A DNA stretch of 64,000 nucleotides. Source: Ensifer sp. Root278. Its GTDB lineage: Bacteria > Pseudomonadota > Alphaproteobacteria > Rhizobiales > Rhizobiaceae. A program made the position numbers and the translations under genes. Location of the stretch: positions 319,041-383,040 of the forward strand of contig NZ_LMJJ01000023.1 in assembly GCF_001429285.1 (NCBI RefSeq), in the 5' to 3' direction. The notes below the pieces were generated by a model. The model saw only the letters and a list, made by a program, of their open reading frames with translations. It had not been told where the DNA came from and ran no database searches. Positions 1 to 64,000 of the stretch are shown here, in pieces; within the stretch, counting starts at the first letter, position 1, and each line of letters opens with the position of its first letter.

Positions 1-1147
1 TCGTGTCGAGCAGCTTCTTCCAATAGGCGGGGCTTGCAAGATTGCCGTAGCCGCAGCCGGCCCCGATGCTGTTTTCCGCATGGGCCATGATCGGCACATC
101 GTTGTCGCGACACCAGGCGTAGAGCCGCTTCAGCGCGCCATCGATCGCCGGATCCGCATTGCCCCATGCCTTGAAGCCCATCGGCGGGTAGATTTTGACA
201 CCGATGAAGCCCTTTTCCATGATCGCGTACTGGACGTTTGCCAGCGATGAACCCGGCCTTTGCGCTTCCCGATGCGGATCGAAGCCGACGAAGCTGTGCA
301 TGCGGATGCCGTGCTTCCTGGTGACGATCTGCTGGACCTCGTCCATGACGTCGATCTGGTCGCGCTGTGGCGATGATGTCCCGTGAAGCGATTTATCGAA
401 GTCCAGGATGCTCGGCGTGATCAGAGAGAGCCGACATTTGGAAGCGAAGATCTTGACATAGGCTTCCGCCAGGTTTTCCCGGTAGTCCTGCATCAGCCGG
501 ACGAAGGAAAGATAGGTTCCGATCTGGTCGTGCGCCTTTGCGGCGGTGGCGACGGTATCGACATCCGCTTCACTCACGCCGCCGCCCGAACGCCGCTGGA
601 ATGTCTGGGGCAGATCGGGAGTTCCGCCGAGCTGACGCAGCAAACCGTCATAGTCAGGGGATTCGCCAAGACTGCGCCTCGAAAACGTCGATCGTTGCTC
701 GCCTGCGCGCGCGATCAGATCCCTTACCGCGACGCGCAATTGCTCGTCCTTGCGCCGCGCGAGCTCGGCGTCGGAAAGGCGCCGAGCGCCTTTTTTCAGA
801 ACAGCAAGTTCATGTTTGGCTTTGGGCGCGACATCGCCAAGCGCTGTCACGAGAAAGACCACCAGGGCATTTTCCAGCCCCTTCGCCTCCTCAGCGTTCG
901 CGGAGAGCCTTTTCTCCGGCATCTTCTCCCGCAGCGCCACATAGCGAACCAGTCCATCCACCGGCACATCGGCCGCGTTGAAGAAATGGCAATGGACGTC
1001 GATGATCGGATGACTGAGACTGCAGGCGCCGGGCGAAGGCAGATGCCGGCACCCGGAAAGCACATTTGCAAGCACGCCCGCCGAAACCAGCCGCAAGACA
1101 TCGCGGCGCGTCACGGCGGCGACCGGACCAGCCCAGTCGACCTCCAT
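1..1147 (-). CDS. Exported amidohydrolase-family protein, 3' end outside window
   Basis: The frame is open from ATG at 1147 to the window edge, so about 382 residues are visible and the C-terminus is missing. The start follows a strong AGGAGG. The N-terminus has a twin-arginine segment (TRRDVLRL, residues 13-20), a hydrophobic stretch and a lipobox-like LSGC, suggesting Tat export and perhaps lipid anchoring. Just after it, IIDVHCHFFN supplies the HxH metal ligands typical of the first strand of amidohydrolase TIM barrels. Further on, GVKIYPPMGFKAWG and PIMAHAENS (a likely metal-binding His) fit the same fold. It is divergent from the cyclase gene at 1319. The substrate cannot be told; the family includes lactonases, decarboxylases and amidases. 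Confidence 0.8.
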   Translation of the reverse strand, partial: MEVDWAGPVAAVTRRDVLRLVSAGVLANVLSGCRHLPSPGACSLSHPIIDVHCHFFNAADVPVDGLVRYVALREKMPEKRLSANAEEAKGLENALVVFLVTALGDVAPKAKHELAVLKKGARRLSDAELARRKDEQLRVAVRDLIARAGEQRSTFSRRSLGESPDYDGLLRQLGGTPDLPQTFQRRSGGGVSEADVDTVATAAKAHDQIGTYLSFVRLMQDYRENLAEAYVKIFASKCRLSLITPSILDFDKSLHGTSSPQRDQIDVMDEVQQIVTRKHGIRMHSFVGFDPHREAQRPGSSLANVQYAIMEKGFIGVKIYPPMGFKAWGNADPAIDGALKRLYAWCRDNDVPIMAHAENSIGAGCGYGNLASPAYWKKLLDT

Positions 1148-1318
1148 TGTCCCCTCCTGTTGCGAGACCCCCTCGAACAATCGGGCAAACATTACTCCGT
1201 CCGAAAGCCGCGCGAAACAGATATTTACTTGCCGTTACTGGGGTCCCGTAGATCAGCGTGAGTCGACTTTCAGTCAGACAGGAGGCGTGTTACTCTAAAA
1301 TCTTGGGGAGAATTTTGC

Positions 1319-4300
1319 GTGGTTGGTGGCGCCGGCAAATATGAGTTCCAACGTTACCTGTCCGGAGCCCTGGTCCAATGGTCCTCCCCGGCAGCAACGG
1401 AATCGGCTGCCCCCGCTCGGGAAGACTTTCTCGGCTCGCTGCTTTTCGCCGACATCTCCGGCTTTACGCGTTTGACCGCCAAATGGTCCGAAAGCGACCG
1501 CGCTGCCGGCGCCGAACGCGTCAGCCTGCTTCTGAACGCCTTCATGGGCGAGCTCATCACCCATATCGAGGAGCATGGCGGCACGGTCTTGAGTTTCGCC
1601 GGCGACAGCCTGATTGCCGGCTGGCGGGCACCGTCCCCGGATGAGCTCGAACAGACGGCCTGGCGCAGCTGTTATTGCGCCGAACGTATCCGCGAGCAAA
1701 TCGGCGGGCCGGGCAATCCCGAAGACGCGCTTCAACTGCGCATCGCCGTCGGTGCCGGCGCCATCACGCTGCTGCATCTGCTGCCGCGCGCGGACCAGCG
1801 TTGGCTGATCGTCGGAGGCGACTGCCTGGCCCAGGCCGATCATGGCGGCCAACTGAGCGACGCCGGAGAAATTCTCGTCTCCGATGCCGCGTGGCAGCTG
1901 ATCGGCAGGCGCGCCAAGGGCGGGTTGAACCGGGAGGGGACCACACGCCTCGAAAGCATCGAGCCCTGCTCGACCACGAAGGAAGCGCCCCGCACTCAGC
2001 CGGGCTCCGCAACCGACCGGCTTGAAGCCTATCTACCGCTTTCGCTGCGCAGCCGCCTGCTCTCACCGCTTTCACAATGGCTCGCAGACCTCAGGATCGT
2101 GACCGCGCTTTTCGTGCATATCGTCGGGCGCGATCTCGATACGGATCTCGATCGGTTGAACAAGCTCGTAGCACGATCGATTGCCGTCGTCGGCCGCACC
2201 GGTGGAGAGATCCTGCACACAGCGCTCCATTCCGGCGGGCTCGAAGTCTTCGCCGTTTTCGGCCTGCCCGGCAAAAAACATGCCGACAATGCGCGCCGGG
2301 CGATCATCGCCGCCCTTCGCCTGTCGAACGAACTCGACGAGCCGGATCTCGGCCTGTCGGCCGGCATCTCGACCGGCGAGAGTTTCTGCGGCGCGCTCGG
2401 GACGATCCATCGTGCCGACTACACTGTCGTTGGAGCCGCCGTGAACATGGCCTCCCGGCTGGCGAGCGTTGCCGCAGGCCGCATTCTCGTCGACCAGGCA
2501 ACGGCGAAGGAGACTGCCGGCCAGATTGCTTTTTCCGGTCCCTGGACACTTGCCGTGCCCGGCATGCGCGGCGGCGTGGTCGCCTTCGCGCCATTTGCCG
2601 AGACCGTCGCGACCATCGACACCAAGTCCCCCGTTCTCTTCAACCGGGCGGCCGAACTTGCAGCACTCAACGCGTATGTGGAGCGCGCAGGCAGAGGACA
2701 GGCCACCGGCGTGATGATCGTTAAGGGTGATTCCGGCGTCGGCAAATCGGCGCTGCTTCGTTCCTTCGTCGAAACCTGCCGTGACCGTGGAAGCCAGGTT
2801 CTGGTCGGCAATGCCGACGATATCGAAAGCGACGTGCCCTATTTTGCCTGGCGCGGAGTGATCCGCGACCTGCTTGGTATCGGCGACCTGCGCGGCGCCG
2901 AAGCCTCGGATCAGGTGATGCAGTTCTTCGCCCACCGACCGGAACTCGCACATCTGGCGCCGTTGCTGAACGATGCCATCAACCTCACCTTGACCGACAC
3001 GGTCGAGACCCGGGCGATGTCAGGCGACGGGCGGTCGCACCGGCTGCGTGAATTGCTGCGCGATCTGATGACCGACAGCCTTTCCTGGGGGCGCGGCCTT
3101 GTAGTGCTTGAGGACGTCCACTGGCTGGACGAGGCATCCGGTCAGCTGCTCGGCCGATTGGTTTCCGGAACGGCGCCGATCCCGGTCGTTGTGTCAACCC
3201 GCACGGCCAGGACGCAACAGGACCTGACGCGGTGGACCGGACAACATTACAATGGTGCGCAGACACTTGATCTCTTGCCCCTCGATTTCGAGGGCACGAT
3301 TTCACTGGTGCGCGCGTCGATCGGCAGCAACTCCCCGGCAGATGGCTTTTGCGAAGCGGTCTATGCACAGTCGGCGGGAAACCCGCTGCTCATACGCGAA
3401 ATCTGCCGGATGATCGGCGAACGGCGATTGCCGAAGGCTGCGGAAACCCAGGTCCCCCTGTCGCTCGCCGAAGCCCGTTCGAACGAAGCGACCTTGCTCA
3501 ATACGGCCAAGGTCACCGTGATCGCCCGAACCGACCAGCTCCCGGCTGAGCTCCAGGCTCTCCTGAAGATCGCAAGCGCCATGGGCGCGACCTTTTCCAT
3601 CGCCGAACTCCAGGCGCTTTCACCGATCAGGAAGTCCGCCTTGGACATCGAGGCAAGCATCGAGCGGCTGCAGGCGGCCCATCTGATCAAACCCATGGAC
3701 GACCGTCCGGGCCGTTTCACATTCAGCCACGCCGTCATCCGCCAGGCCATTTACGACAGCATGCTGTCGGAACAGCGCCGTGAGGCACATCGCGCCATCG
3801 CCCAGGCGATGGAAGAGAGCGGGCAGCCCGACAATGCGGAAAATCTGCCGCGCATATTGAGCCATTGGGAGCGCGCCGGCGATGCAGCGCAGGCATTCAA
3901 CTACCTGGATCGTGTAGCCGAGCTGCGTCTGCGCCAGTTCGACAATGCCGCTGTCGTCGACCTGATCGAGCGCTTTTTCAAGACCGCGCGCGAGCTCTCG
4001 ATCACGATCACGCCTGCCCGGCGGGCGGCCGCCTGTTTCCTGCTCGGGGAGGCCAGTCTCAATCTCGGCCGGGCCGAAGCTGCAAGGCATGCCTATGAGG
4101 AGGGCCTACGGCTTTCCGGCCTGCCGCTTCCGCGCACCTCGGCCGGCCTTGCGCTGCATCTCGTTCTCGATCTTGCCGAACAGGTGTGGCGTCGCGTGAC
4201 CCATGGAGACAAGGACTGGATCCTGGAACGCGAGATCTCGCGGTCACCATCCGATCCTTTCCTTCTCGCGGCAAAGGCGCATGAGGACCTGACGCGGATC

Positions 4301-5434
4301 TACTACTTCACCAGCGAGAAGCTGCGGCTGATCCATGCGACGCTTCGGGCGACGAACCTCGCCGAAAGAAACAAATATGTCTCGCCGACGACCGCCACCA
4401 ATTACGCGAGCCTCGGCGCCATATGCGGCGTGATCCCGCTTCACAAACAGGCCGAGCACTACAGCCGATTGGCCGCCGCCCTTTCGGAGCGCGTGGATCA
4501 ACTGGGAACGCGCGTGCGCGTCGACCTTTTGTCGGGCATGTACCAAATCGGCATAGGCCATTGGCGCGAAGGCAAGCGGGCGTTCGAGGCCGGCCTCAAC
4601 AACGCCTCGACCGTCGGCGATTTGAGACGTTGGTGCGAAGTGGCCGTTGGCCTCGAGACGATTTCCGGCCCCTGGCTGCTGACCTCCGCTTTCGAAGGCA
4701 TTGCACCATGGGAAATCCTGGTTCAGCGCATCTGCGAAGAGGGCCGCAGGCGCGGCGACACCCAGGTGCTCGGCTGCGGCCTGCTCGGCCGCCTCAGGGG
4801 CCATGCGGCGCTTGGCCGATGGGCCGCCATCGACGCCGATCTCGATGAACTCAGGCAGATCATCACCGCAAAGGCCGACGGACTGGAACTCGTGCACTGC
4901 ATCGAGGGTGCGTCTCTTCTCGCGGAAGCCGCCCGGCGGCAAGGTGATGGAGGCGAAGCAAAGGCGTGGTTCGAACGGGCATTCTCCTGGTGCCAGACGC
5001 TCAACCCGGCGATGAAGACGCGAACCCTGCCGGCGCTCGCCCGGCTGTTCGACGTCGCGAGCGACACGGAGGGCGGCGACCCGGCAGCGGCGCAGCTTGT
5101 CCTGCGAAAGCTCGAGCGGTTCGCACGCGTCTATCCGATCGGCCGCCCAACGGCAGCACTCGGCGAGGCGACCATTTACCTGCATCTCGGCCAGCAACGA
5201 CGCGCCGAGCGGGTGGCGCGATACGCCTTCGCAGAGGCGATACAATTGGAGATGCCGGCCGTGGCGCTCGCCTCGTTGCGCCACCCGGCGGGGCCGAAGG
5301 ATGCTGCGGCGTGGCAGGCCTTGGAGACAATGTTTGCCGTTCGGCAAAACACCTGGGGCGAGGTCCTCCAGCTCGATCAGGCCGCGTTTCCGCCCCATGT
5401 CCCGGTTGTTGCGTTTGAGGGAGGCCATGCGTGA
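1319..5434 (+). CDS. Tandem class III cyclase / P-loop NTPase / long helical C-terminal protein (soluble adenylyl cyclase-like architecture)
   Basis: A GTG start follows GGGGAG, giving 1371 residues. The first cyclase domain (about 35-200) has both metal-binding aspartates (FADISGF, D45; FAGDS, D96) but a degenerate substrate motif. The second (about 255-410) has lost the first aspartate (LFVHIVG) but keeps DYTVVGAAVNMASRL with the Asn/Arg pair for the transition state. The halves could therefore form one composite active site, as in mammalian soluble adenylyl cyclase. A P-loop (GDSGVGKSALL, near 470), a Walker B-like LVVLEDVHWLDE (near 594) and about 700 residues of helical, probably TPR-like sequence follow. 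No membrane segment is seen. The radical SAM gene downstream overlaps its stop codon. Making cAMP is an inference; the usual Lys before the second Asp is Ser here. Confidence 0.82.
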   Translation: MVGGAGKYEFQRYLSGALVQWSSPAATESAAPAREDFLGSLLFADISGFTRLTAKWSESDRAAGAERVSLLLNAFMGELITHIEEHGGTVLSFAGDSLIAGWRAPSPDELEQTAWRSCYCAERIREQIGGPGNPEDALQLRIAVGAGAITLLHLLPRADQRWLIVGGDCLAQADHGGQLSDAGEILVSDAAWQLIGRRAKGGLNREGTTRLESIEPCSTTKEAPRTQPGSATDRLEAYLPLSLRSRLLSPLSQWLADLRIVTALFVHIVGRDLDTDLDRLNKLVARSIAVVGRTGGEILHTALHSGGLEVFAVFGLPGKKHADNARRAIIAALRLSNELDEPDLGLSAGISTGESFCGALGTIHRADYTVVGAAVNMASRLASVAAGRILVDQATAKETAGQIAFSGPWTLAVPGMRGGVVAFAPFAETVATIDTKSPVLFNRAAELAALNAYVERAGRGQATGVMIVKGDSGVGKSALLRSFVETCRDRGSQVLVGNADDIESDVPYFAWRGVIRDLLGIGDLRGAEASDQVMQFFAHRPELAHLAPLLNDAINLTLTDTVETRAMSGDGRSHRLRELLRDLMTDSLSWGRGLVVLEDVHWLDEASGQLLGRLVSGTAPIPVVVSTRTARTQQDLTRWTGQHYNGAQTLDLLPLDFEGTISLVRASIGSNSPADGFCEAVYAQSAGNPLLIREICRMIGERRLPKAAETQVPLSLAEARSNEATLLNTAKVTVIARTDQLPAELQALLKIASAMGATFSIAELQALSPIRKSALDIEASIERLQAAHLIKPMDDRPGRFTFSHAVIRQAIYDSMLSEQRREAHRAIAQAMEESGQPDNAENLPRILSHWERAGDAAQAFNYLDRVAELRLRQFDNAAVVDLIERFFKTARELSITITPARRAAACFLLGEASLNLGRAEAARHAYEEGLRLSGLPLPRTSAGLALHLVLDLAEQVWRRVTHGDKDWILEREISRSPSDPFLLAAKAHEDLTRIYYFTSEKLRLIHATLRATNLAERNKYVSPTTATNYASLGAICGVIPLHKQAEHYSRLAAALSERVDQLGTRVRVDLLSGMYQIGIGHWREGKRAFEAGLNNASTVGDLRRWCEVAVGLETISGPWLLTSAFEGIAPWEILVQRICEEGRRRGDTQVLGCGLLGRLRGHAALGRWAAIDADLDELRQIITAKADGLELVHCIEGASLLAEAARRQGDGGEAKAWFERAFSWCQTLNPAMKTRTLPALARLFDVASDTEGGDPAAAQLVLRKLERFARVYPIGRPTAALGEATIYLHLGQQRRAERVARYAFAEAIQLEMPAVALASLRHPAGPKDAAAWQALETMFAVRQNTWGEVLQLDQAAFPPHVPVVAFEGGHA

Positions 5435-6978
5435 ACCAGTATCGAGTGCCTCGCGTCCTAATCGTGCTTGCGCATTTCGACGAGACCAGAAATCCGGAAG
5501 GTCGCCCCGACTTCATCCCGCAGGGAACCGGCCACCTGTTCCTGGCGGGCGCCTTTGCCCGCGATCGCGTGAGCCTTCGCGCCTACAGCGAATTTCACGA
5601 CGGGCCGCTCGTCGACGAGGCGGCCTTCGCGGAACTGGACATGCTGGTGCTGACCGGGGTCACCGCCGCCTTCGACCGGATGCGCCATCTGACCGCCTAT
5701 GCCCGCACGAAATCTCCAGGCTGCGTCATCGTCGCCGGCGGACCGGTCGTCCGCAATCTGCCGGTTTCGAGCGCCGAAACCTTCGACTACGCCTGCGAAG
5801 GTGACGTCGAGGAGATGCAGGCGGTTATCAAGGAGGTCTTTGGCGAATGGGCCGTCTCCGAGACGATCCTGCCGCGCTTCGACCTCGCCGGCTGGGGCGG
5901 CCCGGTCAGCTATGTCGAGACGAGCCGCTACTGCAATTTCAAGTGCAGCTTCTGTGCGCTCACCGCCGAAGGCCGGCGCTATCACAGCTACGACCTCGGC
6001 TATATCGAAGCGCAATTGCGCAATGTCCCGGCCAAGAAATACGTGCTGTTCATCGACAACAATTTCTACGGAAACAGCAAGGACGCCTTCCATGCCAAGC
6101 TCGACCTGATCCGCTCGCTTTGGAAAGAGGGACTGTTTCAGGGATGGATTGCGCTCGTCACCGGAGATTTCTTTCGCGATCCCGACAATCTCGAAGCGGT
6201 GCGCGCGGCCGGCTGTCTCGGCCTCTTCAGCGGCGTCGAGACGCTCAACGAAGCGCAGTTGAAGCGCTACCAGAAGAAACAGAACCTGGTGGTGCCGCAG
6301 TTGGAAGCCATTCAGACCTGCCTGAAGGCCGGTGTCGCCTTCCAGTACGGGCTGATGTTCGATCCGTCGTCGCAGACGATGCAGGCGATGCAGGACGAAC
6401 TCGCCTTCATCACCGGCGAAAGCAGAATGCCATTGCCGGCCTTCCTGAGCCTGACGATCCCGCTGCTGGGCACACCCCTGTTTGACGAATGCGCCGCAGA
6501 GGGCCGCTTCCTTCCTTCTGCCAAACTGCGCGACATGGATGGGTTCACGCTGATGACCCATCCCCTCGACAACCTTGACGACGTCGCCTTGTTTGCCCGC
6601 AAGCTGTCGCGTCTCGACGGCAATCGGACCCAAATCCTGCGCCATTGCCTGGGCTTCTACCGCAATTACCGTCGCTCGCTTTCGGGCCGGCAGATGATCC
6701 ATCTGCTGGCCAACAGCCTGCGCCTCGCCTTGCCCTCGGTCATGCATCGCCATGGTCTTCCGACGCGTTCGGGCAGCGACGGCAATCTCACCTATGTCAC
6801 GACGACGCAGCCGCTTGGGCCGCTCTACACGCCGGCCTTTCGGGTCGGCGAAGGCTTCCGTGCGCATTTTGCGCCAACGATGATCACCGACGCCTCGGGC
6901 GCGCTTGACGAGACCATTGCCCGCAATCTCGAATATCGGACCGGCCAGCGACAACGAACGAGCCTCGGCGTTAAATAG
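5431..6978 (+). CDS. Radical SAM protein with B12-binding-like N-terminal domain
   Basis: A GTG start overlaps the stop of the cyclase gene by four bases (GTGA), indicating translational coupling. The product has 515 residues. Residues 1-150 look like a Rossmann-type cobalamin-binding region (LDMLVLTGVTAAFDRM..., CVIVAGGP), although I see no DxHxxG cobalt-ligand motif. The radical SAM core carries CNFKCSFC (C-x3-C-x2-C, near residue 168) for the 4Fe-4S cluster. YVLFIDNNFYGN and GLFSGVETLNE follow, typical of methylthiotransferase/BchE-like barrels. The C-terminal 120 residues match no fold I recognise. Substrate unknown; the pairing with a cyclase/NTPase suggests a regulated modification or biosynthetic step, which is inference. 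Confidence 0.8.
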   Translation: MNQYRVPRVLIVLAHFDETRNPEGRPDFIPQGTGHLFLAGAFARDRVSLRAYSEFHDGPLVDEAAFAELDMLVLTGVTAAFDRMRHLTAYARTKSPGCVIVAGGPVVRNLPVSSAETFDYACEGDVEEMQAVIKEVFGEWAVSETILPRFDLAGWGGPVSYVETSRYCNFKCSFCALTAEGRRYHSYDLGYIEAQLRNVPAKKYVLFIDNNFYGNSKDAFHAKLDLIRSLWKEGLFQGWIALVTGDFFRDPDNLEAVRAAGCLGLFSGVETLNEAQLKRYQKKQNLVVPQLEAIQTCLKAGVAFQYGLMFDPSSQTMQAMQDELAFITGESRMPLPAFLSLTIPLLGTPLFDECAAEGRFLPSAKLRDMDGFTLMTHPLDNLDDVALFARKLSRLDGNRTQILRHCLGFYRNYRRSLSGRQMIHLLANSLRLALPSVMHRHGLPTRSGSDGNLTYVTTTQPLGPLYTPAFRVGEGFRAHFAPTMITDASGALDETIARNLEYRTGQRQRTSLGVK

Positions 6979-7156
6979 CCCTGGTTGAGAGCGTCCCGGC
7001 GTCTGCGTCAATCTGCCCCGTAATTGCAACCTCCAGTGCGTGAAGTTGGGTCGGCTTGGTAAGATTGGATTCAAACTTTTTGGGTAAGCTTCCGTTAGCT
7101 ATTTCACACCTGTCGGCCGGCGATCGCCGTCGACCTTGTTTTGCGTACGGGTGCCC

Positions 7157-8230
7157 ATGCGTCTTTCAGCTGCGACCGCAATCATCTTTGCCGGCCTAGT
7201 TTCCGGCTGCTCTTCCAGTTCGAGCCTGGACACGATCGCACCGCGGCCCTCGCGCGAAACGACCAGCTCGGTCGTGCTTTCGGCCGCGCCGGTACCCGCC
7301 GCCAATGTCGGCGCAAGGGTGGCCGAGGTCACGCCGCCGCAGAACGTCCAATCCGCACCGCCGCAGGAAATGCTCGCCTGGGCCGGCCCGGTTCCCGAAC
7401 CCGAAGCCTTCGCGCCCGCGGCCAATACCACGACGACCACGACGACCTTGGCCACGCCCGTTCCGGGCGCGCGTCCGGTCGCCTTCGTCGCGCCGGACAA
7501 TCCGGTGACGCAGGCGATGCCGCAGGGCCGTTCGCGGGTCTACGGTCACCGTTTCCGCGACGCCAAGCCGATCAATTTCGGCCGCGCCAAAAATCCGCGC
7601 AAGATGGCCGTTCACGGCGTCGATGTCTCACGCTGGCAGGGCGAGATCGACTGGCCGAAGCTGCGCACTCAAGGGGCCAACTTCGCCTTCATCAAGGCGA
7701 CCGACGGCGGCGACCATCTGGACCCGATGTTCAAGAAGAACTGGCGCGCCGCCAAGGCGGCCGGCATGCGCCGCGGTGCCTATCACTTCTTCTACTGGTG
7801 CCGCACCGCCGGCGAGCAGGCCGACTGGTTCATTCGCAACGTTCCGCGCGAGCCCGGCGCGCTGCCGCCCGTGATCGACGTCGAATACAACGGCGAATCG
7901 AGCTGCAAGCGCCGCCTGTCGCCCGAACGCGTGCGCGAAAAGATGCAGGTGTTCATGGACAAGCTCGAGGCGCATTACGGCCAGCGCCCGATCATCTACA
8001 CCGCCCCGGACTTTTATGCCGACAACCTGCAGGGCGCGTTCCAGAAGTATCCGTTCTGGCTGCGCGCCGTGGCCCAGCATCCGTCCAAGGTCTACCCGAA
8101 CCGCAAGTGGCTGTTCTGGCAGTATTCGGGCTCGGGCCTGTCGCACGGCGTCGACGGCAAGATCGACCTCAACGTCTTCCACGGCAGCGAGGCGGAGTGG
8201 CAAAACTGGCTGGAGGCGCGGGCGAGTTGA
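7157..8230 (+). CDS. Secreted GH25-family lysozyme (lipoprotein)
   Basis: I start at ATG 7157 rather than the upstream in-frame TTG because it gives a clean lipoprotein signal (MRLSAATAIIFAGLVSGC), with the lipidated Cys at 18. A Pro/Ala/Thr-rich linker with a run of threonines spans about residues 20-145, suggesting a flexible tether. The GH25 domain follows: GVDVSRWQGEIDW (first catalytic Asp, near 155), ATDGG, RGAYHFFYW and PPVIDVEYNG (catalytic Asp/Glu, near 240), ending with LFWQYSGSG and IDLNVFHG. These enzymes cut the beta-1,4 bond between MurNAc and GlcNAc. An outer-membrane-anchored muramidase could act in wall remodelling or competition. It is monocistronic and convergent with the gene at 8340. 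Confidence 0.9.
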   Translation: MRLSAATAIIFAGLVSGCSSSSSLDTIAPRPSRETTSSVVLSAAPVPAANVGARVAEVTPPQNVQSAPPQEMLAWAGPVPEPEAFAPAANTTTTTTTLATPVPGARPVAFVAPDNPVTQAMPQGRSRVYGHRFRDAKPINFGRAKNPRKMAVHGVDVSRWQGEIDWPKLRTQGANFAFIKATDGGDHLDPMFKKNWRAAKAAGMRRGAYHFFYWCRTAGEQADWFIRNVPREPGALPPVIDVEYNGESSCKRRLSPERVREKMQVFMDKLEAHYGQRPIIYTAPDFYADNLQGAFQKYPFWLRAVAQHPSKVYPNRKWLFWQYSGSGLSHGVDGKIDLNVFHGSEAEWQNWLEARAS

Positions 8231-8244
8231 GGCTCGGTCACACT

Positions 8245-8306
8245 CTGCAGCGCCGCGCGTCATATCAGACGCGCAAGGTCGCCGTAGCACTTTGATTTGC
8301 TGCATG
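8245..8306 (-). repeat. Dispersed palindromic intergenic repeat, copy 1
   Basis: Read on the minus strand this matches the copy at 18412-18474 almost base for base: ATGCAGCAAATCAAAGTGCT, then a stem built from GCGCGTCT and GACGCGC inside outer arms CGGCGACC and GGCGCTGCAG. It lacks one T found in copy 2. It lies between convergent genes, in the 109-bp gap after the lysozyme stop. Confidence 0.8.
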
Positions 8307-8339
8307 AGGTCACGATAGTCAGCCCCGGCAACTGCGACG

Positions 8340-9329
8340 TCAGCGCCTCTCCTCGCGCGTCAGGAAGAGGAGCGTGCCGCCAAGTTCGGAGATGACGATC
8401 TGCCTCACATCCCAGACGAGGATGGAGACCGGTCGCGTCAACCCACCGACAACCGTCTCGCGGCGGCCCGTCGCCTTGTCGAGCCGCAACAGCCGGCCGC
8501 TTCCTGACCGGAACCCTTGCTGCTGGTCGTATAGGCCGTGTTCGAGGATGAGCATCTGTCCTTCGTCGTCGAAGGCGATGGCGACCGGTGCGTTCAGGCC
8601 CTCAACGTCCGGCCGCACCTCCGTGCGATCGCCTTTCTCGGCCATCGAAACGACCTTTCCGGCAGCGGCGAGGAAGGGAAAGCCGCCGAACAGCGCGACA
8701 TAGAGGCGCCCCTCGCGAAGCGCGATACCGGTCGGCACGGCGTCGACTTCGTAGCTGTCTTCACCCTTGAACTCCGTCGGCGAGAGCGTCTCCAACGCGG
8801 TCGCCTGTTGCTGCAGGCGGCGGAAGCTCATCATCGTCTGCTTGCGGCCATCGACCCCAAGACGCTCGACACTGTTGCGCGCGGAGTCGACGACGTAATA
8901 GGCATCCTCGACGGCGACAAGGTCGAACGGGTTCCAGAAATCGGCGCTGATAACATGGCGTCTGCCGGTACCGTCGATCGCGATGAGCGCATGGTCATAG
9001 GGTCCCTCATCGCCGTTTGCGGGCGTCCAGCCTTGGGCGACGATCAGTTTGTCACCGACGCGAAACACGCGATAGGGACCGGTCGGATCGCCGATCACAT
9101 CGAGCCCATGGGGGAAGACAGGACCGAACGCATCGAAATCGCCGCCCGGCGTGCCGCGATAGAGCCGGCCACTGGCGAGATCGGTGACGAGCAGAGCCTC
9201 GCCATCGCGAGAAAGGCCGGCGAAGGCGGCGCCGGTTTTGCTGAAGCTTTCGAGCCGATAGCCTGGCGCGACCTTCGGCTCGGCAGCGGCACCTGCTGCC
9301 AGAAGCAAAAAGGCGACGAGGATCGTCAT
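8340..9329 (-). CDS. Exported beta-propeller protein (ScyD/ScyE- or NHL-like)
   Basis: The ATG at 9329 overlaps the stop of the preceding SUMF1 gene (ATGA) and begins directly with a signal peptide (MTILVAFLLLAAGAAAEP). A second in-frame ATG six codons upstream is less likely. The 329-residue protein has repeated propeller-blade patterns such as GLSRDGEALLVTDLASGRLYR, FWNPFDLVAVEDAYYVVDSARNSVERL, VPTGIALREGRLYVALFGG and APVAIAFDDEGQMLILEHG, as in ScyD/ScyE-type and gluconolactonase-like propellers. No catalytic metal site is obvious. As the last gene of the ABC operon it probably acts in the periplasm on or near the transported compound. Function unproven. Confidence 0.75.
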   Translation of the reverse strand: MTILVAFLLLAAGAAAEPKVAPGYRLESFSKTGAAFAGLSRDGEALLVTDLASGRLYRGTPGGDFDAFGPVFPHGLDVIGDPTGPYRVFRVGDKLIVAQGWTPANGDEGPYDHALIAIDGTGRRHVISADFWNPFDLVAVEDAYYVVDSARNSVERLGVDGRKQTMMSFRRLQQQATALETLSPTEFKGEDSYEVDAVPTGIALREGRLYVALFGGFPFLAAAGKVVSMAEKGDRTEVRPDVEGLNAPVAIAFDDEGQMLILEHGLYDQQQGFRSGSGRLLRLDKATGRRETVVGGLTRPVSILVWDVRQIVISELGGTLLFLTREERR

Positions 9330-10117
9330 CTGCCGGAACGGACGCATCGGAAGCCGCCATTGGCCGAGAACCGGAAATCCGGATCATAGGCCAAACGATA
9401 GGTTGTGGTAAGATGCGCGGAATCGCTGTTCCAGGACCCGCCGCGCAGTACGCGATACGATCTGCCACCCATGGCTCCCTTGGGTTCATGGGGCACATAG
9501 AGATCGCTGGTCCATTCCCAGACATTGCCGATGAGATTGAGCACCCCCTCGCCGCTCGCGCCGGCGGCAAATGACATCGCCGGCGCGGTCATCGGATAGC
9601 CGTCGCTCGCATCGCCGGAGCAACAGATCGTCGTGCCGGCATTGACCCGCCGATAATCCGCCGGCGCCATGCCCCAAGGGAACGCCAGTCCCTCGGTTCC
9701 GCGCGCCGCTCTTTCATATTGCTGCTCCGACGGAAGGGTGAGGACGTAGTGACGGCAAAAGGCATCGGCGTCCGCCCAGCTTACGCCGACGACAGGATGA
9801 TCGTCCAAACCGAGAAGCGGGTGACCGGCATAGAAGGCGGGGCGATGACCCGTCGCAGCCACGAAATCCTGATACTGACGATTGGTGATTTCGGTGCGGT
9901 TGATCGCAAACGCACCGCCTAGCAATTGCCGACGCGGACGTTCGTTGTCCGGGCCATTATCGCGACCGAAGACGAAGGTGCCGGCGGGAATATCGACGAG
10001 CGGATTGCCGGTGATCGGGCCGTCATCAGCGACGGCAGCCCCTGCCGCAAACGTGATCGCGACGACTGCGGCCGCCAACCGGAAATCAGAAGTCGACACG
10101 ACGCTGAGACTCGCCAT
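9326..10117 (-). CDS. Exported SUMF1/FGE-fold protein without the FGE cysteines
   Basis: The product (about 263 residues) has an N-terminal hydrophobic signal (LAAAVVAITFAAGAAVADD) and a full SUMF1 fold: VDIPAGTFVFGRDNGPDNERP, INRTEITNRQYQDFVAATGH, PVVGVSWADADAFCRHY, LPSEQQYERAARG, NLIGNVWEWTSD, RVLRGGSWNSD and GGFRCVRSG. The paired active-site cysteines of true formylglycine-generating enzymes are absent after RGGSW, so sulfatase activation is unlikely; no sulfatase gene is nearby. The start is uncertain: ATG 10117 overlaps the ATPase gene by about 32 bp, and GTG 10099 is an alternative. It sits between the ATPase and the propeller gene in one operon. Confidence 0.8.
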   Translation of the reverse strand: MASLSVVSTSDFRLAAAVVAITFAAGAAVADDGPITGNPLVDIPAGTFVFGRDNGPDNERPRRQLLGGAFAINRTEITNRQYQDFVAATGHRPAFYAGHPLLGLDDHPVVGVSWADADAFCRHYVLTLPSEQQYERAARGTEGLAFPWGMAPADYRRVNAGTTICCSGDASDGYPMTAPAMSFAAGASGEGVLNLIGNVWEWTSDLYVPHEPKGAMGGRSYRVLRGGSWNSDSAHLTTTYRLAYDPDFRFSANGGFRCVRSGR

Positions 10118-11147
10118 CGAAGAGAAACACCCGGTCGGCCACGACCTTGATGCCGATCGGCTGGTCGATCTGGCCGGCGAAATTCTTGTCTGCACGCAAG
10201 GTCAGCAATTGAGCACCGAGCCGCAGGCTGACCAGCGTGTTCTCGCCGGTGAGCTCGACCGAATAGATGGGCGCAACCAGATTGACATCGGCGTCTGCGG
10301 CGCTCGTTGCCTGGACATCTTCCGGGCGAACACCGAGGACGGCGCGGGGAACGGTCGCCTGGCCAAGCCCGCCGACCCTGAAGCCGGCGCTTGTGAACAC
10401 TCCGTCGCGTGCCTCCCCCGGGATGAGGTTCATCGGCGGAGAGCCGATGAAGCCGGCGACGAACAGCGTGCGCGGATTGCTGTAGATTTCCCGCGGCGTT
10501 CCCAGTTGCTCGATCACACCCTTGTTCATGACCGCCACCCGATGCGCCAGCGTCATCGCCTCGATCTGGTCATGCGTGACGTAGATCGTCGTGACCTGCA
10601 ACTCGTGCTGAAGATGTTTCAGCTCCGCGCGCATCTGGGTGCGCAGCTTGGCGTCGAGATTGGAGAGCGGCTCATCCATGAGAAAGACGCGCGGCGTGCG
10701 CACGATCGCACGGGCGAGCGCGACGCGCTGGCGCTGGCCGCCGGAGAGCTCCTTCGGCAGGCGGGAGAGCATGGTCTCGAGTTCCACCCGGCGTGCGACC
10801 TCGGCGATACGTTGCTTGCGTTCCTCCTCAGGCACTTTGCGGATCCTGAGCGGGTAGCCGATATTCTCCTCGACGGTTAAATGCGGATAGAGCGCATAGG
10901 ACTGGAAGACCATCGCCACGTCGCGGTATTTCGGCAGCACGCCATTGATGCGTACCGCATCGATGAAGATGTCACCCGATGTCGCCTCCTCGAGACCGGC
11001 AACCATGCGCATCGTCGTGGTCTTGCCGCAGCCGGAAGGCCCGAGCAGGACCAGGAACTCCTTGTCCCGAACCTCCAGATTGAAGTCGGCCACCGCGACG
11101 AATTCGCCGAACTTCTTGGAGACGTTGTTGAACGTGACGGACGCCAT
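10086..11147 (-). CDS. CUT1-type carbohydrate ABC transporter ATPase
   Basis: This 353-residue MalK/UgpC-type subunit has Walker A GPSGCGKTT, a Q-loop in [18 protein letters not shown], signature [14 protein letters not shown], Walker [17 protein letters not shown] and switch His in YVTHDQIEAMTLAHR. The C-terminal third is the TOBE-type regulatory region (LGVRPEDVQ...). It lies four bases after the second permease and overlaps the SUMF1 gene, so it is in the middle of a six-gene operon. It powers import of the ligand held by the binding protein at 13058-14317; the substrate cannot be deduced. Confidence 0.92.
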   Translation of the reverse strand: MASVTFNNVSKKFGEFVAVADFNLEVRDKEFLVLLGPSGCGKTTTMRMVAGLEEATSGDIFIDAVRINGVLPKYRDVAMVFQSYALYPHLTVEENIGYPLRIRKVPEEERKQRIAEVARRVELETMLSRLPKELSGGQRQRVALARAIVRTPRVFLMDEPLSNLDAKLRTQMRAELKHLQHELQVTTIYVTHDQIEAMTLAHRVAVMNKGVIEQLGTPREIYSNPRTLFVAGFIGSPPMNLIPGEARDGVFTSAGFRVGGLGQATVPRAVLGVRPEDVQATSAADADVNLVAPIYSVELTGENTLVSLRLGAQLLTLRADKNFAGQIDQPIGIKVVADRVFLFDGESQRRVDF

Positions 11148-11151
11148 CGTC

Positions 11152-12018
11152 TCACCCCTTGACCGCCCCGAGAGACAGCCCCCGGACGAGATGCTTCTGA
11201 ACGATGAAAGCGAAGATGACGATCGGCACGCAGGCCATGAAGCCGGCGGCGCTGATTTCCCCCCAATAGGTCTTGTACTGCGTCACCCGCCCGGCGATGC
11301 CGATCGGCAGCGTCTGCGACTGCTCGGTGAGCGTGATGATCAGGGAAAGCAGGAACTCGTTCCAGGAGATGATCAGGCAGAAGATGGCCGTCGCCGCAAG
11401 CCCGGGCCTGGCGAGCGGCAAAGCGACATGGAGGAAGGCGCCCCAGCGCGTGTCGCCGTCGACAATCGCCGCCTCTTCCAGTTCGACCGGCAGGTCCTGG
11501 AAATAGCTCTTCATCATCCAGGTGGCGAACGGCAGGTTGAAGGCTGTGTAGGCGATGATCAGCGCCGACTTCGTGTTGAGCATGTCGAAGTAGTTGAAGA
11601 ACAGGTAGAGCGGGATGATGCTGACGATCGGCGGCATCATCCGCGTCGACAGTATCCAGAAGGAAATCTGCTTACGCCATTGCCAGGGATAGCTGAAGCG
11701 CGCCAGCGCATAACCCGCCATCGTACCAAAAACCACGGAAACGATGGTCGTGCCGGCCGCGACGAGGAAGCTGTTCAGCGCGTAACGCAGGAACGGTCGC
11801 TGAATGAAGGCTTCGTCATAGTGCTTCAATGTCGGGTTGCGCGGCAGCCATTCGGGCGGCACGGCGAAGATATCGATGTCGAACTTGAACGAGTTCGCGG
11901 CGATCCAATAGATCGGGAAAAGCGTGAACACCAAGGCGACGAGGATCGCCAGATAGGCGGACAGGCGGATGAGCCATTCTCTGGTGCGGCTGCGTGTGGG
12001 GAGGGTCGTCGTCGCCAT
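11152..12018 (-). CDS. CUT1 ABC transporter inner-membrane permease (MalG-type)
   Basis: This 288-residue protein has about six transmembrane segments, beginning with LSAYLAILVALVFTLFPIYW. The cytoplasmic EAA loop reads VELEEAAIVDGDTRWGAFLHVALPLARPGL, the usual contact with the ATPase. The N-terminal layout and the FKFDIDIFAVPPEW segment after the first helix are typical of MalG-like partners. It is four bases downstream of the first permease. Confidence 0.92.
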   Translation of the reverse strand: MATTTLPTRSRTREWLIRLSAYLAILVALVFTLFPIYWIAANSFKFDIDIFAVPPEWLPRNPTLKHYDEAFIQRPFLRYALNSFLVAAGTTIVSVVFGTMAGYALARFSYPWQWRKQISFWILSTRMMPPIVSIIPLYLFFNYFDMLNTKSALIIAYTAFNLPFATWMMKSYFQDLPVELEEAAIVDGDTRWGAFLHVALPLARPGLAATAIFCLIISWNEFLLSLIITLTEQSQTLPIGIAGRVTQYKTYWGEISAAGFMACVPIVIFAFIVQKHLVRGLSLGAVKG

Positions 12019-12022
12019 ATCG

Positions 12023-12946
12023 TCAATCCGCCAGCCGCATGCGTTTCATGAACCAGGTGCTGAGAACGATCGTCACGAACAGGACGAACAGCGATATCGC
12101 CGCCGCGTAGCCGGGATCGGCGAAGCGGTAGGCGACCTGGTAGATATAGAGGCTCAGAACCTTGGTGCGATCGGCGGGACCTCCTCCCGTCAGGATGAAG
12201 ACGAGATCGAATAGGCGCAGCGCATCCATGACGCGCAGCAGCAAGGCAATGGCAATCACCGGTTTGAGGAACGGCAGCGTCAGGTCCCAGAACTGCCGCC
12301 AGGACGAGGCGCCATCGAGCGCGGCCGCCTCGTAGGGCTCGACCGGGAGACTTGCCAGCCCCGCCAGCATCAGAAGGAAGATGAAAGGCGTCCATTGCCA
12401 GACGTCGGCAACGATGATCGAAAACATCGCAAGGTTCACGTCGCCCGCCCAGGCCTGCAGTGGAAGGCCGAGACGGAACATGATTTCGTTGAGGACGCCA
12501 AACTGTGGCTCGTAGATGATCTTCCAGGTGATCGCGACGGCGATTGGCGGCAGCATCATCGGGATCATCAGCACAGTCTTCAAGAAGGTGAGCCGGCGAA
12601 TGAACCGATCAAGAAGCAGCGCCAGGCCGAGACCGAGCACGAACTCCACTGACACGGAAACGATGGTAAAGACTGCAGTGTTGCGCAGCGCGGCGTGAAA
12701 TTGTGCATCGGTCAAGAGCCGCGCAAAATTGCCTGGACCGACGAATTGCCAGGGCAGGTCGGGATTGGGGCTGATCTTGTGGACCGCCGCATAGAACATG
12801 TAGAGGCTGGGGAAGATCGTCAGCGCCAGAAGGATGAGCATGGTCGGCGCCAGCATCAGGTAGCGCAGGTGCCGCTCGGTCCAATGTTCGAGTGCGCCAC
12901 CCAGTCGGAGCGACGCCGCCGGTATGCCTTTGCCGGGCTTCAACAT
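12023..12946 (-). CDS. CUT1 ABC transporter inner-membrane permease (MalF-type)
   Basis: This 307-residue permease starts its first membrane helix near residue 28 (YLMLAPTMLILLALTIFPSLY). Its EAA loop (PVEPYEAAALDGASSWRQFWDLTLPFLKPVI) is complete, and FILTGGGPADRTKVLSLYIY is a hallmark of the sugar permease family. It follows the binding-protein gene after a 111-bp gap that contains a stem-loop, and pairs with the permease at 11152-12018. Confidence 0.92.
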   Translation of the reverse strand: MLKPGKGIPAASLRLGGALEHWTERHLRYLMLAPTMLILLALTIFPSLYMFYAAVHKISPNPDLPWQFVGPGNFARLLTDAQFHAALRNTAVFTIVSVSVEFVLGLGLALLLDRFIRRLTFLKTVLMIPMMLPPIAVAITWKIIYEPQFGVLNEIMFRLGLPLQAWAGDVNLAMFSIIVADVWQWTPFIFLLMLAGLASLPVEPYEAAALDGASSWRQFWDLTLPFLKPVIAIALLLRVMDALRLFDLVFILTGGGPADRTKVLSLYIYQVAYRFADPGYAAAISLFVLFVTIVLSTWFMKRMRLAD

Positions 12947-12992
12947 CGATTTCTCCCGCAGGCGCTGTCCATACAGACCTCAAGTGCGACCC

Positions 12993-13011
12993 CACCGGAC
13001 CGATGCCGGTG
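12993..13011 (-). promoter_or_regulatory. Stem-loop between binding-protein and permease genes
   Basis: CACCGG and CCGGTG (12993-12998, 13006-13011) form a short stem with a 7-base loop in the 111-bp gap after the binding-protein gene. No T-tract follows, so a 3'-end stabiliser or partial attenuator is more likely than a full terminator. Confidence 0.5.
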
Positions 13012-13057
13012 CGGCCGCGAGAGTAGGGTCTGTGGCCCCGCCGATATATGCCTCCGC

Positions 13058-14317
13058 CTATTTAAGGCCGGTGATTTCTTCGACCGCTGCCTGTGAGTTC
13101 TTCAGCGCTTCCTCGGGCGTGATCGTGCCCGCGACCACCTTGGAAAGCTCGATGCCGAAGGCATTTTCGATCTCCGGCCACTTCGGATGGCGCGGCCGTG
13201 GCGTCGAGGCCTGGATCGCCTCCATCAGCACCGGGTAGTGGCGGAATTTCTCCTGCTTGGTCAGTTCCGGGTCGGTAAAGACCGAGGTCCGCACCGGTGG
13301 GTTGCCGCGCTCGGCGGAGATCTTGATCTGCTCGGGCGAAGTCGCCCACAGCATGAAGTCGAAGGCTTCTTGCTTGTTCTTGGAGGCCGACATGATGCCC
13401 ATGGTCCAATGGCCGATTTCCGAGCTGCCCGCTTTCGTGCCCGCCGGGATCGGGCTGTAGGAGATCTTGCCGACCATTTTCGATTGGCTCGGATCCTCGA
13501 AGGTCGCAACCCAGTTCGGCCAGTTGATTGACGAGGCGGCGGTGCCGGCGGCAAGCGCAGTGCCCACTTCGTTGGCGTTGTAGCTCTCGATCCCCTTTGG
13601 CGAAACGTCGCGGAGCGCCATGAAGGTCTTCATCGCGGCCGCGCCTTCCGGCGTGTCGATCGTCACCTTTGTGCGATCCGCGTTGAACATATCGGCGCCG
13701 TAGGACCAGAAGATCGGCATGAAGTCGGCCACGACCGGGTTACCCTGACCGCCGCGGAAGACATAACCGAAATAGCGGCCGCCGCCGTCCTTGGTCAGCG
13801 CCTGGCTCGCCTTCAAGACGTCATCCCAGGTCTTGGGAGCGTCGACGCCGGCTTCCTTGTACTTGGCGGCGTCATAGAAGAACATCTGGGCGTTTCCCAC
13901 ATAGGGCAGGCAAACATAGGGGCCGGTATTGTAAGGGTTGCGGCAGATCGCCAGCGACTTCGACAGGAAGTCGGTGTCCGGCCCCTCCAGGCCCGCTTTC
14001 TTGAAGTATGGTGTCAAATCCTCGAGATGTCCGTTCTCGGCGAAAAACGGAATCCACGGGTCATCCATCAGAATGATGTCGAATACGCCGGATTTGGTTG
14101 CCCCTGCATTGGCTCCCTGTTCGAAGACGTTGGCATAGGGCGCCTGCACGATCTCCACCTTCGTGCCCTTCATCTTCGAGTAGTCGTCGGCAGCAGCCCT
14201 AAGGCCGTCCCCCTCGCTGCTCGATGGCACGAGGACCGTGAAATCGGCCCAAGCGGCTCCGTTGATCGCAAGCGCGGACGCCGCGGCAGCCAAGATGAGA
14301 AACAATTTGCGAACCAT
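13058..14317 (-). CDS. Periplasmic sugar-binding protein, ABC family 1
   Basis: Of two adjacent ATGs, 14317 has the better spacing (6 bases) from GGAGG, giving 419 residues. A signal peptide (MVRKLFLILAAAASALAINGAAWA) precedes an SBP_bac_1 fold: FTVLVPSSSEGDGLRAAADDY, a Tyr/Ala-rich cleft segment (APYANVFEQGANAG), FDIILMDDPWIPFFAENGHLEDL and SEIGHWTMGIMSASKNKQEAFDF. It is first in the operon with two permeases, ATPase, SUMF1 protein and propeller. The family suggests an oligosaccharide, polyol or related ligand; the sequence does not say which. Confidence 0.9.
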   Translation of the reverse strand: MVRKLFLILAAAASALAINGAAWADFTVLVPSSSEGDGLRAAADDYSKMKGTKVEIVQAPYANVFEQGANAGATKSGVFDIILMDDPWIPFFAENGHLEDLTPYFKKAGLEGPDTDFLSKSLAICRNPYNTGPYVCLPYVGNAQMFFYDAAKYKEAGVDAPKTWDDVLKASQALTKDGGGRYFGYVFRGGQGNPVVADFMPIFWSYGADMFNADRTKVTIDTPEGAAAMKTFMALRDVSPKGIESYNANEVGTALAAGTAASSINWPNWVATFEDPSQSKMVGKISYSPIPAGTKAGSSEIGHWTMGIMSASKNKQEAFDFMLWATSPEQIKISAERGNPPVRTSVFTDPELTKQEKFRHYPVLMEAIQASTPRPRHPKWPEIENAFGIELSKVVAGTITPEEALKNSQAAVEEITGLK

Positions 14318-14542
14318 CATACACCTCCCAATCCGAGTTTCGGTCAATGGTCGACTTTGCGGACGGCCTGACCTGGTCCGGCATGGTGGAGACACTGCCT
14401 CGACATCCACGAACGACTGAACTGCGAGATGAAACGGAGGCCGGCATCTCCTAAGCCGGCTGTTGCTCCCGCGATGAGTTTATCACATCGAAAGCCTTAT
14501 TCAGAGAGGTTGTATTAGTATTTACTGTTATTTGAGATTGCC

Positions 14543-16036
14543 TCAGCGCCAATTCGACAAGGCGCTGATACGCCCATCCGTGGTGCCCCGCCTGATGCGG
14601 TCCAGGAATCGCTGGTATCCGGGATGTTCGATAAGCAGCCGCCGGCCGAGGCCCGACAGGAAATCGACATCCTTCGCATCCAATGTCAGTCTGTTGTGGA
14701 GCGTCATGATCCGCCGTGCCACCGGCGGGTCGACGATGTCGGTCAAGGCCAGCCGGACGACGTCGACATCGAGATCGCCGCAGTTCCGTTTCGCCCTCCC
14801 GTTACCGCAACGCCACTTCACGAACCTGTCGCGCCATGCCGGCAGATGATTGCGGAAGGCATCGAAACTCTGGAGATTGGGAATGTTGATCATCGCGTCG
14901 ATGGCCGCGACAATCGCGTCCGGCGCCTTGGGGCTATCGACGGTTTTCGACAGATCCCCTCCGATCCGGGTCGAGGCATCCACGACGATGACGATCACGT
15001 GCCTCAAGCGCTGGGCCCGCTCCTCGGGAATGGGTTCGGGTGCAGACCGCACCATCAGATGCAACAGACTCTGTGTTCCGACGCCATCCACCAGACCGCC
15101 GTCGTAGAGCTTGAGGTAGTTCAGGTCTTTTGCTGTTTCGTATCGCCGAAGGGCGTCGGCGTACTCGCTTGCGACAAGCGAACCCGCTGCGCGTGATCCG
15201 GCAACCGGGGCAGCCTTTTCAGGCAGCGCCTCGCAACCCGTCCGGAAGTTCTGCAAGGTCAAGGGCGCAAAGACGACCGGGACGGCGGCCGAGGCCGCGA
15301 CAGCATAGGCGAGCGGATAGTCGTCAAAATCGCTGCAAATGGCAGTGAAAGATTCACGGTCGAAGATGAACGGCGCGCGGTTGTAGAGGTCGGTCGCATG
15401 GATCACCAGGCGCGGATGGCCCGGGCGCGCCACCGTGCCGAGCGTTGCGCCCTTGAACAGGTTCGCATCAAGCCAGGCGGGCAAGCCGGACCGGTCGTTC
15501 ACCCCGCCCTGATAGCCGCGCAGGATGTTCCCCGGCGAAAACGACAACCGGAGCGACGCCTCGACGTTTCGCCCGAGAAAGCGCTCGCGGAAGTCGGCGA
15601 GGCCTGGGCGGCCGTAAAGTGCGAAGTACGACGCAAGCACCGCCCCGCCAGAAACGCCGGCGACGACGGCAACCTCGTCCGCGAGCTTGCGTCCTCTTAC
15701 CCCTGGCGATGGCGCCTCCGCCAGAGCCGACAGCACACCATAGCCGAACGCAGCCGAGCGGGCGCCGCCCCCGGAAAACGCAAGAATGATACCCGTGTCG
15801 TCGGCATCCGGCGTCGGTTGCTGCAGCGGGACGGCTCCGGTCGTCAATTCCAGCCGCCTGTTCGTCGGCGTCACGTCCGGGCCGACGCAGCCAGCCATGG
15901 CAAGCGCGAATGCCAGAACCGCGTACTGCAGAAGCCTTGAGGAATGGATCGCCGCAGCCCACCCCGTGGCTGGGTTGCGGCCGGGTCGATCTCCATGTGC
16001 GTGGCGCGAACGCCACCTTCGGTTCCCGATTTTCAT
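14543..16036 (-). CDS. Patatin-like phospholipase, probable lipoprotein
   Basis: The chosen ATG at 16036 gives about 497 residues; the start is uncertain because other in-frame starts lie upstream and downstream. A hydrophobic segment with lipobox-like AMAGC lies near residue 50. The patatin signature is complete: GIILAFSGGGARSAAFGYG (oxyanion Gly-rich loop), GVSGGAVLASYFALYG (nucleophile Ser in GxSxG) and LKLYDGGLVDGVGT (catalytic Asp in DGG). Patatins hydrolyse acyl esters of phospholipids. It is a single gene, divergent from the response regulator at 16329 and upstream of the sugar operon on the same strand. Confidence 0.88.
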   Translation of the reverse strand: MKIGNRRWRSRHAHGDRPGRNPATGWAAAIHSSRLLQYAVLAFALAMAGCVGPDVTPTNRRLELTTGAVPLQQPTPDADDTGIILAFSGGGARSAAFGYGVLSALAEAPSPGVRGRKLADEVAVVAGVSGGAVLASYFALYGRPGLADFRERFLGRNVEASLRLSFSPGNILRGYQGGVNDRSGLPAWLDANLFKGATLGTVARPGHPRLVIHATDLYNRAPFIFDRESFTAICSDFDDYPLAYAVAASAAVPVVFAPLTLQNFRTGCEALPEKAAPVAGSRAAGSLVASEYADALRRYETAKDLNYLKLYDGGLVDGVGTQSLLHLMVRSAPEPIPEERAQRLRHVIVIVVDASTRIGGDLSKTVDSPKAPDAIVAAIDAMINIPNLQSFDAFRNHLPAWRDRFVKWRCGNGRAKRNCGDLDVDVVRLALTDIVDPPVARRIMTLHNRLTLDAKDVDFLSGLGRRLLIEHPGYQRFLDRIRRGTTDGRISALSNWR

Positions 16037-16328
16037 GCGTCCTGATCCAGGCCCTTTGGCGATATCTCGCGGAACGCATGCCCACGAGCGATTGTCGCAC
16101 AGCCTAAGGATCAACATTGAGACAGCATGTCATGCGCCGCGCTCGCAACGAATGATTGTGCAATGCTGGCGATCGGGATTAGCTTGCGGCATCCTACGGA
16201 AGGAACGCCCTCTTTGAAGATACCGATCGAACCAGCATTTGCCCCATAGGACGAATGACAGGTTCCCTCAATGAAGCGGCACTACGTTGCGCGCGCGTAA
16301 CGACATTTGCACGAGGTGAAGCGCAATC

Positions 16329-17003
16329 ATGCGGGTCTTGCTGGTCGAGGATGAGAAGGAACTCGCGGATGCGCTGAGGGCGGCGTTGAGCAATCACAGG
16401 ATGATCGCGGATCATGCGCGCGACCTCGCCGAAGCGGCCTTGATCCTGCGCGATGCGGTCTACGATGTCATCGTGCTCGACCGCAAGCTTCCGGATGGTG
16501 ACGGGCTCTCGCTCATCCCCAAGATACGGGCGCGCGGCAACAACGTGCCCGTGCTGGTGCTGACCGCACTCGACGACCTCGCCGACCGGGTTGCAGGGCT
16601 CGATGGTGGGGCCGACGATTACATCGGCAAACCCTTTGCCTTTGAGGAGCTGCTGGCGCGACTGCGGGCGTTGGCGCGGCGGCCGATCCCTGTGCAGTCC
16701 GACATAGTCACGGCCGGGCGCTTCTCCTTCGACCTCGCGCATTGCGAGGCAAGCGTGGCCGGCACATCGCTGAAAATGCCGCGGCGCGAGCTTCTGGTGC
16801 TCGAAACCCTCACCCGCCGCATGGGCCGGATGGTGCTGCGCGCCGCCTTGATGGAAGCGGTGTTCGGCCTCGACGACGAAATCCAGTCCAACGCACTCGA
16901 CACCCATATCTCGCGCGTCCGCCGCAAGCTGCAGCAGGCGGACGCCGGCGTGATCATCAACGGCATCCGCGGCGTCGGCTACCTCTTGCGGGAAGGCTCA
17001 TGA
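16329..17003 (+). CDS. OmpR/PhoB-family response regulator
   Basis: This 224-residue protein has a receiver domain (MRVLLVEDEKELADAL acidic pocket, phospho-acceptor D51 in VIVLDRKLPDGDG, LTAL switch Thr and DDYIGKPF Lys). It is followed by a winged-helix DNA-binding domain (LKMPRRELLVLETLTRR ... VSRVRRKLQ-type recognition region, here ISRVRRKLQQADAGVIINGIRGVGYLL). The stop overlaps the histidine kinase start (ATGA), so the two are translated together. The target genes cannot be inferred. Confidence 0.95.
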   Translation: MRVLLVEDEKELADALRAALSNHRMIADHARDLAEAALILRDAVYDVIVLDRKLPDGDGLSLIPKIRARGNNVPVLVLTALDDLADRVAGLDGGADDYIGKPFAFEELLARLRALARRPIPVQSDIVTAGRFSFDLAHCEASVAGTSLKMPRRELLVLETLTRRMGRMVLRAALMEAVFGLDDEIQSNALDTHISRVRRKLQQADAGVIINGIRGVGYLLREGS

Positions 17004-18370
17004 GCGGCAGCGCTTCGCATTCGTTCAAATGGCGTCTCGTCGGCTGGCTGGTGCTGTTCGAGACGGTCGCGACCCTGGTCGTGATCGCCATTGCCGTCGG
17101 TTTGCTCTGGGTGACCGGCTATCTCATTGACGGCTACGAGAACGGCAATGTCGACGTCTTAAAGGATGCCATCACCCGCAATCAGAACGGCGACCTCGTC
17201 CTTCAGGAAACGCCTGACTTGACCCGGTTGCGTCAGCAGGCGGGGAACATCTGGTTCATCGTGCGTGACAAGGAAGGATACAGTCTCTCCGAAGGAGAGG
17301 TGCCCGACGCCTTCGCCTTTGCGACCGCCGGCCTCGAGCACATGAACGACGCCCGCTTCAGGCTTTCCCCGGACAAGAACGCGCGCCCGGAAGCCGTTGT
17401 CAAATGGCTCGAGTCCCCGGCCGGCAGCGTCCAGATATTCAGCGGCACAGAAGGGGAGCTGACCTTGAGCCGCCTTCTGCTCAGCACGACCGGCGCCTTC
17501 CTCACGATCTTCGTGCCGATGCTGCTGCTTCTGGCGTTTGCGACCGTGGTGGTCACGCCGATCGTCGTTCGCAGGATGCTGTCGGGCCTGTCACACGCCG
17601 CCTCGCATGCAGCGCATATCGAATATGACCAGCGCGGCATCCAGATGCCGGTCGCGGACGTTCCCTCGGAATTCCTGCCGCTGGTGACGGCGGTCAACGA
17701 TGCGCTGGTGCGGCTTGATGACGGGTATACAAGACATAAGCGCTTTCTGGCGCAGGCGGCGCATGAACTGCGCACACCGGTCGCCATCCTCGGCGCCCGT
17801 ATCGCGTCGCTTCCACCGGGACCGGACAAGACCCGACTCAACGAGGACGTGACGCGCCTTTCAATTCTGGCAGGCCAGTTGCTCGACCTCGAACGTCTCG
17901 ATGCCCAAAAGGACGAGTTCAGGCCCGTCGATCTCGCAGCGCTTGCCGAGCGGGTGATCGTTGCGCTCGCACCACTTGCCTTCGGAGCGGGCTACGAGAT
18001 GACCTTCGAGGCAGATCAACGCCCTGTCATGGTGACGGGGGACGAAGCATCGTTGGAGCGGGCGCTTACCAATCTCGTACAGAACGCCATCGACCATGGC
18101 GGTCGCCGGGGCACGATCACGGTTAAGGTCGACTCGCAAGGTTCGATCGATGTGTGCGACGACGGCGACGGAATACCGCGCAGCGAGACGGACAAGATAT
18201 TCGAGCCGTTCCAGCGGCTGCGCAAGGACGGCAAGGGCGCCGGCCTTGGGCTCAATCTCGTGCAGAAAATCGCCCATCTGCACGGCGGTTACGTCGATGT
18301 CGCCCGCTCGGCGTCCGGCGGCGCTTGCATGCGCATTGTGCTGCCGCTTTCGCAAGGCGTTGAAGCCTAA
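17000..18370 (+). CDS. Sensor histidine kinase
   Basis: ATG 17000 overlaps the regulator stop and gives 456 residues. Two membrane segments (about 15-40 and 160-185, LSTTGAFLTIFVPMLLLLAFA) bracket a periplasmic sensor of about 120 residues. A HAMP-like linker leads to the H-box (AQAAHELRTPVAILGARI, His near 254), N-box (LTNLVQNAIDHGG), D/F region (VCDDGDGIPRSETDKIFEPFQRL) and G2 box (GLGLNLVQKIAHLHGG). It is an ordinary membrane partner for the regulator upstream. The signal sensed is unknown. Confidence 0.94.
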   Translation: MSGSASHSFKWRLVGWLVLFETVATLVVIAIAVGLLWVTGYLIDGYENGNVDVLKDAITRNQNGDLVLQETPDLTRLRQQAGNIWFIVRDKEGYSLSEGEVPDAFAFATAGLEHMNDARFRLSPDKNARPEAVVKWLESPAGSVQIFSGTEGELTLSRLLLSTTGAFLTIFVPMLLLLAFATVVVTPIVVRRMLSGLSHAASHAAHIEYDQRGIQMPVADVPSEFLPLVTAVNDALVRLDDGYTRHKRFLAQAAHELRTPVAILGARIASLPPGPDKTRLNEDVTRLSILAGQLLDLERLDAQKDEFRPVDLAALAERVIVALAPLAFGAGYEMTFEADQRPVMVTGDEASLERALTNLVQNAIDHGGRRGTITVKVDSQGSIDVCDDGDGIPRSETDKIFEPFQRLRKDGKGAGLGLNLVQKIAHLHGGYVDVARSASGGACMRIVLPLSQGVEA

Positions 18371-18411
18371 CTGGATGTTTCCTTTAATCGTCTCCGATCA
18401 AAGGACAAAAA

Positions 18412-18474
18412 CATGCAGCAATTCAAAGTGCTACAGCGACCTTTGCGCGTCTGACAAGACGCGCGGCGCTGTAG
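18412..18474 (+). repeat. Dispersed palindromic intergenic repeat, copy 2
   Basis: It begins CATGCAGCAATTCAAAGTGC, then forms a two-tier stem: outer arms CTACAGCG/CGCTGTAG and inner arms GCGCGTCT/AGACGCGC with a GACA loop. The start also encodes a 13-codon frame (18413-18454, MQQFKVLQRPLRV). It lies between the convergent histidine kinase and agaL2 genes, like copy 1 at 8245-8306. Confidence 0.82.
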
Positions 18475-18484
18475 TGAAAGGACA

Positions 18485-18510
18485 AGCCCCGGAACAGCAG
18501 TTCCGGGGCT
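18485..18510. terminator. Strong hairpin between convergent genes
   Basis: AGCCCCGGAAC and GTTCCGGGGCT (18485-18495, 18500-18510) form a perfect 11-bp stem with an AGCA loop. No T-tract follows on either strand, so termination efficiency is uncertain. Its place between two converging genes suggests a shared transcript end. Confidence 0.55.
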
Positions 18511-18537
18511 CGATCGCAGCTTAGCCGGGAGAAAGAG

Positions 18538-19938
18538 CTAAGCCGCCTGGACCTTTTTCGAAACTCGCGCCCATTCCGGGATCCAGTCGCGATGGGCGAC
18601 GAGCAGGTCGTCGACGAGCGACCAGATCTGGTCGAGGTCGAGTTCGGCCGCCGTGTGCGGGTCCATCATCGCGGCATGATAGAGGTGCTCACGGTTCTCG
18701 GTCACCAGCGCCTGGACCGTCAGTTCCTGAACGTTGATGTTGGTGCGGATCAGCGCCGTCAGCTGCGGCGGCAAGTCGCCGATGAAGGTCGGCTGGATGC
18801 CCGATGCGTCGACCAGGCAGGGAACTTCCGCGGCGCAGTTTGCCGGCAGCGAGGTGATGCAGCCGTTGTTGCGGAGGTTGCCGTAGATCACCGAGGGTTC
18901 GCCGGTCCAGACCGAGTTCATGATCGAGGAGGCATATTCGTGGCTCTCGGCCACTTCGATCGTCTCGGCTTCCTTGAAGGCTGCCGCCTGCCCCTTCCAG
19001 CGCTCGATCTGTTCGACGCAACGCTTCGGATATTCGTCGAGTGGAATGCCGAACTTCTCGATCAGATCCGGACGGCCGTCCTTGATGAAATAGGGCGTGT
19101 ATTCGGCAAAGTGCTCCGAGCTTTCGGTGACAAAGTAACCGAGCCGCGTCAGCATCTCATAGCGAACCTTGTTGGGGCAGCGCGGGTTCCAGTGGCTGGG
19201 CTTCGGAAAACGTCCCTCGCGGTAGCCACGCACCAAATCCGGATAGAGATTGCGGAAGCTGCCGTCGGCCTGCTTGTGTTCGAACGTCAGATAGAAGGCC
19301 ATGTGGTTGATGCCTGCGGCGCGGTAGCGGATCTCCGACACCGGGATATCGAGATCGCGCGCCAGTTCGAAGGCCGTGCCCTGGACGGAGTGGCAAAGGC
19401 CAACCTGGCGGATCGTCGGATACTTCTCGGCGATCGCCCAGGTGTTGATCGCCATCGGGTTGACGTATTGCAGCAGGATCGCGTTGGGGCAGACCTCGAG
19501 CATGTCCTCGCAGATCTTCCAGAGATGCGGCACGGTGCGCAAGCCCCGCATGATGCCGCCGACGCCGAGTGTGTCGGCGATCGTCTGGCGCAGGCCGTAT
19601 TTCTTCGGAACCTCGAAATCGGTGACCGTGCAGGGCTCATAACCACCAATCTGGAAGGCGACGACGACGAAATCGGCACCTTCGAGCGCCTTGCGCTGGT
19701 TGGAATGGGTCTCGATCTTGGCTTTGACGCCGAGCGTGCGCACCAGCTTGCCGGCGACGATCTCGCTTTCACCAAGGCGCTGCGGGTTGACGTCCATCAG
19801 CGCGATCGTTGCGGCGGACAGGGACGGCCGCTGCAGCACGTCGCCGATGATGTTCTTCATGAAGACGGTGGATCCAGCGCCGATGAAGGTGATCTTGGGT
19901 TGTCTGGTCATGGATTGCCTCTGTTTTCTCGTGGTCAT
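18538..19938 (-). CDS. agaL2: Alpha-galactosidase, GH4 family
   Basis: This GH4 enzyme (466 residues from ATG 19938, 457 from ATG 19911) has the NAD-binding ITFIGAGSTVF, DVNPQRL, the loop NPMAINTWA, metal-site VGLCHSVQG (Cys/His) and GINHMAFYLTF (His). GH4 enzymes cleave alpha-galactosides such as melibiose and raffinose with NAD+ and Mn2+ by oxidation-elimination. ATG 19938 overlaps the agpD stop (ATGA), while 19911 has the better GAGGCA ribosome site. It closes the agp operon and is distinct from, though homologous to, the GH4 gene at 26024-27490. The name follows the S. meliloti agp locus. Confidence 0.88.
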   Translation of the reverse strand: MTTRKQRQSMTRQPKITFIGAGSTVFMKNIIGDVLQRPSLSAATIALMDVNPQRLGESEIVAGKLVRTLGVKAKIETHSNQRKALEGADFVVVAFQIGGYEPCTVTDFEVPKKYGLRQTIADTLGVGGIMRGLRTVPHLWKICEDMLEVCPNAILLQYVNPMAINTWAIAEKYPTIRQVGLCHSVQGTAFELARDLDIPVSEIRYRAAGINHMAFYLTFEHKQADGSFRNLYPDLVRGYREGRFPKPSHWNPRCPNKVRYEMLTRLGYFVTESSEHFAEYTPYFIKDGRPDLIEKFGIPLDEYPKRCVEQIERWKGQAAAFKEAETIEVAESHEYASSIMNSVWTGEPSVIYGNLRNNGCITSLPANCAAEVPCLVDASGIQPTFIGDLPPQLTALIRTNINVQELTVQALVTENREHLYHAAMMDPHTAAELDLDQIWSLVDDLLVAHRDWIPEWARVSKKVQAA

Positions 19939-21608
19939 GCTGCCACATCGAAGGCGGCTTTAACGAGCCGTTCGGTGTAGGCGGTCTTGGGATTGGAAAG
20001 GATTTCGCTCACCGGCCCCTCCTCGACGATTTTGCCATGCTGCATCACCACCACCCGGTGGCAGAGCGCGCGCACGACCTTGAGGTCATGGGAGATGAAC
20101 AGATAGCTCAAGCCCCGCTCGTCCTGCAGCTTGCGCAGGAGCTCGATGATCTGGGCCTGGACGGAGAGATCGAGCGCCGATGTCGGCTCGTCGAGCAGGA
20201 TGAATTCCGGCTCGAGCGCAATGGCCCGAGCGATCGCGATGCGCTGGCGCTGGCCGCCGGAAAACTCATGCGGGAAGCGCGACAGGATGTTGCCCGGCAT
20301 GCCGGCGGCGCTGAGCGCGTCCACCACCCGGTCGAGCCGCTCCTTGCGGTTTTGACCTATGCCGTTGACGACGAGCCCCTCCTCGATGATCTGGCCGATC
20401 GACATGCGCGGATTGAGCGAGGCGAAGGGATCCTGAAAGACGATCTGGATGCGCGAACGCAAGGGCCGCATCGCGGTCCGGTCCTTGTCGTGGATCGGGA
20501 TACCGTCAAAGAAGACCTCGCCGCCATCGGCATTGATGAGACGGATCAGCGCCTGGCCGAAGGTCGTCTTGCCCGAGCCGGATTCGCCGACGAGCCCCAG
20601 CGTCTCATGCTTGCGCAGATTGAGGCTCAGCCTGTCGACGGCGACGAACTCGGAGAATTGCGGGCGAAACAGGCCACCCTTCTTCAGCGTGAAGCAGACC
20701 TTCACGTCCCGTCCATCAAGCATGATCGGCGCATTGTCGGGCAGCGGCTTGGCGGCACCCGACGGCTCCGAAGACAGCAGCCGTTTGGTATAGGCATGCA
20801 ACGGGTTGGCGAAGAGCGCAGCCGTCGTGTTGTGCTCCTTCACCTCGCCATACTGCATCACATAGACGTAGTCGGAGAACTGCCGCACGACCGTCAGGTC
20901 GTGGGTGATCAGGATCACCGCCATGCCGAGTTCGCGCTGCAGGTCGCGGATCAGGTTGAGGATCTGCGCCTGCACGGTGACGTCGAGCGCCGTCGTCGGT
21001 TCGTCGGCGATGAGCACATCAGGATCGTTGGCGAGCGCCATGGCGATCATCACCCGCTGGCGCTGGCCGCCAGAAAGCTGGTGCGGATACTGATTGAGCC
21101 GCAGTTCCGGGTCCGGGATCCGCACGTGGCGCAGCAGTTCCAGTGCCCGCTCCATCGCCGCCCGGCGGCTGATCCTGCGGTGCGCCCGGATCGCCTCGAT
21201 GATCTGCGTGCCGACCGTATAGACCGGGTTCAGCGAACTCATCGGCTCCTGGAAGATCATCGCCAGCCGATTGCCGCGCAAGGCGCGCCGCTCGCGCGGC
21301 GAGAACTTCAACACGTCCTTGCCGTCATAGTCGATGCGCGATTGCGGAGCGATGGTGGCGCGCTTGGAGAGAAGCCCCATGACGCTGCGCGCCGTCACCG
21401 ATTTGCCCGAGCCGGACTCGCCGACAATGGCGATGGTTTCGCCACGGTAGAGCTGGAAGGACACGTCCTTCACCGCCTCCACCATGCCGTGTTCGACCTT
21501 GAAACGAACAGCGACATTGCGGGCGTCGATGATCGGCCGGCCGTTTCGTTCGGTAAGATCCTTGCGCTCGGCGGGCGCGGCTACGAGGACGTCGATTGTC
21601 TCAGTCAT
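19935..21608 (-). CDS. agpD: Dual-domain ABC transporter ATPase for alpha-galactosides
   Basis: The 557 residues hold two fused Dpp/Opp-type ATPase domains. First half: [42 protein letters not shown]. Second half: [43 protein letters not shown]. Both switch histidines are present ([20 protein letters not shown]), so both sites should be active. The peptide-type architecture paired with galactosidases is characteristic of the S. meliloti agp system for melibiose and raffinose. It lies 12 bases after agpC. Confidence 0.92.
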
Positions 21609-21620
21609 GAAGCGTCCTCC

Positions 21621-22748
21621 TCAATAGGGATCGATGGCGTCGCGCAGACCGTCGCCAAGCGCATTAAAGGCGAAGACTGTGACAAGCACGAAGGCGACGG
21701 GCGACAGGATCCAGGGATAGGACCCGATGACGGAATAGGTGGACGTGTCCTGCAGCATCAGTCCCCAGGAAATCAGCGGCGGCTTGACCGCAAAGCCGAG
21801 GAACCCGAGGAAGGATTCCAAGAGCACCACCTGCGGGATCGACAGCGTGACCGCGACGATCACATGGCTCATCACGTTCGGCAGGATGTGCTGGAAGATG
21901 ATGCGCCGGTCGCTGGCACCGACGCCGATCGCCGCCCGCACATAGTCGATGCGGGCGAGTGCCAACGTCTTGCCGCGCACCTCGCGTGACATCTGCGCCC
22001 AGCCGAGCGCCGACATGACGATGATGACGAAGGCGAGGAAGACATTGGTCGGCGCCGTCACCGGGATCAGCGACGTCAGCGCCAGATAGAGCGGCAGTTG
22101 CGGGAAGGCGAGCACCAGCTCGACGAAGCGCTGGGTCCAGACGTCGAAGCGGCCACCAAAGTAACCCGACGCCATGCCGACGGTGGTGCCGACGAAGGTC
22201 ACGATCGATACCACGATCAGCGCGATCATCAGCGAGATGCGCGATCCGACCAAAATTCGCGAGAGCACGTCGCGGCCGAACTTGTCGGTTCCGAGCAGAT
22301 GCACCGGCGAACCATCGACCGCGCCAAAGAGATGCCGCTCGGCCGGGATCAGGCCGAAGAGGCGGTAGGGCGCGCCCTTGATGAAGAAGCCGAGGATCTG
22401 CGGATTGTCGTAATCGGGGCCGATGATCGGCTGAAAGGTGATCGGGTCAAGCTCCGTGCCCTCGCTCAGCGGGTAGCTGCGCGGCGGGAAGACGAAGTTG
22501 CCGTCCTTGTCGGCAAAGCTGATCGCCTGCGGCGGCGCGAAGGCGACACCCGTTGCCTTCGGATCGACCGGCGACAGGAAGTCGGCAAAGACCGCCATGA
22601 AGATCAGCAGGCCGACGAGGACCAGCCCGAGCATGCCCGTCCAGGAGCGTTTCAGCCGGCGCCAGACGAGCGCCTGGTAGCTTTCATTGTGCTGCTCGTG
22701 CTTGGGCTCGACAACGAGCGGAAGGGTTGTCTCAATCTCGACGGTCAT
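21621..22748 (-). CDS. agpC: ABC transporter permease for alpha-galactosides
   Basis: This 375-residue Opp/DppC-like permease has a first membrane helix near residue 38 (LGLVLVGLLIFMAVFADFLSP). An unusually long periplasmic loop of about 90 residues follows, then LLGTDKFGRDVLSRILVGSRISL, the family hallmark. The EAA region reads IGVGASDRRIIFQHILPNVMSHVIV. Its ATG overlaps the agpB stop (ATGA). Confidence 0.9.
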   Translation of the reverse strand: MTVEIETTLPLVVEPKHEQHNESYQALVWRRLKRSWTGMLGLVLVGLLIFMAVFADFLSPVDPKATGVAFAPPQAISFADKDGNFVFPPRSYPLSEGTELDPITFQPIIGPDYDNPQILGFFIKGAPYRLFGLIPAERHLFGAVDGSPVHLLGTDKFGRDVLSRILVGSRISLMIALIVVSIVTFVGTTVGMASGYFGGRFDVWTQRFVELVLAFPQLPLYLALTSLIPVTAPTNVFLAFVIIVMSALGWAQMSREVRGKTLALARIDYVRAAIGVGASDRRIIFQHILPNVMSHVIVAVTLSIPQVVLLESFLGFLGFAVKPPLISWGLMLQDTSTYSVIGSYPWILSPVAFVLVTVFAFNALGDGLRDAIDPY

Positions 22749-23755
22749 GCCGGGGCTCCTCCCAGACGCACGCGCGGATCAAGTGCTGCGAGCAGCATGT
22801 CGGCGATGATGTTGCCGAGGATGAGGGTGGCCGACAGCACCAGCATGAAGGTGGCGGTGACATAAACGTCGCCCACCCACATCGAGCCGACGATGGCCGG
22901 ACCGACGGTCGGCAGCGCGAAGATGATCGCGGTCTCGATCTCGCCCGTCAGCATATAGGGCAACACGACGCCCTGATACATGATCAGCGGGTGCAGGGCG
23001 TTCGGAACCGCGTGGCGCATGACCACGGCCCCTTCACTGAGGCCCTTCGCCCGGGCGGTTTCGACATATTGCGCGTTCAGCGTGTCGAGCAGATTGCCGC
23101 GCATCACCCGCATATTGTAGGCGAGCCCGCCAAAGGTGGCGATCGCCACGACCGGCCAGACATGTTTGACGAGGTCGACGAACTTGTCCCAGGACCAGGG
23201 CGCGCCGCCGTAGCGGGCCGAGTGGAAGCTGTTGATTTCGCTGACATTGAAGTGGAAGACGAGGATATAGACGATGATCAGCGCCATCAGGAAGCGCGGC
23301 ACCGTCATGCCGAGAAAGGCAACCGTCGAAAGCAGGCTGTCGATCCAGGAATATTGCCGGGTGGCGGCGATAATGCCGAAGGAAATGCCGATCACCGACG
23401 CGAGGATGTGGCAGACCAGCGCCAGCGCCAGCGTGCGCGCCAGGCGCTCGCCGACGACGTCGGCAACCGGCTTGTTGTAGTAGAGGCTGTGGCCGAAATC
23501 GCCACGCGTCAGGATGCCGGTCATCCAGTTGACGTATTGCACCGCCATCGGCTGATCGAGCCCATGCTCCTTGCGATAGGCCTGGGCCTGGGCTTCCGCT
23601 TCCTCGTAGGACGCGCCGCCCTGGTTGATCAGCTGCGAGCGGATGTAATCGCTATAGTCTCCGGGCGGGGCCTGGATGATGGCGAAGGTCGCTACGCTGA
23701 GGACAAGCAGCACCGGAATGGCAGAGGCGATGCGGACAAGCAGAAACCTGAACAT
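22745..23755 (-). CDS. agpB: ABC transporter permease for alpha-galactosides
   Basis: This 336-residue DppB-like permease starts with the classic first helix MFRFLLVRIASAIPVLLVLSVATF and has the periplasmic region typical of the family (LDQPMAVQYVNWMTGILTRGDFGHSL). The EAA loop includes VETARAKGLSEGAVVMRHAVPNALHPLI. I chose ATG 23755, where the first helix begins; a longer open frame extends into the gap and across the agpA end. It follows agpA after 70 bp containing a stem-loop. Confidence 0.9.
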   Translation of the reverse strand: MFRFLLVRIASAIPVLLVLSVATFAIIQAPPGDYSDYIRSQLINQGGASYEEAEAQAQAYRKEHGLDQPMAVQYVNWMTGILTRGDFGHSLYYNKPVADVVGERLARTLALALVCHILASVIGISFGIIAATRQYSWIDSLLSTVAFLGMTVPRFLMALIIVYILVFHFNVSEINSFHSARYGGAPWSWDKFVDLVKHVWPVVAIATFGGLAYNMRVMRGNLLDTLNAQYVETARAKGLSEGAVVMRHAVPNALHPLIMYQGVVLPYMLTGEIETAIIFALPTVGPAIVGSMWVGDVYVTATFMLVLSATLILGNIIADMLLAALDPRVRLGGAPA

Positions 23756-23789
23756 GCCGTTTCCTTCTGTCGGTTGGGGTGATGGGAGC

Positions 23790-23816
23790 GCTCCTCCGGC
23801 CTGCGACCGGAGGAGC
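23790..23816 (-). promoter_or_regulatory. Stem-loop after agpA
   Basis: GCTCCTCCGG and CCGGAGGAGC (23790-23799, 23807-23816) form a perfect 10-bp stem with a 7-base loop in the 70-bp gap between agpA and agpB. There is no T-tract. A 3'-end stabiliser of the agpA message is the likeliest role. Confidence 0.6.
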
Positions 23817-23825
23817 TGCGTGGCA

Positions 23826-25910
23826 TCAGTTGCTGAGGCCCTTCTCGCCGGGCTTGCCCGGAAGCTGTTCAGCAAAGAGCTCGAAGTCACCCTGCTTGTC
23901 CGCGGGCACGAAGAGGCGTTCGCGCATGATCGTGTCCTCCGCCCAGTTGAACATGAAGATCGGAGCGCCGGTCGGAACGTTGGCGAAGCGCTTGTTGATA
24001 ATCAGCGCCCCCGGGTATTCGGTAAGCCCGATCGTATCGAGGTTTGTTGTCGCGATCTTCTGATATTGCTTCATCAGTGCGACACGCTCTGCATTGTCGT
24101 TGCTGGCGATGAACTTGTTGATGGTATCGACAAGCTCCTGCTCGAACGGCATCAGATCGACCTGTCCACCCTCCGGCGCGCGGTGATGCCAGCTAGTGCG
24201 CGGACCCGTTGCGCCAAGCTGCGGCGTGTTCTGCACGACGGACGCATATTCCGGGCCGTTTCGGTGAACCATCCAGTCGAAGCGGCCGGCATAGTTCGTC
24301 GCATCGCGCTGTTTGCCGTCGAGCGAATTCAGCACGACCCGAAGGCCGAGCTTTTCCATCTGCCCGATGATGCCTTCGGCGAGGTTGCGGTCTGTCGCGT
24401 AGCTGTTGTCGATCAGAAGCACGATCTCGACGTCTTGACCGCCGGCCTTTCCGGTCGGGAAGTTGACGAAGCCGTTGCCGTCCGTGTCCTTGAGTCCCGC
24501 TTTTTCGATCAGAGCCTTCGCGCCATCGAGGTCAAAGGGATAATAGACGGTCGACTCCCGGTCATAGAAGCTGGTGCCAGAGGAAAGCCCGCCCGGATAA
24601 ATCGCGGTGAAGGGACCCTTGACCAATGCTTCGCCGAGCTTCTTGCGATCGACCGCCATGGTCACCGCCTTGCGGAAATCCTCGTTGCGGTTGAGTTCGC
24701 GCACGGCCTGAGCCCGCTCGTCCGGCTCGCCCCAGCCATTGGCCGAGAAGTTCATGTGCAGATTGTAGCCGATGAGGCGCGGGCCGAAGGCAAGCCGAGC
24801 GGGCGCCGTGTCCTGGGCGGCGCGCTTCAGCGACTCGACGAAGTTTTCCGGCTGCTCCAGGTTGGAAAGATCGGCGGAACCGGCGATCGCCTGCACGTCG
24901 CGGTCGGCCCAGGTCGAGAGCTTGTAGTGCAGCTCGTTGACATAGGGCAGCTGGTTACCGGCCTCGTCCACCTTCCAGTAGTAGGGGTTGCGGCGGAGCA
25001 CGATGATGTCGTCGGGGCGGTAGGCGACCGGCACCCAGGCGCCCATGACCGGGATGTTCATATATTCCGGCGGGAAGGCGTTCTTGTACTGGTCGTAGGT
25101 CGTGCCGGCATACTTCGGATGTTTGGCTTTGAGAATATGCGACGGGCCGGGGCAGAAGGTGCCATAGGCCATGGCATAGAGATGCTGACGCGGGAAGGCC
25201 TCCTTGAAGGTCCACTCGACGGTGTATTGGTCGATCTTTTTCAGCGTCGTTCCGACGCCGAAGGTCTCGGGCGTCGCGCCGTTCAGCGGAGATACATTCG
25301 GGTCGAGGACATTGTCGTCCCAGTAGAACATCACGTCATCGGCGTCGAAGAGGTCGCCGTCCGACCATTTCGCACCCTCGACGAGATGCATCGTCAGCTT
25401 GTGGCCGTCGGCCGACCAGTCCCAGCTCCTGGCAAGGTTTGGCAGCGGCTCGACGTCGTTCGCTTCCACCTGGAAGAGTGGTGCGGTGCGGGTCAGGCAT
25501 TCCGACATGCCGATGTCGATGCCGCCCCAGCCCTGGCTCTGGCCGGCCGAGTAGTTCCAGCCTTCCGGGCGGCCGCCGATCACGTGGCGCAGCGTGTCGC
25601 CATAGACGCCGACGCCATCGGGCATGTTGCCGGTCTTGAAGACCATCGGCTCCTTCGGCAGGCGCTCGGCAACCGGCGGCAGCTTGCCGGCCTTGACGTA
25701 TTTTTCGGTGACCCAGGCCGGCTCCTTGTATTCCGGCAGCGCCTTGAACTCGGCAATCGAGTCGCGCGGCACATAGGTGATCTTGCCCTGGGCCGGGAAT
25801 GGCGGCTGCTCGGGCACGACTGATGGATCGGAGGCCGCCGCGTTAAGCGCGAAGGTCGAGATGCCGACGAGCAGCAGGCTCGCCATTTTCGTCAGTCTGT
25901 GGCTGGTCAT
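23826..25910 (-). CDS. agpA: Periplasmic alpha-galactoside-binding protein (SBP family 5)
   Basis: ATG 25910 follows a GGGAG and gives 694 residues with signal MTSHRLTKMASLLLVGISTFALNAAAS. It is a large SBP_bac_5 protein: LTRTAPLFQVEANDVEPLPNLARSW, GHKLTMHLVEGAKWSDGDLFDADDVMFYWD and REL(N)RNEDFRKAVTMAVDRKKLGEAL are family segments. Although the family mostly binds peptides, its place between two GH4 galactosidases matches S. meliloti AgpA, needed for growth on melibiose and raffinose. Stem-loops flank the gene on both sides, consistent with separate control of its message level. Confidence 0.9.
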   Translation of the reverse strand: MTSHRLTKMASLLLVGISTFALNAAASDPSVVPEQPPFPAQGKITYVPRDSIAEFKALPEYKEPAWVTEKYVKAGKLPPVAERLPKEPMVFKTGNMPDGVGVYGDTLRHVIGGRPEGWNYSAGQSQGWGGIDIGMSECLTRTAPLFQVEANDVEPLPNLARSWDWSADGHKLTMHLVEGAKWSDGDLFDADDVMFYWDDNVLDPNVSPLNGATPETFGVGTTLKKIDQYTVEWTFKEAFPRQHLYAMAYGTFCPGPSHILKAKHPKYAGTTYDQYKNAFPPEYMNIPVMGAWVPVAYRPDDIIVLRRNPYYWKVDEAGNQLPYVNELHYKLSTWADRDVQAIAGSADLSNLEQPENFVESLKRAAQDTAPARLAFGPRLIGYNLHMNFSANGWGEPDERAQAVRELNRNEDFRKAVTMAVDRKKLGEALVKGPFTAIYPGGLSSGTSFYDRESTVYYPFDLDGAKALIEKAGLKDTDGNGFVNFPTGKAGGQDVEIVLLIDNSYATDRNLAEGIIGQMEKLGLRVVLNSLDGKQRDATNYAGRFDWMVHRNGPEYASVVQNTPQLGATGPRTSWHHRAPEGGQVDLMPFEQELVDTINKFIASNDNAERVALMKQYQKIATTNLDTIGLTEYPGALIINKRFANVPTGAPIFMFNWAEDTIMRERLFVPADKQGDFELFAEQLPGKPGEKGLSN

Positions 25911-25977
25911 TGGCTCAGATTCTCCCTCTTTTCGCCGCGCCGAAGCGTGGCCTCCTCCTTGAAAGTCTGCAGTTGTG

Positions 25978-26017
25978 GCAGCGCATGCCCGCGTCTCCTC
26001 ACGCGGGCATGCGCTGC
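25978..26017 (-). promoter_or_regulatory. Very strong stem-loop between agaL1 and agpA
   Basis: Perfect 17-bp arms (25978-25994 and 26001-26017, core GCGCATGCCCGCG) with a 6-base CTCCTC loop lie in the 113-bp gap between agaL1 and agpA. No T-tract follows in the reading direction. It may stabilise the agaL1 3' end, attenuate read-through or serve as a processing site. Confidence 0.65.
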
Positions 26018-26023
26018 AATCGG

Positions 26024-27490
26024 TCAGCCGGCGGCGCGGGCCGCCTGCCGTTCGGCACGCAGTTCGTCGAGCGAACGCACCTGGCGCCGCGCGGCACCGT
26101 TCCAGTCGCGGGTCTTGACCGTGGCGCGGCTGAGGCGCTCCTTCGCGCCGTCGATGGCGTGGGCGTATTGCGGCAGCCACTGGCCTTGAGCGACCACCAT
26201 CTCGTCGACCATCTGCCAGACCTCCTCCGGCGTGCAGATCGCACCGACCAGCGGATCGTGCAGCATTGCGAGCTTCAAAAGGTCGAGATCGCCCGTAACA
26301 GCCGCATGCACCGACATCCGCTGCACGTTGATGGAGGAAAGGCAGGTGGCGGCACAGGCTTCCGGAAGCGTGATGCCCGAGACCATGTTGATGCCGAAGC
26401 GGTCGACGAAACCGGGGGATTCGATGATCGCATCAGCCGGCAAGTTGGTAATGACACCTGAATTCTTGACGTTGAAGTGGCCGCGATAGACACGCCCCGT
26501 CTCAAGCGCTTCCAGAATGTGGCTCGCATGTTCGTTCGAGCGCTTCTGGTGATCGAGCGGTTTTCCGGCGGCTTCCAGGAATTGCGGAAACTCGGTCTCG
26601 AACCAGTTGCGGGTTTCCGTCGAATACCTGAGATAGCCGCCGGTTTCGCCGTGGATCCAGTCCGACATGTCGATCCATCGGCTGATCTCTTCCGGGCGCT
26701 TGCGGTACCAGGGAAGATATTCGGAGAGATGGCCGTTGCTCTCGGTCGAGTAGACGCCGAAGCGCTTCAACACGTCGATGCGGAGCTTCTCCTGTTGCGA
26801 AAACACCGGGTGCGCCTCGAAGGCGGCGACGAGTTCGTCCTTGCCTATTCTGCGGCCCTTGAGCCTGACGTCGACGAACCAGGTCTGGTGGTTGATACCG
26901 GAGCAGATGTAGTCGAGTTCACCCTCGCCGGCGTTAAGGATTTCGGCGATCTGCTCGCCGCCGTGCTGGACGCCATGGCAGAGACCGACCGTGTCGACCT
27001 TGCCGTATTCGATCGCCGCCCAGGTGTTCATCGCCATCGGGTTGGCATAGTTCAGGAACCTGGCACCCGGTTCTGCGACCGCGCGGATGTCCTTGCAGAA
27101 ATCGAGAATGACGGGGATGTTGCGCTGGCCGTAGAGGATGCCGCCGGCGCAGATCGTATCGCCGACGCATTGGTCGACGCCGTATTTCAGCGGAATGCGG
27201 ATGTCGTCGGCATAGGCTTCCAGACCGCCGACGCGAACGCAGCTGATGATGTAGCGGGCGCCTTCCAGCGCCTTCAGCCGATCGGTCGTCGCCGTCACCT
27301 TCGTCGGCAGGCGGTTGACCTCGACGATCCGGTCGAGGATCGCCTTGATCATCTCCAGATTGCGGGCGCTGAGATCTGTCAGCGCCACCTCGATATCGCG
27401 CAGTTCCGGCACGGCGAGAATGTCGGTGAACAGTTTCTTGGTGAAGCCGATGCTGCCGGCGCCGATGATGGCGATCTTGAAACTTGCCAT
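26024..27490 (-). CDS. agaL1: Alpha-galactosidase, GH4 family
   Basis: This 488-residue GH4 enzyme starts at ATG 27490 after AGGAGGAG. It has FKIAIIGAGSIGFTKKLF (NAD binding), ALTDLSARNLEM, NYANPMAMNTWA, VGLCHGVQHG (metal Cys/His) and SGINHQTWFVDV (metal His). It is the first gene of the agp operon and divergent from the AraC regulator. It differs considerably from the GH4 gene at the operon end, so the pair may split substrates such as melibiose, raffinose or galactosyl-polyols. Confidence 0.9.
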   Translation of the reverse strand: MASFKIAIIGAGSIGFTKKLFTDILAVPELRDIEVALTDLSARNLEMIKAILDRIVEVNRLPTKVTATTDRLKALEGARYIISCVRVGGLEAYADDIRIPLKYGVDQCVGDTICAGGILYGQRNIPVILDFCKDIRAVAEPGARFLNYANPMAMNTWAAIEYGKVDTVGLCHGVQHGGEQIAEILNAGEGELDYICSGINHQTWFVDVRLKGRRIGKDELVAAFEAHPVFSQQEKLRIDVLKRFGVYSTESNGHLSEYLPWYRKRPEEISRWIDMSDWIHGETGGYLRYSTETRNWFETEFPQFLEAAGKPLDHQKRSNEHASHILEALETGRVYRGHFNVKNSGVITNLPADAIIESPGFVDRFGINMVSGITLPEACAATCLSSINVQRMSVHAAVTGDLDLLKLAMLHDPLVGAICTPEEVWQMVDEMVVAQGQWLPQYAHAIDGAKERLSRATVKTRDWNGAARRQVRSLDELRAERQAARAAG

Positions 27491-27617
27491 GCCCTTTTCA
27501 CTCCTCCTGGACTGCGCGCTCTCAAGCGAAGGGTAAAATTAATTCAAAAATCCTGACCCGCCGCCTGTGCAACCTGACCGCGGATCCGTCTTTCCATTCG
27601 ATTACAAGAGCCGACTG

Positions 27618-27648
27618 TTGCGCGATTGGCCGTCATTATGTGTATAAT
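27618..27648 (+). promoter_or_regulatory. Possible promoter of the agpT-like gene
   Basis: A perfect TATAAT (27643-27648) lies 33 bp before the AraC start, with TTGCGC (27618-27623) at a 19-bp spacing, slightly long for a housekeeping promoter. It is in the 190-bp divergent region, where the regulator would also bind to activate agaL1. Confidence 0.4.
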
Positions 27649-27680
27649 CGCCGACCCCGCCAGAGCGGTATTGTGCTTTC

Positions 27681-28616
27681 ATGGGTAATTTTATGCTGCA
27701 CGATTTGATCAATAATGGCCCGATCATGCGAACGGTTTCGCTGCCGCGGGGGCGCCAGAGCCTGCACACGATGCCTACCAGCACCGGCTATGAAGTCCGC
27801 ACCAATGCCACCTATGACTGGGACGGGCGGAAGCGCGGCAATACGCCGTTCACGGTGCTGCAGCACACGATCGCGGGTGCTGGAAACCTGCGCTACGAGA
27901 ACCGGACCTATCGGGTGCGCGAGGGCGAGACGCTGCTTTTGCTCGTGCCGCACAATCATCGCTACTGGCTGGAAGACGGCGGGCGCTGGGAGTTCTTCTG
28001 GATCTCGATGAACGGCGACGAAGCCTTGCGCGTCCATCGCGCGATCCTCGCCGTCACCGGCCCGGTTTTGAAGCTGCAGCCGGAAACGATCGAGCATCTG
28101 GCTGACTGCAGCCTGCGGCTGATCCGCGGCGGCGAGACGCCCGGACGCGCTTCCGCGATCGCCTATGAGGCGGCGATGGCGCTTTATGACGACGTCTTCG
28201 GCTCGCACCCGGTGTTCAGCCATGAGCACAGGACGATGCACCGCGTCGTCGACTACATCATGAACAACCTGCAGAGCCCGCTCCCGGTGGAGGAACTGGC
28301 GCGCGTCTCGGGCTTGAGTCGCGCGCATTTTTCGCGCGTCTTTGCCGCCAGCGAAGGCATGGCGCCAGCGGAATATGTTTTGCAGAAGCGATTGCAGCGC
28401 GCCGTGAAGCTTTTGACAAAGACGGCGAGCCTGCAGGTCAAGGAGGTGGCGATCCTCTCAGGCTTCGAAGACCCCAACTACTTCGCCAAGGTCTTCCGCC
28501 GGTCCTTCGGCCTGAGCCCGACCGAGTTCCGCACGACCGGCATGTATGCCAGCGTCGCCGCCGGCTCCGTCGAAGAGCCATCCGAGGACATTGGCGATAG
28601 GGCGCCATCGGACTAA
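27681..28616 (+). CDS. agpT: AraC-family transcriptional regulator of the agp operon
   Basis: This 311-residue protein has an N-terminal cupin-like sensor (GAGNLRYENRTYRVREGETLLLLVPHNHRYWLE) and a C-terminal double HTH (about 190-290: LPVEELARVSGLSRAHFSRVFAASEGMAPAEYVLQKRLQRAVKLL, VKEVAILSGFEDPNYFAKVFRRSFGLSPTEFR). Such proteins activate sugar genes on binding the sugar. It is divergent from agaL1 with a 190-bp gap, the position of AgpT in S. meliloti. ATG 27693 is an alternative start. Confidence 0.85.
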   Translation: MGNFMLHDLINNGPIMRTVSLPRGRQSLHTMPTSTGYEVRTNATYDWDGRKRGNTPFTVLQHTIAGAGNLRYENRTYRVREGETLLLLVPHNHRYWLEDGGRWEFFWISMNGDEALRVHRAILAVTGPVLKLQPETIEHLADCSLRLIRGGETPGRASAIAYEAAMALYDDVFGSHPVFSHEHRTMHRVVDYIMNNLQSPLPVEELARVSGLSRAHFSRVFAASEGMAPAEYVLQKRLQRAVKLLTKTASLQVKEVAILSGFEDPNYFAKVFRRSFGLSPTEFRTTGMYASVAAGSVEEPSEDIGDRAPSD

Positions 28617-28680
28617 CGCCCCCCCGCAGACGCGGCGGCACCGGGTTTCAGCGCTGGTACCACCGCGCAGAGAAGCAATC

Positions 28681-30900
28681 TTACGCCGTCAACACGTCCT
28701 CGATGTGGATCGGCAGCGAGCGAACCCGCGTCCCCGTCGCATGGAACACCGCATTGGCAATGGCAGGTGCCGTTCCGACCAGGGCAATTTCGCCGAGGCC
28801 TTTGACGCCGAGGGCGTTGACGTGCGGGTCGACCTCGTCGACGAAATGCGCGTCGAGCTCGGGGATGTCGAGGTTCACCGGCATGAGATAGTCGGCCATA
28901 TGGGCGTTGACCGGCCGGCCATCACGGCTATCCAGAACCGTGCGTTCCATCAGGGCCATGCCCATGCCGCCGATCATGCCGCCGGTGCACTGGCTGCGGG
29001 CGAGAAGCGGATTGACGACCCGACCAATGCCATAGGCGCCGACGATGCGGCGCACACGGATGGTGCCGACATCCGGATCGACAGCGACCTCGGCAAAGAC
29101 GGCACCGAAGGAATGCATCGAATAGCGCTCGGCAACCTCAGGATCGCGCTGGGCCGAACCGTCCGCCTCGATCGGCGCGCCGGCTTTGGCGACGATCTCG
29201 CGATAGCTGATGCCCGTCGTTTCGCCGCGGCGCCGCAGCCGCCCGTCGCTCCACTCGAGTTCCCCGGCCGCAACATTGTAGAGCGGCGACGCAGAATCGG
29301 CCGTGGCGAGACGCGAGACCTGCGCCTGCGCCTCGATGCAAGCCGCCTGGATGGCCGACCCGACCGAAGCCATGGTCCAGGAACCGCCATGCGATGGGGT
29401 CTGCGGGTAGCTTGACCGGCCGAGCCGGAAGCGGATCCGTTCCGGTGGCAGCCCAAGCGTCTCGGCGGCAACCTGGGTCATGGACGTATAGGTCCCCGGC
29501 CCCATATCGCTCGCAGCCGCCTCGACCTCGACCGTGCCGTCGGCAAGCAGCCGCACCCGGGCGTTGGCCGGCGCATGGAACGCCGGGTAGGTGGCGGTGG
29601 CCGCGCCCATGCCGATCAGCAGCCGCCCGTCACGCATCGAGCGCGGTTCGGGCGTGCGCCGGGCCCAGCCGAAACGCTCGGCACCGAGCGCGTAACATTG
29701 CATCAGCGAGCGGCTCGAGAACGGTTTGTTTTCCGCTTCGTCCTTCTCGGGCTCGTTGCGGCGCCGAAGCTCGATCGGGTCGATGCCGAGCTTGTAGGAC
29801 AGCTCGTCCATCGCGCTTTCGAGCGCGAAGATGCCGCTCGCCTCTCCCGGCCCGCGCATGTGATTGGGTGTGCCGGTGTCGAGTTCGGTCAGCCGGTACT
29901 GGGTGCGTACGTTCGGGCACGAATAGAGGTAATCCGTGACTGCGGTCAGCGCCTCCATGAACTGCTCGTAACGGCTGGTCTCGCCGGTGCCTTCGTGAAC
30001 AACACCGGTGAGCTTGCCGTCGTTGGTGGCGCCCAGCGCCACGCGCTGAAGCGTGCGCGGCCGGTGGCCGGTGGTGAAGAACATCTGCTTGCGGGTGAGC
30101 ACGAGCTTCACCGGCTTGCCGACCTGACGGGCGGCGAGTGCCGCCAGCGTCACATGCGGCCATGTCCTGAGGCTCGTTCCAAAGGCACCGCCGATAAAGG
30201 GACAGATCACCTCGATGTTTTCGACCGGCATGCCGAAGACTGCAGCGATCTCCGCCTGCTCGTTGACGAGATACTGGCTCTTGCTCCACAGCGTCAGCCG
30301 GTCGCCGCTCCAGGCGGCGATGGTTGCGTGTGGCTCCATCGGATTGTGGTTTTCCCGCGCCATCTCATAGGTGGCATCGAGGGTGACAGGCGCTCCTGCC
30401 ACCGCTTTGTCGGCGTCGCCGCGCGCCCGGTCGGGAGACACGCGTCCGCGTGTATCGGGGACAATGCTCTCCGCCTTCGGATCCATCGGGTCGACGAGCG
30501 GCGGCCGCGCCTCATAGGTCACGCGGAGTGCTGTGGCGGCGCGCTCGGCATGATCGAGCGTGTCGGCAACGACGAGCGCAACCGGCTGGCCATAGAAGCG
30601 CACGGTATCGTCCTGCAACACGTGCAGCCGCTCGCCGGTCGCGGGGTCGATGCCGGCCTTGTGCGGCAGATAGGCCAGCTTCTCCGCATTGCGGTGTGTG
30701 ATGAGCGCGACGACGCCGGGCATGCGCTCGACCTCGGCAGCCTGAATTCCGGTGATGCGGCCAAGACCGACGGTGGCGCTGACGATCACCGCGTAGAGTT
30801 GACCCGGCTGGTTGAAATCGGCGGCATAGCGCGCCCGACCCGTAACCTTGGCCCGGCCGTCGACGCGGGTCATTGGATTTCCAATGGTGCTGACGGTCAT
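28681..30900 (-). CDS. Molybdenum hydroxylase large subunit (PaoC-type aldehyde oxidoreductase)
   Basis: ATG 30900 overlaps the stop of the FAD-subunit gene (ATGA) and gives 739 residues of the xanthine dehydrogenase family. Seen: GNPMTRVDGRAKVTGRARYAAD at the N-terminus, FIGGAFGTSLRTWPH, GPGEASGIFALESAMDELSYKLG, SHGGSWTMASVGSAI and, near the end, GVKGLGEIALVG, whose Glu (near 704) is the catalytic base. The three-gene order with separate 2Fe-2S, FAD and Mo subunits and a Tat-like small subunit matches E. coli PaoABC, which oxidises aromatic aldehydes in the periplasm. No PaoD/XdhC maturation gene is in the window. Confidence 0.9.
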   Translation of the reverse strand: MTVSTIGNPMTRVDGRAKVTGRARYAADFNQPGQLYAVIVSATVGLGRITGIQAAEVERMPGVVALITHRNAEKLAYLPHKAGIDPATGERLHVLQDDTVRFYGQPVALVVADTLDHAERAATALRVTYEARPPLVDPMDPKAESIVPDTRGRVSPDRARGDADKAVAGAPVTLDATYEMARENHNPMEPHATIAAWSGDRLTLWSKSQYLVNEQAEIAAVFGMPVENIEVICPFIGGAFGTSLRTWPHVTLAALAARQVGKPVKLVLTRKQMFFTTGHRPRTLQRVALGATNDGKLTGVVHEGTGETSRYEQFMEALTAVTDYLYSCPNVRTQYRLTELDTGTPNHMRGPGEASGIFALESAMDELSYKLGIDPIELRRRNEPEKDEAENKPFSSRSLMQCYALGAERFGWARRTPEPRSMRDGRLLIGMGAATATYPAFHAPANARVRLLADGTVEVEAAASDMGPGTYTSMTQVAAETLGLPPERIRFRLGRSSYPQTPSHGGSWTMASVGSAIQAACIEAQAQVSRLATADSASPLYNVAAGELEWSDGRLRRRGETTGISYREIVAKAGAPIEADGSAQRDPEVAERYSMHSFGAVFAEVAVDPDVGTIRVRRIVGAYGIGRVVNPLLARSQCTGGMIGGMGMALMERTVLDSRDGRPVNAHMADYLMPVNLDIPELDAHFVDEVDPHVNALGVKGLGEIALVGTAPAIANAVFHATGTRVRSLPIHIEDVLTA

Positions 30901-31874
30901 GCGACTTCTCCTGCCATTTCGAGTGCCCGGACGATCGTCCGCGGCAAGAGTTCGACCTTGAAGTGATTGTGCTGCAACGGCCGCGCGCCCTGTGTTGCCA
31001 GATGCGCCGCTGCCTCGAATGCCGGCCTTTCCAAACGCTTGCCGACGAGGGCCGCTTCGCAATCGCGCAGGCGCCAGGGTCTCGTCCCGACGCCGCCGAC
31101 GGCAAGGCGAGCCTCGCGGATCACGCCGCCTTCGACCGAAAGTGCAGCGGCAGCCGAAACGAGGGCAAATTCATAGGAGGCGCGGTCACGAACCTTGAGA
31201 TAGCGCGCACGGCGACTGTACGGCCCTCCGGGCACACGCAGTTCGACGATCAGCTCACCGGGCAGCAACGTGTGCTCGAGATGCGGCGTATCTCCGGGTA
31301 GCCGGAAGAGTTCTTCGATCGGAAAGCTGCGTTCGCCCTCAGGCCCCCGCACCCGCATCGTCGCATCGAGCGCCACCAGTGCGACGGCGACGTCGGAGGG
31401 ATGCGTCGCAACGCAGTGCTCGCTGGTGCCGAGGATCGCGTGACCGGCGTTCAATCCGTCGATGGCGGCGCAGCCGGAGCCGGGCGTGCGCTTGTTACAG
31501 CCGGCGTCCAGCATGCGGAAATAGGGACAGCGCACCCGTTGCAGCATGTTGCCGCCCATCGACGCCATGTTGCGCAGTTGCGGCGAGGCGCCCTCAATCA
31601 AGCTTTCGGCGATCAATGGCTGCAGCCGTTGGACGTTGCGATCGGCCGCGACTTCGGACATGCGAGCCAGCGCGCCGATGACGAGGTCGTCGCCCTCAAC
31701 GCGGATACCGCCAAGCGGTAGCGCGTTGATGTCGACGAGCCGTTCCGGGCGCTCGACCTCTTCGCGCATCAGGTCGACGAGCGTGGTGCCGCCGGCAATG
31801 TAGCGCGCGCCGCCGGCGGCCGCCGCAATCGCCGCTTCGGCACTCTCAGGTTTTTCCATCGTGAAAGGAAGCAT
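30897..31874 (-). CDS. FAD-binding subunit of PaoABC-type oxidoreductase
   Basis: The 325-residue CO dehydrogenase medium-chain-like protein binds FAD through GGARYIAGGTTLVDLM and NMASMGGNML. The segment CPYFRMLDAGCNKRTPGSGCAA is a cysteine-rich insertion like the one that binds an extra 4Fe-4S cluster in E. coli PaoB. It passes electrons between the 2Fe-2S subunit and FAD. ATG 31874 lies two bases after the stop of the 2Fe-2S gene. Confidence 0.9.
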   Translation of the reverse strand: MLPFTMEKPESAEAAIAAAAGGARYIAGGTTLVDLMREEVERPERLVDINALPLGGIRVEGDDLVIGALARMSEVAADRNVQRLQPLIAESLIEGASPQLRNMASMGGNMLQRVRCPYFRMLDAGCNKRTPGSGCAAIDGLNAGHAILGTSEHCVATHPSDVAVALVALDATMRVRGPEGERSFPIEELFRLPGDTPHLEHTLLPGELIVELRVPGGPYSRRARYLKVRDRASYEFALVSAAAALSVEGGVIREARLAVGGVGTRPWRLRDCEAALVGKRLERPAFEAAAHLATQGARPLQHNHFKVELLPRTIVRALEMAGEVA

Positions 31875-31876
31875 GG

Positions 31877-32485
31877 TCAGTCCCTCCCCGCCGCGTCGGC
31901 AACAGCCGCGACGATGCCGGGATAGGCGCCGCAACGACAGATGTTGCCGCTCATCCAGAAGCGGATCTCGTCCGTCGAGCCGGCATGGCCTTCAGCGATA
32001 CAGCCGACACCCGACATGATCTGCCCCGGCGTGCAGAAGCCGCACTGTAGGCCCTCATGCGCCACGAAGGCTTCCTGGAGCGGATGCAGCACGCCATCTT
32101 TCTCGAGCCCTTCGATCGTTTCGATCCTGGCGCCGTCATGCATGCATGCCAGTGTGAGACAGGAGACGATGCGCTTGCCGTCGACAAGCACCGTGCAGGC
32201 GCCGCAGGCGCCCTGGTTGCACCCTTTCTTGGTGCCGGTGAGATCGAGCGTCTCGCGCAGGACGTCCAGGATCGATTGCCTTGGGTCGATGGTCAGAACA
32301 TGCAGTTCGCCGTTCACGGTCATGGTCAGGGTCATGGGGCTTACCTCCTTCGCCGGAGAACCTGTCGCTGCTGTCGACTGGGACGGCAGCGCCGCCAGCG
32401 CCACGGTTCCGGCACCTGCCAGAAGCGCTTCCCGGCGCGACAGCACCGGACCTTGCACATAGGATTCTGATCTATTTTCGACCAT
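31877..32485 (-). CDS. 2Fe-2S subunit of PaoABC-type oxidoreductase, Tat-exported
   Basis: From ATG 32485 the protein has 202 residues; a TTG nine codons upstream is an alternative start. A twin-arginine signal (SRREALLAGAGTVALAALP) precedes two cluster domains: plant ferredoxin-like CNQGACGACTVLVDGKRIVSC, and CGFCTPGQ with CRCGAY in the C-terminal four-helix domain. The Tat signal implies that the folded, cofactor-loaded complex is exported and works in the periplasm. It is first of the three subunit genes and follows an AraC regulator by about 150 bp. Confidence 0.9.
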   Translation of the reverse strand: MVENRSESYVQGPVLSRREALLAGAGTVALAALPSQSTAATGSPAKEVSPMTLTMTVNGELHVLTIDPRQSILDVLRETLDLTGTKKGCNQGACGACTVLVDGKRIVSCLTLACMHDGARIETIEGLEKDGVLHPLQEAFVAHEGLQCGFCTPGQIMSGVGCIAEGHAGSTDEIRFWMSGNICRCGAYPGIVAAVADAAGRD

Positions 32486-32632
32486 GTCGGAAACACTCTC
32501 CTGCCTCACCAAACCGTGCAGAAGATAGGCGTCGAACGACGGCGTTACTGTTGCGATCTTTCGATCCTGCTTGAAAGTTGCGGCGGTCGAGGACGCCGGC
32601 GCACGGGAGCGCCGGCCCGGCCGCAGCCGAGG

Positions 32633-33523
32633 TCAAAGCCGACGGCGAAACTCGCTCGGGGTGAGGCCCGTCACCTTGCGAAAGCTCGACGCGAAAGCCG
32701 ATTGCGTTTCATAGCCGACGACAAGAGCTATATCGGTGATGCGCAGCGTCCGGTCCGCAAGCAGCGCCTTGGCGTGGGCGATGCGCTGCCGTGTCAGCCA
32801 GACATAGGGCGTGTGCCCGGTCGCCACACGAAAAGCGGTACAGAAATGAAAACGACTGAGATTCACGAGATCCGCCAGTTCCTGAAGCCGAATATCCTTG
32901 GTGAGATTGTCACGCATGTAGGTGGTGACACGCTTGATCTGCCAGGCTGAAAGGCCACCCCGTGGTCCGGGGGCGAGGGGCACGGATATTGCGGCGTGCC
33001 CGCGCAGAAGCTGGAGACAGACAAGATCGAGAAGCTGCTCGATGAACAGGTGCGATACCGCGTCACCGGTACTGATCTCGTCGTTGATCAAGGACATGAT
33101 CGTAAACAGTTTGGGATCGCTGAAATTCACGCGGTCGAGAAGCTCGGGCTCACGACCATTCCCAACCTGATCCGCGCAGGCAAGCAGGCGCTGGTGCCCC
33201 AGAAAGATATTCGACACTTCGACGGCACCATCCGCGCGCCAAAGTCCTTCGTGCCCTCTGGGCGCAAAAGTGATGGTGCCGGCATGCGCCGGGGCGGTGA
33301 TCGTCTGACGACCAACCTTCAACGAAGCAGTCCCGTCGCCTGCATACTTCGCCGCGAGAATATGATCCTTCAGTGGTGGCAGGTGGTACTCGAAGGGCTC
33401 GTTGCGCCAACGGCCGACCAGGCGCGTATCGCCGGAGAACACGTCTGGAATGACCGGCGGGGAAAACCCCCGCTGCAAGCGACGGATATGAGCCTCCGTA
33501 TCCGCAAGTCCCATTCCGCCCAT
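32633..33523 (-). CDS. AraC-family transcriptional regulator
   Basis: About 296 residues from ATG 33523 (an ATG three codons later is also possible; a longer frame reaches back to 33637). The C-terminal HTH pair is clear: IRLQELADLVNLSRFHFCTAFRVATGHTPYVWLTRQRIAHAKALL and ITDIALVVGYETQSAFASSFRKVTGLTPSEFRRRL. The N-terminal region resembles the ligand domain of regulators acting on small aromatic or redox signals, but no specific family is evident. Its position just upstream of, and co-directional with, the PaoABC-type genes suggests it controls them. Confidence 0.85.
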   Translation of the reverse strand: MGGMGLADTEAHIRRLQRGFSPPVIPDVFSGDTRLVGRWRNEPFEYHLPPLKDHILAAKYAGDGTASLKVGRQTITAPAHAGTITFAPRGHEGLWRADGAVEVSNIFLGHQRLLACADQVGNGREPELLDRVNFSDPKLFTIMSLINDEISTGDAVSHLFIEQLLDLVCLQLLRGHAAISVPLAPGPRGGLSAWQIKRVTTYMRDNLTKDIRLQELADLVNLSRFHFCTAFRVATGHTPYVWLTRQRIAHAKALLADRTLRITDIALVVGYETQSAFASSFRKVTGLTPSEFRRRL

Positions 33524-33637
33524 TCGATCTTGTCTCTCGTGGATAGCCAGAAACGCGGTATCTCCCGGAGAACTAACATCTTTCCCCGCGGGCGAAAATA
33601 TCGCGCGCGGGTCAAGTTTTCGACCCGCGGGCTGCAA

Positions 33638-34153
33638 TCACGCCCAGGCTTGCCGGCGGTATTCGGCTACCCTTGGGAAAACGCCACCAAGGTCGGCATG
33701 CATGGCGCGCGCGATCACGCGGAAATCATGTTCGCTGATGGCGAAATGACCGAAACGAAGTTTCTGATCCCAGTTTCGATTGCCCTCGGCAAATTCCAGG
33801 CTGTCGAGCCACGGACGGACGGGAGCCTCCATACTATCGGCCCAATCGATATCGCCGCGATGCGGCGCGACTCCACCCATTGCAAAGAAGTGGGGCGGAC
33901 GCTCCTTGACCACACCAATGGCCGTAAAACAAGCGAGCCCCGCTCTGCCGCTGAAGGCGGCGTTGGGTGAATAACCGATAAAACCGTCGCCCGCCTTCAT
34001 GCGCGTCAACGGCTGCACGTTGCCGTGGCCGAATCGCGAGAAGCCGCCTTCCTGCGCATGCTGCATGTCATCGCCGGAAACCGCGCCGATCCAGAAGTTG
34101 CGCTCGCCCTGCCGGCTTCCTGCACCCACTTGAAACACATCCTGCGCCAACAT
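33638..34153 (-). CDS. EVE-domain protein (UPF0310)
   Basis: This 171-residue protein has the EVE pattern: NFWIGAVSGDDMQHAQEGGFSRFGHGNVQPLTRMKAGDGFIGYSPNAAF spread over residues 19-67, then ACFTAIGVVKE and KLRFGHFAISEHDF. EVE domains belong to the PUA superfamily and bind modified bases; many are readers of modified DNA or RNA. It lies just before the AraC gene on the same strand. A stand-alone EVE protein may have a housekeeping rather than a defence role. Confidence 0.8.
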   Translation of the reverse strand: MLAQDVFQVGAGSRQGERNFWIGAVSGDDMQHAQEGGFSRFGHGNVQPLTRMKAGDGFIGYSPNAAFSGRAGLACFTAIGVVKERPPHFFAMGGVAPHRGDIDWADSMEAPVRPWLDSLEFAEGNRNWDQKLRFGHFAISEHDFRVIARAMHADLGGVFPRVAEYRRQAWA

Positions 34154-34295
34154 CGGTCATCCCTCGATCTCTGATCATGGGAGCACTTTACGCGCGACCC
34201 CTGCCAGATTCTGTCAGCATTGAATTCGAGGAATTGGTGCCGGGGCAACCTGGATTTCGGCGGAGCAGTTGCCCCGCGTGCAACCGTTCGCCACA

Positions 34296-34328
34296 AAGCA
34301 AAAGCGCCCGCAGGAGATGCAGGCGCTT
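34296..34328 (-). terminator. Terminator after the DUF1127 gene
   Basis: On the minus strand AAGCGCC (34322-34328) pairs with GGCGCTT (34302-34308) around a partly paired loop, followed by a T-rich TTGCTTTG. It lies about 28 bp past the DUF1127 stop, the usual place for an intrinsic terminator. Confidence 0.65.
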
Positions 34329-34356
34329 GGCAAATTTTCAGTCTGTGTAGATCGCC

Positions 34357-34503
34357 TTAGCGGGCGAAGGCCGTGCGTGCGACGCGGTCGATGTCGGCGC
34401 GTTCGATGCCGAGGTCACGGAGTTCCCGGTTCGACATGCGGCCCAGCTCGGTGACCGTCTGACGATACTTGCGCCAGTTGTTGATGGAGCGTGCGATGTT
34501 CAT
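34357..34503 (-). CDS. Small DUF1127 protein, 48 residues
   Basis: ATG 34503 follows GGGGGATCAA. The 48 residues start MNIARSINNWRKYRQTV and continue with ELGRMSNRELRDLGIERADIDRVARTAF, the compact DUF1127 helix with the near-invariant RELRDLGI core. Such arginine-rich proteins are abundant in alphaproteobacteria; some members influence phosphate, RNA and carbon metabolism. It has its own terminator and appears monocistronic. Confidence 0.9.
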   Translation of the reverse strand: MNIARSINNWRKYRQTVTELGRMSNRELRDLGIERADIDRVARTAFAR

Positions 34504-34816
34504 TTGATCCCCCTTTCAATGGGCTTTCGAAGCCTGGCAGCCAGTCCGTGGCGCCTCGTTTCGCTTCGATGAACACCTTATAACTCAGGCCCTTGGTAAG
34601 TTGCAGCGCTCAAAAGTCAGCGCTCCCATGTGGGAAATGCATGGGTCGTTTTGCGTGCCGCAAGGTCAAGCGCAAAGCCCGCGCGTTGTGATCTTCCCTT
34701 GTTCGCGCCCTACCGGACAGAAGGCAAAAGCAACAGCTGCGTGCATTCGAAATGTCAGCCTCGCACAATCGTTGCCACGGAAGCTGTTGATCCCGACGGC
34801 AGAGACAAGTATTTCT
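34504..34816. other. Intergenic region between DUF1127 and GntR genes
   Basis: These 313 bases separate two divergent genes and should hold the promoter of the DUF1127 gene. I see no convincing open frame, no strong hairpin and no clear sigma-70 or EcfG promoter match. Confidence 0.5.
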
Positions 34817-34828
34817 TTTGTCGACAAA
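34817..34828. promoter_or_regulatory. Operator-like palindrome before the GntR gene
   Basis: TTTGTCGACAAA is a perfect 12-bp palindrome 10 bp before the GntR start codon, overlapping the leader. The same core recurs at 35567-35576, and the preceding bases (GTATTTC) also resemble that second site. This suggests autoregulation. Confidence 0.7.
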
Positions 34829-34838
34829 GGAATCCGAG

Positions 34839-35549
34839 ATGACCGATATCGACACCGACAACAGCCCCATCCCCGAACGCAAGCGCGGTTCCGGCGTGAA
34901 GATGGTCTATGACCTCCTGCGCGACGAGATCCTCGACCTGGTGCTGCCGCCGGGCAGCCCGATCGACGAAGTGCAGCTTGCCGAGCGACTGAAGATGTCG
35001 CGCACGCCGATCCGCGAGGCGCTGGTCCGACTTGCCGGCGAAGGGTTGATCGACACGCTGCCCAACCGCTCGACGATGGTAGCGAACATCGACTTCCTCA
35101 ACTTGAACCCGTTCTTCGACGCCCTGGTGCTGATGTACCGCGTCACCACGCGGCTTGCGGCGCAGAACCACCGCCCGGAAGACCTGCCGATCATTCGCGG
35201 CTTCCACGAGGACTATGCCGCGGCCGTCCAGGCGCGCGACGCGCTGACGATGATCGCCACCAATGCCGCTTTCCATGCGGCGATCGCCGAGGCCGGCCGC
35301 AATCCCTATTTCACCAGCCTGTTCCGCCGGCTGCTCGACGAGGGGCGGCGCATCCTGCGCCTCTACTACCAGTCCTACGAGGAGCAGTTCCCGCAGCGCT
35401 TCGTCGACGAGCACGCGGCGATCATCGCTGCAATTGCGGCGCGCGACATCGAGACGGCGGACCGTCTCGGCAAGGCGCATGCCGAGCAGATCGTCGAGCA
35501 GGTACAGAAGCTCTTTGCCCGCAATAATAAGCTTGATATCGCCCTTTAG
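34839..35549 (+). CDS. hypR: GntR-family (FCD) regulator of hydroxyproline catabolism
   Basis: ATG 34839 follows AAGGA and gives 236 residues; a TTG seven codons upstream would lie inside the operator. The winged helix (VYDLLRDEILDLVLPPGSPIDEVQLAERLKMSRTPIREALVRLAGEGLIDTLPNRSTMVA, residues 23-82) is followed by an all-helical FCD sensor domain (DALVLMYRVTTRLAA, NAAFHAAIAEAGRNPYF, FVDEHAAIIAAIAARD, HAEQIVEQV), which usually binds a metal-carboxylate ligand. In S. meliloti the equivalent HypR represses hyp genes until hydroxyproline is present; the four palindromes around this cluster fit that. Confidence 0.82.
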   Translation: MTDIDTDNSPIPERKRGSGVKMVYDLLRDEILDLVLPPGSPIDEVQLAERLKMSRTPIREALVRLAGEGLIDTLPNRSTMVANIDFLNLNPFFDALVLMYRVTTRLAAQNHRPEDLPIIRGFHEDYAAAVQARDALTMIATNAAFHAAIAEAGRNPYFTSLFRRLLDEGRRILRLYYQSYEEQFPQRFVDEHAAIIAAIAARDIETADRLGKAHAEQIVEQVQKLFARNNKLDIAL

Positions 35550-35554
35550 AGATC

Positions 35555-35588
35555 TTTGTATTTTTCTTGTCGACAAATAAAATACAAA
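35555..35588. promoter_or_regulatory. 34-bp operator-like palindrome before the DapA-family gene
   Basis: The arms 35555-35571 and 35572-35588 match at 15 of 17 positions. The inner core is TTGTCGACAA and the outer arms are TTTGTAT and ATACAAA. It lies between the GntR stop and the next gene, about 75 bp before its start, and is the most complete of the four sites. Confidence 0.75.
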
Positions 35589-35662
35589 CGGCTATTGTCT
35601 AGATCAAAGGCAAGGGCGCGCGTGCGCCGTTGCCCCGAAGACAAAGCCGAGAGGAGTTTCAG

Positions 35663-36625
35663 ATGAAGGCTCAGATTTTCACCGGCGTCATCCCGGCGCT
35701 GATGACCCCCTGCAAGGAAGACCGCACCCCCGATTTCGACGCGCTGGTGCGCAAGGGCCAGGAGCTGATCGCTCAGGGCATGTCCGCCGTCGTCTATTGC
35801 GGCTCGATGGGTGACTGGCCGCTCTTGACCGATGCGCAGCGCATGGAAGGCGTCGAGCGCCTGGTCAAGGCCGGCATCCCGGTTATCGTCGGCACCGGCG
35901 CCGTCAACACCGCGTCGGCCGTCGCCCATGCGGCGCACGCCGAGAAGGTTGGCGCCCAGGGCCTGATGGTCATCCCGCGCGTGCTGTCGCGTGGTTCGGT
36001 CGTCGCCGCCCAGAAGAACCACTTCAAGGCCATTCTTTCGGCCGCCCCGAGCCTGCCGGCCGTTATCTACAACAGCCCCTATTACGGCTTTGCCACCCGC
36101 GCCGACCTGTTCTTCGCGTTGCGCGCCGAACATCCGAACCTCGTCGGCTTCAAGGAATTCGGCGGCGCTGCCGACATGCGTTATGCGGCCGAAAACATCA
36201 CCAGCCGTGACGATGGCGTTTCGCTGATGATCGGCGTCGACACGGCCGTGTTCCACGGTTTCGTCAACTGCGGCGCCACCGGCGCCATCACCGGCATCGG
36301 CTGCGTGCTGCCGAAGGAAGTCATCCACATGTGCAACCTGTCGCGTGCCGCCGCCGAAGGCGACGTCGACGCCCGCCAGCGCGCACTGGAACTGGAACAG
36401 GCGCTCGCCGTGCTCTCGTCCTTCGACGAAGGCCCGGACCTCGTTCTCTACTTCAAGCACATGATGGTGCTGAAGGGCGACAACGAATACACGCTGCACT
36501 TCAACGAAAGCGACGTGCTTTCGGACAGCCAGCGCGGCTACGTCGAAGCCCAGTTCAAGCTGTTCAACAGCTGGTACGCCGAATGGAGCAAGCTCCCGGG
36601 CGCTGTCCAGAAGTGCAAGGCCTGA
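35663..36625 (+). CDS. hypD: Pyrroline-4-hydroxy-2-carboxylate deaminase (DapA/DHDPS family)
   Basis: ATG 35663 follows GAGGAG and gives 320 residues. The DapA barrel is clear: FTGVIPALMTPCKEDRTPDF, VIPRVLSRGSV, VIYNSPYYG (Tyr136) and VGFKEFGG with the Schiff-base Lys164. The usual GTTGE of lysine biosynthesis is replaced by YCGSMGDWPLLT, as in deaminases of this family. In the hyp pathway the enzyme turns pyrroline-4-hydroxy-2-carboxylate into 2-oxoglutarate semialdehyde and ammonia. The context (regulator, dehydrogenase and epimerase) supports this rather than dihydrodipicolinate synthase. Confidence 0.87.
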   Translation: MKAQIFTGVIPALMTPCKEDRTPDFDALVRKGQELIAQGMSAVVYCGSMGDWPLLTDAQRMEGVERLVKAGIPVIVGTGAVNTASAVAHAAHAEKVGAQGLMVIPRVLSRGSVVAAQKNHFKAILSAAPSLPAVIYNSPYYGFATRADLFFALRAEHPNLVGFKEFGGAADMRYAAENITSRDDGVSLMIGVDTAVFHGFVNCGATGAITGIGCVLPKEVIHMCNLSRAAAEGDVDARQRALELEQALAVLSSFDEGPDLVLYFKHMMVLKGDNEYTLHFNESDVLSDSQRGYVEAQFKLFNSWYAEWSKLPGAVQKCKA

Positions 36626-36645
36626 TCGTTCGATCGGCCCGCAAT

Positions 36646-36679
36646 TGAAAAAGGCCCTCCGGTTGGAGGGCCTTTTTTT
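36646..36679. terminator. Bidirectional intrinsic terminator
   Basis: AAGGCCCTCC and GGAGGGCCTT (36651-36660, 36665-36674) form a 10-bp stem with a GGTT loop, preceded by an A-run and followed by TTTTT. It serves hypD from the left and the convergent reductase gene from the right. Confidence 0.92.
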
Positions 36680-36734
36680 CGTCTGGCGACCTCGACGGCG
36701 TGTCGAGGAGAGTACAGTTCGCGTAAGTATCGGC

Positions 36735-37772
36735 TTACGCGATGGCGTCAATCCCGAGGGCAAGCAGCCGGTCCAGCTGCTCGATCTCGGATGTGTTGAG
36801 GACGACGCCTTCGGCCTCCGACTTGGCGCGCGCCGCGAAACGGCGCTGCGACGGCAGGCGGGCGCCCTGGCCGACGATCGCCTCGAACAGCACTTCGGCG
36901 CGGGCAAACGGATTACCGGGCCTTCCGGCTGCAAACTTCTCCGGCGAGAAGGCGACGATCAGTTCGCCGTGGAAGGGCGCAAGGGTCGTCGTGCCGAGAT
37001 AATCCAGCACTTCCGGGCTCGTGAGGTCGCCGATCATGATGCCGGCGAGAAGCTCCACCATCGTGCCGATCGCAGAGCCCTTATGGCCGCCGAAGGGCAG
37101 CATGGCGCCGGCAAGGGCTGCTTCCGGATCGGTCGTCGGGTTGCCCTCGGCGTCGATCGCCCAGCCCTCGGGTAGCGGTTTCCCCGCGCGGCGGTGCAGC
37201 TCGATCTCGCCGCGGGCAGCAACCGAGGTCGCAAAGTCGAAGACGTAGGGCGGCTGGTTTTCGCGCGGCCAGCCGAAGGCGAAGGGGTTGGTGCCGAGCA
37301 GCGGCTTGTTGCCGCCGGTCGGCGCAACCGTCGCATAGCTCGGGCACATGACGAGGCCCGCCAGCCCTTCGCCGGTCAAGCCTTCCACTTCGGGCCAAAG
37401 CGCCGAGAAATGGGTGCAATCATTGATGACCAGCGCGGCGATGCCCAAAGCACGGGCGCGTTCGGCGAGAACCGGCAGGCCGAGCTCGAAGGCCGGATTG
37501 GCGAAACCGCCCTTGGCATTGACCTTGACGATGGCCGAGCCTTCCTGCGCGTCGAGCTCGGGCACGGCATCTGCCTTCACCTTGCCGGCCTTGACAGTGC
37601 GCAGCGCCCCTTCGATGCGGTAGATGCCGTGCGATTTACAGGCGTCACGCTCGCCGGCGACGATCACGCGAGCAAGTGCGCCTGCCTGAACGCCGTTGAG
37701 CCCAGCCTTCAGGAAGATCGCCTCGACGCGCTCGAAAAGTGCTGAAATCGTCAGGGTATTGGTTTCGCTCAT
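36735..37772 (-). CDS. hypS: Malate/L-lactate dehydrogenase (Ldh2)-family oxidoreductase, probable pyrroline-2-carboxylate reductase
   Basis: ATG 37772 follows GGGAGAGAG and gives 345 residues. The Ldh2/MDH2 fold shows in ACKSHGIYRIEGAL (catalytic His in SHG), NAKGGFANPAF, NDCTHFSALWPEVE (family residues in CTHF), GTNPFAFGWPRE, FDFATSVAARGEI and LPFGGHKGSAIGTMVELLAG. Relatives reduce cyclic imines such as pyrroline-2-carboxylate or piperideine-2-carboxylate with NAD(P)H. Beside the aconitase X at 44870, which in related organisms makes pyrroline-2-carboxylate from cis-3-hydroxyproline, this reductase would give L-proline. Divergent from the dehydrogenase at 37928 across a shared operator. The name follows the S. 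meliloti cluster. Confidence 0.8.
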   Translation of the reverse strand: MSETNTLTISALFERVEAIFLKAGLNGVQAGALARVIVAGERDACKSHGIYRIEGALRTVKAGKVKADAVPELDAQEGSAIVKVNAKGGFANPAFELGLPVLAERARALGIAALVINDCTHFSALWPEVEGLTGEGLAGLVMCPSYATVAPTGGNKPLLGTNPFAFGWPRENQPPYVFDFATSVAARGEIELHRRAGKPLPEGWAIDAEGNPTTDPEAALAGAMLPFGGHKGSAIGTMVELLAGIMIGDLTSPEVLDYLGTTTLAPFHGELIVAFSPEKFAAGRPGNPFARAEVLFEAIVGQGARLPSQRRFAARAKSEAEGVVLNTSEIEQLDRLLALGIDAIA

Positions 37773-37840
37773 CTCTCTCCCTCTCAAATGCTGCGCCTGA
37801 TCCGGATGAGCCAGTCAGGCGATTGATGTTCTGCATACAT

Positions 37841-37852
37841 ATAGTATACAAA
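37841..37852. promoter_or_regulatory. Operator-like palindrome in the divergent hypS/hypH region
   Basis: On the minus strand the site reads TTTGTATACTAT and continues into ATGTAT; the site at 39586-39603 reads TTTGTATACTAATTGTAT. The two therefore agree over nearly 18 bp. It lies 68 bp before the reductase start and 75 bp before the dehydrogenase start, so it could control both. Confidence 0.72.
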
Positions 37853-37927
37853 GATCCGACAAGTGCAATTCAGCCATGATCCCTCTGCCACAAAAGGCAA
37901 TCCGGGATCGAGAGAAAGGATCGCCAG

Positions 37928-39445
37928 ATGGCCTTCACCCCCAAAGGAAAACACCTTGTCGCCGGCGAATGGCTCGACGGCGCGGGCACCTTCGCATCCG
38001 CACCCGCTCACGGACCGGTCCATCAGTTTGCCACCGGCACCGTTGACCTGGTCAACCGTGCGGCTGAAGCCGCGGAAGAAGCATTCCTGAGCTACGGTTA
38101 TTCGACCCGCGCCGAGCGCGCCGCCTTCCTGCGCGCGATCGCCGACGAGATCGAGGCGCGTGCCGAGGCGATCACCGAGATCGGCGCCCAAGAAACCGGC
38201 CTGCCGGAAGCCCGCCTGCAGGGCGAACGCGGCCGCACCACCGGCCAGCTCCGCCTGTTCGCGGACCACATCGAGAAGGGCGAGTATCTCGACCGCCGCT
38301 TCGATGCCGCACTGCCCGAGCGCCAGCCGGCGCCGCGTCCGGAGATCCGCCTCATCCAGCGGCCGATCGGCCCGGTCGCCGTCTTCGGCGCCTCGAACTT
38401 CCCGCTCGCCTTCTCGACCGCCGGCGGCGACACGGCCGCCGCACTTGCCGCCGGTTGCCCCGTGGTCGTCAAGGGCCACTCGGCCCATCCCGGAACCGGC
38501 GAAATCGTCGCGCAGGCTGTTGAAGCCGCGATCCGCAAGACGGGCGTGCATCCGGGCGTATTCTCGCTCATCCAAGGCGGTAACCGACAGGTCGGCGAAG
38601 CGCTGGTGCAGCATCCGCTGATCAAGGCCGTCGGCTTCACCGGTTCGCTCGCCGGTGGCCGTGCGCTCTTCAATCTTTGCGCCGCGCGCCCGGAACCAAT
38701 CCCGTTCTTCGGTGAGCTCGGTTCGGTCAACCCGATGTTCCTGCTGCCGGAAGCACTCAAGGCGCGCGCCGAAGGCCTTGGCCAGGGCTGGGCCGGCTCG
38801 CTGACCATGGGCGCCGGCCAGTTCTGCACCAATCCCGGCATCGCCGTCGTTGTTGAAGGCGCTGACGCCGATCGCTTCACCGCCGCCGCCGTCGAAGCGC
38901 TCGGCAAGGTGGCGCCGCAGACGATGCTGACCGACGGCATCGCCAAGGCTTACCACGACGGCAAGGCGCACTTCGAAAGCCGCAATACCGTCAAGCCACT
39001 GCTCGTGACCGAATCCTCAGGCCGCTCGGTCTCGCCGAACCTGTTCGAAACGACCGGCGACCAGTTCCTCGCCGACCATGCGCTCGGCGAAGAAGTCTTC
39101 GGTCCGCTCGGCCTCGTCGTCCGCGTCGGTTCGACCGGCGAGATGGAACAGCTTGCCCGTGGATTCCAGGGGCAACTGACCACGACGATCCACATGGATA
39201 CGGCCGACCTCGAAACCGCCCGTCGTCTGCGCCCGATCCTCGAGCGCAAGGCCGGCCGCGTGCTCGTCAATGGTTTCCCGACCGGCGTCGAGGTGGTCGA
39301 TTCCATGGTCCACGGCGGACCTTATCCGGCCTCGACCAACTTCGGCGCGACCAGCGTCGGCACCCTGTCGATCCGCCGCTTCCTGCGGCCGGTCGCCTAC
39401 CAGAACATGCCGGAAGCCCTGCTGCCCGAGGATTTCCAGGGCTAA
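37928..39445 (+). CDS. hypH: 2-oxoglutarate semialdehyde (2,5-dioxovalerate) dehydrogenase
   Basis: This 505-residue aldehyde dehydrogenase has the cofactor segment PIGPVAVFGASNFPLAFSTAGGDTAAALAAGCPVVVKGHSAHPGTGE, general base Glu263 (FFGELGSVNP) and nucleophile Cys300 (GAGQFCTNPG). The FGASNFP and KGHSAHPGT forms are characteristic of the 2,5-dioxovalerate dehydrogenase subgroup. It oxidises the semialdehyde from HypD to 2-oxoglutarate with NAD(P)+, the last step into the TCA cycle. Transcription runs opposite to hypS. Confidence 0.9.
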   Translation: MAFTPKGKHLVAGEWLDGAGTFASAPAHGPVHQFATGTVDLVNRAAEAAEEAFLSYGYSTRAERAAFLRAIADEIEARAEAITEIGAQETGLPEARLQGERGRTTGQLRLFADHIEKGEYLDRRFDAALPERQPAPRPEIRLIQRPIGPVAVFGASNFPLAFSTAGGDTAAALAAGCPVVVKGHSAHPGTGEIVAQAVEAAIRKTGVHPGVFSLIQGGNRQVGEALVQHPLIKAVGFTGSLAGGRALFNLCAARPEPIPFFGELGSVNPMFLLPEALKARAEGLGQGWAGSLTMGAGQFCTNPGIAVVVEGADADRFTAAAVEALGKVAPQTMLTDGIAKAYHDGKAHFESRNTVKPLLVTESSGRSVSPNLFETTGDQFLADHALGEEVFGPLGLVVRVGSTGEMEQLARGFQGQLTTTIHMDTADLETARRLRPILERKAGRVLVNGFPTGVEVVDSMVHGGPYPASTNFGATSVGTLSIRRFLRPVAYQNMPEALLPEDFQG

Positions 39446-39518
39446 AACGGAAGAGGAAATGGGTGGGCGGCTTGCCGCCCGCAGTCCGCTCTCACGTATG
39501 AGACACGACAGATCGCTG

Positions 39519-39558
39519 CGCAGACATCCCATTTGGCGAAACAAATGGGATGTCTGCG
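39519..39558. terminator. Strong 16-bp hairpin after the dehydrogenase gene
   Basis: Perfect arms 39519-39534 and 39543-39558 (core CAGACATCCCATTT) enclose an 8-base loop. No T-tract follows; the spacing and strength suggest transcription termination or mRNA 3'-end protection between hypH and the transporter operator. Confidence 0.65.
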
Positions 39559-39585
39559 TGCGTTCTGCGTTATGATGATATACTT

Positions 39586-39603
39586 TTTGTATACTAATTG
39601 TAT
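39586..39603. promoter_or_regulatory. Operator-like palindrome before the transporter operon
   Basis: TTTGTATACTAATTGTAT (39586-39603) matches the site at 37841-37852 and shares TTGT..AC with the two GntR-proximal sites. It lies in an AT-rich stretch 78 bp before the binding-protein gene, where a promoter should be. Confidence 0.72.
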
Positions 39604-39680
39604 TTTTCTATTGATTTACGCTCTCTAAAACGGAATAGTGCCCCAGCCGTCAAACGGCACTCATTTCAGGGAGAGAGATA

Positions 39681-40487
39681 ATGAAGACTTCGGTGCTTGC
39701 GCTCGGCCTCGTTGCGGCCGCTGCTCTGACCAGCCAGGCCCATGCCGACAAGCTGGATGACGTCATCGGCTCGGGAACGCTGCGTTGCGCGGTCGTGCTC
39801 GACTTCCCGCCGATGGGTTCTCGCGACGAGAACAACAATCCGATCGGTTTTGACGTCGACTACTGCAATGACCTCGCCAAGGCCCTCGGCGTCACCGCCG
39901 AAATCGTCGAAACCCCGTTCCCGGAGCGTATTCCTGCTCTGATGTCGGGCCGTGTCGACGTCGGCGTTGCCTCGACCTCGGACACGCTTGAGCGCGCCAA
40001 GACCGTCGGCATGACGATCCCCTACTTCGCCTTCGAAATGGCCGTGACCGCCAATGAAAAGTCGGGCGTCAAGTCCTTCGAAGACATGAAGGGCAAGGTC
40101 GTCGGCGCCACCGCCGGTACCTTCGAAGCCATCGCGCTTGAAAAACAGGTCAAGGAATGGGGCGCCGGCGAGTTCCGTCCGTACCAGACCCAGGCCGACG
40201 TCTTCCTCGCTCTGAGCCAGGGCCAGATCGACGCCACGGTTTCGACCTCGACCGTTGCGCAGGCCAACGTGAAGACCGGCAAGTTCCCGGGCATCGCCGT
40301 TGTCGGCAAGGCTCCGTTCGACACCGACTACGTCGCGCTCTTCACCAACCGCGAAGAATACGGCTTCGTCAACTTCCTCAACCTTTTCATCAACCAGCAG
40401 GTCCGCACCGGCCGCTACGCTGAGCTCTATGAAAAGTGGGTCGGCGGCGAACTGCCAGACCTTACGGCAAAGGGCGTTTACCGCTAA
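39681..40487 (+). CDS. hypM: Amino-acid ABC transporter periplasmic binding protein (hydroxyproline)
   Basis: This 268-residue SBP_bac_3 protein has a signal peptide (MKTSVLALGLVAAAALTSQAHA) and the family core: GTLRCAVVLDFPPMGSRDENNNPIGFDVDYCNDLAKALG, ALMSGRVDVGVASTSDTLERAKTVGMTIPYF and GKVVGATAGTFEAIALEKQV. The Asp in FDVDYC is the usual ligand for the amino group. It heads an operon of transporter and catabolic genes. Hydroxyproline as substrate is inferred from the neighbours; S. meliloti imports it through HypMNPQ, and the letter assigned here is by gene order. Confidence 0.85.
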   Translation: MKTSVLALGLVAAAALTSQAHADKLDDVIGSGTLRCAVVLDFPPMGSRDENNNPIGFDVDYCNDLAKALGVTAEIVETPFPERIPALMSGRVDVGVASTSDTLERAKTVGMTIPYFAFEMAVTANEKSGVKSFEDMKGKVVGATAGTFEAIALEKQVKEWGAGEFRPYQTQADVFLALSQGQIDATVSTSTVAQANVKTGKFPGIAVVGKAPFDTDYVALFTNREEYGFVNFLNLFINQQVRTGRYAELYEKWVGGELPDLTAKGVYR

Positions 40488-40502
40488 TCTGCCGTCCATC
40501 TG

Positions 40503-40529
40503 GCGGCGCGAAGTGTAGCTTCGCGCCGC
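40503..40529 (+). promoter_or_regulatory. Stem-loop after the binding-protein gene
   Basis: GCGGCGCGAAG and CTTCGCGCCGC (40503-40513, 40519-40529) form a perfect 11-bp stem with a TGTAG loop, in the 71-bp gap before the first permease. No T-tract is present. It probably limits read-through or protects the binding-protein message. Confidence 0.65.
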
Positions 40530-40558
40530 TATTCGTTTCCGAAGAGGCGAGACGAAAC

Positions 40559-41224
40559 ATGTTCAGTTATACCTTCCATTGGAACCAGGCGCTGAAAGCC
40601 CTGCCGCAGATGCTCGATGGAGCGCTGGTCACCTTGCAGGTGGCTCTGCTCTCGATGGTCATCGGCCTGGCACTGGCGCTGGCGCTGACGGCCTGCCGCC
40701 TGTCCGGCAATCGCATTCTCGGCGGTTTTGCCACCGCTTGGGTCGAAATCGCCCGTAACACGCCGGCGCTGTTCCAGATCTACATGGCCCATTTCGGCCT
40801 CGGCAATTTCGGCATCCACTTGAGCCCCTATACGGCGCTGCTCGCCGGGATCGCCTTCAACAACGCCGGCTATCTCGCGGAAAACTTCCGCGGCGCCCTC
40901 AAGGCCATTCCCGACACCCAGACGCGCGCCGGCCGCTCGCTCGGCATGACGCCGGTGCAGGCCTTCCGCTACATCGTGCTGCCGCAGATGCTGCGCATCG
41001 CCTTCCTCCCCGTTACCAACCAGATGGTCTGGGCAATCCTGATGACCTCGCTCGGAGTTACCGTCGGCATGAACACCGACCTTGCGGGCATCACCCAGGA
41101 ACTGAACGCCCGCTCGTTCCGCACCTTCGAATTCTTCGCGATCGCCGCAGTGATCTACTACCTGATCGCCAAGGCCGTGACGCTGGCAGCCCGTCTGCTC
41201 GCCGCGCGCATGTTCCGCTACTAA
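40559..41224 (+). CDS. Amino-acid ABC transporter permease
   Basis: ATG 40559 gives 221 residues. The HisM/GlnP-type fold includes LPQMLDGALVTLQVALLSMVIGLALALALTACRLS and WVEIARNTPALFQIYMAHFGL, which has the RNTP-type motif. The EAA loop is NFRGALKAIPDTQTRAGRSLGMTPVQAFRYIVLPQMLRI. It pairs with the permease at 41238 and probably corresponds to a HypN/HypP subunit. Confidence 0.88.
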   Translation: MFSYTFHWNQALKALPQMLDGALVTLQVALLSMVIGLALALALTACRLSGNRILGGFATAWVEIARNTPALFQIYMAHFGLGNFGIHLSPYTALLAGIAFNNAGYLAENFRGALKAIPDTQTRAGRSLGMTPVQAFRYIVLPQMLRIAFLPVTNQMVWAILMTSLGVTVGMNTDLAGITQELNARSFRTFEFFAIAAVIYYLIAKAVTLAARLLAARMFRY

Positions 41225-41237
41225 GGAGAGGTGAGAG

Positions 41238-41888
41238 ATGTTCAATACCGCCCTCACCCTTGCTGATCTCGGCTTCCTGCTGCAAGGCGCCCTGATGACG
41301 CTTGCGGTCACCGCCGTCTCGGTCACCGCCGGCACCGTCCTCGGCATCATCTTCGGCGTCGTGCGCAACCAGGTCGGCCCCTACTGGGCCGCACCGCTCA
41401 CCTTCGTGCTCGACATCTTCCGCTCGGTGCCGCTCCTGATCCAGCTGGTGCTTGCCAACGCCTTCCAGGCGATCGCCAAGCTCGGCTGGGCGCCGTTCAC
41501 GACGTCCTGCGTGGTGCTGTCGCTCTACACGGCCGCCTACTGCACGGAGATCGTGCGCGGCGGCATCTCCTCCGTGCCGCCGACGACGCGCCGCGCTGCC
41601 CGCTCGCTCGGCATGACCTGGTGGCAGGACATGCGCTACATCGTGGCGCCGCTTGCGACCCGTGTTTCGCTGCCGTCCTGGATCGGCCTGACGCTCGGTG
41701 TCATGAAGGACTCCGCACTCGTTCTCTGGCTTGGCCTGATCGAGCTGCTGCGCGCCTCGCAGGTGCTCGTCACCCGTCTGCAGGAGCCGCTGCTGATCCT
41801 TCTGATCTGCGGCGCCATCTACTTCCTCATCAGCTTCCCAATCGCCCGGCTCGGCGGTTACCTTGAAAAACGGTGGTCCAATGATTGA
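41238..41888 (+). CDS. Amino-acid ABC transporter permease
   Basis: This 216-residue HisM-type permease has LLQGALMTLAVTAVSVTAGTVLGIIFGVVRNQVG, FRSVPLLIQLVLANAF and the EAA loop RGGISSVPPTTRRAARSLGMTWWQDMRYIVAPLA. It begins 13 bases after the first permease, and its last eight bases overlap the ATPase start, so it is tightly coupled. Confidence 0.88.
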   Translation: MFNTALTLADLGFLLQGALMTLAVTAVSVTAGTVLGIIFGVVRNQVGPYWAAPLTFVLDIFRSVPLLIQLVLANAFQAIAKLGWAPFTTSCVVLSLYTAAYCTEIVRGGISSVPPTTRRAARSLGMTWWQDMRYIVAPLATRVSLPSWIGLTLGVMKDSALVLWLGLIELLRASQVLVTRLQEPLLILLICGAIYFLISFPIARLGGYLEKRWSND

Positions 41889-42603
41889 GATCCAGAACGT
41901 TCGCAAATCCTTCGGCTCGCTGGAGGTTCTCAAAGGCATCGACCTCACCGTCAACAAGGGCGAGGTGCTGACCATCATTGGCGGCTCCGGTTCCGGCAAA
42001 TCGACGCTGCTGACCTGCATCAACGGTCTCGAGCCGATCGATGCCGGCCGCATCCTCGTCGACGGCACCGAGGTCCACGCGAAATCAACAAACCTCAACA
42101 AGCTGCGCAGCAAGCTCGGCATCGTCTTCCAGCAGTTCAATGCTTTCCCGCACCTGACCGTACTTGAAAACGTCATGCTGGCGCCGCGCAAGGTGCTCGG
42201 CCTCTCCAAGGAAAAGGCTGAGGAGAACGCCGTCAAGCAGCTCACGCACGTTGGCCTCGGCGAGAAGCTCGGCGTCTATCCCACCCGCATGTCGGGCGGC
42301 CAGCAGCAGCGCATGGCGATCGCCCGCGCGCTTGCCATGTCGCCGGAATACATGCTGTTTGACGAAGTGACCTCGGCACTCGACCCGCAGCTCGTCGGCG
42401 AAGTGCTCGACACGCTGCGCATGCTTGCGTCCGAAGGCATGACGATGATCTGCGTCACACACGAAATGAAGTTTGCCCGCGAAGTTTCCGACCGCGTCGC
42501 CTTCTTCCACAAGGGCGTGATGGCGGAAATCGCAGCACCCGAGGCGCTCTTCGGCGCGCCGAAGGACCCGGAACTCCAGAAGTTCCTGGCAGCGACGCAC
42601 TGA
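41881..42603 (+). CDS. Amino-acid ABC transporter ATPase
   Basis: ATG 41881 gives 240 residues; an in-frame ATG six codons earlier lies deeper in the permease gene. Motifs: IGGSGSGKSTLLTC (Walker A), FQQFNAFPHLTVLENVML (Q-loop), MSGGQQQRMAIARAL (signature), MLFDEVTSALDPQLV (Walker B) and ICVTHEMKFAREVSDRV (switch His). This is the polar amino-acid uptake type. It provides energy for the hydroxyproline importer and is followed eight bases later by the oxidoreductase gene. Confidence 0.92.
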   Translation: MIEIQNVRKSFGSLEVLKGIDLTVNKGEVLTIIGGSGSGKSTLLTCINGLEPIDAGRILVDGTEVHAKSTNLNKLRSKLGIVFQQFNAFPHLTVLENVMLAPRKVLGLSKEKAEENAVKQLTHVGLGEKLGVYPTRMSGGQQQRMAIARALAMSPEYMLFDEVTSALDPQLVGEVLDTLRMLASEGMTMICVTHEMKFAREVSDRVAFFHKGVMAEIAAPEALFGAPKDPELQKFLAATH

Positions 42604-42610
42604 GCCGATC

Positions 42611-43858
42611 ATGAAGGATGCAGCTCAGCCTGACGTCATCGTCATCGGCGCCGGCGTCGTCGGCCTTTCCGCGGCGATCGCCGCCCAGGCACGGGGACTT
42701 TCCGTTACCGTGCTCGACCGGGAAGGCCCGGCCGCAGGTGCCTCTGCCGGCAATGCCGGGGCCTTCGCCTTTACCGACATCCTGCCGCTCGCCTCTCCCG
42801 GCATCCTCAAAAAGGCGCCGAAGTGGCTGCTCGACCCGCTTGGGCCCTTGAGCGTCCCGCCGGCCTACGCGGTGCAGATCGCCCCGTGGATGTTCCGCTT
42901 CTGGCGCGCCTGCTCGCCGGGCCGCGTTGCGCATTCGACGACGGCGCAGACCGCGATCATGGACCTGTCCAAGGCGGAGCTAGAACCCTTCCTCACCGCA
43001 ACCGGCACCCTGCCGATGCTGCGCAAGGAAGGCAATCTCCAGGTCTATGAAAGCGAAGCCGAACTGAAGGCGTCGCTTCCCGGCTGGAAGGCGCGGTCCG
43101 AGCACGGCATCGAATTCCGCCATATGGGTGCGGCCGAAATGGCCGAGATCCAGCCCGGTCTCGCGCCGCGCTTTACTCATGGCACCTTCACGCCCGGCTG
43201 GTACTCGATCGCCGATCCGAAGCTCTATACCCTCGCGCTCGCGGACCATTTCCGCGCGAAGGGCGGCATCATCGAACGCGCCGAGGTTACGGCATTGCGG
43301 CCGGTCGAGGGTGGCGTGGAACTGACGTCCAACGGCAAGACACGGCGTGCAGACCAGGTTGTGCTATCCGCCGGCGCCTTCTCGCATCAGATCGCCCGGA
43401 CGCTCGGCGAACGTATCCCGCTCGAAACCGAGCGCGGATACAACACCACGCTGCCGCAGGACGCCTTTGACCTGCGCACCCAGGTCACCTTCGGCGGCCA
43501 CGGCTTTGTCGTCACGCGGCTTTCGACCGGCATCCGGGTCGGCGGCGCCGTCGAACTCGGCGGCCTCAAGCTGCCGCCGAATTTCCGCCGCTCGGAAGCG
43601 ATGCTGAAGAAGGCGCAGAAATTCCTGCCCGGCTTCAAAAGCGAAGGCGGCGTGCAGTGGATGGGCTTCCGCCCGTCACTGCCCGACAGCCTGCCGGCGA
43701 TCGGCCGCGCCCGTGCCACGGGGCGCGTGATCTACGCCTTCGGCCACGGCCATCTCGGCCTGACGCAATCGGCCGGCACCGCGCGTCTCGTCGCCGAACT
43801 CCTGACCGGCCAACGGCCGGCAATCGACATCCAATCCTTCTCGGCGCAACGTTTCTGA
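42611..43858 (+). CDS. hypO: FAD-dependent D-hydroxyproline dehydrogenase/oxidase (DadA family)
   Basis: The 415-residue protein begins DVIVIGAGVVGLSAAIAAQARGLSVTVLDRE, a complete FAD-binding GxGxxG with terminal Glu. It continues with GASAGNAGAFAFTDILPLASPG and ends with IYAFGHGHLGLTQSAGTARLVAELLTG, the DAO/DadA C-terminal FAD loop. In this pathway it oxidises cis-4-hydroxy-D-proline to pyrroline-4-hydroxy-2-carboxylate, probably passing electrons to the respiratory chain. It lies between the transporter ATPase and the epimerase, which would supply its substrate. Confidence 0.87.
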   Translation: MKDAAQPDVIVIGAGVVGLSAAIAAQARGLSVTVLDREGPAAGASAGNAGAFAFTDILPLASPGILKKAPKWLLDPLGPLSVPPAYAVQIAPWMFRFWRACSPGRVAHSTTAQTAIMDLSKAELEPFLTATGTLPMLRKEGNLQVYESEAELKASLPGWKARSEHGIEFRHMGAAEMAEIQPGLAPRFTHGTFTPGWYSIADPKLYTLALADHFRAKGGIIERAEVTALRPVEGGVELTSNGKTRRADQVVLSAGAFSHQIARTLGERIPLETERGYNTTLPQDAFDLRTQVTFGGHGFVVTRLSTGIRVGGAVELGGLKLPPNFRRSEAMLKKAQKFLPGFKSEGGVQWMGFRPSLPDSLPAIGRARATGRVIYAFGHGHLGLTQSAGTARLVAELLTGQRPAIDIQSFSAQRF

Positions 43859-43871
43859 TAGGGCTTCGACC

Positions 43872-44873
43872 ATGGCCAACCATACCTTCTCCTGCATCGA
43901 CGGACACACCTGCGGCAACCCGGTCCGGCTCGTTTCCGGCGGCGGGCCGCGGCTCGAAGGGGCCAACATGCTGGAGAAGCGGGCCCACTTTCTGCGCGAG
44001 TTCGACTGGATCCGCACCGGCCTGATGTTCGAGCCGCGCGGCCACGACATGATGTCCGGCTCGATCCTCTATCCGCCGACGCGGCCCGACTGCGACGTCG
44101 CGGTGCTCTTCATCGAGACCTCCGGCTGCCTGCCGATGTGCGGCCACGGCACGATCGGCACCATCACCATGGCGATCGAGAACGGGCTGATCACCCCGCG
44201 TGAACCGGGCAAGCTGTCGATCGACGCGCCGGCCGGCAAGGTGGACATCACCTATCGCCAGGAAGGCCGCTTCGTCGAGGAAGTGCGCCTCACCAACGTG
44301 CCGGGCTTCCTCTATGCCGAGGGCCTGACGGCTGAGGTCGAGGGCCTCGGCGAGATCGTCGTCGACGTCGCCTATGGCGGCAACTTCTACGCCATCGTCG
44401 AGCCGCAGAAGAACTTCCGCGACATGGCCGATCATACCGCCGGCGAGCTCGTCGGCTGGAGTCCGAAGCTGCGCGCAGCCCTCAACGCCAAGTACGAGTT
44501 CGTCCATCCGGAACACCCCGAGATCCAGGGCCTCAGCCACATCCAGTGGACCGGCAAGCCAACCCAGCCCGAGGCGCATGCGCGCAACGCCGTGTTCTAC
44601 GGCGAAAAGGCGATCGACCGATCGCCCTGCGGCACCGGCACCTCGGCGCGCATGGCGCAGCTTGCCGCCAAGGGCAAGCTGAAGGTCGGTGACGAGTTCG
44701 TGCATGAATCGATCATCGGGTCGCTGTTCAAGGGCCGCGTCGAGGCGGCGACCAAGGTTGCCGACCGCGACGCCATCATCCCTTCGATCGCCGGCTGGGC
44801 CCGCATGACCGGCATCAACACGATCTTCATCGATGACCGCGACCCCTTCGCCCATGGATTTGTCGTAAAATGA
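43872..44873 (+). CDS. hypRE: 4-hydroxyproline 2-epimerase (proline racemase family)
   Basis: The 333-residue proline-racemase-fold enzyme has both catalytic cysteines: Cys90 in [11 protein letters not shown] and Cys253 in [13 protein letters not shown]. The Cys/Cys pair separates true epimerases from trans-3-hydroxyproline dehydratases, which carry Thr at the second site. It interconverts trans-4-hydroxy-L-proline and cis-4-hydroxy-D-proline, the first catabolic step. Its stop overlaps the aconitase X start (ATGA). Confidence 0.9.
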
Positions 44874-46561
44874 CCCAATCGATCTCCGCCCGCTGCATTC
44901 TCTCTGGCTCCGCCGATGGCCCCATCATCGCCACCGAGGAGGCGCTGAGCTTCTGGGGCGGGGTCGATCCGGCAACCGGCGTGGTGATCGATGTGCATCA
45001 CCCGCTGCACGGGATCTGTCTCACCGGCGGCATCCTGATGATGCCGTCGAGCCGCGGTTCCTGTACCGGTTCGGGCGTTCTGCTCGACATGGCGCTCACG
45101 GGCCGGGCGCCTGCCGCATTGGTCTTCTGCGAAGCCGAGGACGTGTTGACGCTCGGCGCACTGATTGCGGCTGAGATGTTCGGAAAATCTCTGCCGGTGC
45201 TCAGGCTTTCCCGCGACGCCTTCAAGATGCTCTCGCAGGCAAAGTCAGCACGGATCGGCGCTGGCACGATCGAGGCCGACGGCCTGATTATCCCGGTCGA
45301 ACCGCCGGCGACGGCGGCTCTCGATCTCACTGAAGCCGACCGCGCCATGCTCGATGGCCGCGATGGCGTTGCGGTCCAGCAGGCGATGCGGATCATTTCG
45401 GCGATGGCAGCGCAGCAGGGGGCGGAAAAGCTCATCGACGTGGTCCAGGGCCATATCGACGGCTGCATCTATGCGAGCCCCGCCAACCTCACCTTCGCCG
45501 AAAAGATGGCGAACATGGGCGCCAAGGTTCGCGTGCCGACCACGATGAACGCGATCTCGGTCGACCGCGCCAACTGGCGGGCGCAGGGCGTGCCGGAAAG
45601 TTTCGGCGACCCGGCGGCTAAGCTTGCCGACGCCTATGTGCGCATGGGCTGTCGCCCGACCTTCACCTGTTCGCCCTATCTGCTCGACAGCGCACCGAAA
45701 TCAGGCGAATCCATTGCCTGGGCGGAATCCAATGCCGTCATTTTCGCCAACACCGTGCTCGGCGCGCGCACGGCAAAGCACCCGGATTTTCTCGACCTCT
45801 GCATCGCGCTGACGGGCCGCGCGCCCCTCTCGGGCGTCTATCTCGACGAGCCGCGCAGGGCAAAACGCGTCATCGACGTGGACCTGCCTGAGAATATCGA
45901 CGACGCCTTCTGGCCGCTGATCGGTTACCTCGCTGGCCGGGCAGCCCCCGATCGCATCCCGCTGTTGCGTGGACTTGCGTCCGCACGGCCCTCGCGCGAC
46001 GACCTGAAGGCGCTCTGCGCCGCCTTCGGCACGACATCCGCAGCCCCCATGTTGCATGTGGAAGGTGTGACCCCGGAAGCGGAAGGTGCCGCGGCTGAGG
46101 ATGCCGATCACACGGCCACCACGCGCGCCGACATGGCCGAGGCCTGGGCACATTTCAACGAGGGACCAGCCGAGGTCGAGCTCGTCGCCATCGGCAGCCC
46201 GCACGCCTCGCTCGAGGAATGCCGCGCGCTGGCCGACGCCTTCGATGGTCGCAAGCGGCATGGCGATGTCGCCGTGATCGTGACCGCCGGACGAGACGCG
46301 ATCGCCGCAGCACGGGAAGAAGGTCTGCTGGCTCGACTGGAGGCAAGCGGCATCCAGGTGTTGCCGGATCTCTGCTGGTGCTCGATCTCGGAGCCGGTGT
46401 TCCCGACGAAGACGCGGGCGCTGATGACCAATTCCGGAAAGTACGCCCATTACGGCCCCGGCCTCTCCGGCCGCGCCGTCCGCTTCGGCAGCCTCGCCGA
46501 TTGCGTTGAAGCGGCGCTCACGGGCCGCGTCCCGGCACGTCTGCCGGCCTGGCTGTCGTAG
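44870..46561 (+). CDS. Aconitase X, fused small and large subunits; probable cis-3-hydroxy-L-proline dehydratase
   Basis: The 563-residue protein joins the swivelling small subunit (DUF126, about 10-140: [39 protein letters not shown], spread over that region) to the large subunit (DUF521, about 150-560: [76 protein letters not shown]). AcnX proteins of this kind dehydrate cis-3-hydroxy-L-proline to pyrroline-2-carboxylate using an Fe-S centre. Translation is coupled to the epimerase. Paired with the Ldh2-family reductase at 36735, it would open a second route to L-proline. The exact substrate is inferred. Confidence 0.83.
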
Positions 46562-46577
46562 CGACTTCGCCGCGGGC

Positions 46578-47630
46578 TTAGGCGCCGCGCGGCGGTGCCG
46601 TCGAGGCCCGCGGCACCAGATGGCAGGCGAGTTCGACGCGACGCGGCGGCGCCGGGATGCCCGACAGCGTGTCGCGCAGAAGATCGAGCGCTACCGAGCC
46701 GATCTCGCGCATCGGGATGTGCATCGTCGTCAGCGGCGGATTGAGGAAGGCCGCTTGCGGCAGGTCGTCCATTCCCATGACCGAGACATCGCCCGGAACC
46801 GAAAAGCCCTTTTGCTGGATGCCGAGCATGGCGCCGACGGCAAGGCTGTCGCCGGCCGCGAGCACCGCGGTGAAATCCAGCCCCCGCTCCGAAATCCGCT
46901 GCGTCAGCGCCTGTATCGCAAGCTCGGGCAGCCAGTCCTCGACGGTGACGAGCAAGTCGTCGGTTGCGAGCAGGCCTTTCGCGAGCAGCCCGTCGCGCCA
47001 GCCCTCGTAGCGCCGTTCGATCGTACGGCGCCCCGGCCGCATCAGGAACAGGATGCGCTCGTGGCCGAGCTCGATCAGGTGATCGGTCGCAAGCCGCGCG
47101 CTCGATCGGTTGCAGGGCGTGACGCTCGATAGCCGCATGAACGGGTCGTCGCTGTTCAAGAGCACCACCGGCTTTTCGAAGCCACGGGTCGCGGCAATCA
47201 TACCTTCGTCGTCGATGGTGAGAAACAGCAGACCGGCGACCTGCTCGTCCTCCTCTGCCTCGGCAAGCACGGCCAGTTCTTCGCTTCTATCCGCAATCGG
47301 CCGAGTGACGATTTCGAGATCGAGCGCCTGGGCCCGCTCCTTCAGCCCCTCCAGCACGTAATGCGTAAACTGGTTGCGCACATAGTCGATCATCGCAGCA
47401 CTGGACGCCGCCACGATGACCTTCTGACCGGCGACCGCCGTCGGGATCACGTAGTTGGCGTTCTTGGCCGCTTCCAGCACCTTCTGGCGGATTTCCGCGC
47501 GCACGCCCTTTTCGCCAGCAAGGGCGCGGGAGGCGGTGCTCAAGGAGACGCCGCAGGCTTCGGCGATGTCCTCCAGCCGAACACGCTTGCTCTTCTTGCC
47601 GCGTTTGCCGGGCAGCGGTTTTGCGATCAT
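46578..47630 (-). CDS. LacI-family transcriptional regulator of the uronide cluster
   Basis: ATG 47630 follows GGGAGG and gives 350 residues. The LacI HTH and hinge are standard: VRLEDIAEACGVSLSTASRALAGEKGVRAEIRQKVLEAAKNANYV. A periplasmic-binding-protein-like sensor domain follows (GLLFLTIDDEGMI, SSARLATDHLIELGHERILFLM, DFTAVLAAGDSLAVGAMLGIQQKGFSVPGDVSVMGMDDLPQAAFLNPPLTTMHIP). It is divergent from the GH105 gene and convergent with aconitase X, so it very likely represses the uronide genes until an unsaturated sugar acid binds. Confidence 0.88.
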   Translation of the reverse strand: MIAKPLPGKRGKKSKRVRLEDIAEACGVSLSTASRALAGEKGVRAEIRQKVLEAAKNANYVIPTAVAGQKVIVAASSAAMIDYVRNQFTHYVLEGLKERAQALDLEIVTRPIADRSEELAVLAEAEEDEQVAGLLFLTIDDEGMIAATRGFEKPVVLLNSDDPFMRLSSVTPCNRSSARLATDHLIELGHERILFLMRPGRRTIERRYEGWRDGLLAKGLLATDDLLVTVEDWLPELAIQALTQRISERGLDFTAVLAAGDSLAVGAMLGIQQKGFSVPGDVSVMGMDDLPQAAFLNPPLTTMHIPMREIGSVALDLLRDTLSGIPAPPRRVELACHLVPRASTAPPRGA

Positions 47631-47670
47631 GTGATCCTCCCTTGCCACAATATTGGGAAAAATTTTCATA

Positions 47671-47678
47671 TTGCGCAA
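47671..47678. promoter_or_regulatory. Possible LacI operator in the divergent region
   Basis: TTGCGCAA is an 8-bp palindrome with a central CG, the usual centre of LacI-family sites. It lies 40 bp before the regulator start and 69 bp before the GH105 start, flanked by AT-rich DNA. The site is short, so this is a tentative call. Confidence 0.4.
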
Positions 47679-47747
47679 GAAAAAACATCGTGCCTTTATC
47701 TTTCTCAAGAAGGCCGAGGGAAGAGCGGCTTAAGGAGGAGGAGTGCC

Positions 47748-48848
47748 ATGGGCCTCAACGCCCACGATATTCGCACGGGTCTCGATCGTCTTGTCGGCGG
47801 CATGACCGGTCTCAAGCATGACGGCCGGTTCGATGAACCGAACCTCGACGGGACCGCAGGCGACTACATCAGCTTCGACAGCTGGGAATGGCCGCAGGGT
47901 GTTGGCCTCTATGGCCTGATCAAGCTCTGGCTGTTTACCGGCCGCGAGGACATCCGTCAGCTTATCGAAGGCTGGTACGAAGGCCGCCTTGCTGCCGGGC
48001 TTCCGGAACTCAACGTCAACACGACCGCGCCGATGCTCGGCCTCTCGGTTCTCTGGGCCAAATCCAGGAATCCCCGCTGGAAGCCGCTGCTCGACGACTG
48101 GGCAAACCGGGTGATGAGCGAAATGGGCCGGACGCCGGAAGGCGGATTCGAGCACCATGTCTCCGACAAGGTGAATGACAACGAGCTCTGGGACGACACG
48201 CTCTATATGGTCGCCCTGTTCCTCGCCTCCTATGGCCAGGCGAGCGGCCGGCGCGAACTCGTCGACGAGGCCTCGCGGCAATTTCTCGTGCATGCCCGCT
48301 ACCTTGCCGACACCCAGTCGGGCCTCTGGTTCCATGGCTGGACCTTCGACGGCCGGCACAATTTCGCCCGCGCCCGCTGGGCCCGCGGCAATGCCTGGAT
48401 CACCGCCGGCATGCTCGATTTCTTCGACCTCGCTGAGCTCGCCGCACCGGTCAAGGAATACCTGCGCGGCGTGCTCGTCACCCAGGTCGAGGCACTGCTG
48501 CCGCTGCAGGCCGCTTCCGGCGCCTGGCGCACGCTGCTCGACGACGCGACTTCGTACGAGGAGATCTCGGCGACCGCCGGCATCGGCTACGGCCTGCTCA
48601 AGGGCTATCGGCTCGGCTATGGAACGCCCGCCTGGAGAGCCGCCGGTCTGCGCGCGCTTGAAGTCGTGATGCGCAACATCGACGAGAGCGGCACCGTGCT
48701 CAACGTCTCCTACGGCACACGCATGGGCCACGACCTGCAATTCTACAAGGACATCCCAATTCAGCCGACCGGCTACGGCCAGGCACTGGCAATCCTGTGC
48801 CTCTCCGAAGCCCTGCAGCATGTCGGCCCGGAAGGACAGGCAGCATGA
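47748..48848 (+). CDS. Unsaturated rhamnogalacturonyl/glucuronyl hydrolase (GH105/GH88-type)
   Basis: ATG 47748 follows AAGGAGGAG and gives 366 residues. The (alpha/alpha)6 barrel family is shown by SFDSWEWPQGVGLYGLIKLW, NVNTTAPMLGLSVLWA, NELWDDTLYMVALFLASYG (catalytic Asp in WDD), GLWFHGWTF and ARWARGNAWITAGMLDF. YteR/RhiN-type enzymes hydrate and release the 4,5-unsaturated uronic acid left at the non-reducing end by pectate or rhamnogalacturonan lyases. No signal peptide is seen, so it should act on imported oligosaccharides. Its stop overlaps the kduI start (ATGA). Confidence 0.88.
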   Translation: MGLNAHDIRTGLDRLVGGMTGLKHDGRFDEPNLDGTAGDYISFDSWEWPQGVGLYGLIKLWLFTGREDIRQLIEGWYEGRLAAGLPELNVNTTAPMLGLSVLWAKSRNPRWKPLLDDWANRVMSEMGRTPEGGFEHHVSDKVNDNELWDDTLYMVALFLASYGQASGRRELVDEASRQFLVHARYLADTQSGLWFHGWTFDGRHNFARARWARGNAWITAGMLDFFDLAELAAPVKEYLRGVLVTQVEALLPLQAASGAWRTLLDDATSYEEISATAGIGYGLLKGYRLGYGTPAWRAAGLRALEVVMRNIDESGTVLNVSYGTRMGHDLQFYKDIPIQPTGYGQALAILCLSEALQHVGPEGQAA

Positions 48849-49681
48849 CAATGAAGGTTCTCTACGGGGCCAACCCCGAGGATATCAAAGGCTACGACAC
48901 GGCGCGGCTGCGCCGCGAGTTCCTGATCAGCGATCTCTTTGCAGCTGACGCCGTGAACTTCACCTACACCCATGTCGACCGGCTGATCCTCGGCGGCGCC
49001 ATGCCGAAAACAAAGAGCGTCACCTTTGGATCGGGCGCTGATATCGGCACACCCTATCTGCTTTCGGCGCGCGAGATGGGCATCGCCAATCTCGGCGGCA
49101 CCGGGACGATCACCGTCGACGGTAAGAACTTCGTGCTCGAAAATCGCGACGTGCTCTATGTCGGACGCGGTGCCAAGGAAATCGTCGTTGCAAGCGAGAC
49201 CGCCGACCGCCCGGCCCGCTTCTACATAAACTCGGTGCCCGCCGGTGCCGATCTGCCGCACCGGCTGATCAAGAGGGCGGAGGCAAAGGCGCTTGAGCTC
49301 GGCGACGTCAAGCGCTCGAACAAACGCCGTCTCGTCATGTACATCCACCCGGAAGTCATGCCCTCCTGCCTGCTTCTGATGGGCATTACCGATCTGGCCG
49401 AAGGCAGCGCCTGGAACACCATGCCGCCGCATGTGCACGAGCGGCGCATGGAGGCCTATTGCTACTTCGACATGGCGCCGGAAGACCGCATCGTCCACGT
49501 GATGGGCGAGCCGGAGGAGACCCGGCACCTGATCGTCGCAAACGGCGACGCCGTGCTTTCGCCCGCCTGGTCGATCCATATGGGCGCCGGCACCGGCCCC
49601 TATGCCTTCGTCTGGGGCATGACCGGCGAGAACCAGGAATACAACGACGTCACCCCCGTAGCCTTGGCTGAGCTGAAATGA
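48845..49681 (+). CDS. kduI: 5-dehydro-4-deoxy-D-glucuronate isomerase
   Basis: ATG 48845 overlaps the previous stop and gives 278 residues, the normal KduI length. Signatures include FLISDLFAADAVNFTYTHVDRLILGGAMPK, a beta-rich cupin region (LGGTGTITVDGKNFVL, RDVLYVGRG) and the zinc ligands in WNTMPPHVHERRMEAYCYFDM (two His and Glu). The enzyme isomerises 5-keto-4-deoxyuronate, formed from the unsaturated monomer released by GH105, to 2,5-diketo-3-deoxygluconate for KduD. It overlaps the next gene by four bases (ATGA). Confidence 0.95.
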   Translation: MTMKVLYGANPEDIKGYDTARLRREFLISDLFAADAVNFTYTHVDRLILGGAMPKTKSVTFGSGADIGTPYLLSAREMGIANLGGTGTITVDGKNFVLENRDVLYVGRGAKEIVVASETADRPARFYINSVPAGADLPHRLIKRAEAKALELGDVKRSNKRRLVMYIHPEVMPSCLLLMGITDLAEGSAWNTMPPHVHERRMEAYCYFDMAPEDRIVHVMGEPEETRHLIVANGDAVLSPAWSIHMGAGTGPYAFVWGMTGENQEYNDVTPVALAELK

Positions 49682-52164
49682 GCGATACTATTTTCCATCT
49701 GAAGAAAAGCCTCGTTGCGGGGCAGGCCGTCGGCTACTGGCAGCTCGGCACGATTGCCGAGGAGCGTTTCGACGTGCCGGACCAGCCGATGAAGGGCGAA
49801 ATGGACCCCTTCTTCTTCCTGACCAAGCACAAGAACTTCATTCCGCACGAGTACCCCTGCCGGACGATTTTTGCCGAACAGTTTCGCGGCAAGCGGCCGC
49901 AGGTGCGCGGCACATTCGAGGCCAGCCGCTGGTGGCTGCCCTTCGGATCGCCGCGGCTCGACCTCTCCGGCTTCTGGTTCCGGCCGACACGGCTTGCAAC
50001 CTGGGCCCGCACCTCGATCGAGACCGACACGGGTGGCACCGCCAAGATTCGCCTGGGCACCTGCGGCGGCGCGGTGCTCTTCCTGAACGGCACTGAGGTC
50101 GGCTGGATGGCGCCCTATAGCCGCAATCTCGAGGCCAAGGCCGAATTCGAACTGCCGCTTCAAGCCGGCCTCAACGAAGTCACGATCTTCTTCGACGACC
50201 TCGCCGAACGCGATGCGCGTTATTTCTTCCAGTTCGACTATCTCTCGGGACCGACGGCGCGCGTGGCGCTGCCCGTTCCCTGCCCGAGTGCGGCCGCCGC
50301 CGATATCGAGACCGCACTCGACGGCATGCATTTCGACCGGACCGCCTATTTCGAGGGCGACATCACCCTTCTCTTCGCCGCCGCCCTGCCGCTCGATGTC
50401 AAGGTCAATGTCGCGGTCGAAGGCGACTTCATGTCAACCGAGCGCTTCGACCACGACTTCGTGCTGAAGGCCGGCGACAAGAGGCTGGTTGTCGGACCAT
50501 CGGAAGAGACACCGGCCGATTTCCGCCATTTCCGCATCACGCTTGATGCCAGCGGCTTCGTTGCGTCGCGCTCTCTTGGCGTCGAGATCTGCCACGCCGG
50601 CCGCCAGGGCAAACCGTCGGAGACGCTTGCGCGTCGCATTACCGAGACGCTCGACGAGATCTCGGGCTTTTCCGAACGTGACACGGTCCGCGCCTTCGCC
50701 CGGCTTGCCGGCGGTCGCGGCGGTACCGACACCGACGCGATGATCGAGGAAATTCTGCCCTCAATCGAGGACTGCCACGACTGCGCCGACTTCTCGCTGG
50801 TGCCGCTCATCTGGTCGCGCACCACATGGGGTCAGGATATCGGCGAAAAGACGCGCGATCGCATCGATCAGGCGATCCTTGGCTTCCGCTACTGGATGGA
50901 TGAACCCGGCAACGACGTGCAGTGGTATTTCTCCGAAAACCACGCGCTTCTGTTCCACACTTCGGCCTATCTCGCCGGCCATCTCTTCCCCGAGGCGACC
51001 TTCCGTCGCTCGGGCCGCAAGGGCAGCGAGCAAAGCGCCGTCGGCGCTGCCCGCGTTCGCGCCTGGCTCGATCATTTCGAGGCCTGGGAAATGGCGGAGT
51101 TCAACTCCGCGCCCTATTTCCCGATCGACCTCAAGGGCCTGACGGCACTGGCGGCACTCTCGCCCGACGCCGACATCGCCGACCGCGCCAAGAAGGGCAT
51201 TGTCCGTCTCTGCGAGATCATCGCCCGCTCGGCCCATCACGGCATGGTGACGGCAGCGCAAGGGCGCTCCTACGAGCACACGCTTTGCGCCGGTCGCTCG
51301 CTCGAGCTTTCCGGCGTCGCACGCCTGCTCTGGGGCAAGGGCTGGTACGGCCGCCGCGTGCATGCGCTGCCGCAGCTTGCCGTCTGCCTGCGTGACCACG
51401 GCGTTGTGGTTCCGGAAACACTTGCCGCCGTTGCCTGCCACGAGGATGAGGCCACCCATCAGGAGTGGCGCTTCGCCCAGGGCGAAAACCGCTTCGCGGC
51501 GCTATACCATTACAAAGGCCGCCATTTCGCCATGGGCTCGGCGGCGCATTATCGCTGGAATGAATGGGGCTATCAGGAAACGGTGCTGCACCTGCGCCTT
51601 GGCCAGCGCCCCGAAGCGGCGATCTGGATCAACCATCCGGGCGAAACCATTCAGTTCGGGTACGGCCGGCCATCCTATTGGGGTGGTTGCGGCACCCTCC
51701 CTCGTGCCCACCAGTACAGGGGGCTGGCCGTACTCGACTTTGCGGCCGTCAGCGAACAACCGGACTTCACCCACGCGTGGTTCCCGGTCGCCGAGTTCGA
51801 CGAGAGCAGGGTCAAGGGAAAGCTGGCACTTGCGCGCAGCGGCCGTGGCGCCGTTGCCCTGATCGGCGCAACCGAACTGTTACCGGTGACCGATGGCCCG
51901 TCAGCGAATGCGGAGCTGCGCCAGGCCGGCCACAAGACGCGCTGGATCATCCGGGTTTGCGAAGCCGAAGAGCTTTCCGGGGTGGAAACGAAGTTTGCCG
52001 GGCTCTCCGTCGTGGAAACTGCCGACGGTGCTTTCGTCATCAACGATCCAGACTATGGCCGCATCGTCTTCCGCAACGACGGTTCGACGGAAGCCGAAGG
52101 GCGCACCATCGCCGCCAAGGATTTCACCGTGGCAGGTGAGGCAACCATGCTCGCCGCCAGATAA
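49678..52164 (+). CDS. Unrecognised 828-residue protein in the pectin/uronide operon
   Basis: I do not recognise this family. There is no signal peptide or membrane helix, so it should be cytoplasmic. Residues 1-300 are beta-rich (ATWARTSIETDTGGTAKIRLGTCGGAVLFLNG, LPLQAGLNEVTIFFDDLAERDARYFF), like a jelly-roll domain. Residues about 320-600 are helical and suggest an (alpha/alpha) toroid: DRIDQAILGFRYWMDEP, WYFSENHALLFHTSAYLAGHLF (N421, H422) and QGRSYEHTLCAGRSLELSGVARLLWGKGWYG (R530, Y532, H534). The last 200 residues look beta-sandwich. That layout recalls polysaccharide lyases and some glycoside hydrolases. ATG 49678 overlaps the kduI stop, and the importer follows, so it likely works on an imported uronide. 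Enzyme class is inference. Confidence 0.85.
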   Translation: MSDTIFHLKKSLVAGQAVGYWQLGTIAEERFDVPDQPMKGEMDPFFFLTKHKNFIPHEYPCRTIFAEQFRGKRPQVRGTFEASRWWLPFGSPRLDLSGFWFRPTRLATWARTSIETDTGGTAKIRLGTCGGAVLFLNGTEVGWMAPYSRNLEAKAEFELPLQAGLNEVTIFFDDLAERDARYFFQFDYLSGPTARVALPVPCPSAAAADIETALDGMHFDRTAYFEGDITLLFAAALPLDVKVNVAVEGDFMSTERFDHDFVLKAGDKRLVVGPSEETPADFRHFRITLDASGFVASRSLGVEICHAGRQGKPSETLARRITETLDEISGFSERDTVRAFARLAGGRGGTDTDAMIEEILPSIEDCHDCADFSLVPLIWSRTTWGQDIGEKTRDRIDQAILGFRYWMDEPGNDVQWYFSENHALLFHTSAYLAGHLFPEATFRRSGRKGSEQSAVGAARVRAWLDHFEAWEMAEFNSAPYFPIDLKGLTALAALSPDADIADRAKKGIVRLCEIIARSAHHGMVTAAQGRSYEHTLCAGRSLELSGVARLLWGKGWYGRRVHALPQLAVCLRDHGVVVPETLAAVACHEDEATHQEWRFAQGENRFAALYHYKGRHFAMGSAAHYRWNEWGYQETVLHLRLGQRPEAAIWINHPGETIQFGYGRPSYWGGCGTLPRAHQYRGLAVLDFAAVSEQPDFTHAWFPVAEFDESRVKGKLALARSGRGAVALIGATELLPVTDGPSANAELRQAGHKTRWIIRVCEAEELSGVETKFAGLSVVETADGAFVINDPDYGRIVFRNDGSTEAEGRTIAAKDFTVAGEATMLAAR

Positions 52165-52177
52165 GGCAAATAGAATC

Positions 52178-52200
52178 GCGCCGGCCGGGGAAGCCGGCGC
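52178..52200 (+). promoter_or_regulatory. GC-rich stem-loop after the 828-residue gene
   Basis: GCGCCGGC and GCCGGCGC (52178-52185, 52193-52200) pair around a 7-base loop just after the stop. A second small stem, CGAGCG/CGCTCG (52211-52228), follows before the binding-protein ribosome site. With no T-tract this looks like an intra-operon processing or stabilising element. Confidence 0.55.
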
Positions 52201-52253
52201 AAGCCCCAAACGAGCGGGAGGACGCTCGCCTAGATAAGTGGAGGAGAAAGACA

Positions 52254-53522
52254 ATGAAGAAGACCGGAAAGATGCTCGCGGCGCTCGCCGTCGGGCTCCT
52301 GACGTCGACGGCGGCAATGGCCGGCGACGTGCGCATCATGTGGTACTCCGATGGCGTCGAAGGCGAGGTGTTGAAGGACCTGCTCGACCGCTTCATGAAG
52401 GAGAACCCCGGGATCAACGTGATCCTCGACAACGTGTCCTACAGCGTCGTCAAGGAGCAGCTGCCGGTGCAGCTCGAAGCCGGCAACGGCCCCGACATCG
52501 CTCGCGTCACCAACCTCAAGGCCCAGAGCCAGCACTGGCTCGACCTTAGGCCGCTGGTCGCCGACGCCGCCTATTGGGACGAGAATTTCGGCGGGCAGGC
52601 AGACTGGATGCGCCCCGACGGATCGAACCAGATCTCTGGTTTCATGACCCAGATCACGATTGCCGGCGGCTTTGCTAACAAGACGCTGTTCGACCAGGCG
52701 GGCGTCGCGATCCCCGGCAAGGATGCGACCTGGGACGACTGGGCGAAGGCAGCCAAGCAGGTGGCAGAAAACCAGCAGGTTCCCTTCCCGATGGCGCTCG
52801 ACCGCTCCGGTCACCGCCTCAGCGGCCCGAACCTTGCCTATGGCGGCAACTATATCGGCGCCGACGGCAAGCCGGCGCCGCTTGATGATGGCTCGAAGAA
52901 CTTCCTGAAGACCTTCGTCGGCTGGGTTGCCGACGGCACGATGAGCAAGGACGTCTGGGTTTCGGCCGCCGGCTCCACCTATCGCGCCGCCGCCGACGAC
53001 TTCATCAACGGACAGCTCGTCTACTACTATTCCGGTTCCTGGCAGGTTCCGAACTTCTCGACGAAGATCGGCACCAACTTCGACTGGGTGGCGACCGGCA
53101 GCCCCTGCGGTCCCTCAAACTGCACCGGCATGACCGGCGGCGCCGGTCTGGTGGCGGTCAAATACACCGAGAACCCGAAGGAAGTGGCCAAGGTGATGGA
53201 CTATCTCGCGAGCGAACCGATCGTGAAGGAGTTCTCCGAGCGCACCCTGTTCCTGCCTGCGCATAAGGGCGTGCTTGCCAAGGAGCTCGACTTCAGGACC
53301 GACGACCCCCAGGCAAAGGCGGCGCTCAACGGCTTCGTCGAGGCGAGCAAGTCGCTCTCCGACGAGGCGCGCAAGCTGCCCGGCTGGCTCTGGTCCGACG
53401 CCGTCTACGGCGCGCTCGTCACCCGTGTCAGCCAGGCTGCTGCCGGCGAGATGACAGTCGACGAAGCGTTCACGCGCATCGATAGCGATATCGCCACCAA
53501 GGTGAAAGATAGCGGCAACTGA
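52254..53522 (+). CDS. Periplasmic sugar-binding protein, ABC family 1 (uronide oligosaccharides)
   Basis: This 422-residue SBP_bac_1 protein has a signal peptide (MKKTGKMLAALAVGLLTSTAAMAG) and family segments VRIMWYSDGVEGEVLKDLLDRFMKENPGINVILDNV, LPVQLEAGNGPDIARVTNL, FPMALDRSGHRLSGPN and DDFINGQLVYYYSGSWQVPNFSTKIG. ATG 52254 follows GGAGGAGA. By position it should bind pectin- or rhamnogalacturonan-derived unsaturated oligosaccharides. A 197-bp structured gap separates it from its permeases. Confidence 0.88.
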   Translation: MKKTGKMLAALAVGLLTSTAAMAGDVRIMWYSDGVEGEVLKDLLDRFMKENPGINVILDNVSYSVVKEQLPVQLEAGNGPDIARVTNLKAQSQHWLDLRPLVADAAYWDENFGGQADWMRPDGSNQISGFMTQITIAGGFANKTLFDQAGVAIPGKDATWDDWAKAAKQVAENQQVPFPMALDRSGHRLSGPNLAYGGNYIGADGKPAPLDDGSKNFLKTFVGWVADGTMSKDVWVSAAGSTYRAAADDFINGQLVYYYSGSWQVPNFSTKIGTNFDWVATGSPCGPSNCTGMTGGAGLVAVKYTENPKEVAKVMDYLASEPIVKEFSERTLFLPAHKGVLAKELDFRTDDPQAKAALNGFVEASKSLSDEARKLPGWLWSDAVYGALVTRVSQAAAGEMTVDEAFTRIDSDIATKVKDSGN

Positions 53523-53544
53523 TCCGGGCGATCGATACCCGGTT

Positions 53545-53654
53545 TCCGACGGTGTGACGTATCATGCCGTCGGATCAGCCGCCGACACACCAGTAAGCAT
53601 TAGCTTACATAATGCTGACATCCGGCAAGCAGCGCTTGCCCGTCTCTTGCGGGC
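53545..53654 (+). promoter_or_regulatory. Cluster of stem-loops between binding-protein and permease genes
   Basis: The first stem (53545-53557 with 53562-53574, 13 bp with two G-U pairs, CGTA loop) is followed by two mutually exclusive hairpins: GTAAGC/GCTTAC (53593-53608) and AGCATTA/TAATGCT (53596-53616). GGCAAGC/GCTTGCC (53624-53640) and GCCCG/CGGGC come next. The series could stabilise the binding-protein message or set permease expression; overlapping alternatives hint at a switch. Confidence 0.55.
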
Positions 53655-53719
53655 AGCAGATCACAATCCGGCGACGATCGTTGCGCTACAAAGCGCGACC
53701 GGTGGCGAGGTAGCAAACG

Positions 53720-54748
53720 ATGAAGGCAGATGTTCCAAGAGGAGGCGGCTCACGCCTTGGCGAGGCGGTCATGGTGCCCGTACGACTGCTGATGGGCGCC
53801 GTCGACGCGCCGCTGCGGTTCGTGCAGCGCCGGCTCGGCATCGGCGGCATGGCGACCTTCTTCCTGCTGCCGAACATGCTGATCTTCGGCATATTCGTGC
53901 TGCTGCCGTTCTTTATCAACTTCGCCTATTCCATGACCGGCGGAACCGCCCTCTTCCTCCCCGACCGAAGCTTCGTAGGCGGCGACCAATATGCGCGCCT
54001 CTTCGATTGCGTGAATTACACCAACCCGAACAGCTGCGCGGAAGACACCTTCTGGACCGCCGTCGGCAACACTGCCTGGTTCGTGGTGCTGCAGGTCACC
54101 CTGATGATCCTGTTTTCGCTGGTGACGGCGCTGATCCTCAACCGCGACCTGATGGCGCGCAGCTTCTGGCGGGCGGTGTTCTTCTTCCCGGTGCTCCTGT
54201 CGCCCGTGGTCGTCGGCCTCATCTGGAAGTGGATCCTGCAGCGACAGGGGCTCTTGAATTTCGGCCTCTACAGCCTCGGCCTCGAGCCGCATACTTGGCT
54301 CAATGATCGCAACTGGTCCTTTGCGGCAACCGTCGGCGTTTCGATCTGGGCGCATATGGGCTTCTACACGCTGATCCTGCTTGCCGGCCTGCAGGCGATC
54401 CCGAAGGATCTCTATGAAGCGGCCGAGATGGACGGCACCCGTCCGGCGCGCGCCTTCTGGCGCATCACCTTGCCACTGCTGATGCCCAACCTGCTCGTCG
54501 TCATCGTGCTCGTGCTTATCCGCGCCGTGCAGATCTTCGACGAGATCTACGTGCTGACCGGCGGGGGCCCAGGCACCAGCACACTCTATATCACGCAATA
54601 CATCTACGAGACCGGCTTCGCGACGCAGTTGCGCAATCCCGGCCTTGCCGCAGCCGCCTCGATCCTGATGGGCGCCGTGCTGGTTGTCCTCACCCTGGTC
54701 CAGCTCGGCCTTGGCCGCAAAGGCGAGAAGAAGGGAGCCCGAAAATGA
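53720..54748 (+). CDS. CUT1 ABC transporter permease (MalF-type)
   Basis: This 342-residue permease has an N-terminal amphipathic stretch of about 50 residues before the first membrane helix (ATFFLLPNMLIFGIFVLLPFFINFAYSM). It has the EAA loop AIPKDLYEAAEMDGTRPARAFWRITLPLLMPNLL and the family mark YVLTGGGPGTSTLYITQYIYETGF. Its stop overlaps the start of the second permease (ATGA), so the pair is made together. It is part of the uronide importer. Confidence 0.9.
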   Translation: MKADVPRGGGSRLGEAVMVPVRLLMGAVDAPLRFVQRRLGIGGMATFFLLPNMLIFGIFVLLPFFINFAYSMTGGTALFLPDRSFVGGDQYARLFDCVNYTNPNSCAEDTFWTAVGNTAWFVVLQVTLMILFSLVTALILNRDLMARSFWRAVFFFPVLLSPVVVGLIWKWILQRQGLLNFGLYSLGLEPHTWLNDRNWSFAATVGVSIWAHMGFYTLILLAGLQAIPKDLYEAAEMDGTRPARAFWRITLPLLMPNLLVVIVLVLIRAVQIFDEIYVLTGGGPGTSTLYITQYIYETGFATQLRNPGLAAAASILMGAVLVVLTLVQLGLGRKGEKKGARK

Positions 54749-55797
54749 GCCGTCTTGCCGAATTCATCTTTCGACGTCGCGGCCGCAATGGCTGGCACTG
54801 GACCGATATCGTCACCTGGGTCTGGCTCATCGGCGGTCTCTTCATCATGTTCGGCCCGGCCGTCTGGCTCGTCGGCTCCTCCTTCAAGTCGCCGGCAGCC
54901 CTTGCCGAATTCCCGCCGACGATCATGCCCTATGTAACGCAGAAGGCGACCGTCGAAGGTTACGACAAGCCGCTCGATCTCTACGAGGTGACGCTGCCGG
55001 ATGGCAGCAAGAAGGTGCTCGCCGAGGTTCGCCGCATCGGCATCGTCAGCCAGATGGTCGCGCCGGAGAAGCCGACCGAGATCGTCAAGGTCAACATCGC
55101 CGAGCGCACGCCGGTGCGCACAATGTCCTTCGCCACCTCGAACTACAGCGAGCCCTTCACCCATTTCGATTTCGTCCGCTATCTCTGGAACTCCGTTTTC
55201 GTCACGGTGACGGCGACGGTGATTACGCTCATCGTCAATTCGATGGCCGCCTTCGCGCTCAGCAAATACGAGTTTCGCGGCCGCACCTTCGCGATGCTCT
55301 TGATCCTCGCCACCCTGATGGTGCCGCTCTCGGTGATCATGGTGCCGCTCTATTCGATCGTCTCGGCGCTTGGCCTCTTCAACAATCTCTGGGGGGTGAT
55401 CCTGCCGACGGTCGCGACGCCGACCGGCGTCTTCATCCTGCGCCAATACATGCTGACCATCCCCGACGAGCTGATCGACGCCGCGCGCATGGACAAGGCA
55501 TCGGAGTGGCAGATCTACTGGCGCATCATCCTGCCGCTGACGGCACCGGCGCTCGCTGTGCTTGCGATCTTCTCCGTCGTCTGGCGTTGGAACGACTTCC
55601 TCTGGCCGCTGATCGTGCTCTCCCGCAAGGAGCTTTATACGCTGCAGGTGGGCTTAAGCATCTATTCCGGCGAGCTGAACGTGCAGTGGCATTTCATTCT
55701 CGCCATGACGGTCGTGACCATGATCCCGGTCGTCCTGGTCTTCATCTTCCTGCAACGCTTCATCACCACCGGCATTGCCGGCACCGGACTGAAATAA
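54745..55797 (+). CDS. CUT1 ABC transporter permease (MalG-type) with periplasmic insertion
   Basis: This permease has 350 residues, about 70 more than most MalG-type subunits. The extra lies after the first helix ([24 protein letters not shown]): a hydrophilic, beta-like periplasmic segment from about 62 to 130 ([47 protein letters not shown]). The EAA loop is normal ([33 protein letters not shown]). The insertion may contact the binding protein or a large oligosaccharide. Confidence 0.9.
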
Positions 55798-55807
55798 GGG
55801 GGCACCC

Positions 55808-56893
55808 ATGGGCCACATCAAGCTTACCAATGTGACCAAGTCGTTCGGCGCCGTCGACGTGCTTCATGGCATCAACCTGGATATCAAGGACGGCGAGCTC
55901 GTCGTCTTCGTCGGCCCCTCCGGCTGCGGCAAGTCCACGCTGCTGCGCATGATCGCCGGGCTGGAAAAGCCGACCGGCGGAGAACTCGCGATCGACGGCA
56001 AGGTGGTCAACGACGTGCCGGCCGCCGACCGCGGCCTCGCCATGGTCTTCCAGTCCTACGCGCTCTATCCGCATATGAGCGTGCGCCAGAACCTCGCCTT
56101 CGGCCTCGAAAACACCCGCATGCCGAAGACGGAGATCGCCGAGCGTATTGGGGAAGCCGCGCGCATGCTGGAGATCGAGCCCTATCTCGAGCGCCGGCCC
56201 GGGCAGCTTTCGGGTGGCCAGCGCCAGCGCGTCGCGATCGGCCGCGCGATCGTGCGCCGCCCCGTTGCCTTCCTGCTCGACGAGCCGCTGTCGAACCTCG
56301 ACGCTGAACTGCGCGGCTCCACCCGCGCCGAGCTTGCGGCCCTTCACGCCCGGCTGTCGGCAACGATGATCTATGTGACACACGACCAGGTAGAGGCGAT
56401 GACGCTCGCCGACCGCATCGTCGTCCTGCGCGCCGGCCGCATCGAGCAGATCGGCACGCCGCTCGAACTCTATAACAAGCCGGCCAACCGCTTCGTCGCC
56501 GGTTTCATCGGCTCGCCGCACATGAATTTCCTCGAAGGCACGCTGGAAGCGGCCGGCACGGGTTCGGCGGTCGCAACGCTGAAGGGCGGCCACCGGCTGC
56601 AGGTTCCGATCGCCGACGCAGCAGCTGCAGCCGGCTCGCCCATCACGCTCGGCGTCCGGCCGCAGCACATCACGCTTGATACCGGTGAAAGCGGCATTCC
56701 CGCCAAGATCCGCCTCGTCGAGGCGCTCGGTTCCGAAACCGTGCTGCATGCCGATGTCGCCGGCCAGAAGATCCTGGTCGTCGCCCCCGGTCAGCATGAC
56801 CTGGCACCGGGATCGGAAATCAGGCTGTCGCTCGCGGCTGCCCCCATACATCTCTTCAACGACAAGGGGCTTCGCCTTGAACGCGCTGTTTGA
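55808..56893 (+). CDS. CUT1 ABC transporter ATPase
   Basis: This 361-residue MalK/UgpC-type subunit has [70 protein letters not shown] and [15 protein letters not shown], followed by a TOBE-type regulatory domain ([10 protein letters not shown]). It completes the uronide importer. Its last 17 bases overlap the kduD start, tying import to catabolism. Confidence 0.92.
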
Positions 56894-57635
56894 CCTCACA
56901 GGCAAGACCGCCCTCGTCACCGGCGCCCGTACCGGCCTCGGCCAGGGCATGGCTCTGGCGTTGGCGCGGGCCGGCGCCGATATCGCCGCCCTCGGTTCGA
57001 CGCCCATGCCGGAGACGGCAGTGCTGGTACGAGAGGCGGGTGTTCGCTTTCACGAACTGACCGTCGATCTCTCCAGGCCTTTCGACGCGGCGTCGGCGAT
57101 CGGCGACGTCGTGGCTGCCCTCGGCGGCATCGACATCCTCGTCAACAATGCCGGCATCATTCGCCGCGCCGACCTGCTCGACTATTCCGAGGACGACTGG
57201 GACAGCGTGCTCGACGTCAACCTGAAGGCGGCCTTTCTGCTGTCGCAGGCCGCAGCGAGACACATGGTTTCGACCGGACGCGCCGGCCGGATCGTCAATG
57301 TCGCCTCGATGCTGACCTTCCAGGGCGGCATTCGCGTGCCGGCCTATGCCGCCTCGAAGCACGGCATCGCCGGCCTCACCAAGGCGATGGCCAACGAGCT
57401 TGCGCCGTGCGGGATTACCGTCAATGCGATCGCCCCGGGCTACATGGCGACCGACAACACCGAGGCGCTGCGCAACGACCCCGATCGCAACGCCCAGATC
57501 TCCGCCCGCATTCCGATGGGGCGCTGGGGCACGCCCGACGATCTCGCGACCGCCGTGCTCTTCTTCGCAGCACCCGCCTCCGGCTATGTCACCGGAACGG
57601 TGCTGCCGGTCGATGGCGGCTGGCTCGTTCGCTAG
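56877..57635 (+). CDS. kduD: 2-dehydro-3-deoxy-D-gluconate 5-dehydrogenase (SDR)
   Basis: I start at TTG 56877 (AAGGGG eight bases upstream), which gives 252 residues, the normal KduD length, and begins [24 protein letters not shown], the SDR cofactor motif. NNAG, NVASM (Ser) and YAASKHG (Tyr/Lys) form the catalytic set. The short [11 protein letters not shown] and [15 protein letters not shown] segments fit the KduD subgroup. It reduces 2,5-diketo-3-deoxygluconate from KduI to 2-keto-3-deoxygluconate. A KDG kinase and aldolase are not in the window. No ATG is available near this start. Confidence 0.88.
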
Positions 57636-57644
57636 GCGCCACCA

Positions 57645-58556
57645 ATGTCCTTCTCCGCCGAGCGCCTGCGCACGCTTCTCGGTCTCGCTGATACGGAACT
57701 GTTCCTGGATGTCTGCGTGATGGAGGATCGTGGTTCTTACATCGTCGAGAGGCTGAGCTTTCGCACACCTCGCAACGGCGCTGAAATCCGCGGCTTTCTG
57801 ACACGACCACCCGTCAACGACGGGCCTCGACCAGCGATCCTCTACGCCCATGCCCATGGCGGACGCTACGAGATCGGTGCGAACGAACTGCTTGATGGCC
57901 GGCCGGCACTGCTCAGCCCGCCCGGGCCCGTTCTCGCGGAGCACGGCTTCGTTACCCTGTGCATCGACATGCCGACGTTCGGAGAGCGCTCGATCGTAAG
58001 AGAGAGCGCCGCGACAAAGGCTGCCCTCTGGTATGGCGGAACCCTTTTCGGCCAGATGCTTTCCGAGCAGCAGGCAGCGCTCACTTGGCTTTCAATGCGT
58101 AACGACGTCGACCCCGCGCGCATCGGCATGACCGGGATCTCGATGGGCGCCACCCTTTCCTACTTCCTGGCTGCGCTCGACCCCCGGATCGCGGCAATCG
58201 CCCACCTCTGCTGCTATGCGGATTTCGCCACGCTCGTCGCAACCGGCGCTCACGATCTGCACGGCCATTATCTCACGATCCCCGGTCTGCTCGCGGAGAC
58301 CTCGACTGGCGAAATCGCCGGGCTCGTTGCCCCGCGGCCACAATTGATCTGTGTGGGGCTCGACGATCCGCTGACGCCGCCACAAGCGGTGGAGCGGGCC
58401 CATGCCGCAACGCGCGCCGCCTATCGGGCGGCTGGCGCCGAGCGCAACTTATTCTTGGTTGCAGAGCCCGGCATCGGCCACGTCGAAACGCTGACCATGC
58501 GGGAGGCGGTTCTGGCCTTCCTCTCCCACCACCTCGGCACGCCAGTCAGCGGTTGA
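57645..58556 (+). CDS. Alpha/beta hydrolase, possible oligouronide esterase
   Basis: The 303-residue alpha/beta hydrolase lies nine bases after kduD and has AILYAHAHGGRYEIG (oxyanion region), GMTGISMGATLSYFLAAL (nucleophile Ser in GxSxG, near 166), CVGLDDPLTPPQA (acid) and GIGHVETLTMRE (His). No signal peptide is present, so it is cytoplasmic. It resembles dienelactone-hydrolase and acetyl-xylan-esterase types. In this operon it could remove acetyl or methyl groups from imported pectic fragments; that is inferred from position. Confidence 0.8.
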   Translation: MSFSAERLRTLLGLADTELFLDVCVMEDRGSYIVERLSFRTPRNGAEIRGFLTRPPVNDGPRPAILYAHAHGGRYEIGANELLDGRPALLSPPGPVLAEHGFVTLCIDMPTFGERSIVRESAATKAALWYGGTLFGQMLSEQQAALTWLSMRNDVDPARIGMTGISMGATLSYFLAALDPRIAAIAHLCCYADFATLVATGAHDLHGHYLTIPGLLAETSTGEIAGLVAPRPQLICVGLDDPLTPPQAVERAHAATRAAYRAAGAERNLFLVAEPGIGHVETLTMREAVLAFLSHHLGTPVSG

Positions 58557-58606
58557 GGAAACCAACTCTTCGTGCGCGGGCGGCAAGCACGGCTTTCAGG
58601 CTTCGC

Positions 58607-58629
58607 GAAGGTCGATCGTGCCGACCTTC
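58607..58629 (+). terminator. Hairpin after the uronide operon
   Basis: GAAGGTCG and CGACCTTC (58607-58614, 58622-58629) form an 8-bp stem with a 7-base loop 50 bp past the hydrolase stop. The following tail (TTGCCCC) is only weakly T-rich. It is the likely end of the uronide transcript. Confidence 0.5.
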
Positions 58630-58736
58630 TTGCCCCACCACCACCGGTCCGATCAGGATTTTGTGATGTCGCAGTCACGATTTTTCATTCATCGAAACAA
58701 CCCCTTCGAGAATCACCAGAAAGCGAGTACTCTGAG

Positions 58737-58761
58737 GGAACATTGCGCATGGGACGCCGTT
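58737..58761 (+). promoter_or_regulatory. EcfG/RpoE2-type general stress promoter
   Basis: GGAAC (58737-58741), a 16-base spacer and CGTT (58758-58761) match the alphaproteobacterial general-stress promoter (GGAAC-N16/17-CGTT). Transcription should start near 58768, leaving a leader of about 55 bases before ATG 58823. Confidence 0.8.
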
Positions 58762-58822
58762 TATTCGAATGAGCGAGCCGATAAGCAGCGATCCCCGTCT
58801 CAGCCAGCGGCCGCGGGAGAGC

Positions 58823-60775
58823 ATGATGCAAAAGAGCGAATGCGACGTTTTTGATCTCTTCTCGGAGATCTATACCAGTGCAGCGCAAGAAGAAATCAGC
58901 CTTCAAGAATACCTCCTCGCATGTCGCGACGACAAAAGCATGTATGCCACCGCGCAAGAGCGGATGGTCACTGCCATCGGTAATCCAACCCTGATCGATA
59001 CCAGCGCGGACGAGCGTCTCGGCCGCATCTTTTCAAACCGTACCGTCAAGATCTATCCATCCTTCGCCGATTTCTACGGCATGGAAGACACGATCGAGCG
59101 GATCGTCGGTTACTTCCGCTACGCTGCCCAGGGGCTCGAGGAGCGCAAACAGATCCTCTACCTGCTCGGACCGGTCGGCGGCGGCAAGTCGTCACTCGCC
59201 GAGCGGCTGAAGAAACTGATGGAGCTGCAGCCGATCTACACGCTGGCAGTCGGCGGCAAGGTCAGCCCCGTCTTCGAATCCCCCCTCGGCCTCTTTCACC
59301 CCGACCGCATGGCCGACTTGCTGGAAGACAAATACGGGATCGGCAGGCGCCGTCTGACCGGTCTGATTTCGCCCTGGGCGACGAAGCGGCTCGACGAAGT
59401 CGACGGCGATATCTCCAAGTTCAGTGTGGTCAAGCTGATGCCATCGCGGCTGCGCCAAGTGGCGATCGCGAAGACAGAACCCGGCGACGAGAACAACCAG
59501 GACGTTTCCTCGCTGGTCGGCAAGGTGGACATCCGCCAGCTTGAAAACTACAGCCAGGCCGACCCCGACGCCTATTCCTACAGCGGCGGCCTCAACCGCA
59601 CGACGCAGGGGCTGCTCGAGTTCGTCGAAATGTTCAAGGCACCGATCAAGGTCCTGCATCCCTTGCTGACGGCGACCCAGGAAGGCAACTACAACGGCAC
59701 TGAAAGCTTCGGAGGGTTCCCCTACCAGGGCATCGTCGTTGCGCATTCCAACGAATCGGAATGGCTGCAATTCAAGAACAACAAGAACAACGAGGCCTTC
59801 CTCGACCGCATCCTGGTCGTCAAGGTGCCCTACTGCCTGCGTGTCACCGAGGAGCGGCAGATCTACGAGAAGCTGCTGCGCGAAAGCGAGCTCACCAAGA
59901 GCCCCTGCGCGCCGGAAGTGCTGGAAAGCCTCAGCCGCTTTACCGTCTCGACCCGGCTTGCCCGCCACGAGAACTCACCGCTCTATACCAAGATGCGGGT
60001 CTATGATGGCGAGAACCTGAAGGACACCGATCCCAAGGCGAAGTCCGTTCAGGAATATCGCGACGCCGCCGGCGTCGACGAGGGTATGACCGGCATCAGC
60101 ACCCGCTTTGCCTTCAAGGTGTTGTCCGAGACCTTCAACTACGACACCAAGGAGGTCGCGGCCGATCCCGTGCACCTCATGTATATCCTGGAACAGGCGA
60201 TCCGCCGCGAACAGTTCCCGAAGGAGACCGAGGCGAGCTATCTCGATTTCATCAAGTCCGAGCTTGCCTCGCGCTACGCCGAATTCATCGGCCACGAAAT
60301 CCAGAAGGCCTATCTCGAATCCTACAGCGAATACGGTCAGAACCTCTTCGACCGTTACATCGCCTATGCCGACGCCTGGCTGGAAGACCAGGACTTCAAG
60401 GATCCCGACACTGGGCAGATCCTCAACCGGGAGATCCTCGACAGCGAGCTGTCGCAGATCGAAAAGCCGGCCGGCATTGCCAACCCCAAGGACTTCCGCA
60501 ACGAGGTTGTAAAGTTCACCCTGCGCGCCCGCGCCAAGAACCATGGGCGCAACCCCTCCTGGACGAGCTACGAGAAGCTTCGCGACGTGATCGAGAAGCG
60601 CATGTTCGGCCAGGTCGAAGACCTGCTGCCGGTCATCAGCTTCGGCTCGAAGAAGGACAGCGCCTCCGAGAAGCAGCATGCCGAATTCGTCCAGCGCATG
60701 ACCGAACGCGGCTATACCGAGCGTCAGGTCCGGCGGCTGGTCGATTGGTACATGCGGGTCAACAAGGCGGGCTGA
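58823..60775 (+). CDS. prkA: PrkA/YeaG-family serine protein kinase
   Basis: ATG 58823 (GGGAGA just upstream) gives 650 residues; the in-frame ATG at 58769 lies at the predicted transcription start and is unlikely. The N-terminal AAA-like domain has GPVGGGKSSLAERLKKLM (P-loop, near 118), FESPLGLFHPDRM and ATQEGNYNGTESFGGFPYQGIVVAHSN. The C-terminal PrkA kinase-like region follows (GISTRFAFKVLSETFNYD ... RVKFTLRAR-type segments). In E. coli YeaG is an RpoS-dependent kinase acting in nitrogen starvation and acid stress. Here an EcfG promoter precedes it, and yeaH and spoVR follow. Confidence 0.92.
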   Translation: MMQKSECDVFDLFSEIYTSAAQEEISLQEYLLACRDDKSMYATAQERMVTAIGNPTLIDTSADERLGRIFSNRTVKIYPSFADFYGMEDTIERIVGYFRYAAQGLEERKQILYLLGPVGGGKSSLAERLKKLMELQPIYTLAVGGKVSPVFESPLGLFHPDRMADLLEDKYGIGRRRLTGLISPWATKRLDEVDGDISKFSVVKLMPSRLRQVAIAKTEPGDENNQDVSSLVGKVDIRQLENYSQADPDAYSYSGGLNRTTQGLLEFVEMFKAPIKVLHPLLTATQEGNYNGTESFGGFPYQGIVVAHSNESEWLQFKNNKNNEAFLDRILVVKVPYCLRVTEERQIYEKLLRESELTKSPCAPEVLESLSRFTVSTRLARHENSPLYTKMRVYDGENLKDTDPKAKSVQEYRDAAGVDEGMTGISTRFAFKVLSETFNYDTKEVAADPVHLMYILEQAIRREQFPKETEASYLDFIKSELASRYAEFIGHEIQKAYLESYSEYGQNLFDRYIAYADAWLEDQDFKDPDTGQILNREILDSELSQIEKPAGIANPKDFRNEVVKFTLRARAKNHGRNPSWTSYEKLRDVIEKRMFGQVEDLLPVISFGSKKDSASEKQHAEFVQRMTERGYTERQVRRLVDWYMRVNKAG

Positions 60776-60800
60776 CGATGCCGAAGCAGGGGATTGGTAT

Positions 60801-62120
60801 ATGCCGAATTTCATCGACCGGCGGCTCAATCCGAAGGATAAGAGCCTCGGCAACCGACAGCGTTTTCTGAAACGGGCCCGCGAGGAACTCAAGCGGGTCA
60901 TCAAGGAACAAGTCAAATCCGACAGGATCATCGACGTCGATGCTGCGCACGGCGTACCGATGCCGACCGACGGTGCCAGTGAGCCGACATTCCAGCCGGC
61001 CCGCGGGAGCGGCGAACGTAACTATGTGCTTCCCGGCAACAAGCAGTTTTCGGCCGGCGACCGCCTGCCGAAGCCGGAAGCGGGTGGGGGTGGAGGCGGC
61101 AAGGGCCGCCCCGGGACCGGAGAAAGCGAAGACGACTTCCAGTTCATCCTGTCGCGCGAAGAGGTGCTGGATCTCTTCTTTGAGGATCTGGAATTGCCCG
61201 ACATGGTCAAGCTCAGCCTCAAGGAAACTGTGACGTTCAAACCGCGTCGCGCAGGCTTTGCCACCGCCGGCACGCCGACCAACATCAATGTCGGGCGGAC
61301 GATGCGCAACAGCTTCGGCCGGCGCATGGCGCTGCATCGGCCCAAGGAAAAGGAACTGACCGTCCTTTCCGAGGAGATCGCGCGGCTGGAGGCGGCGCCG
61401 GAGATTTCACCGAAGGACCGCCAGAGGCTCAGCGAGCTTCGCAGCGAACTGGAGAGGATCGAGCGCAAGCGGCGGCGCATTCCCTATGTCGACCCGGTCG
61501 ACATCCGCTTCAACCGCTTCGAACAGCAGCCGCTGCCGAACGCCAATGCGGTGATGTTCTGCCTGATGGATGTCTCGGCCTCCATGGGCGAACGCGAAAA
61601 GGATCTCGCCAAGCGCTTCTTCGTGCTTCTGCACCTGTTCCTGAAGCGGCGCTACGAACGGATCGACATCGTCTTCATCCGCCACACGGACGAGGCCCGC
61701 GAGGTCGACGAGGAGACGTTCTTCTACAGCACCCAGAGCGGCGGCACGATCGTCTCGACCGCGCTCGAGGAGATGATCAGGATCATCGAGGACCGCTACC
61801 CCTCGCAGATCTGGAACATCTATGCCGCGCAGGCCTCCGACGGCGACAACATCATCGGCGACAGCGAGCATTGCGCAGCGCTGCTCCGGGAGAAGCTGAC
61901 GAAGCTCTGCCAGTACTACGCCTATGTCGAGATCATCGACGAGCGAGAGACGGAAATCTTCGGATCGACGGACAACGGCACCGCGCTCTGGCGCGCCTAT
62001 CGCACGGTGGATGGCGAGAAGTCGAATTTCCAGATGACGCGCATCGCCAAGCCCGCCGATATCTACCCGGTCTTCCGCAGGCTCTTTGCCCGGCAGCCGG
62101 CCACACGCACCCGGAAATGA
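60801..62120 (+). CDS. yeaH: YeaH-family DUF444 protein
   Basis: This 439-residue protein starts MPNFIDRRLNPKDKSLGNRQRFLKRARE, the classic DUF444 opening. It has a Gly-rich linker (EAGGGGGGKGRPG, about 93-105) and a VWA-like domain with the MIDAS start FCLMDVSASMGEREKD (near 255). It lies 25 bases after prkA and is followed by spoVR, a module conserved in many proteobacteria. Its biochemical role is not established; it appears to act with the kinase. Confidence 0.92.
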   Translation: MPNFIDRRLNPKDKSLGNRQRFLKRAREELKRVIKEQVKSDRIIDVDAAHGVPMPTDGASEPTFQPARGSGERNYVLPGNKQFSAGDRLPKPEAGGGGGGKGRPGTGESEDDFQFILSREEVLDLFFEDLELPDMVKLSLKETVTFKPRRAGFATAGTPTNINVGRTMRNSFGRRMALHRPKEKELTVLSEEIARLEAAPEISPKDRQRLSELRSELERIERKRRRIPYVDPVDIRFNRFEQQPLPNANAVMFCLMDVSASMGEREKDLAKRFFVLLHLFLKRRYERIDIVFIRHTDEAREVDEETFFYSTQSGGTIVSTALEEMIRIIEDRYPSQIWNIYAAQASDGDNIIGDSEHCAALLREKLTKLCQYYAYVEIIDERETEIFGSTDNGTALWRAYRTVDGEKSNFQMTRIAKPADIYPVFRRLFARQPATRTRK

Positions 62121-62132
62121 GGGGACGACCGG

Positions 62133-63677
62133 ATGGCTCGACGTGCGACTTCAGGCCTCCTGTTCCAGGGCTCGGACTGGAACTTCACGACCCTTTCGCG
62201 TGCCTATGACGCGATCGAGCAAGTCGCGCTTGAGGAAATGGGCCTCAGCGTCTACCCGAACCAGCTGGAGATCATCACCTCCGAGCAGATGCTCGACGCC
62301 TATTCCTCGGTCGGCATGCCGCTCATGTACCAGCATTGGTCCTTCGGCAAGCGCTTCGCCTATGAGGAGCACCACTATCGCAAGGGGCACCGCGGCCTCG
62401 CCTATGAGCTGGTGATCAATTCCAATCCCTGCATTACCTATCTCATGGAAGAAAACACGATGGCGATGCAGGCGCTGGTCACGGCGCATGCCGCGTTCGG
62501 CCACAATCATTTTTTCAAGAACAACTACCTCTTCCGCCAGTGGACCGATGCCGGCGCGATCCTGAGCTACATGGATTTCGCCAAGAAGTACGTGACCAAA
62601 TGCGAGGAGCGGCACGGCACCGCCGCCGTCGAGGCGATCCTCGATTCGGCCCATGCGCTGATGGACCAGGGCGTCTTCCGCTATCGCCGGCCGCCGCGGC
62701 TCTCCTCCGAAAAGGTTCGGGAACGGGCGCGGGAACGGCTGGAATATGAGGAACAGACCTATAGCGATCTCTGGCGAACGCTGCCGCAGACGGCCGAGAG
62801 CCACGACCCGGCCGAAGCCGAGCGAGACGCTTCCGAGCGCAAGAAGGTGCTCAACCTGCCGGAAGAGAACCTGCTCTATTTTCTCGAGAAACACAGCCTG
62901 ATCCTGGAGCCGTGGCAGCGGGAATTGCTCCGGATCGTTCGGGTCATCGCGCAATATTTCTACCCGCAGCGGCAGACGAAGGTGATGAACGAGGGCTGCG
63001 CGACCTTCGTCCACTACACCATCATCAACCGGCTCTACGACCAGGGCCGGATTGGCGAGGGCCACATGCTGGAACTCTTGCAGAGCCACTCCAACGTCGT
63101 CTTCCAGCCGGATTTCGACGACCGGCGCTATCCCGGCATCAACCCCTATGCGCTCGGCTTTGCAATGATGCAGGACATCCAGCGGATCGCCACCGAGCCG
63201 ACGGCCGAGGACCGCGACTGGTTTCCGTCCTTTGCCGGCAACGGTGACTGGATGGAGACGCTGCGCGATGCCTGGGCCAACCACCGCGACGAATCCTTCA
63301 TTCTGCAGTATCTGAGCCCGGCCGTGATGCGCAAATTCCGGCTGTTCCACCTCGCGGACCGCGCTTCCGAGCGTTTTGTCGAGGTCGCGTCGATCCACAA
63401 CGAACGCGGCTATTCGGCCGTTCGCTCGGCGCTTTCCAACAGCTACGACGTCGCCGCCAACCAGCCTGATATTCAGGTGATGGACGTCGATCTGCTGGGG
63501 GACCGGCACCTTCGATTGCAGCACAACATCAAGAGCGGCATCGTGCTCGAAGAGGGCAGCCGTAACGCGACATTGCGTCATGTGCGCCACCTCTGGGGCT
63601 ACGAAGTCAGCCTCGCCGGCGTCGACCCGCAAACCGGCCGCACAGTGTATGAATATTCGACGGCAAAGGATGGCTGA
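62133..63677 (+). CDS. spoVR: SpoVR family protein (YcgB)
   Basis: The 514-residue protein matches SpoVR/YcgB throughout: LFQGSDWNFTTLSRAYDAIEQVALEEMGLSVYPNQLEII, YQHWSFGKRFAYEEHHYRKGHRGLAYELVINSNPCITYLMEENTMAMQALVTAHAAFGHNHFFKNNYLF, and KVMNEGCATFVHYTIINRLYDQG, spaced along the chain. In Bacillus SpoVR affects spore cortex; in proteobacteria it belongs to the yeaG-yeaH-ycgB stress group. It starts 12 bases after yeaH. A histidine-rich core (EEHHY, HAAFGHNHFF) might bind metal, which is inference. Confidence 0.94.
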   Translation: MARRATSGLLFQGSDWNFTTLSRAYDAIEQVALEEMGLSVYPNQLEIITSEQMLDAYSSVGMPLMYQHWSFGKRFAYEEHHYRKGHRGLAYELVINSNPCITYLMEENTMAMQALVTAHAAFGHNHFFKNNYLFRQWTDAGAILSYMDFAKKYVTKCEERHGTAAVEAILDSAHALMDQGVFRYRRPPRLSSEKVRERARERLEYEEQTYSDLWRTLPQTAESHDPAEAERDASERKKVLNLPEENLLYFLEKHSLILEPWQRELLRIVRVIAQYFYPQRQTKVMNEGCATFVHYTIINRLYDQGRIGEGHMLELLQSHSNVVFQPDFDDRRYPGINPYALGFAMMQDIQRIATEPTAEDRDWFPSFAGNGDWMETLRDAWANHRDESFILQYLSPAVMRKFRLFHLADRASERFVEVASIHNERGYSAVRSALSNSYDVAANQPDIQVMDVDLLGDRHLRLQHNIKSGIVLEEGSRNATLRHVRHLWGYEVSLAGVDPQTGRTVYEYSTAKDG

Positions 63678-63868
63678 GCAAGACGCGAGCGGGCTGCCTC
63701 TTCCCGTTAATGCCGGCAAGGGCGGCGCCTTGGTTGGGCACAAACGGGCATCACAAGAATTCAGGGCAGACATTAGAATTATTTGGCCTTATGGCTGCAT
63801 CAAGCACGTGCGCGCTGCGCCGCGAGGCGGAACCCCGAGTCTACTCCTCAAGGAAAGGATCTTCCGTT

Positions 63869-64000
63869 TCAGCCGGCGAGCGCTTCCTGTGCCGGAGGCG
63901 GTGGCAAGGCCGCTGCCTGCTGAGCCGCCGCAGCAGCCAGCCATTCGCTGAACGCCTGCATCGCCGGCGTGACCGGACGTGATTTCAGCCGCGTCAGCCA
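63869..64000 (-). CDS. C-terminal end of a probable LysR-family regulator
   Basis: Only the last 43 residues are in the window. They read WLTRLKSRPVTPAMQAFSEWL and then an Ala/Pro-rich tail ending EALAG before TGA at 63869. The segment RPVTPAMQAFSEWL resembles the end of LysR-type effector domains (GcvA-like), where FxxWL is common. The rest of the gene lies beyond 64000, so the call is tentative. It is convergent with spoVR across 191 bp in which I see no strong terminator. Confidence 0.55.
   Translation of the reverse strand, partial: WLTRLKSRPVTPAMQAFSEWLAAAAAQQAAALPPPPAQEALAG

Follow-up and report, generated by a model that had tools for sequence, protein, structure and literature searches.

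Introduction

In lyases of the (alpha/alpha)-toroid type, the shared catalytic residues are described as a neutralising Asn or His, a Tyr and, in most cases, a His located on the beta sheet (PMC12088678). The same source gives N186/H187, Y239 and H405 for PL39 and N201, Y258 and H413 for PL17, describes an Asn/His, Tyr and His triad for PL35, and tabulates an Asn/His-to-Tyr distance of 52-57 residues in PL12, 15, 17, 21 and 39, the exceptions being PL23 (63, Asn236 to Tyr299) and PL8, which has another arrangement (His345, Tyr461) (PMC12088678). For Alg17c, Asn201/His202 are reported as the neutralising residues and Tyr258 as the acid (PMC4765187), and a further account lists His311, Tyr365 and His531 as the PL15 catalytic residues and describes Tyr450, the proposed base of PL17, as not conserved (PMC8286568).

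Here we analyse a stretch of 64,000 nucleotides (the window) in which an 828-residue protein, P0001, is encoded in an operon with GH105, kduI and kduD genes. Our modelling suggests that P0001 probably cleaves uronides in the cytoplasm by beta-elimination, as a lyase of the (alpha/alpha)-toroid plus antiparallel-beta-sheet class. Most likely it represents a new sequence family, in which a known fold class is joined to a GH2-like N-terminal part in an unusual architecture.

Operon layout

The genes run in the order GH105, kduI, P0001, SBP, permease, permease, UgpC-type ATPase, kduD, alpha/beta hydrolase (Table 1). The 828-residue ORF is present exactly where the earlier note had placed it, at 49678-52164 between kduI and the importer, and the claimed coupling is equally exact, the kduI stop (ORF end 49681) and the P0001 start overlapping as ATGA; kduI in turn overlaps the end of GH105 (stop at 48848) in the same ATGA-type manner, provided it starts at 48845. 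The alpha/beta hydrolase (57645..58556) has weak matches to deacetylases and esterases, and the LacI-type ORF matches a gene annotated LacI in three other loci (L115, L116 and L120).

The absence of a signal peptide, also claimed earlier, agrees with our finding of no signal-peptide-like stretch in the first 45 residues, where the best 11-residue hydropathy is 0.81, a crude measure and not a signal-peptide predictor; the same measure gives 2.33 for the operon SBP, 0.69 for GH105, 1.52 for kduI and up to 1.78 for some distant P0001 relatives. The operon genes scanned against Pfam and NCBIfam likewise include no known cytoplasmic lyase, as had been stated. Elsewhere in the same genome, another contig encodes a protein closely related to Atu3025, a PL15 alginate lyase of solved structure. 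The genome also holds one other GH105 gene, next to an ABC importer and a gene that looks GH28-like from its sequence.

Table 1. Positions in the window of the P0001 operon, its proposed control elements and the parts of P0001 discussed in the text
Feature	Positions	Strand	Basis
LacI-type regulator, divergent, start codon uncertain	46578..47708	-	called LacI from own sequence
Proposed operator GGAAAAATTTTCATATTGCGCAA	47656..47678	+	pattern search
GH105, presumed unsaturated-uronyl hydrolase	47748..48848	+	PF07470 267.5 bits; NF051900 540.3 bits; best PDB matches GH105
kduI, DHU isomerase	48845..49681	+	NF002091 380.7 bits
P0001, proposed cytoplasmic uronide lyase, 828 aa, ATG start	49678..52164	+	ORF list, AlphaFold2 model, Foldseek
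P0001 N-terminal part, residues 1-304, beta-rich, probably GH2-like jelly roll and Ig-like	49678..50589	+	model, Foldseek
P0001 helical middle, residues about 305-590, (alpha/alpha) toroid	50590..51447	+	models, Foldseek
N421-H422 of SENH motif, proposed carboxylate neutralisers	50938..50943	+	104/104 sequences
Y480, proposed general acid	51115..51117	+	104/104; 58 residues after H422
R530 and Y532, in low-confidence loop, proposed substrate binding	51265..51273	+	104/104
P0001 C-terminal beta domain, residues about 591-828, G-[YHF]-Q-[EQ]-[TH] motif at 631-635	51448..52161	+	model, alignment
ABC importer substrate-binding protein (SBP)	52254..53522	+	PF01547
ABC permease 1	53720..54748	+	PF00528
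ABC permease 2	54745..55797	+	PF00528
UgpC-type ATPase	55808..56893	+	NF008653 481 bits
kduD, start uncertain	56883..57635	+	TIGR01832 366 bits vs cut-off 338.85
Alpha/beta hydrolase, possible esterase	57645..58556	+	PF02129 and PF01738 over cut-off; PF05448 just under

The proposed operator is the only match in a genome-wide search allowing up to 3 mismatches, which found no other regulon members. Among relatives, a TTGCGCAA site lies some 130-230 bases upstream of the putative lyase gene in all 14 loci scanned of the Rhizobium leguminosarum/etli clade that lacks GH105 (14 of its 15 loci, L112 being left out), and one site is found near the P0001 relative in the distant Catenovulum locus (L117). 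No operator was seen near the P0001 relative in L103, L105, L110, L115, L116, L118 or L119.

Sequence searches and distribution of the family

The description of P0001 as unrecognised is borne out by sequence searches, which gave no Pfam family at E <= 10, no NCBIfam family at E <= 1, and three matches to PDB sequences, all with E 0.26 or worse. A profile of 25 P0001 sequences found five PDB matches (E 0.095 or worse) and nothing meaningful, PF07940 (Hepar_II_III_C) had no match at E <= 10 in P0001 or any of six distant relatives, and searches of open-licence papers turned up no description of the family.

Full-length relatives with 58-93% identity, mostly with identical or similar gene order, are present in many Rhizobiales, and others at about 30-53% are found in Rhodobacterales and Alteromonadales as well as in three genomes from a different class within the phylum; with full-length relatives in so many genomes P0001 is no chance ORF. 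Matches were found in 8 of 199 genomes drawn evenly from the order and 6 of 299 from the phylum (own genome included in both), in the window's own genome alone among 289 of the class, and in 3 of 148 from the order of genome G626. From a contig scan in which 269 relatives were confirmed we retained the best 80, so that the set leans to close relatives. On plasmids, 200 records match P0001 (Rhizobium 123, Pseudosulfitobacter 40, the rest including Alteromonadales and haloarchaea), and among 40 of these 200 the gene, wherever annotated, is labelled 'hypothetical protein'.

Predicted fold

The full-length AlphaFold2 model of P0001 (pLDDT 86.8, pTM 0.87) has the beta, helical, beta layout that had been proposed from the sequence. 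Foldseek comparison of this model gave a list led by GH2 enzymes, in which Atu3025 ranks 46th (E 1.3e-5, probability 1.00), and for this reason the catalytic half, residues 305-828, was folded alone. The resulting model (40 rows, pLDDT 87.4, pTM 0.88) consists of a helical and a beta domain, and its matches at E <= 0.001 number 20, of which 19 are (alpha/alpha)-toroid-type lyase chains and one, at rank 4 and with the highest query TM-score (0.48), is a uronyl epimerase, human dermatan sulfate epimerase 1. The lyases are PL17, GAGase, PL15, PL8, PL39 and chondroitinase chains, with family numbers taken in part from PMC12088678. Query-normalised TM-scores of 0.30-0.48 are modest and rmsd values of 9.8-16.8 A high, so that the support given by the matches is for a fold class and does not extend to superposing individual residues. 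With that reading, the models support placing the catalytic half in the (alpha/alpha)-toroid plus antiparallel beta-sheet lyase class. The least confident stretches, 410-419 and 527-538 (pLDDT below 50 in the latter), are parts of the proposed site.

GH2 enzymes have a TIM-barrel catalytic domain with two Glu. No GH2 enzyme appears in the best 50 Foldseek rows for residues 305-828, and we therefore ascribe the GH2 matches of the full-length model to its N-terminal beta domains. Membership of GH2 was rejected, as residues 305-828 form helical and beta domains with lyase fold matches and only the N-terminal part is GH2-like. A viral fold library gave no useful match to the P0001 model.

Conserved residues

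The alignment comprises 104 sequences, that of the window among them; loci that repeat the same gene were left out (one row, L069, begins at a contig end). N421, H422, H427, Y480, R530, Y532, Q633, N652 and H699 are identical in all 104. The lyase site suggested by the earlier note, N421, H422, R530, Y532 and H534, thus survives in its first four members; position 534 is variable (91 H, 11 K, 1 L, 1 R) and should leave the proposed active site. A subset below 88% identity (43 rows) gives the same outcome for the named residues, and in the 43-row alignment of the catalytic half Y480 and Y532 are the sole invariant tyrosines.

From sequence spacing, Y480, which was not named before, appears the likeliest catalytic Tyr and general acid, as it follows the Asn/His pair at a distance of 58 against 52-57 in PL12, 15, 17, 21 and 39. 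The value is one residue beyond that range and is a distance in sequence, not in three dimensions; it was found in 101 of 104 sequences by motif search and, counted by eye, in the remaining three. R530 and Y532 are taken as probable substrate-binding residues. On the C-terminal sheet the candidates are position 632 (Y in 91, H in 12 and F in one, an archaeal row), H653 (103/104) and H699, which have been equated with the catalytic His/Tyr of lyases by eye only.

Linkage to GH105 and possible substrates

GH105 was sought at the loci by tblastn with two GH105 queries, a match covering at least 45% of query length. It is present in 82 of the 101 loci with a P0001 relative, within 2 kb in 80, and kduI in 73; clustering at 70% identity gives 19 clusters, of which 15 contain GH105. 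The surroundings are less constant: the importer is exchanged (SBP_bac_1-type ABC, SBP_bac_5-type ABC, TRAP in Rhodobacterales, MFS in Catenovulum), gene order and extra enzymes differ, and one clade adds a GH28. The 19 loci without GH105 are the 15 of the R. leguminosarum/etli clade, one at a contig end, one archaeal, and those of G005 and G179, two genomes of one genus in which the relative lies near a GH38 alpha-mannosidase and which have no GH105 over the cut-off anywhere (2 of 13 genomes searched). Genomes G023, of the R. leguminosarum/etli clade, and G695 have no GH105 on the contig of the P0001 relative and carry it on other contigs.

The GH28 gene of the one clade, named PglB by NCBIfam, points to a galacturonate substrate, whereas mannose would fit the GH38 found near some P0001 relatives and the AGE epimerase found near that of Catenovulum. 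Branched rhamnogalacturonan, named in the earlier note, finds no specific support here. The upstream hydroxyproline genes lie near the operon in 3-4 of 101 loci, in close relatives only, bar one distant locus; as a pointer to arabinogalactan protein they were dropped because AcnX is near the operon in only 3 of 101. Our confidence in any particular substrate is much lower than in lyase activity itself.

Alternative functions

That P0001 is instead a toroid-fold glycoside hydrolase, acting on an imported uronide through an invariant Asp/Glu pair, appears unlikely. D408, E420 and D484 are indeed invariant in the 43 rows (D413 in 42), the N-terminal part is similar to the accessory domains of GH2 enzymes, and GH9, GH81 and GH146 enzymes are weak fold matches at ranks 24-30. 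However, the 20 matches at E <= 0.001 include no glycoside hydrolase. The first appears at rank 24 (E 8.7e-3, probability 0.28), and a GH81 at rank 27 (E 3.5e-2, probability 0.63) has the highest probability of any glycoside hydrolase in the rows listed. A beta domain also follows the toroid, an arrangement shared with the matched lyases. Where the earlier note had offered a new lyase or a hydrolase, the fold, the invariance of N421, H422, R530 and Y532 and the GH105 linkage favour the former, and the low rank of the first glycoside hydrolase argues against the latter. The least probable alternative, to which we give very little credence, is a uronyl C5-epimerase, which would perform the first half of the lyase chemistry and is suggested by the dermatan sulfate epimerase match; against it, no identified gene of the operon would then furnish the unsaturated uronide for GH105, kduI and kduD.

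A different objection concerns the GH105 neighbour, which NCBIfam names beta-galactosidase BglB (NF051900, 540.3 bits against a cut-off of 420). Were it a true beta-galactosidase, the operon would not serve unsaturated uronides and P0001 would have some other role, but the same operon holds kduI and kduD, and the solved structures nearest to this protein are GH105 entries, YteR being further off; we regard this as less likely again than a hydrolase. The name BglB is said to come from the same work as PglA and PglB of Agrobacterium. A review links PglA and PglB with polygalacturonate use (PMC6683767). The beta-galactosidases of Cheng 2017 (PMC5342196) were considered and rejected, the domains described there differing from those of P0001.

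Proposed role and comparison with known lyases

As a uronide lyase, P0001 would act on a short oligosaccharide with a 4-linked hexuronate taken up by the ABC importer, removing the C5 proton and expelling the sugar at O4 to give a 4,5-unsaturated uronyl residue. N421/H422 would neutralise the carboxylate and Y480 would serve as general acid, while a residue of the C-terminal sheet (H653, H699 or Y632, the last replaced by His in the distant clade) may help to take the proton. GH105 would convert the unsaturated residue to DHU, which KduI and KduD would carry onward. If so, the source of the GH105 substrate inside rhizobial cells would be explained, uronic-acid lyases would gain a sequence family, and a 'hypothetical protein' gene would gain a function. 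More tentatively, and with somewhat more doubt than conviction, P0001 may found a lyase family of cytoplasmic exo-lyases, built from a GH2-like module and a toroid, that release a sugar from a plant or algal hetero-oligosaccharide uronide and pass the unsaturated uronide to GH105, with Tyr in the place of the sheet His in the main clade and GH38 in place of GH105 as the partner in one genus.

Among the known systems, the PL35 GAGases, PL8 and PL39 share the fold class and are among the P0001 fold matches, yet PDB sequence searches gave no sequence link to them, and the spacing in PL8 departs from that of P0001 although PL8 lyases are fold matches. Profile comparison by hhalign was negative for PL17 (8 PL17-like sequences, a shallow alignment; probability 0.2, E 0.33), for two PL15 sequences (also shallow; probability 2.8, E 0.016, motifs not aligned together) and equally for a GH105 control (probability 0.1). 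The PL15 exo-lyases (Atu3025, PDB 3A0O/3AFL), fold matches 5, 10 and 14, have the same beta, toroid, beta order, and the His-to-Tyr spacing is 54 in two PL15-like relatives against 58 in P0001. They differ in that the Atu3025 relative has Hepar_II_III_C and DUF4962, neither matched by P0001, which has no SHSHGD-type motif and no detectable profile similarity and carries the GH2-like N-terminal part. The PL17 oligoalginate lyases (Alg17c and the Zobellia enzyme 7BJT) differ in the Tyr motif (EFNSAPY versus EGPYY) and in having no profile similarity to P0001. They nevertheless provide its best fold match, and in seven of eight PL17-like relatives an Asn-His pair is followed by a Tyr at 56-57 residues, against 58 in P0001; across the ten PL17- or PL15-like relatives the His-to-Tyr spacing is 74 in one and 54-57 in the other nine.

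Neighbouring genes and related loci

A hydroxyproline catabolic cluster (Table) ends directly before the LacI-type gene divergent from the P0001 operon; its amino-acid ABC importer is named from sequence. Further along the window lie consecutive genes for PrkA, YhbH-like and SpoVR-like proteins, a common gene triplet.

Relatives of P0001, the proposed cytoplasmic uronide lyase, are encoded near a GH38 alpha-mannosidase at L102 and L104, loci from two genomes of one genus, in neither of which a genome-wide search found a GH105 over the cut-off. A haloarchaeal relative (L121), about 26% identical, is surrounded by Gfo/Idh/MocA oxidoreductases and shares its plasmid stretch with a heparinase II/III protein.

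In what is probably another pectic-oligosaccharide locus (L167), the genome encoding P0001 carries its second GH105 gene together with genes for a GH28-like protein and an ABC importer. Outside the P0001 locus, this genome also encodes a protein closely related to Atu3025, a PL15 alginate lyase of solved structure.

Table. Coordinates of the features described
Feature	Position
4-hydroxyproline epimerase	within window 37928-46561 (hydroxyproline cluster)
cis-3-hydroxyproline dehydratase	same cluster
D-amino acid dehydrogenase-like	same cluster
amino-acid ABC importer	same cluster
aldehyde dehydrogenase	same cluster
PrkA, YhbH-like, SpoVR-like	window 58769-63677
P0001 relative and GH38	L104 9916-16596
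P0001 relative and GH38	L102 5553-12235
haloarchaeal P0001 relative	L121 11803-13788
second GH105 locus	L167 7879-14791
Atu3025 relative	L166/L123 (contig C7, ~67619-69940)
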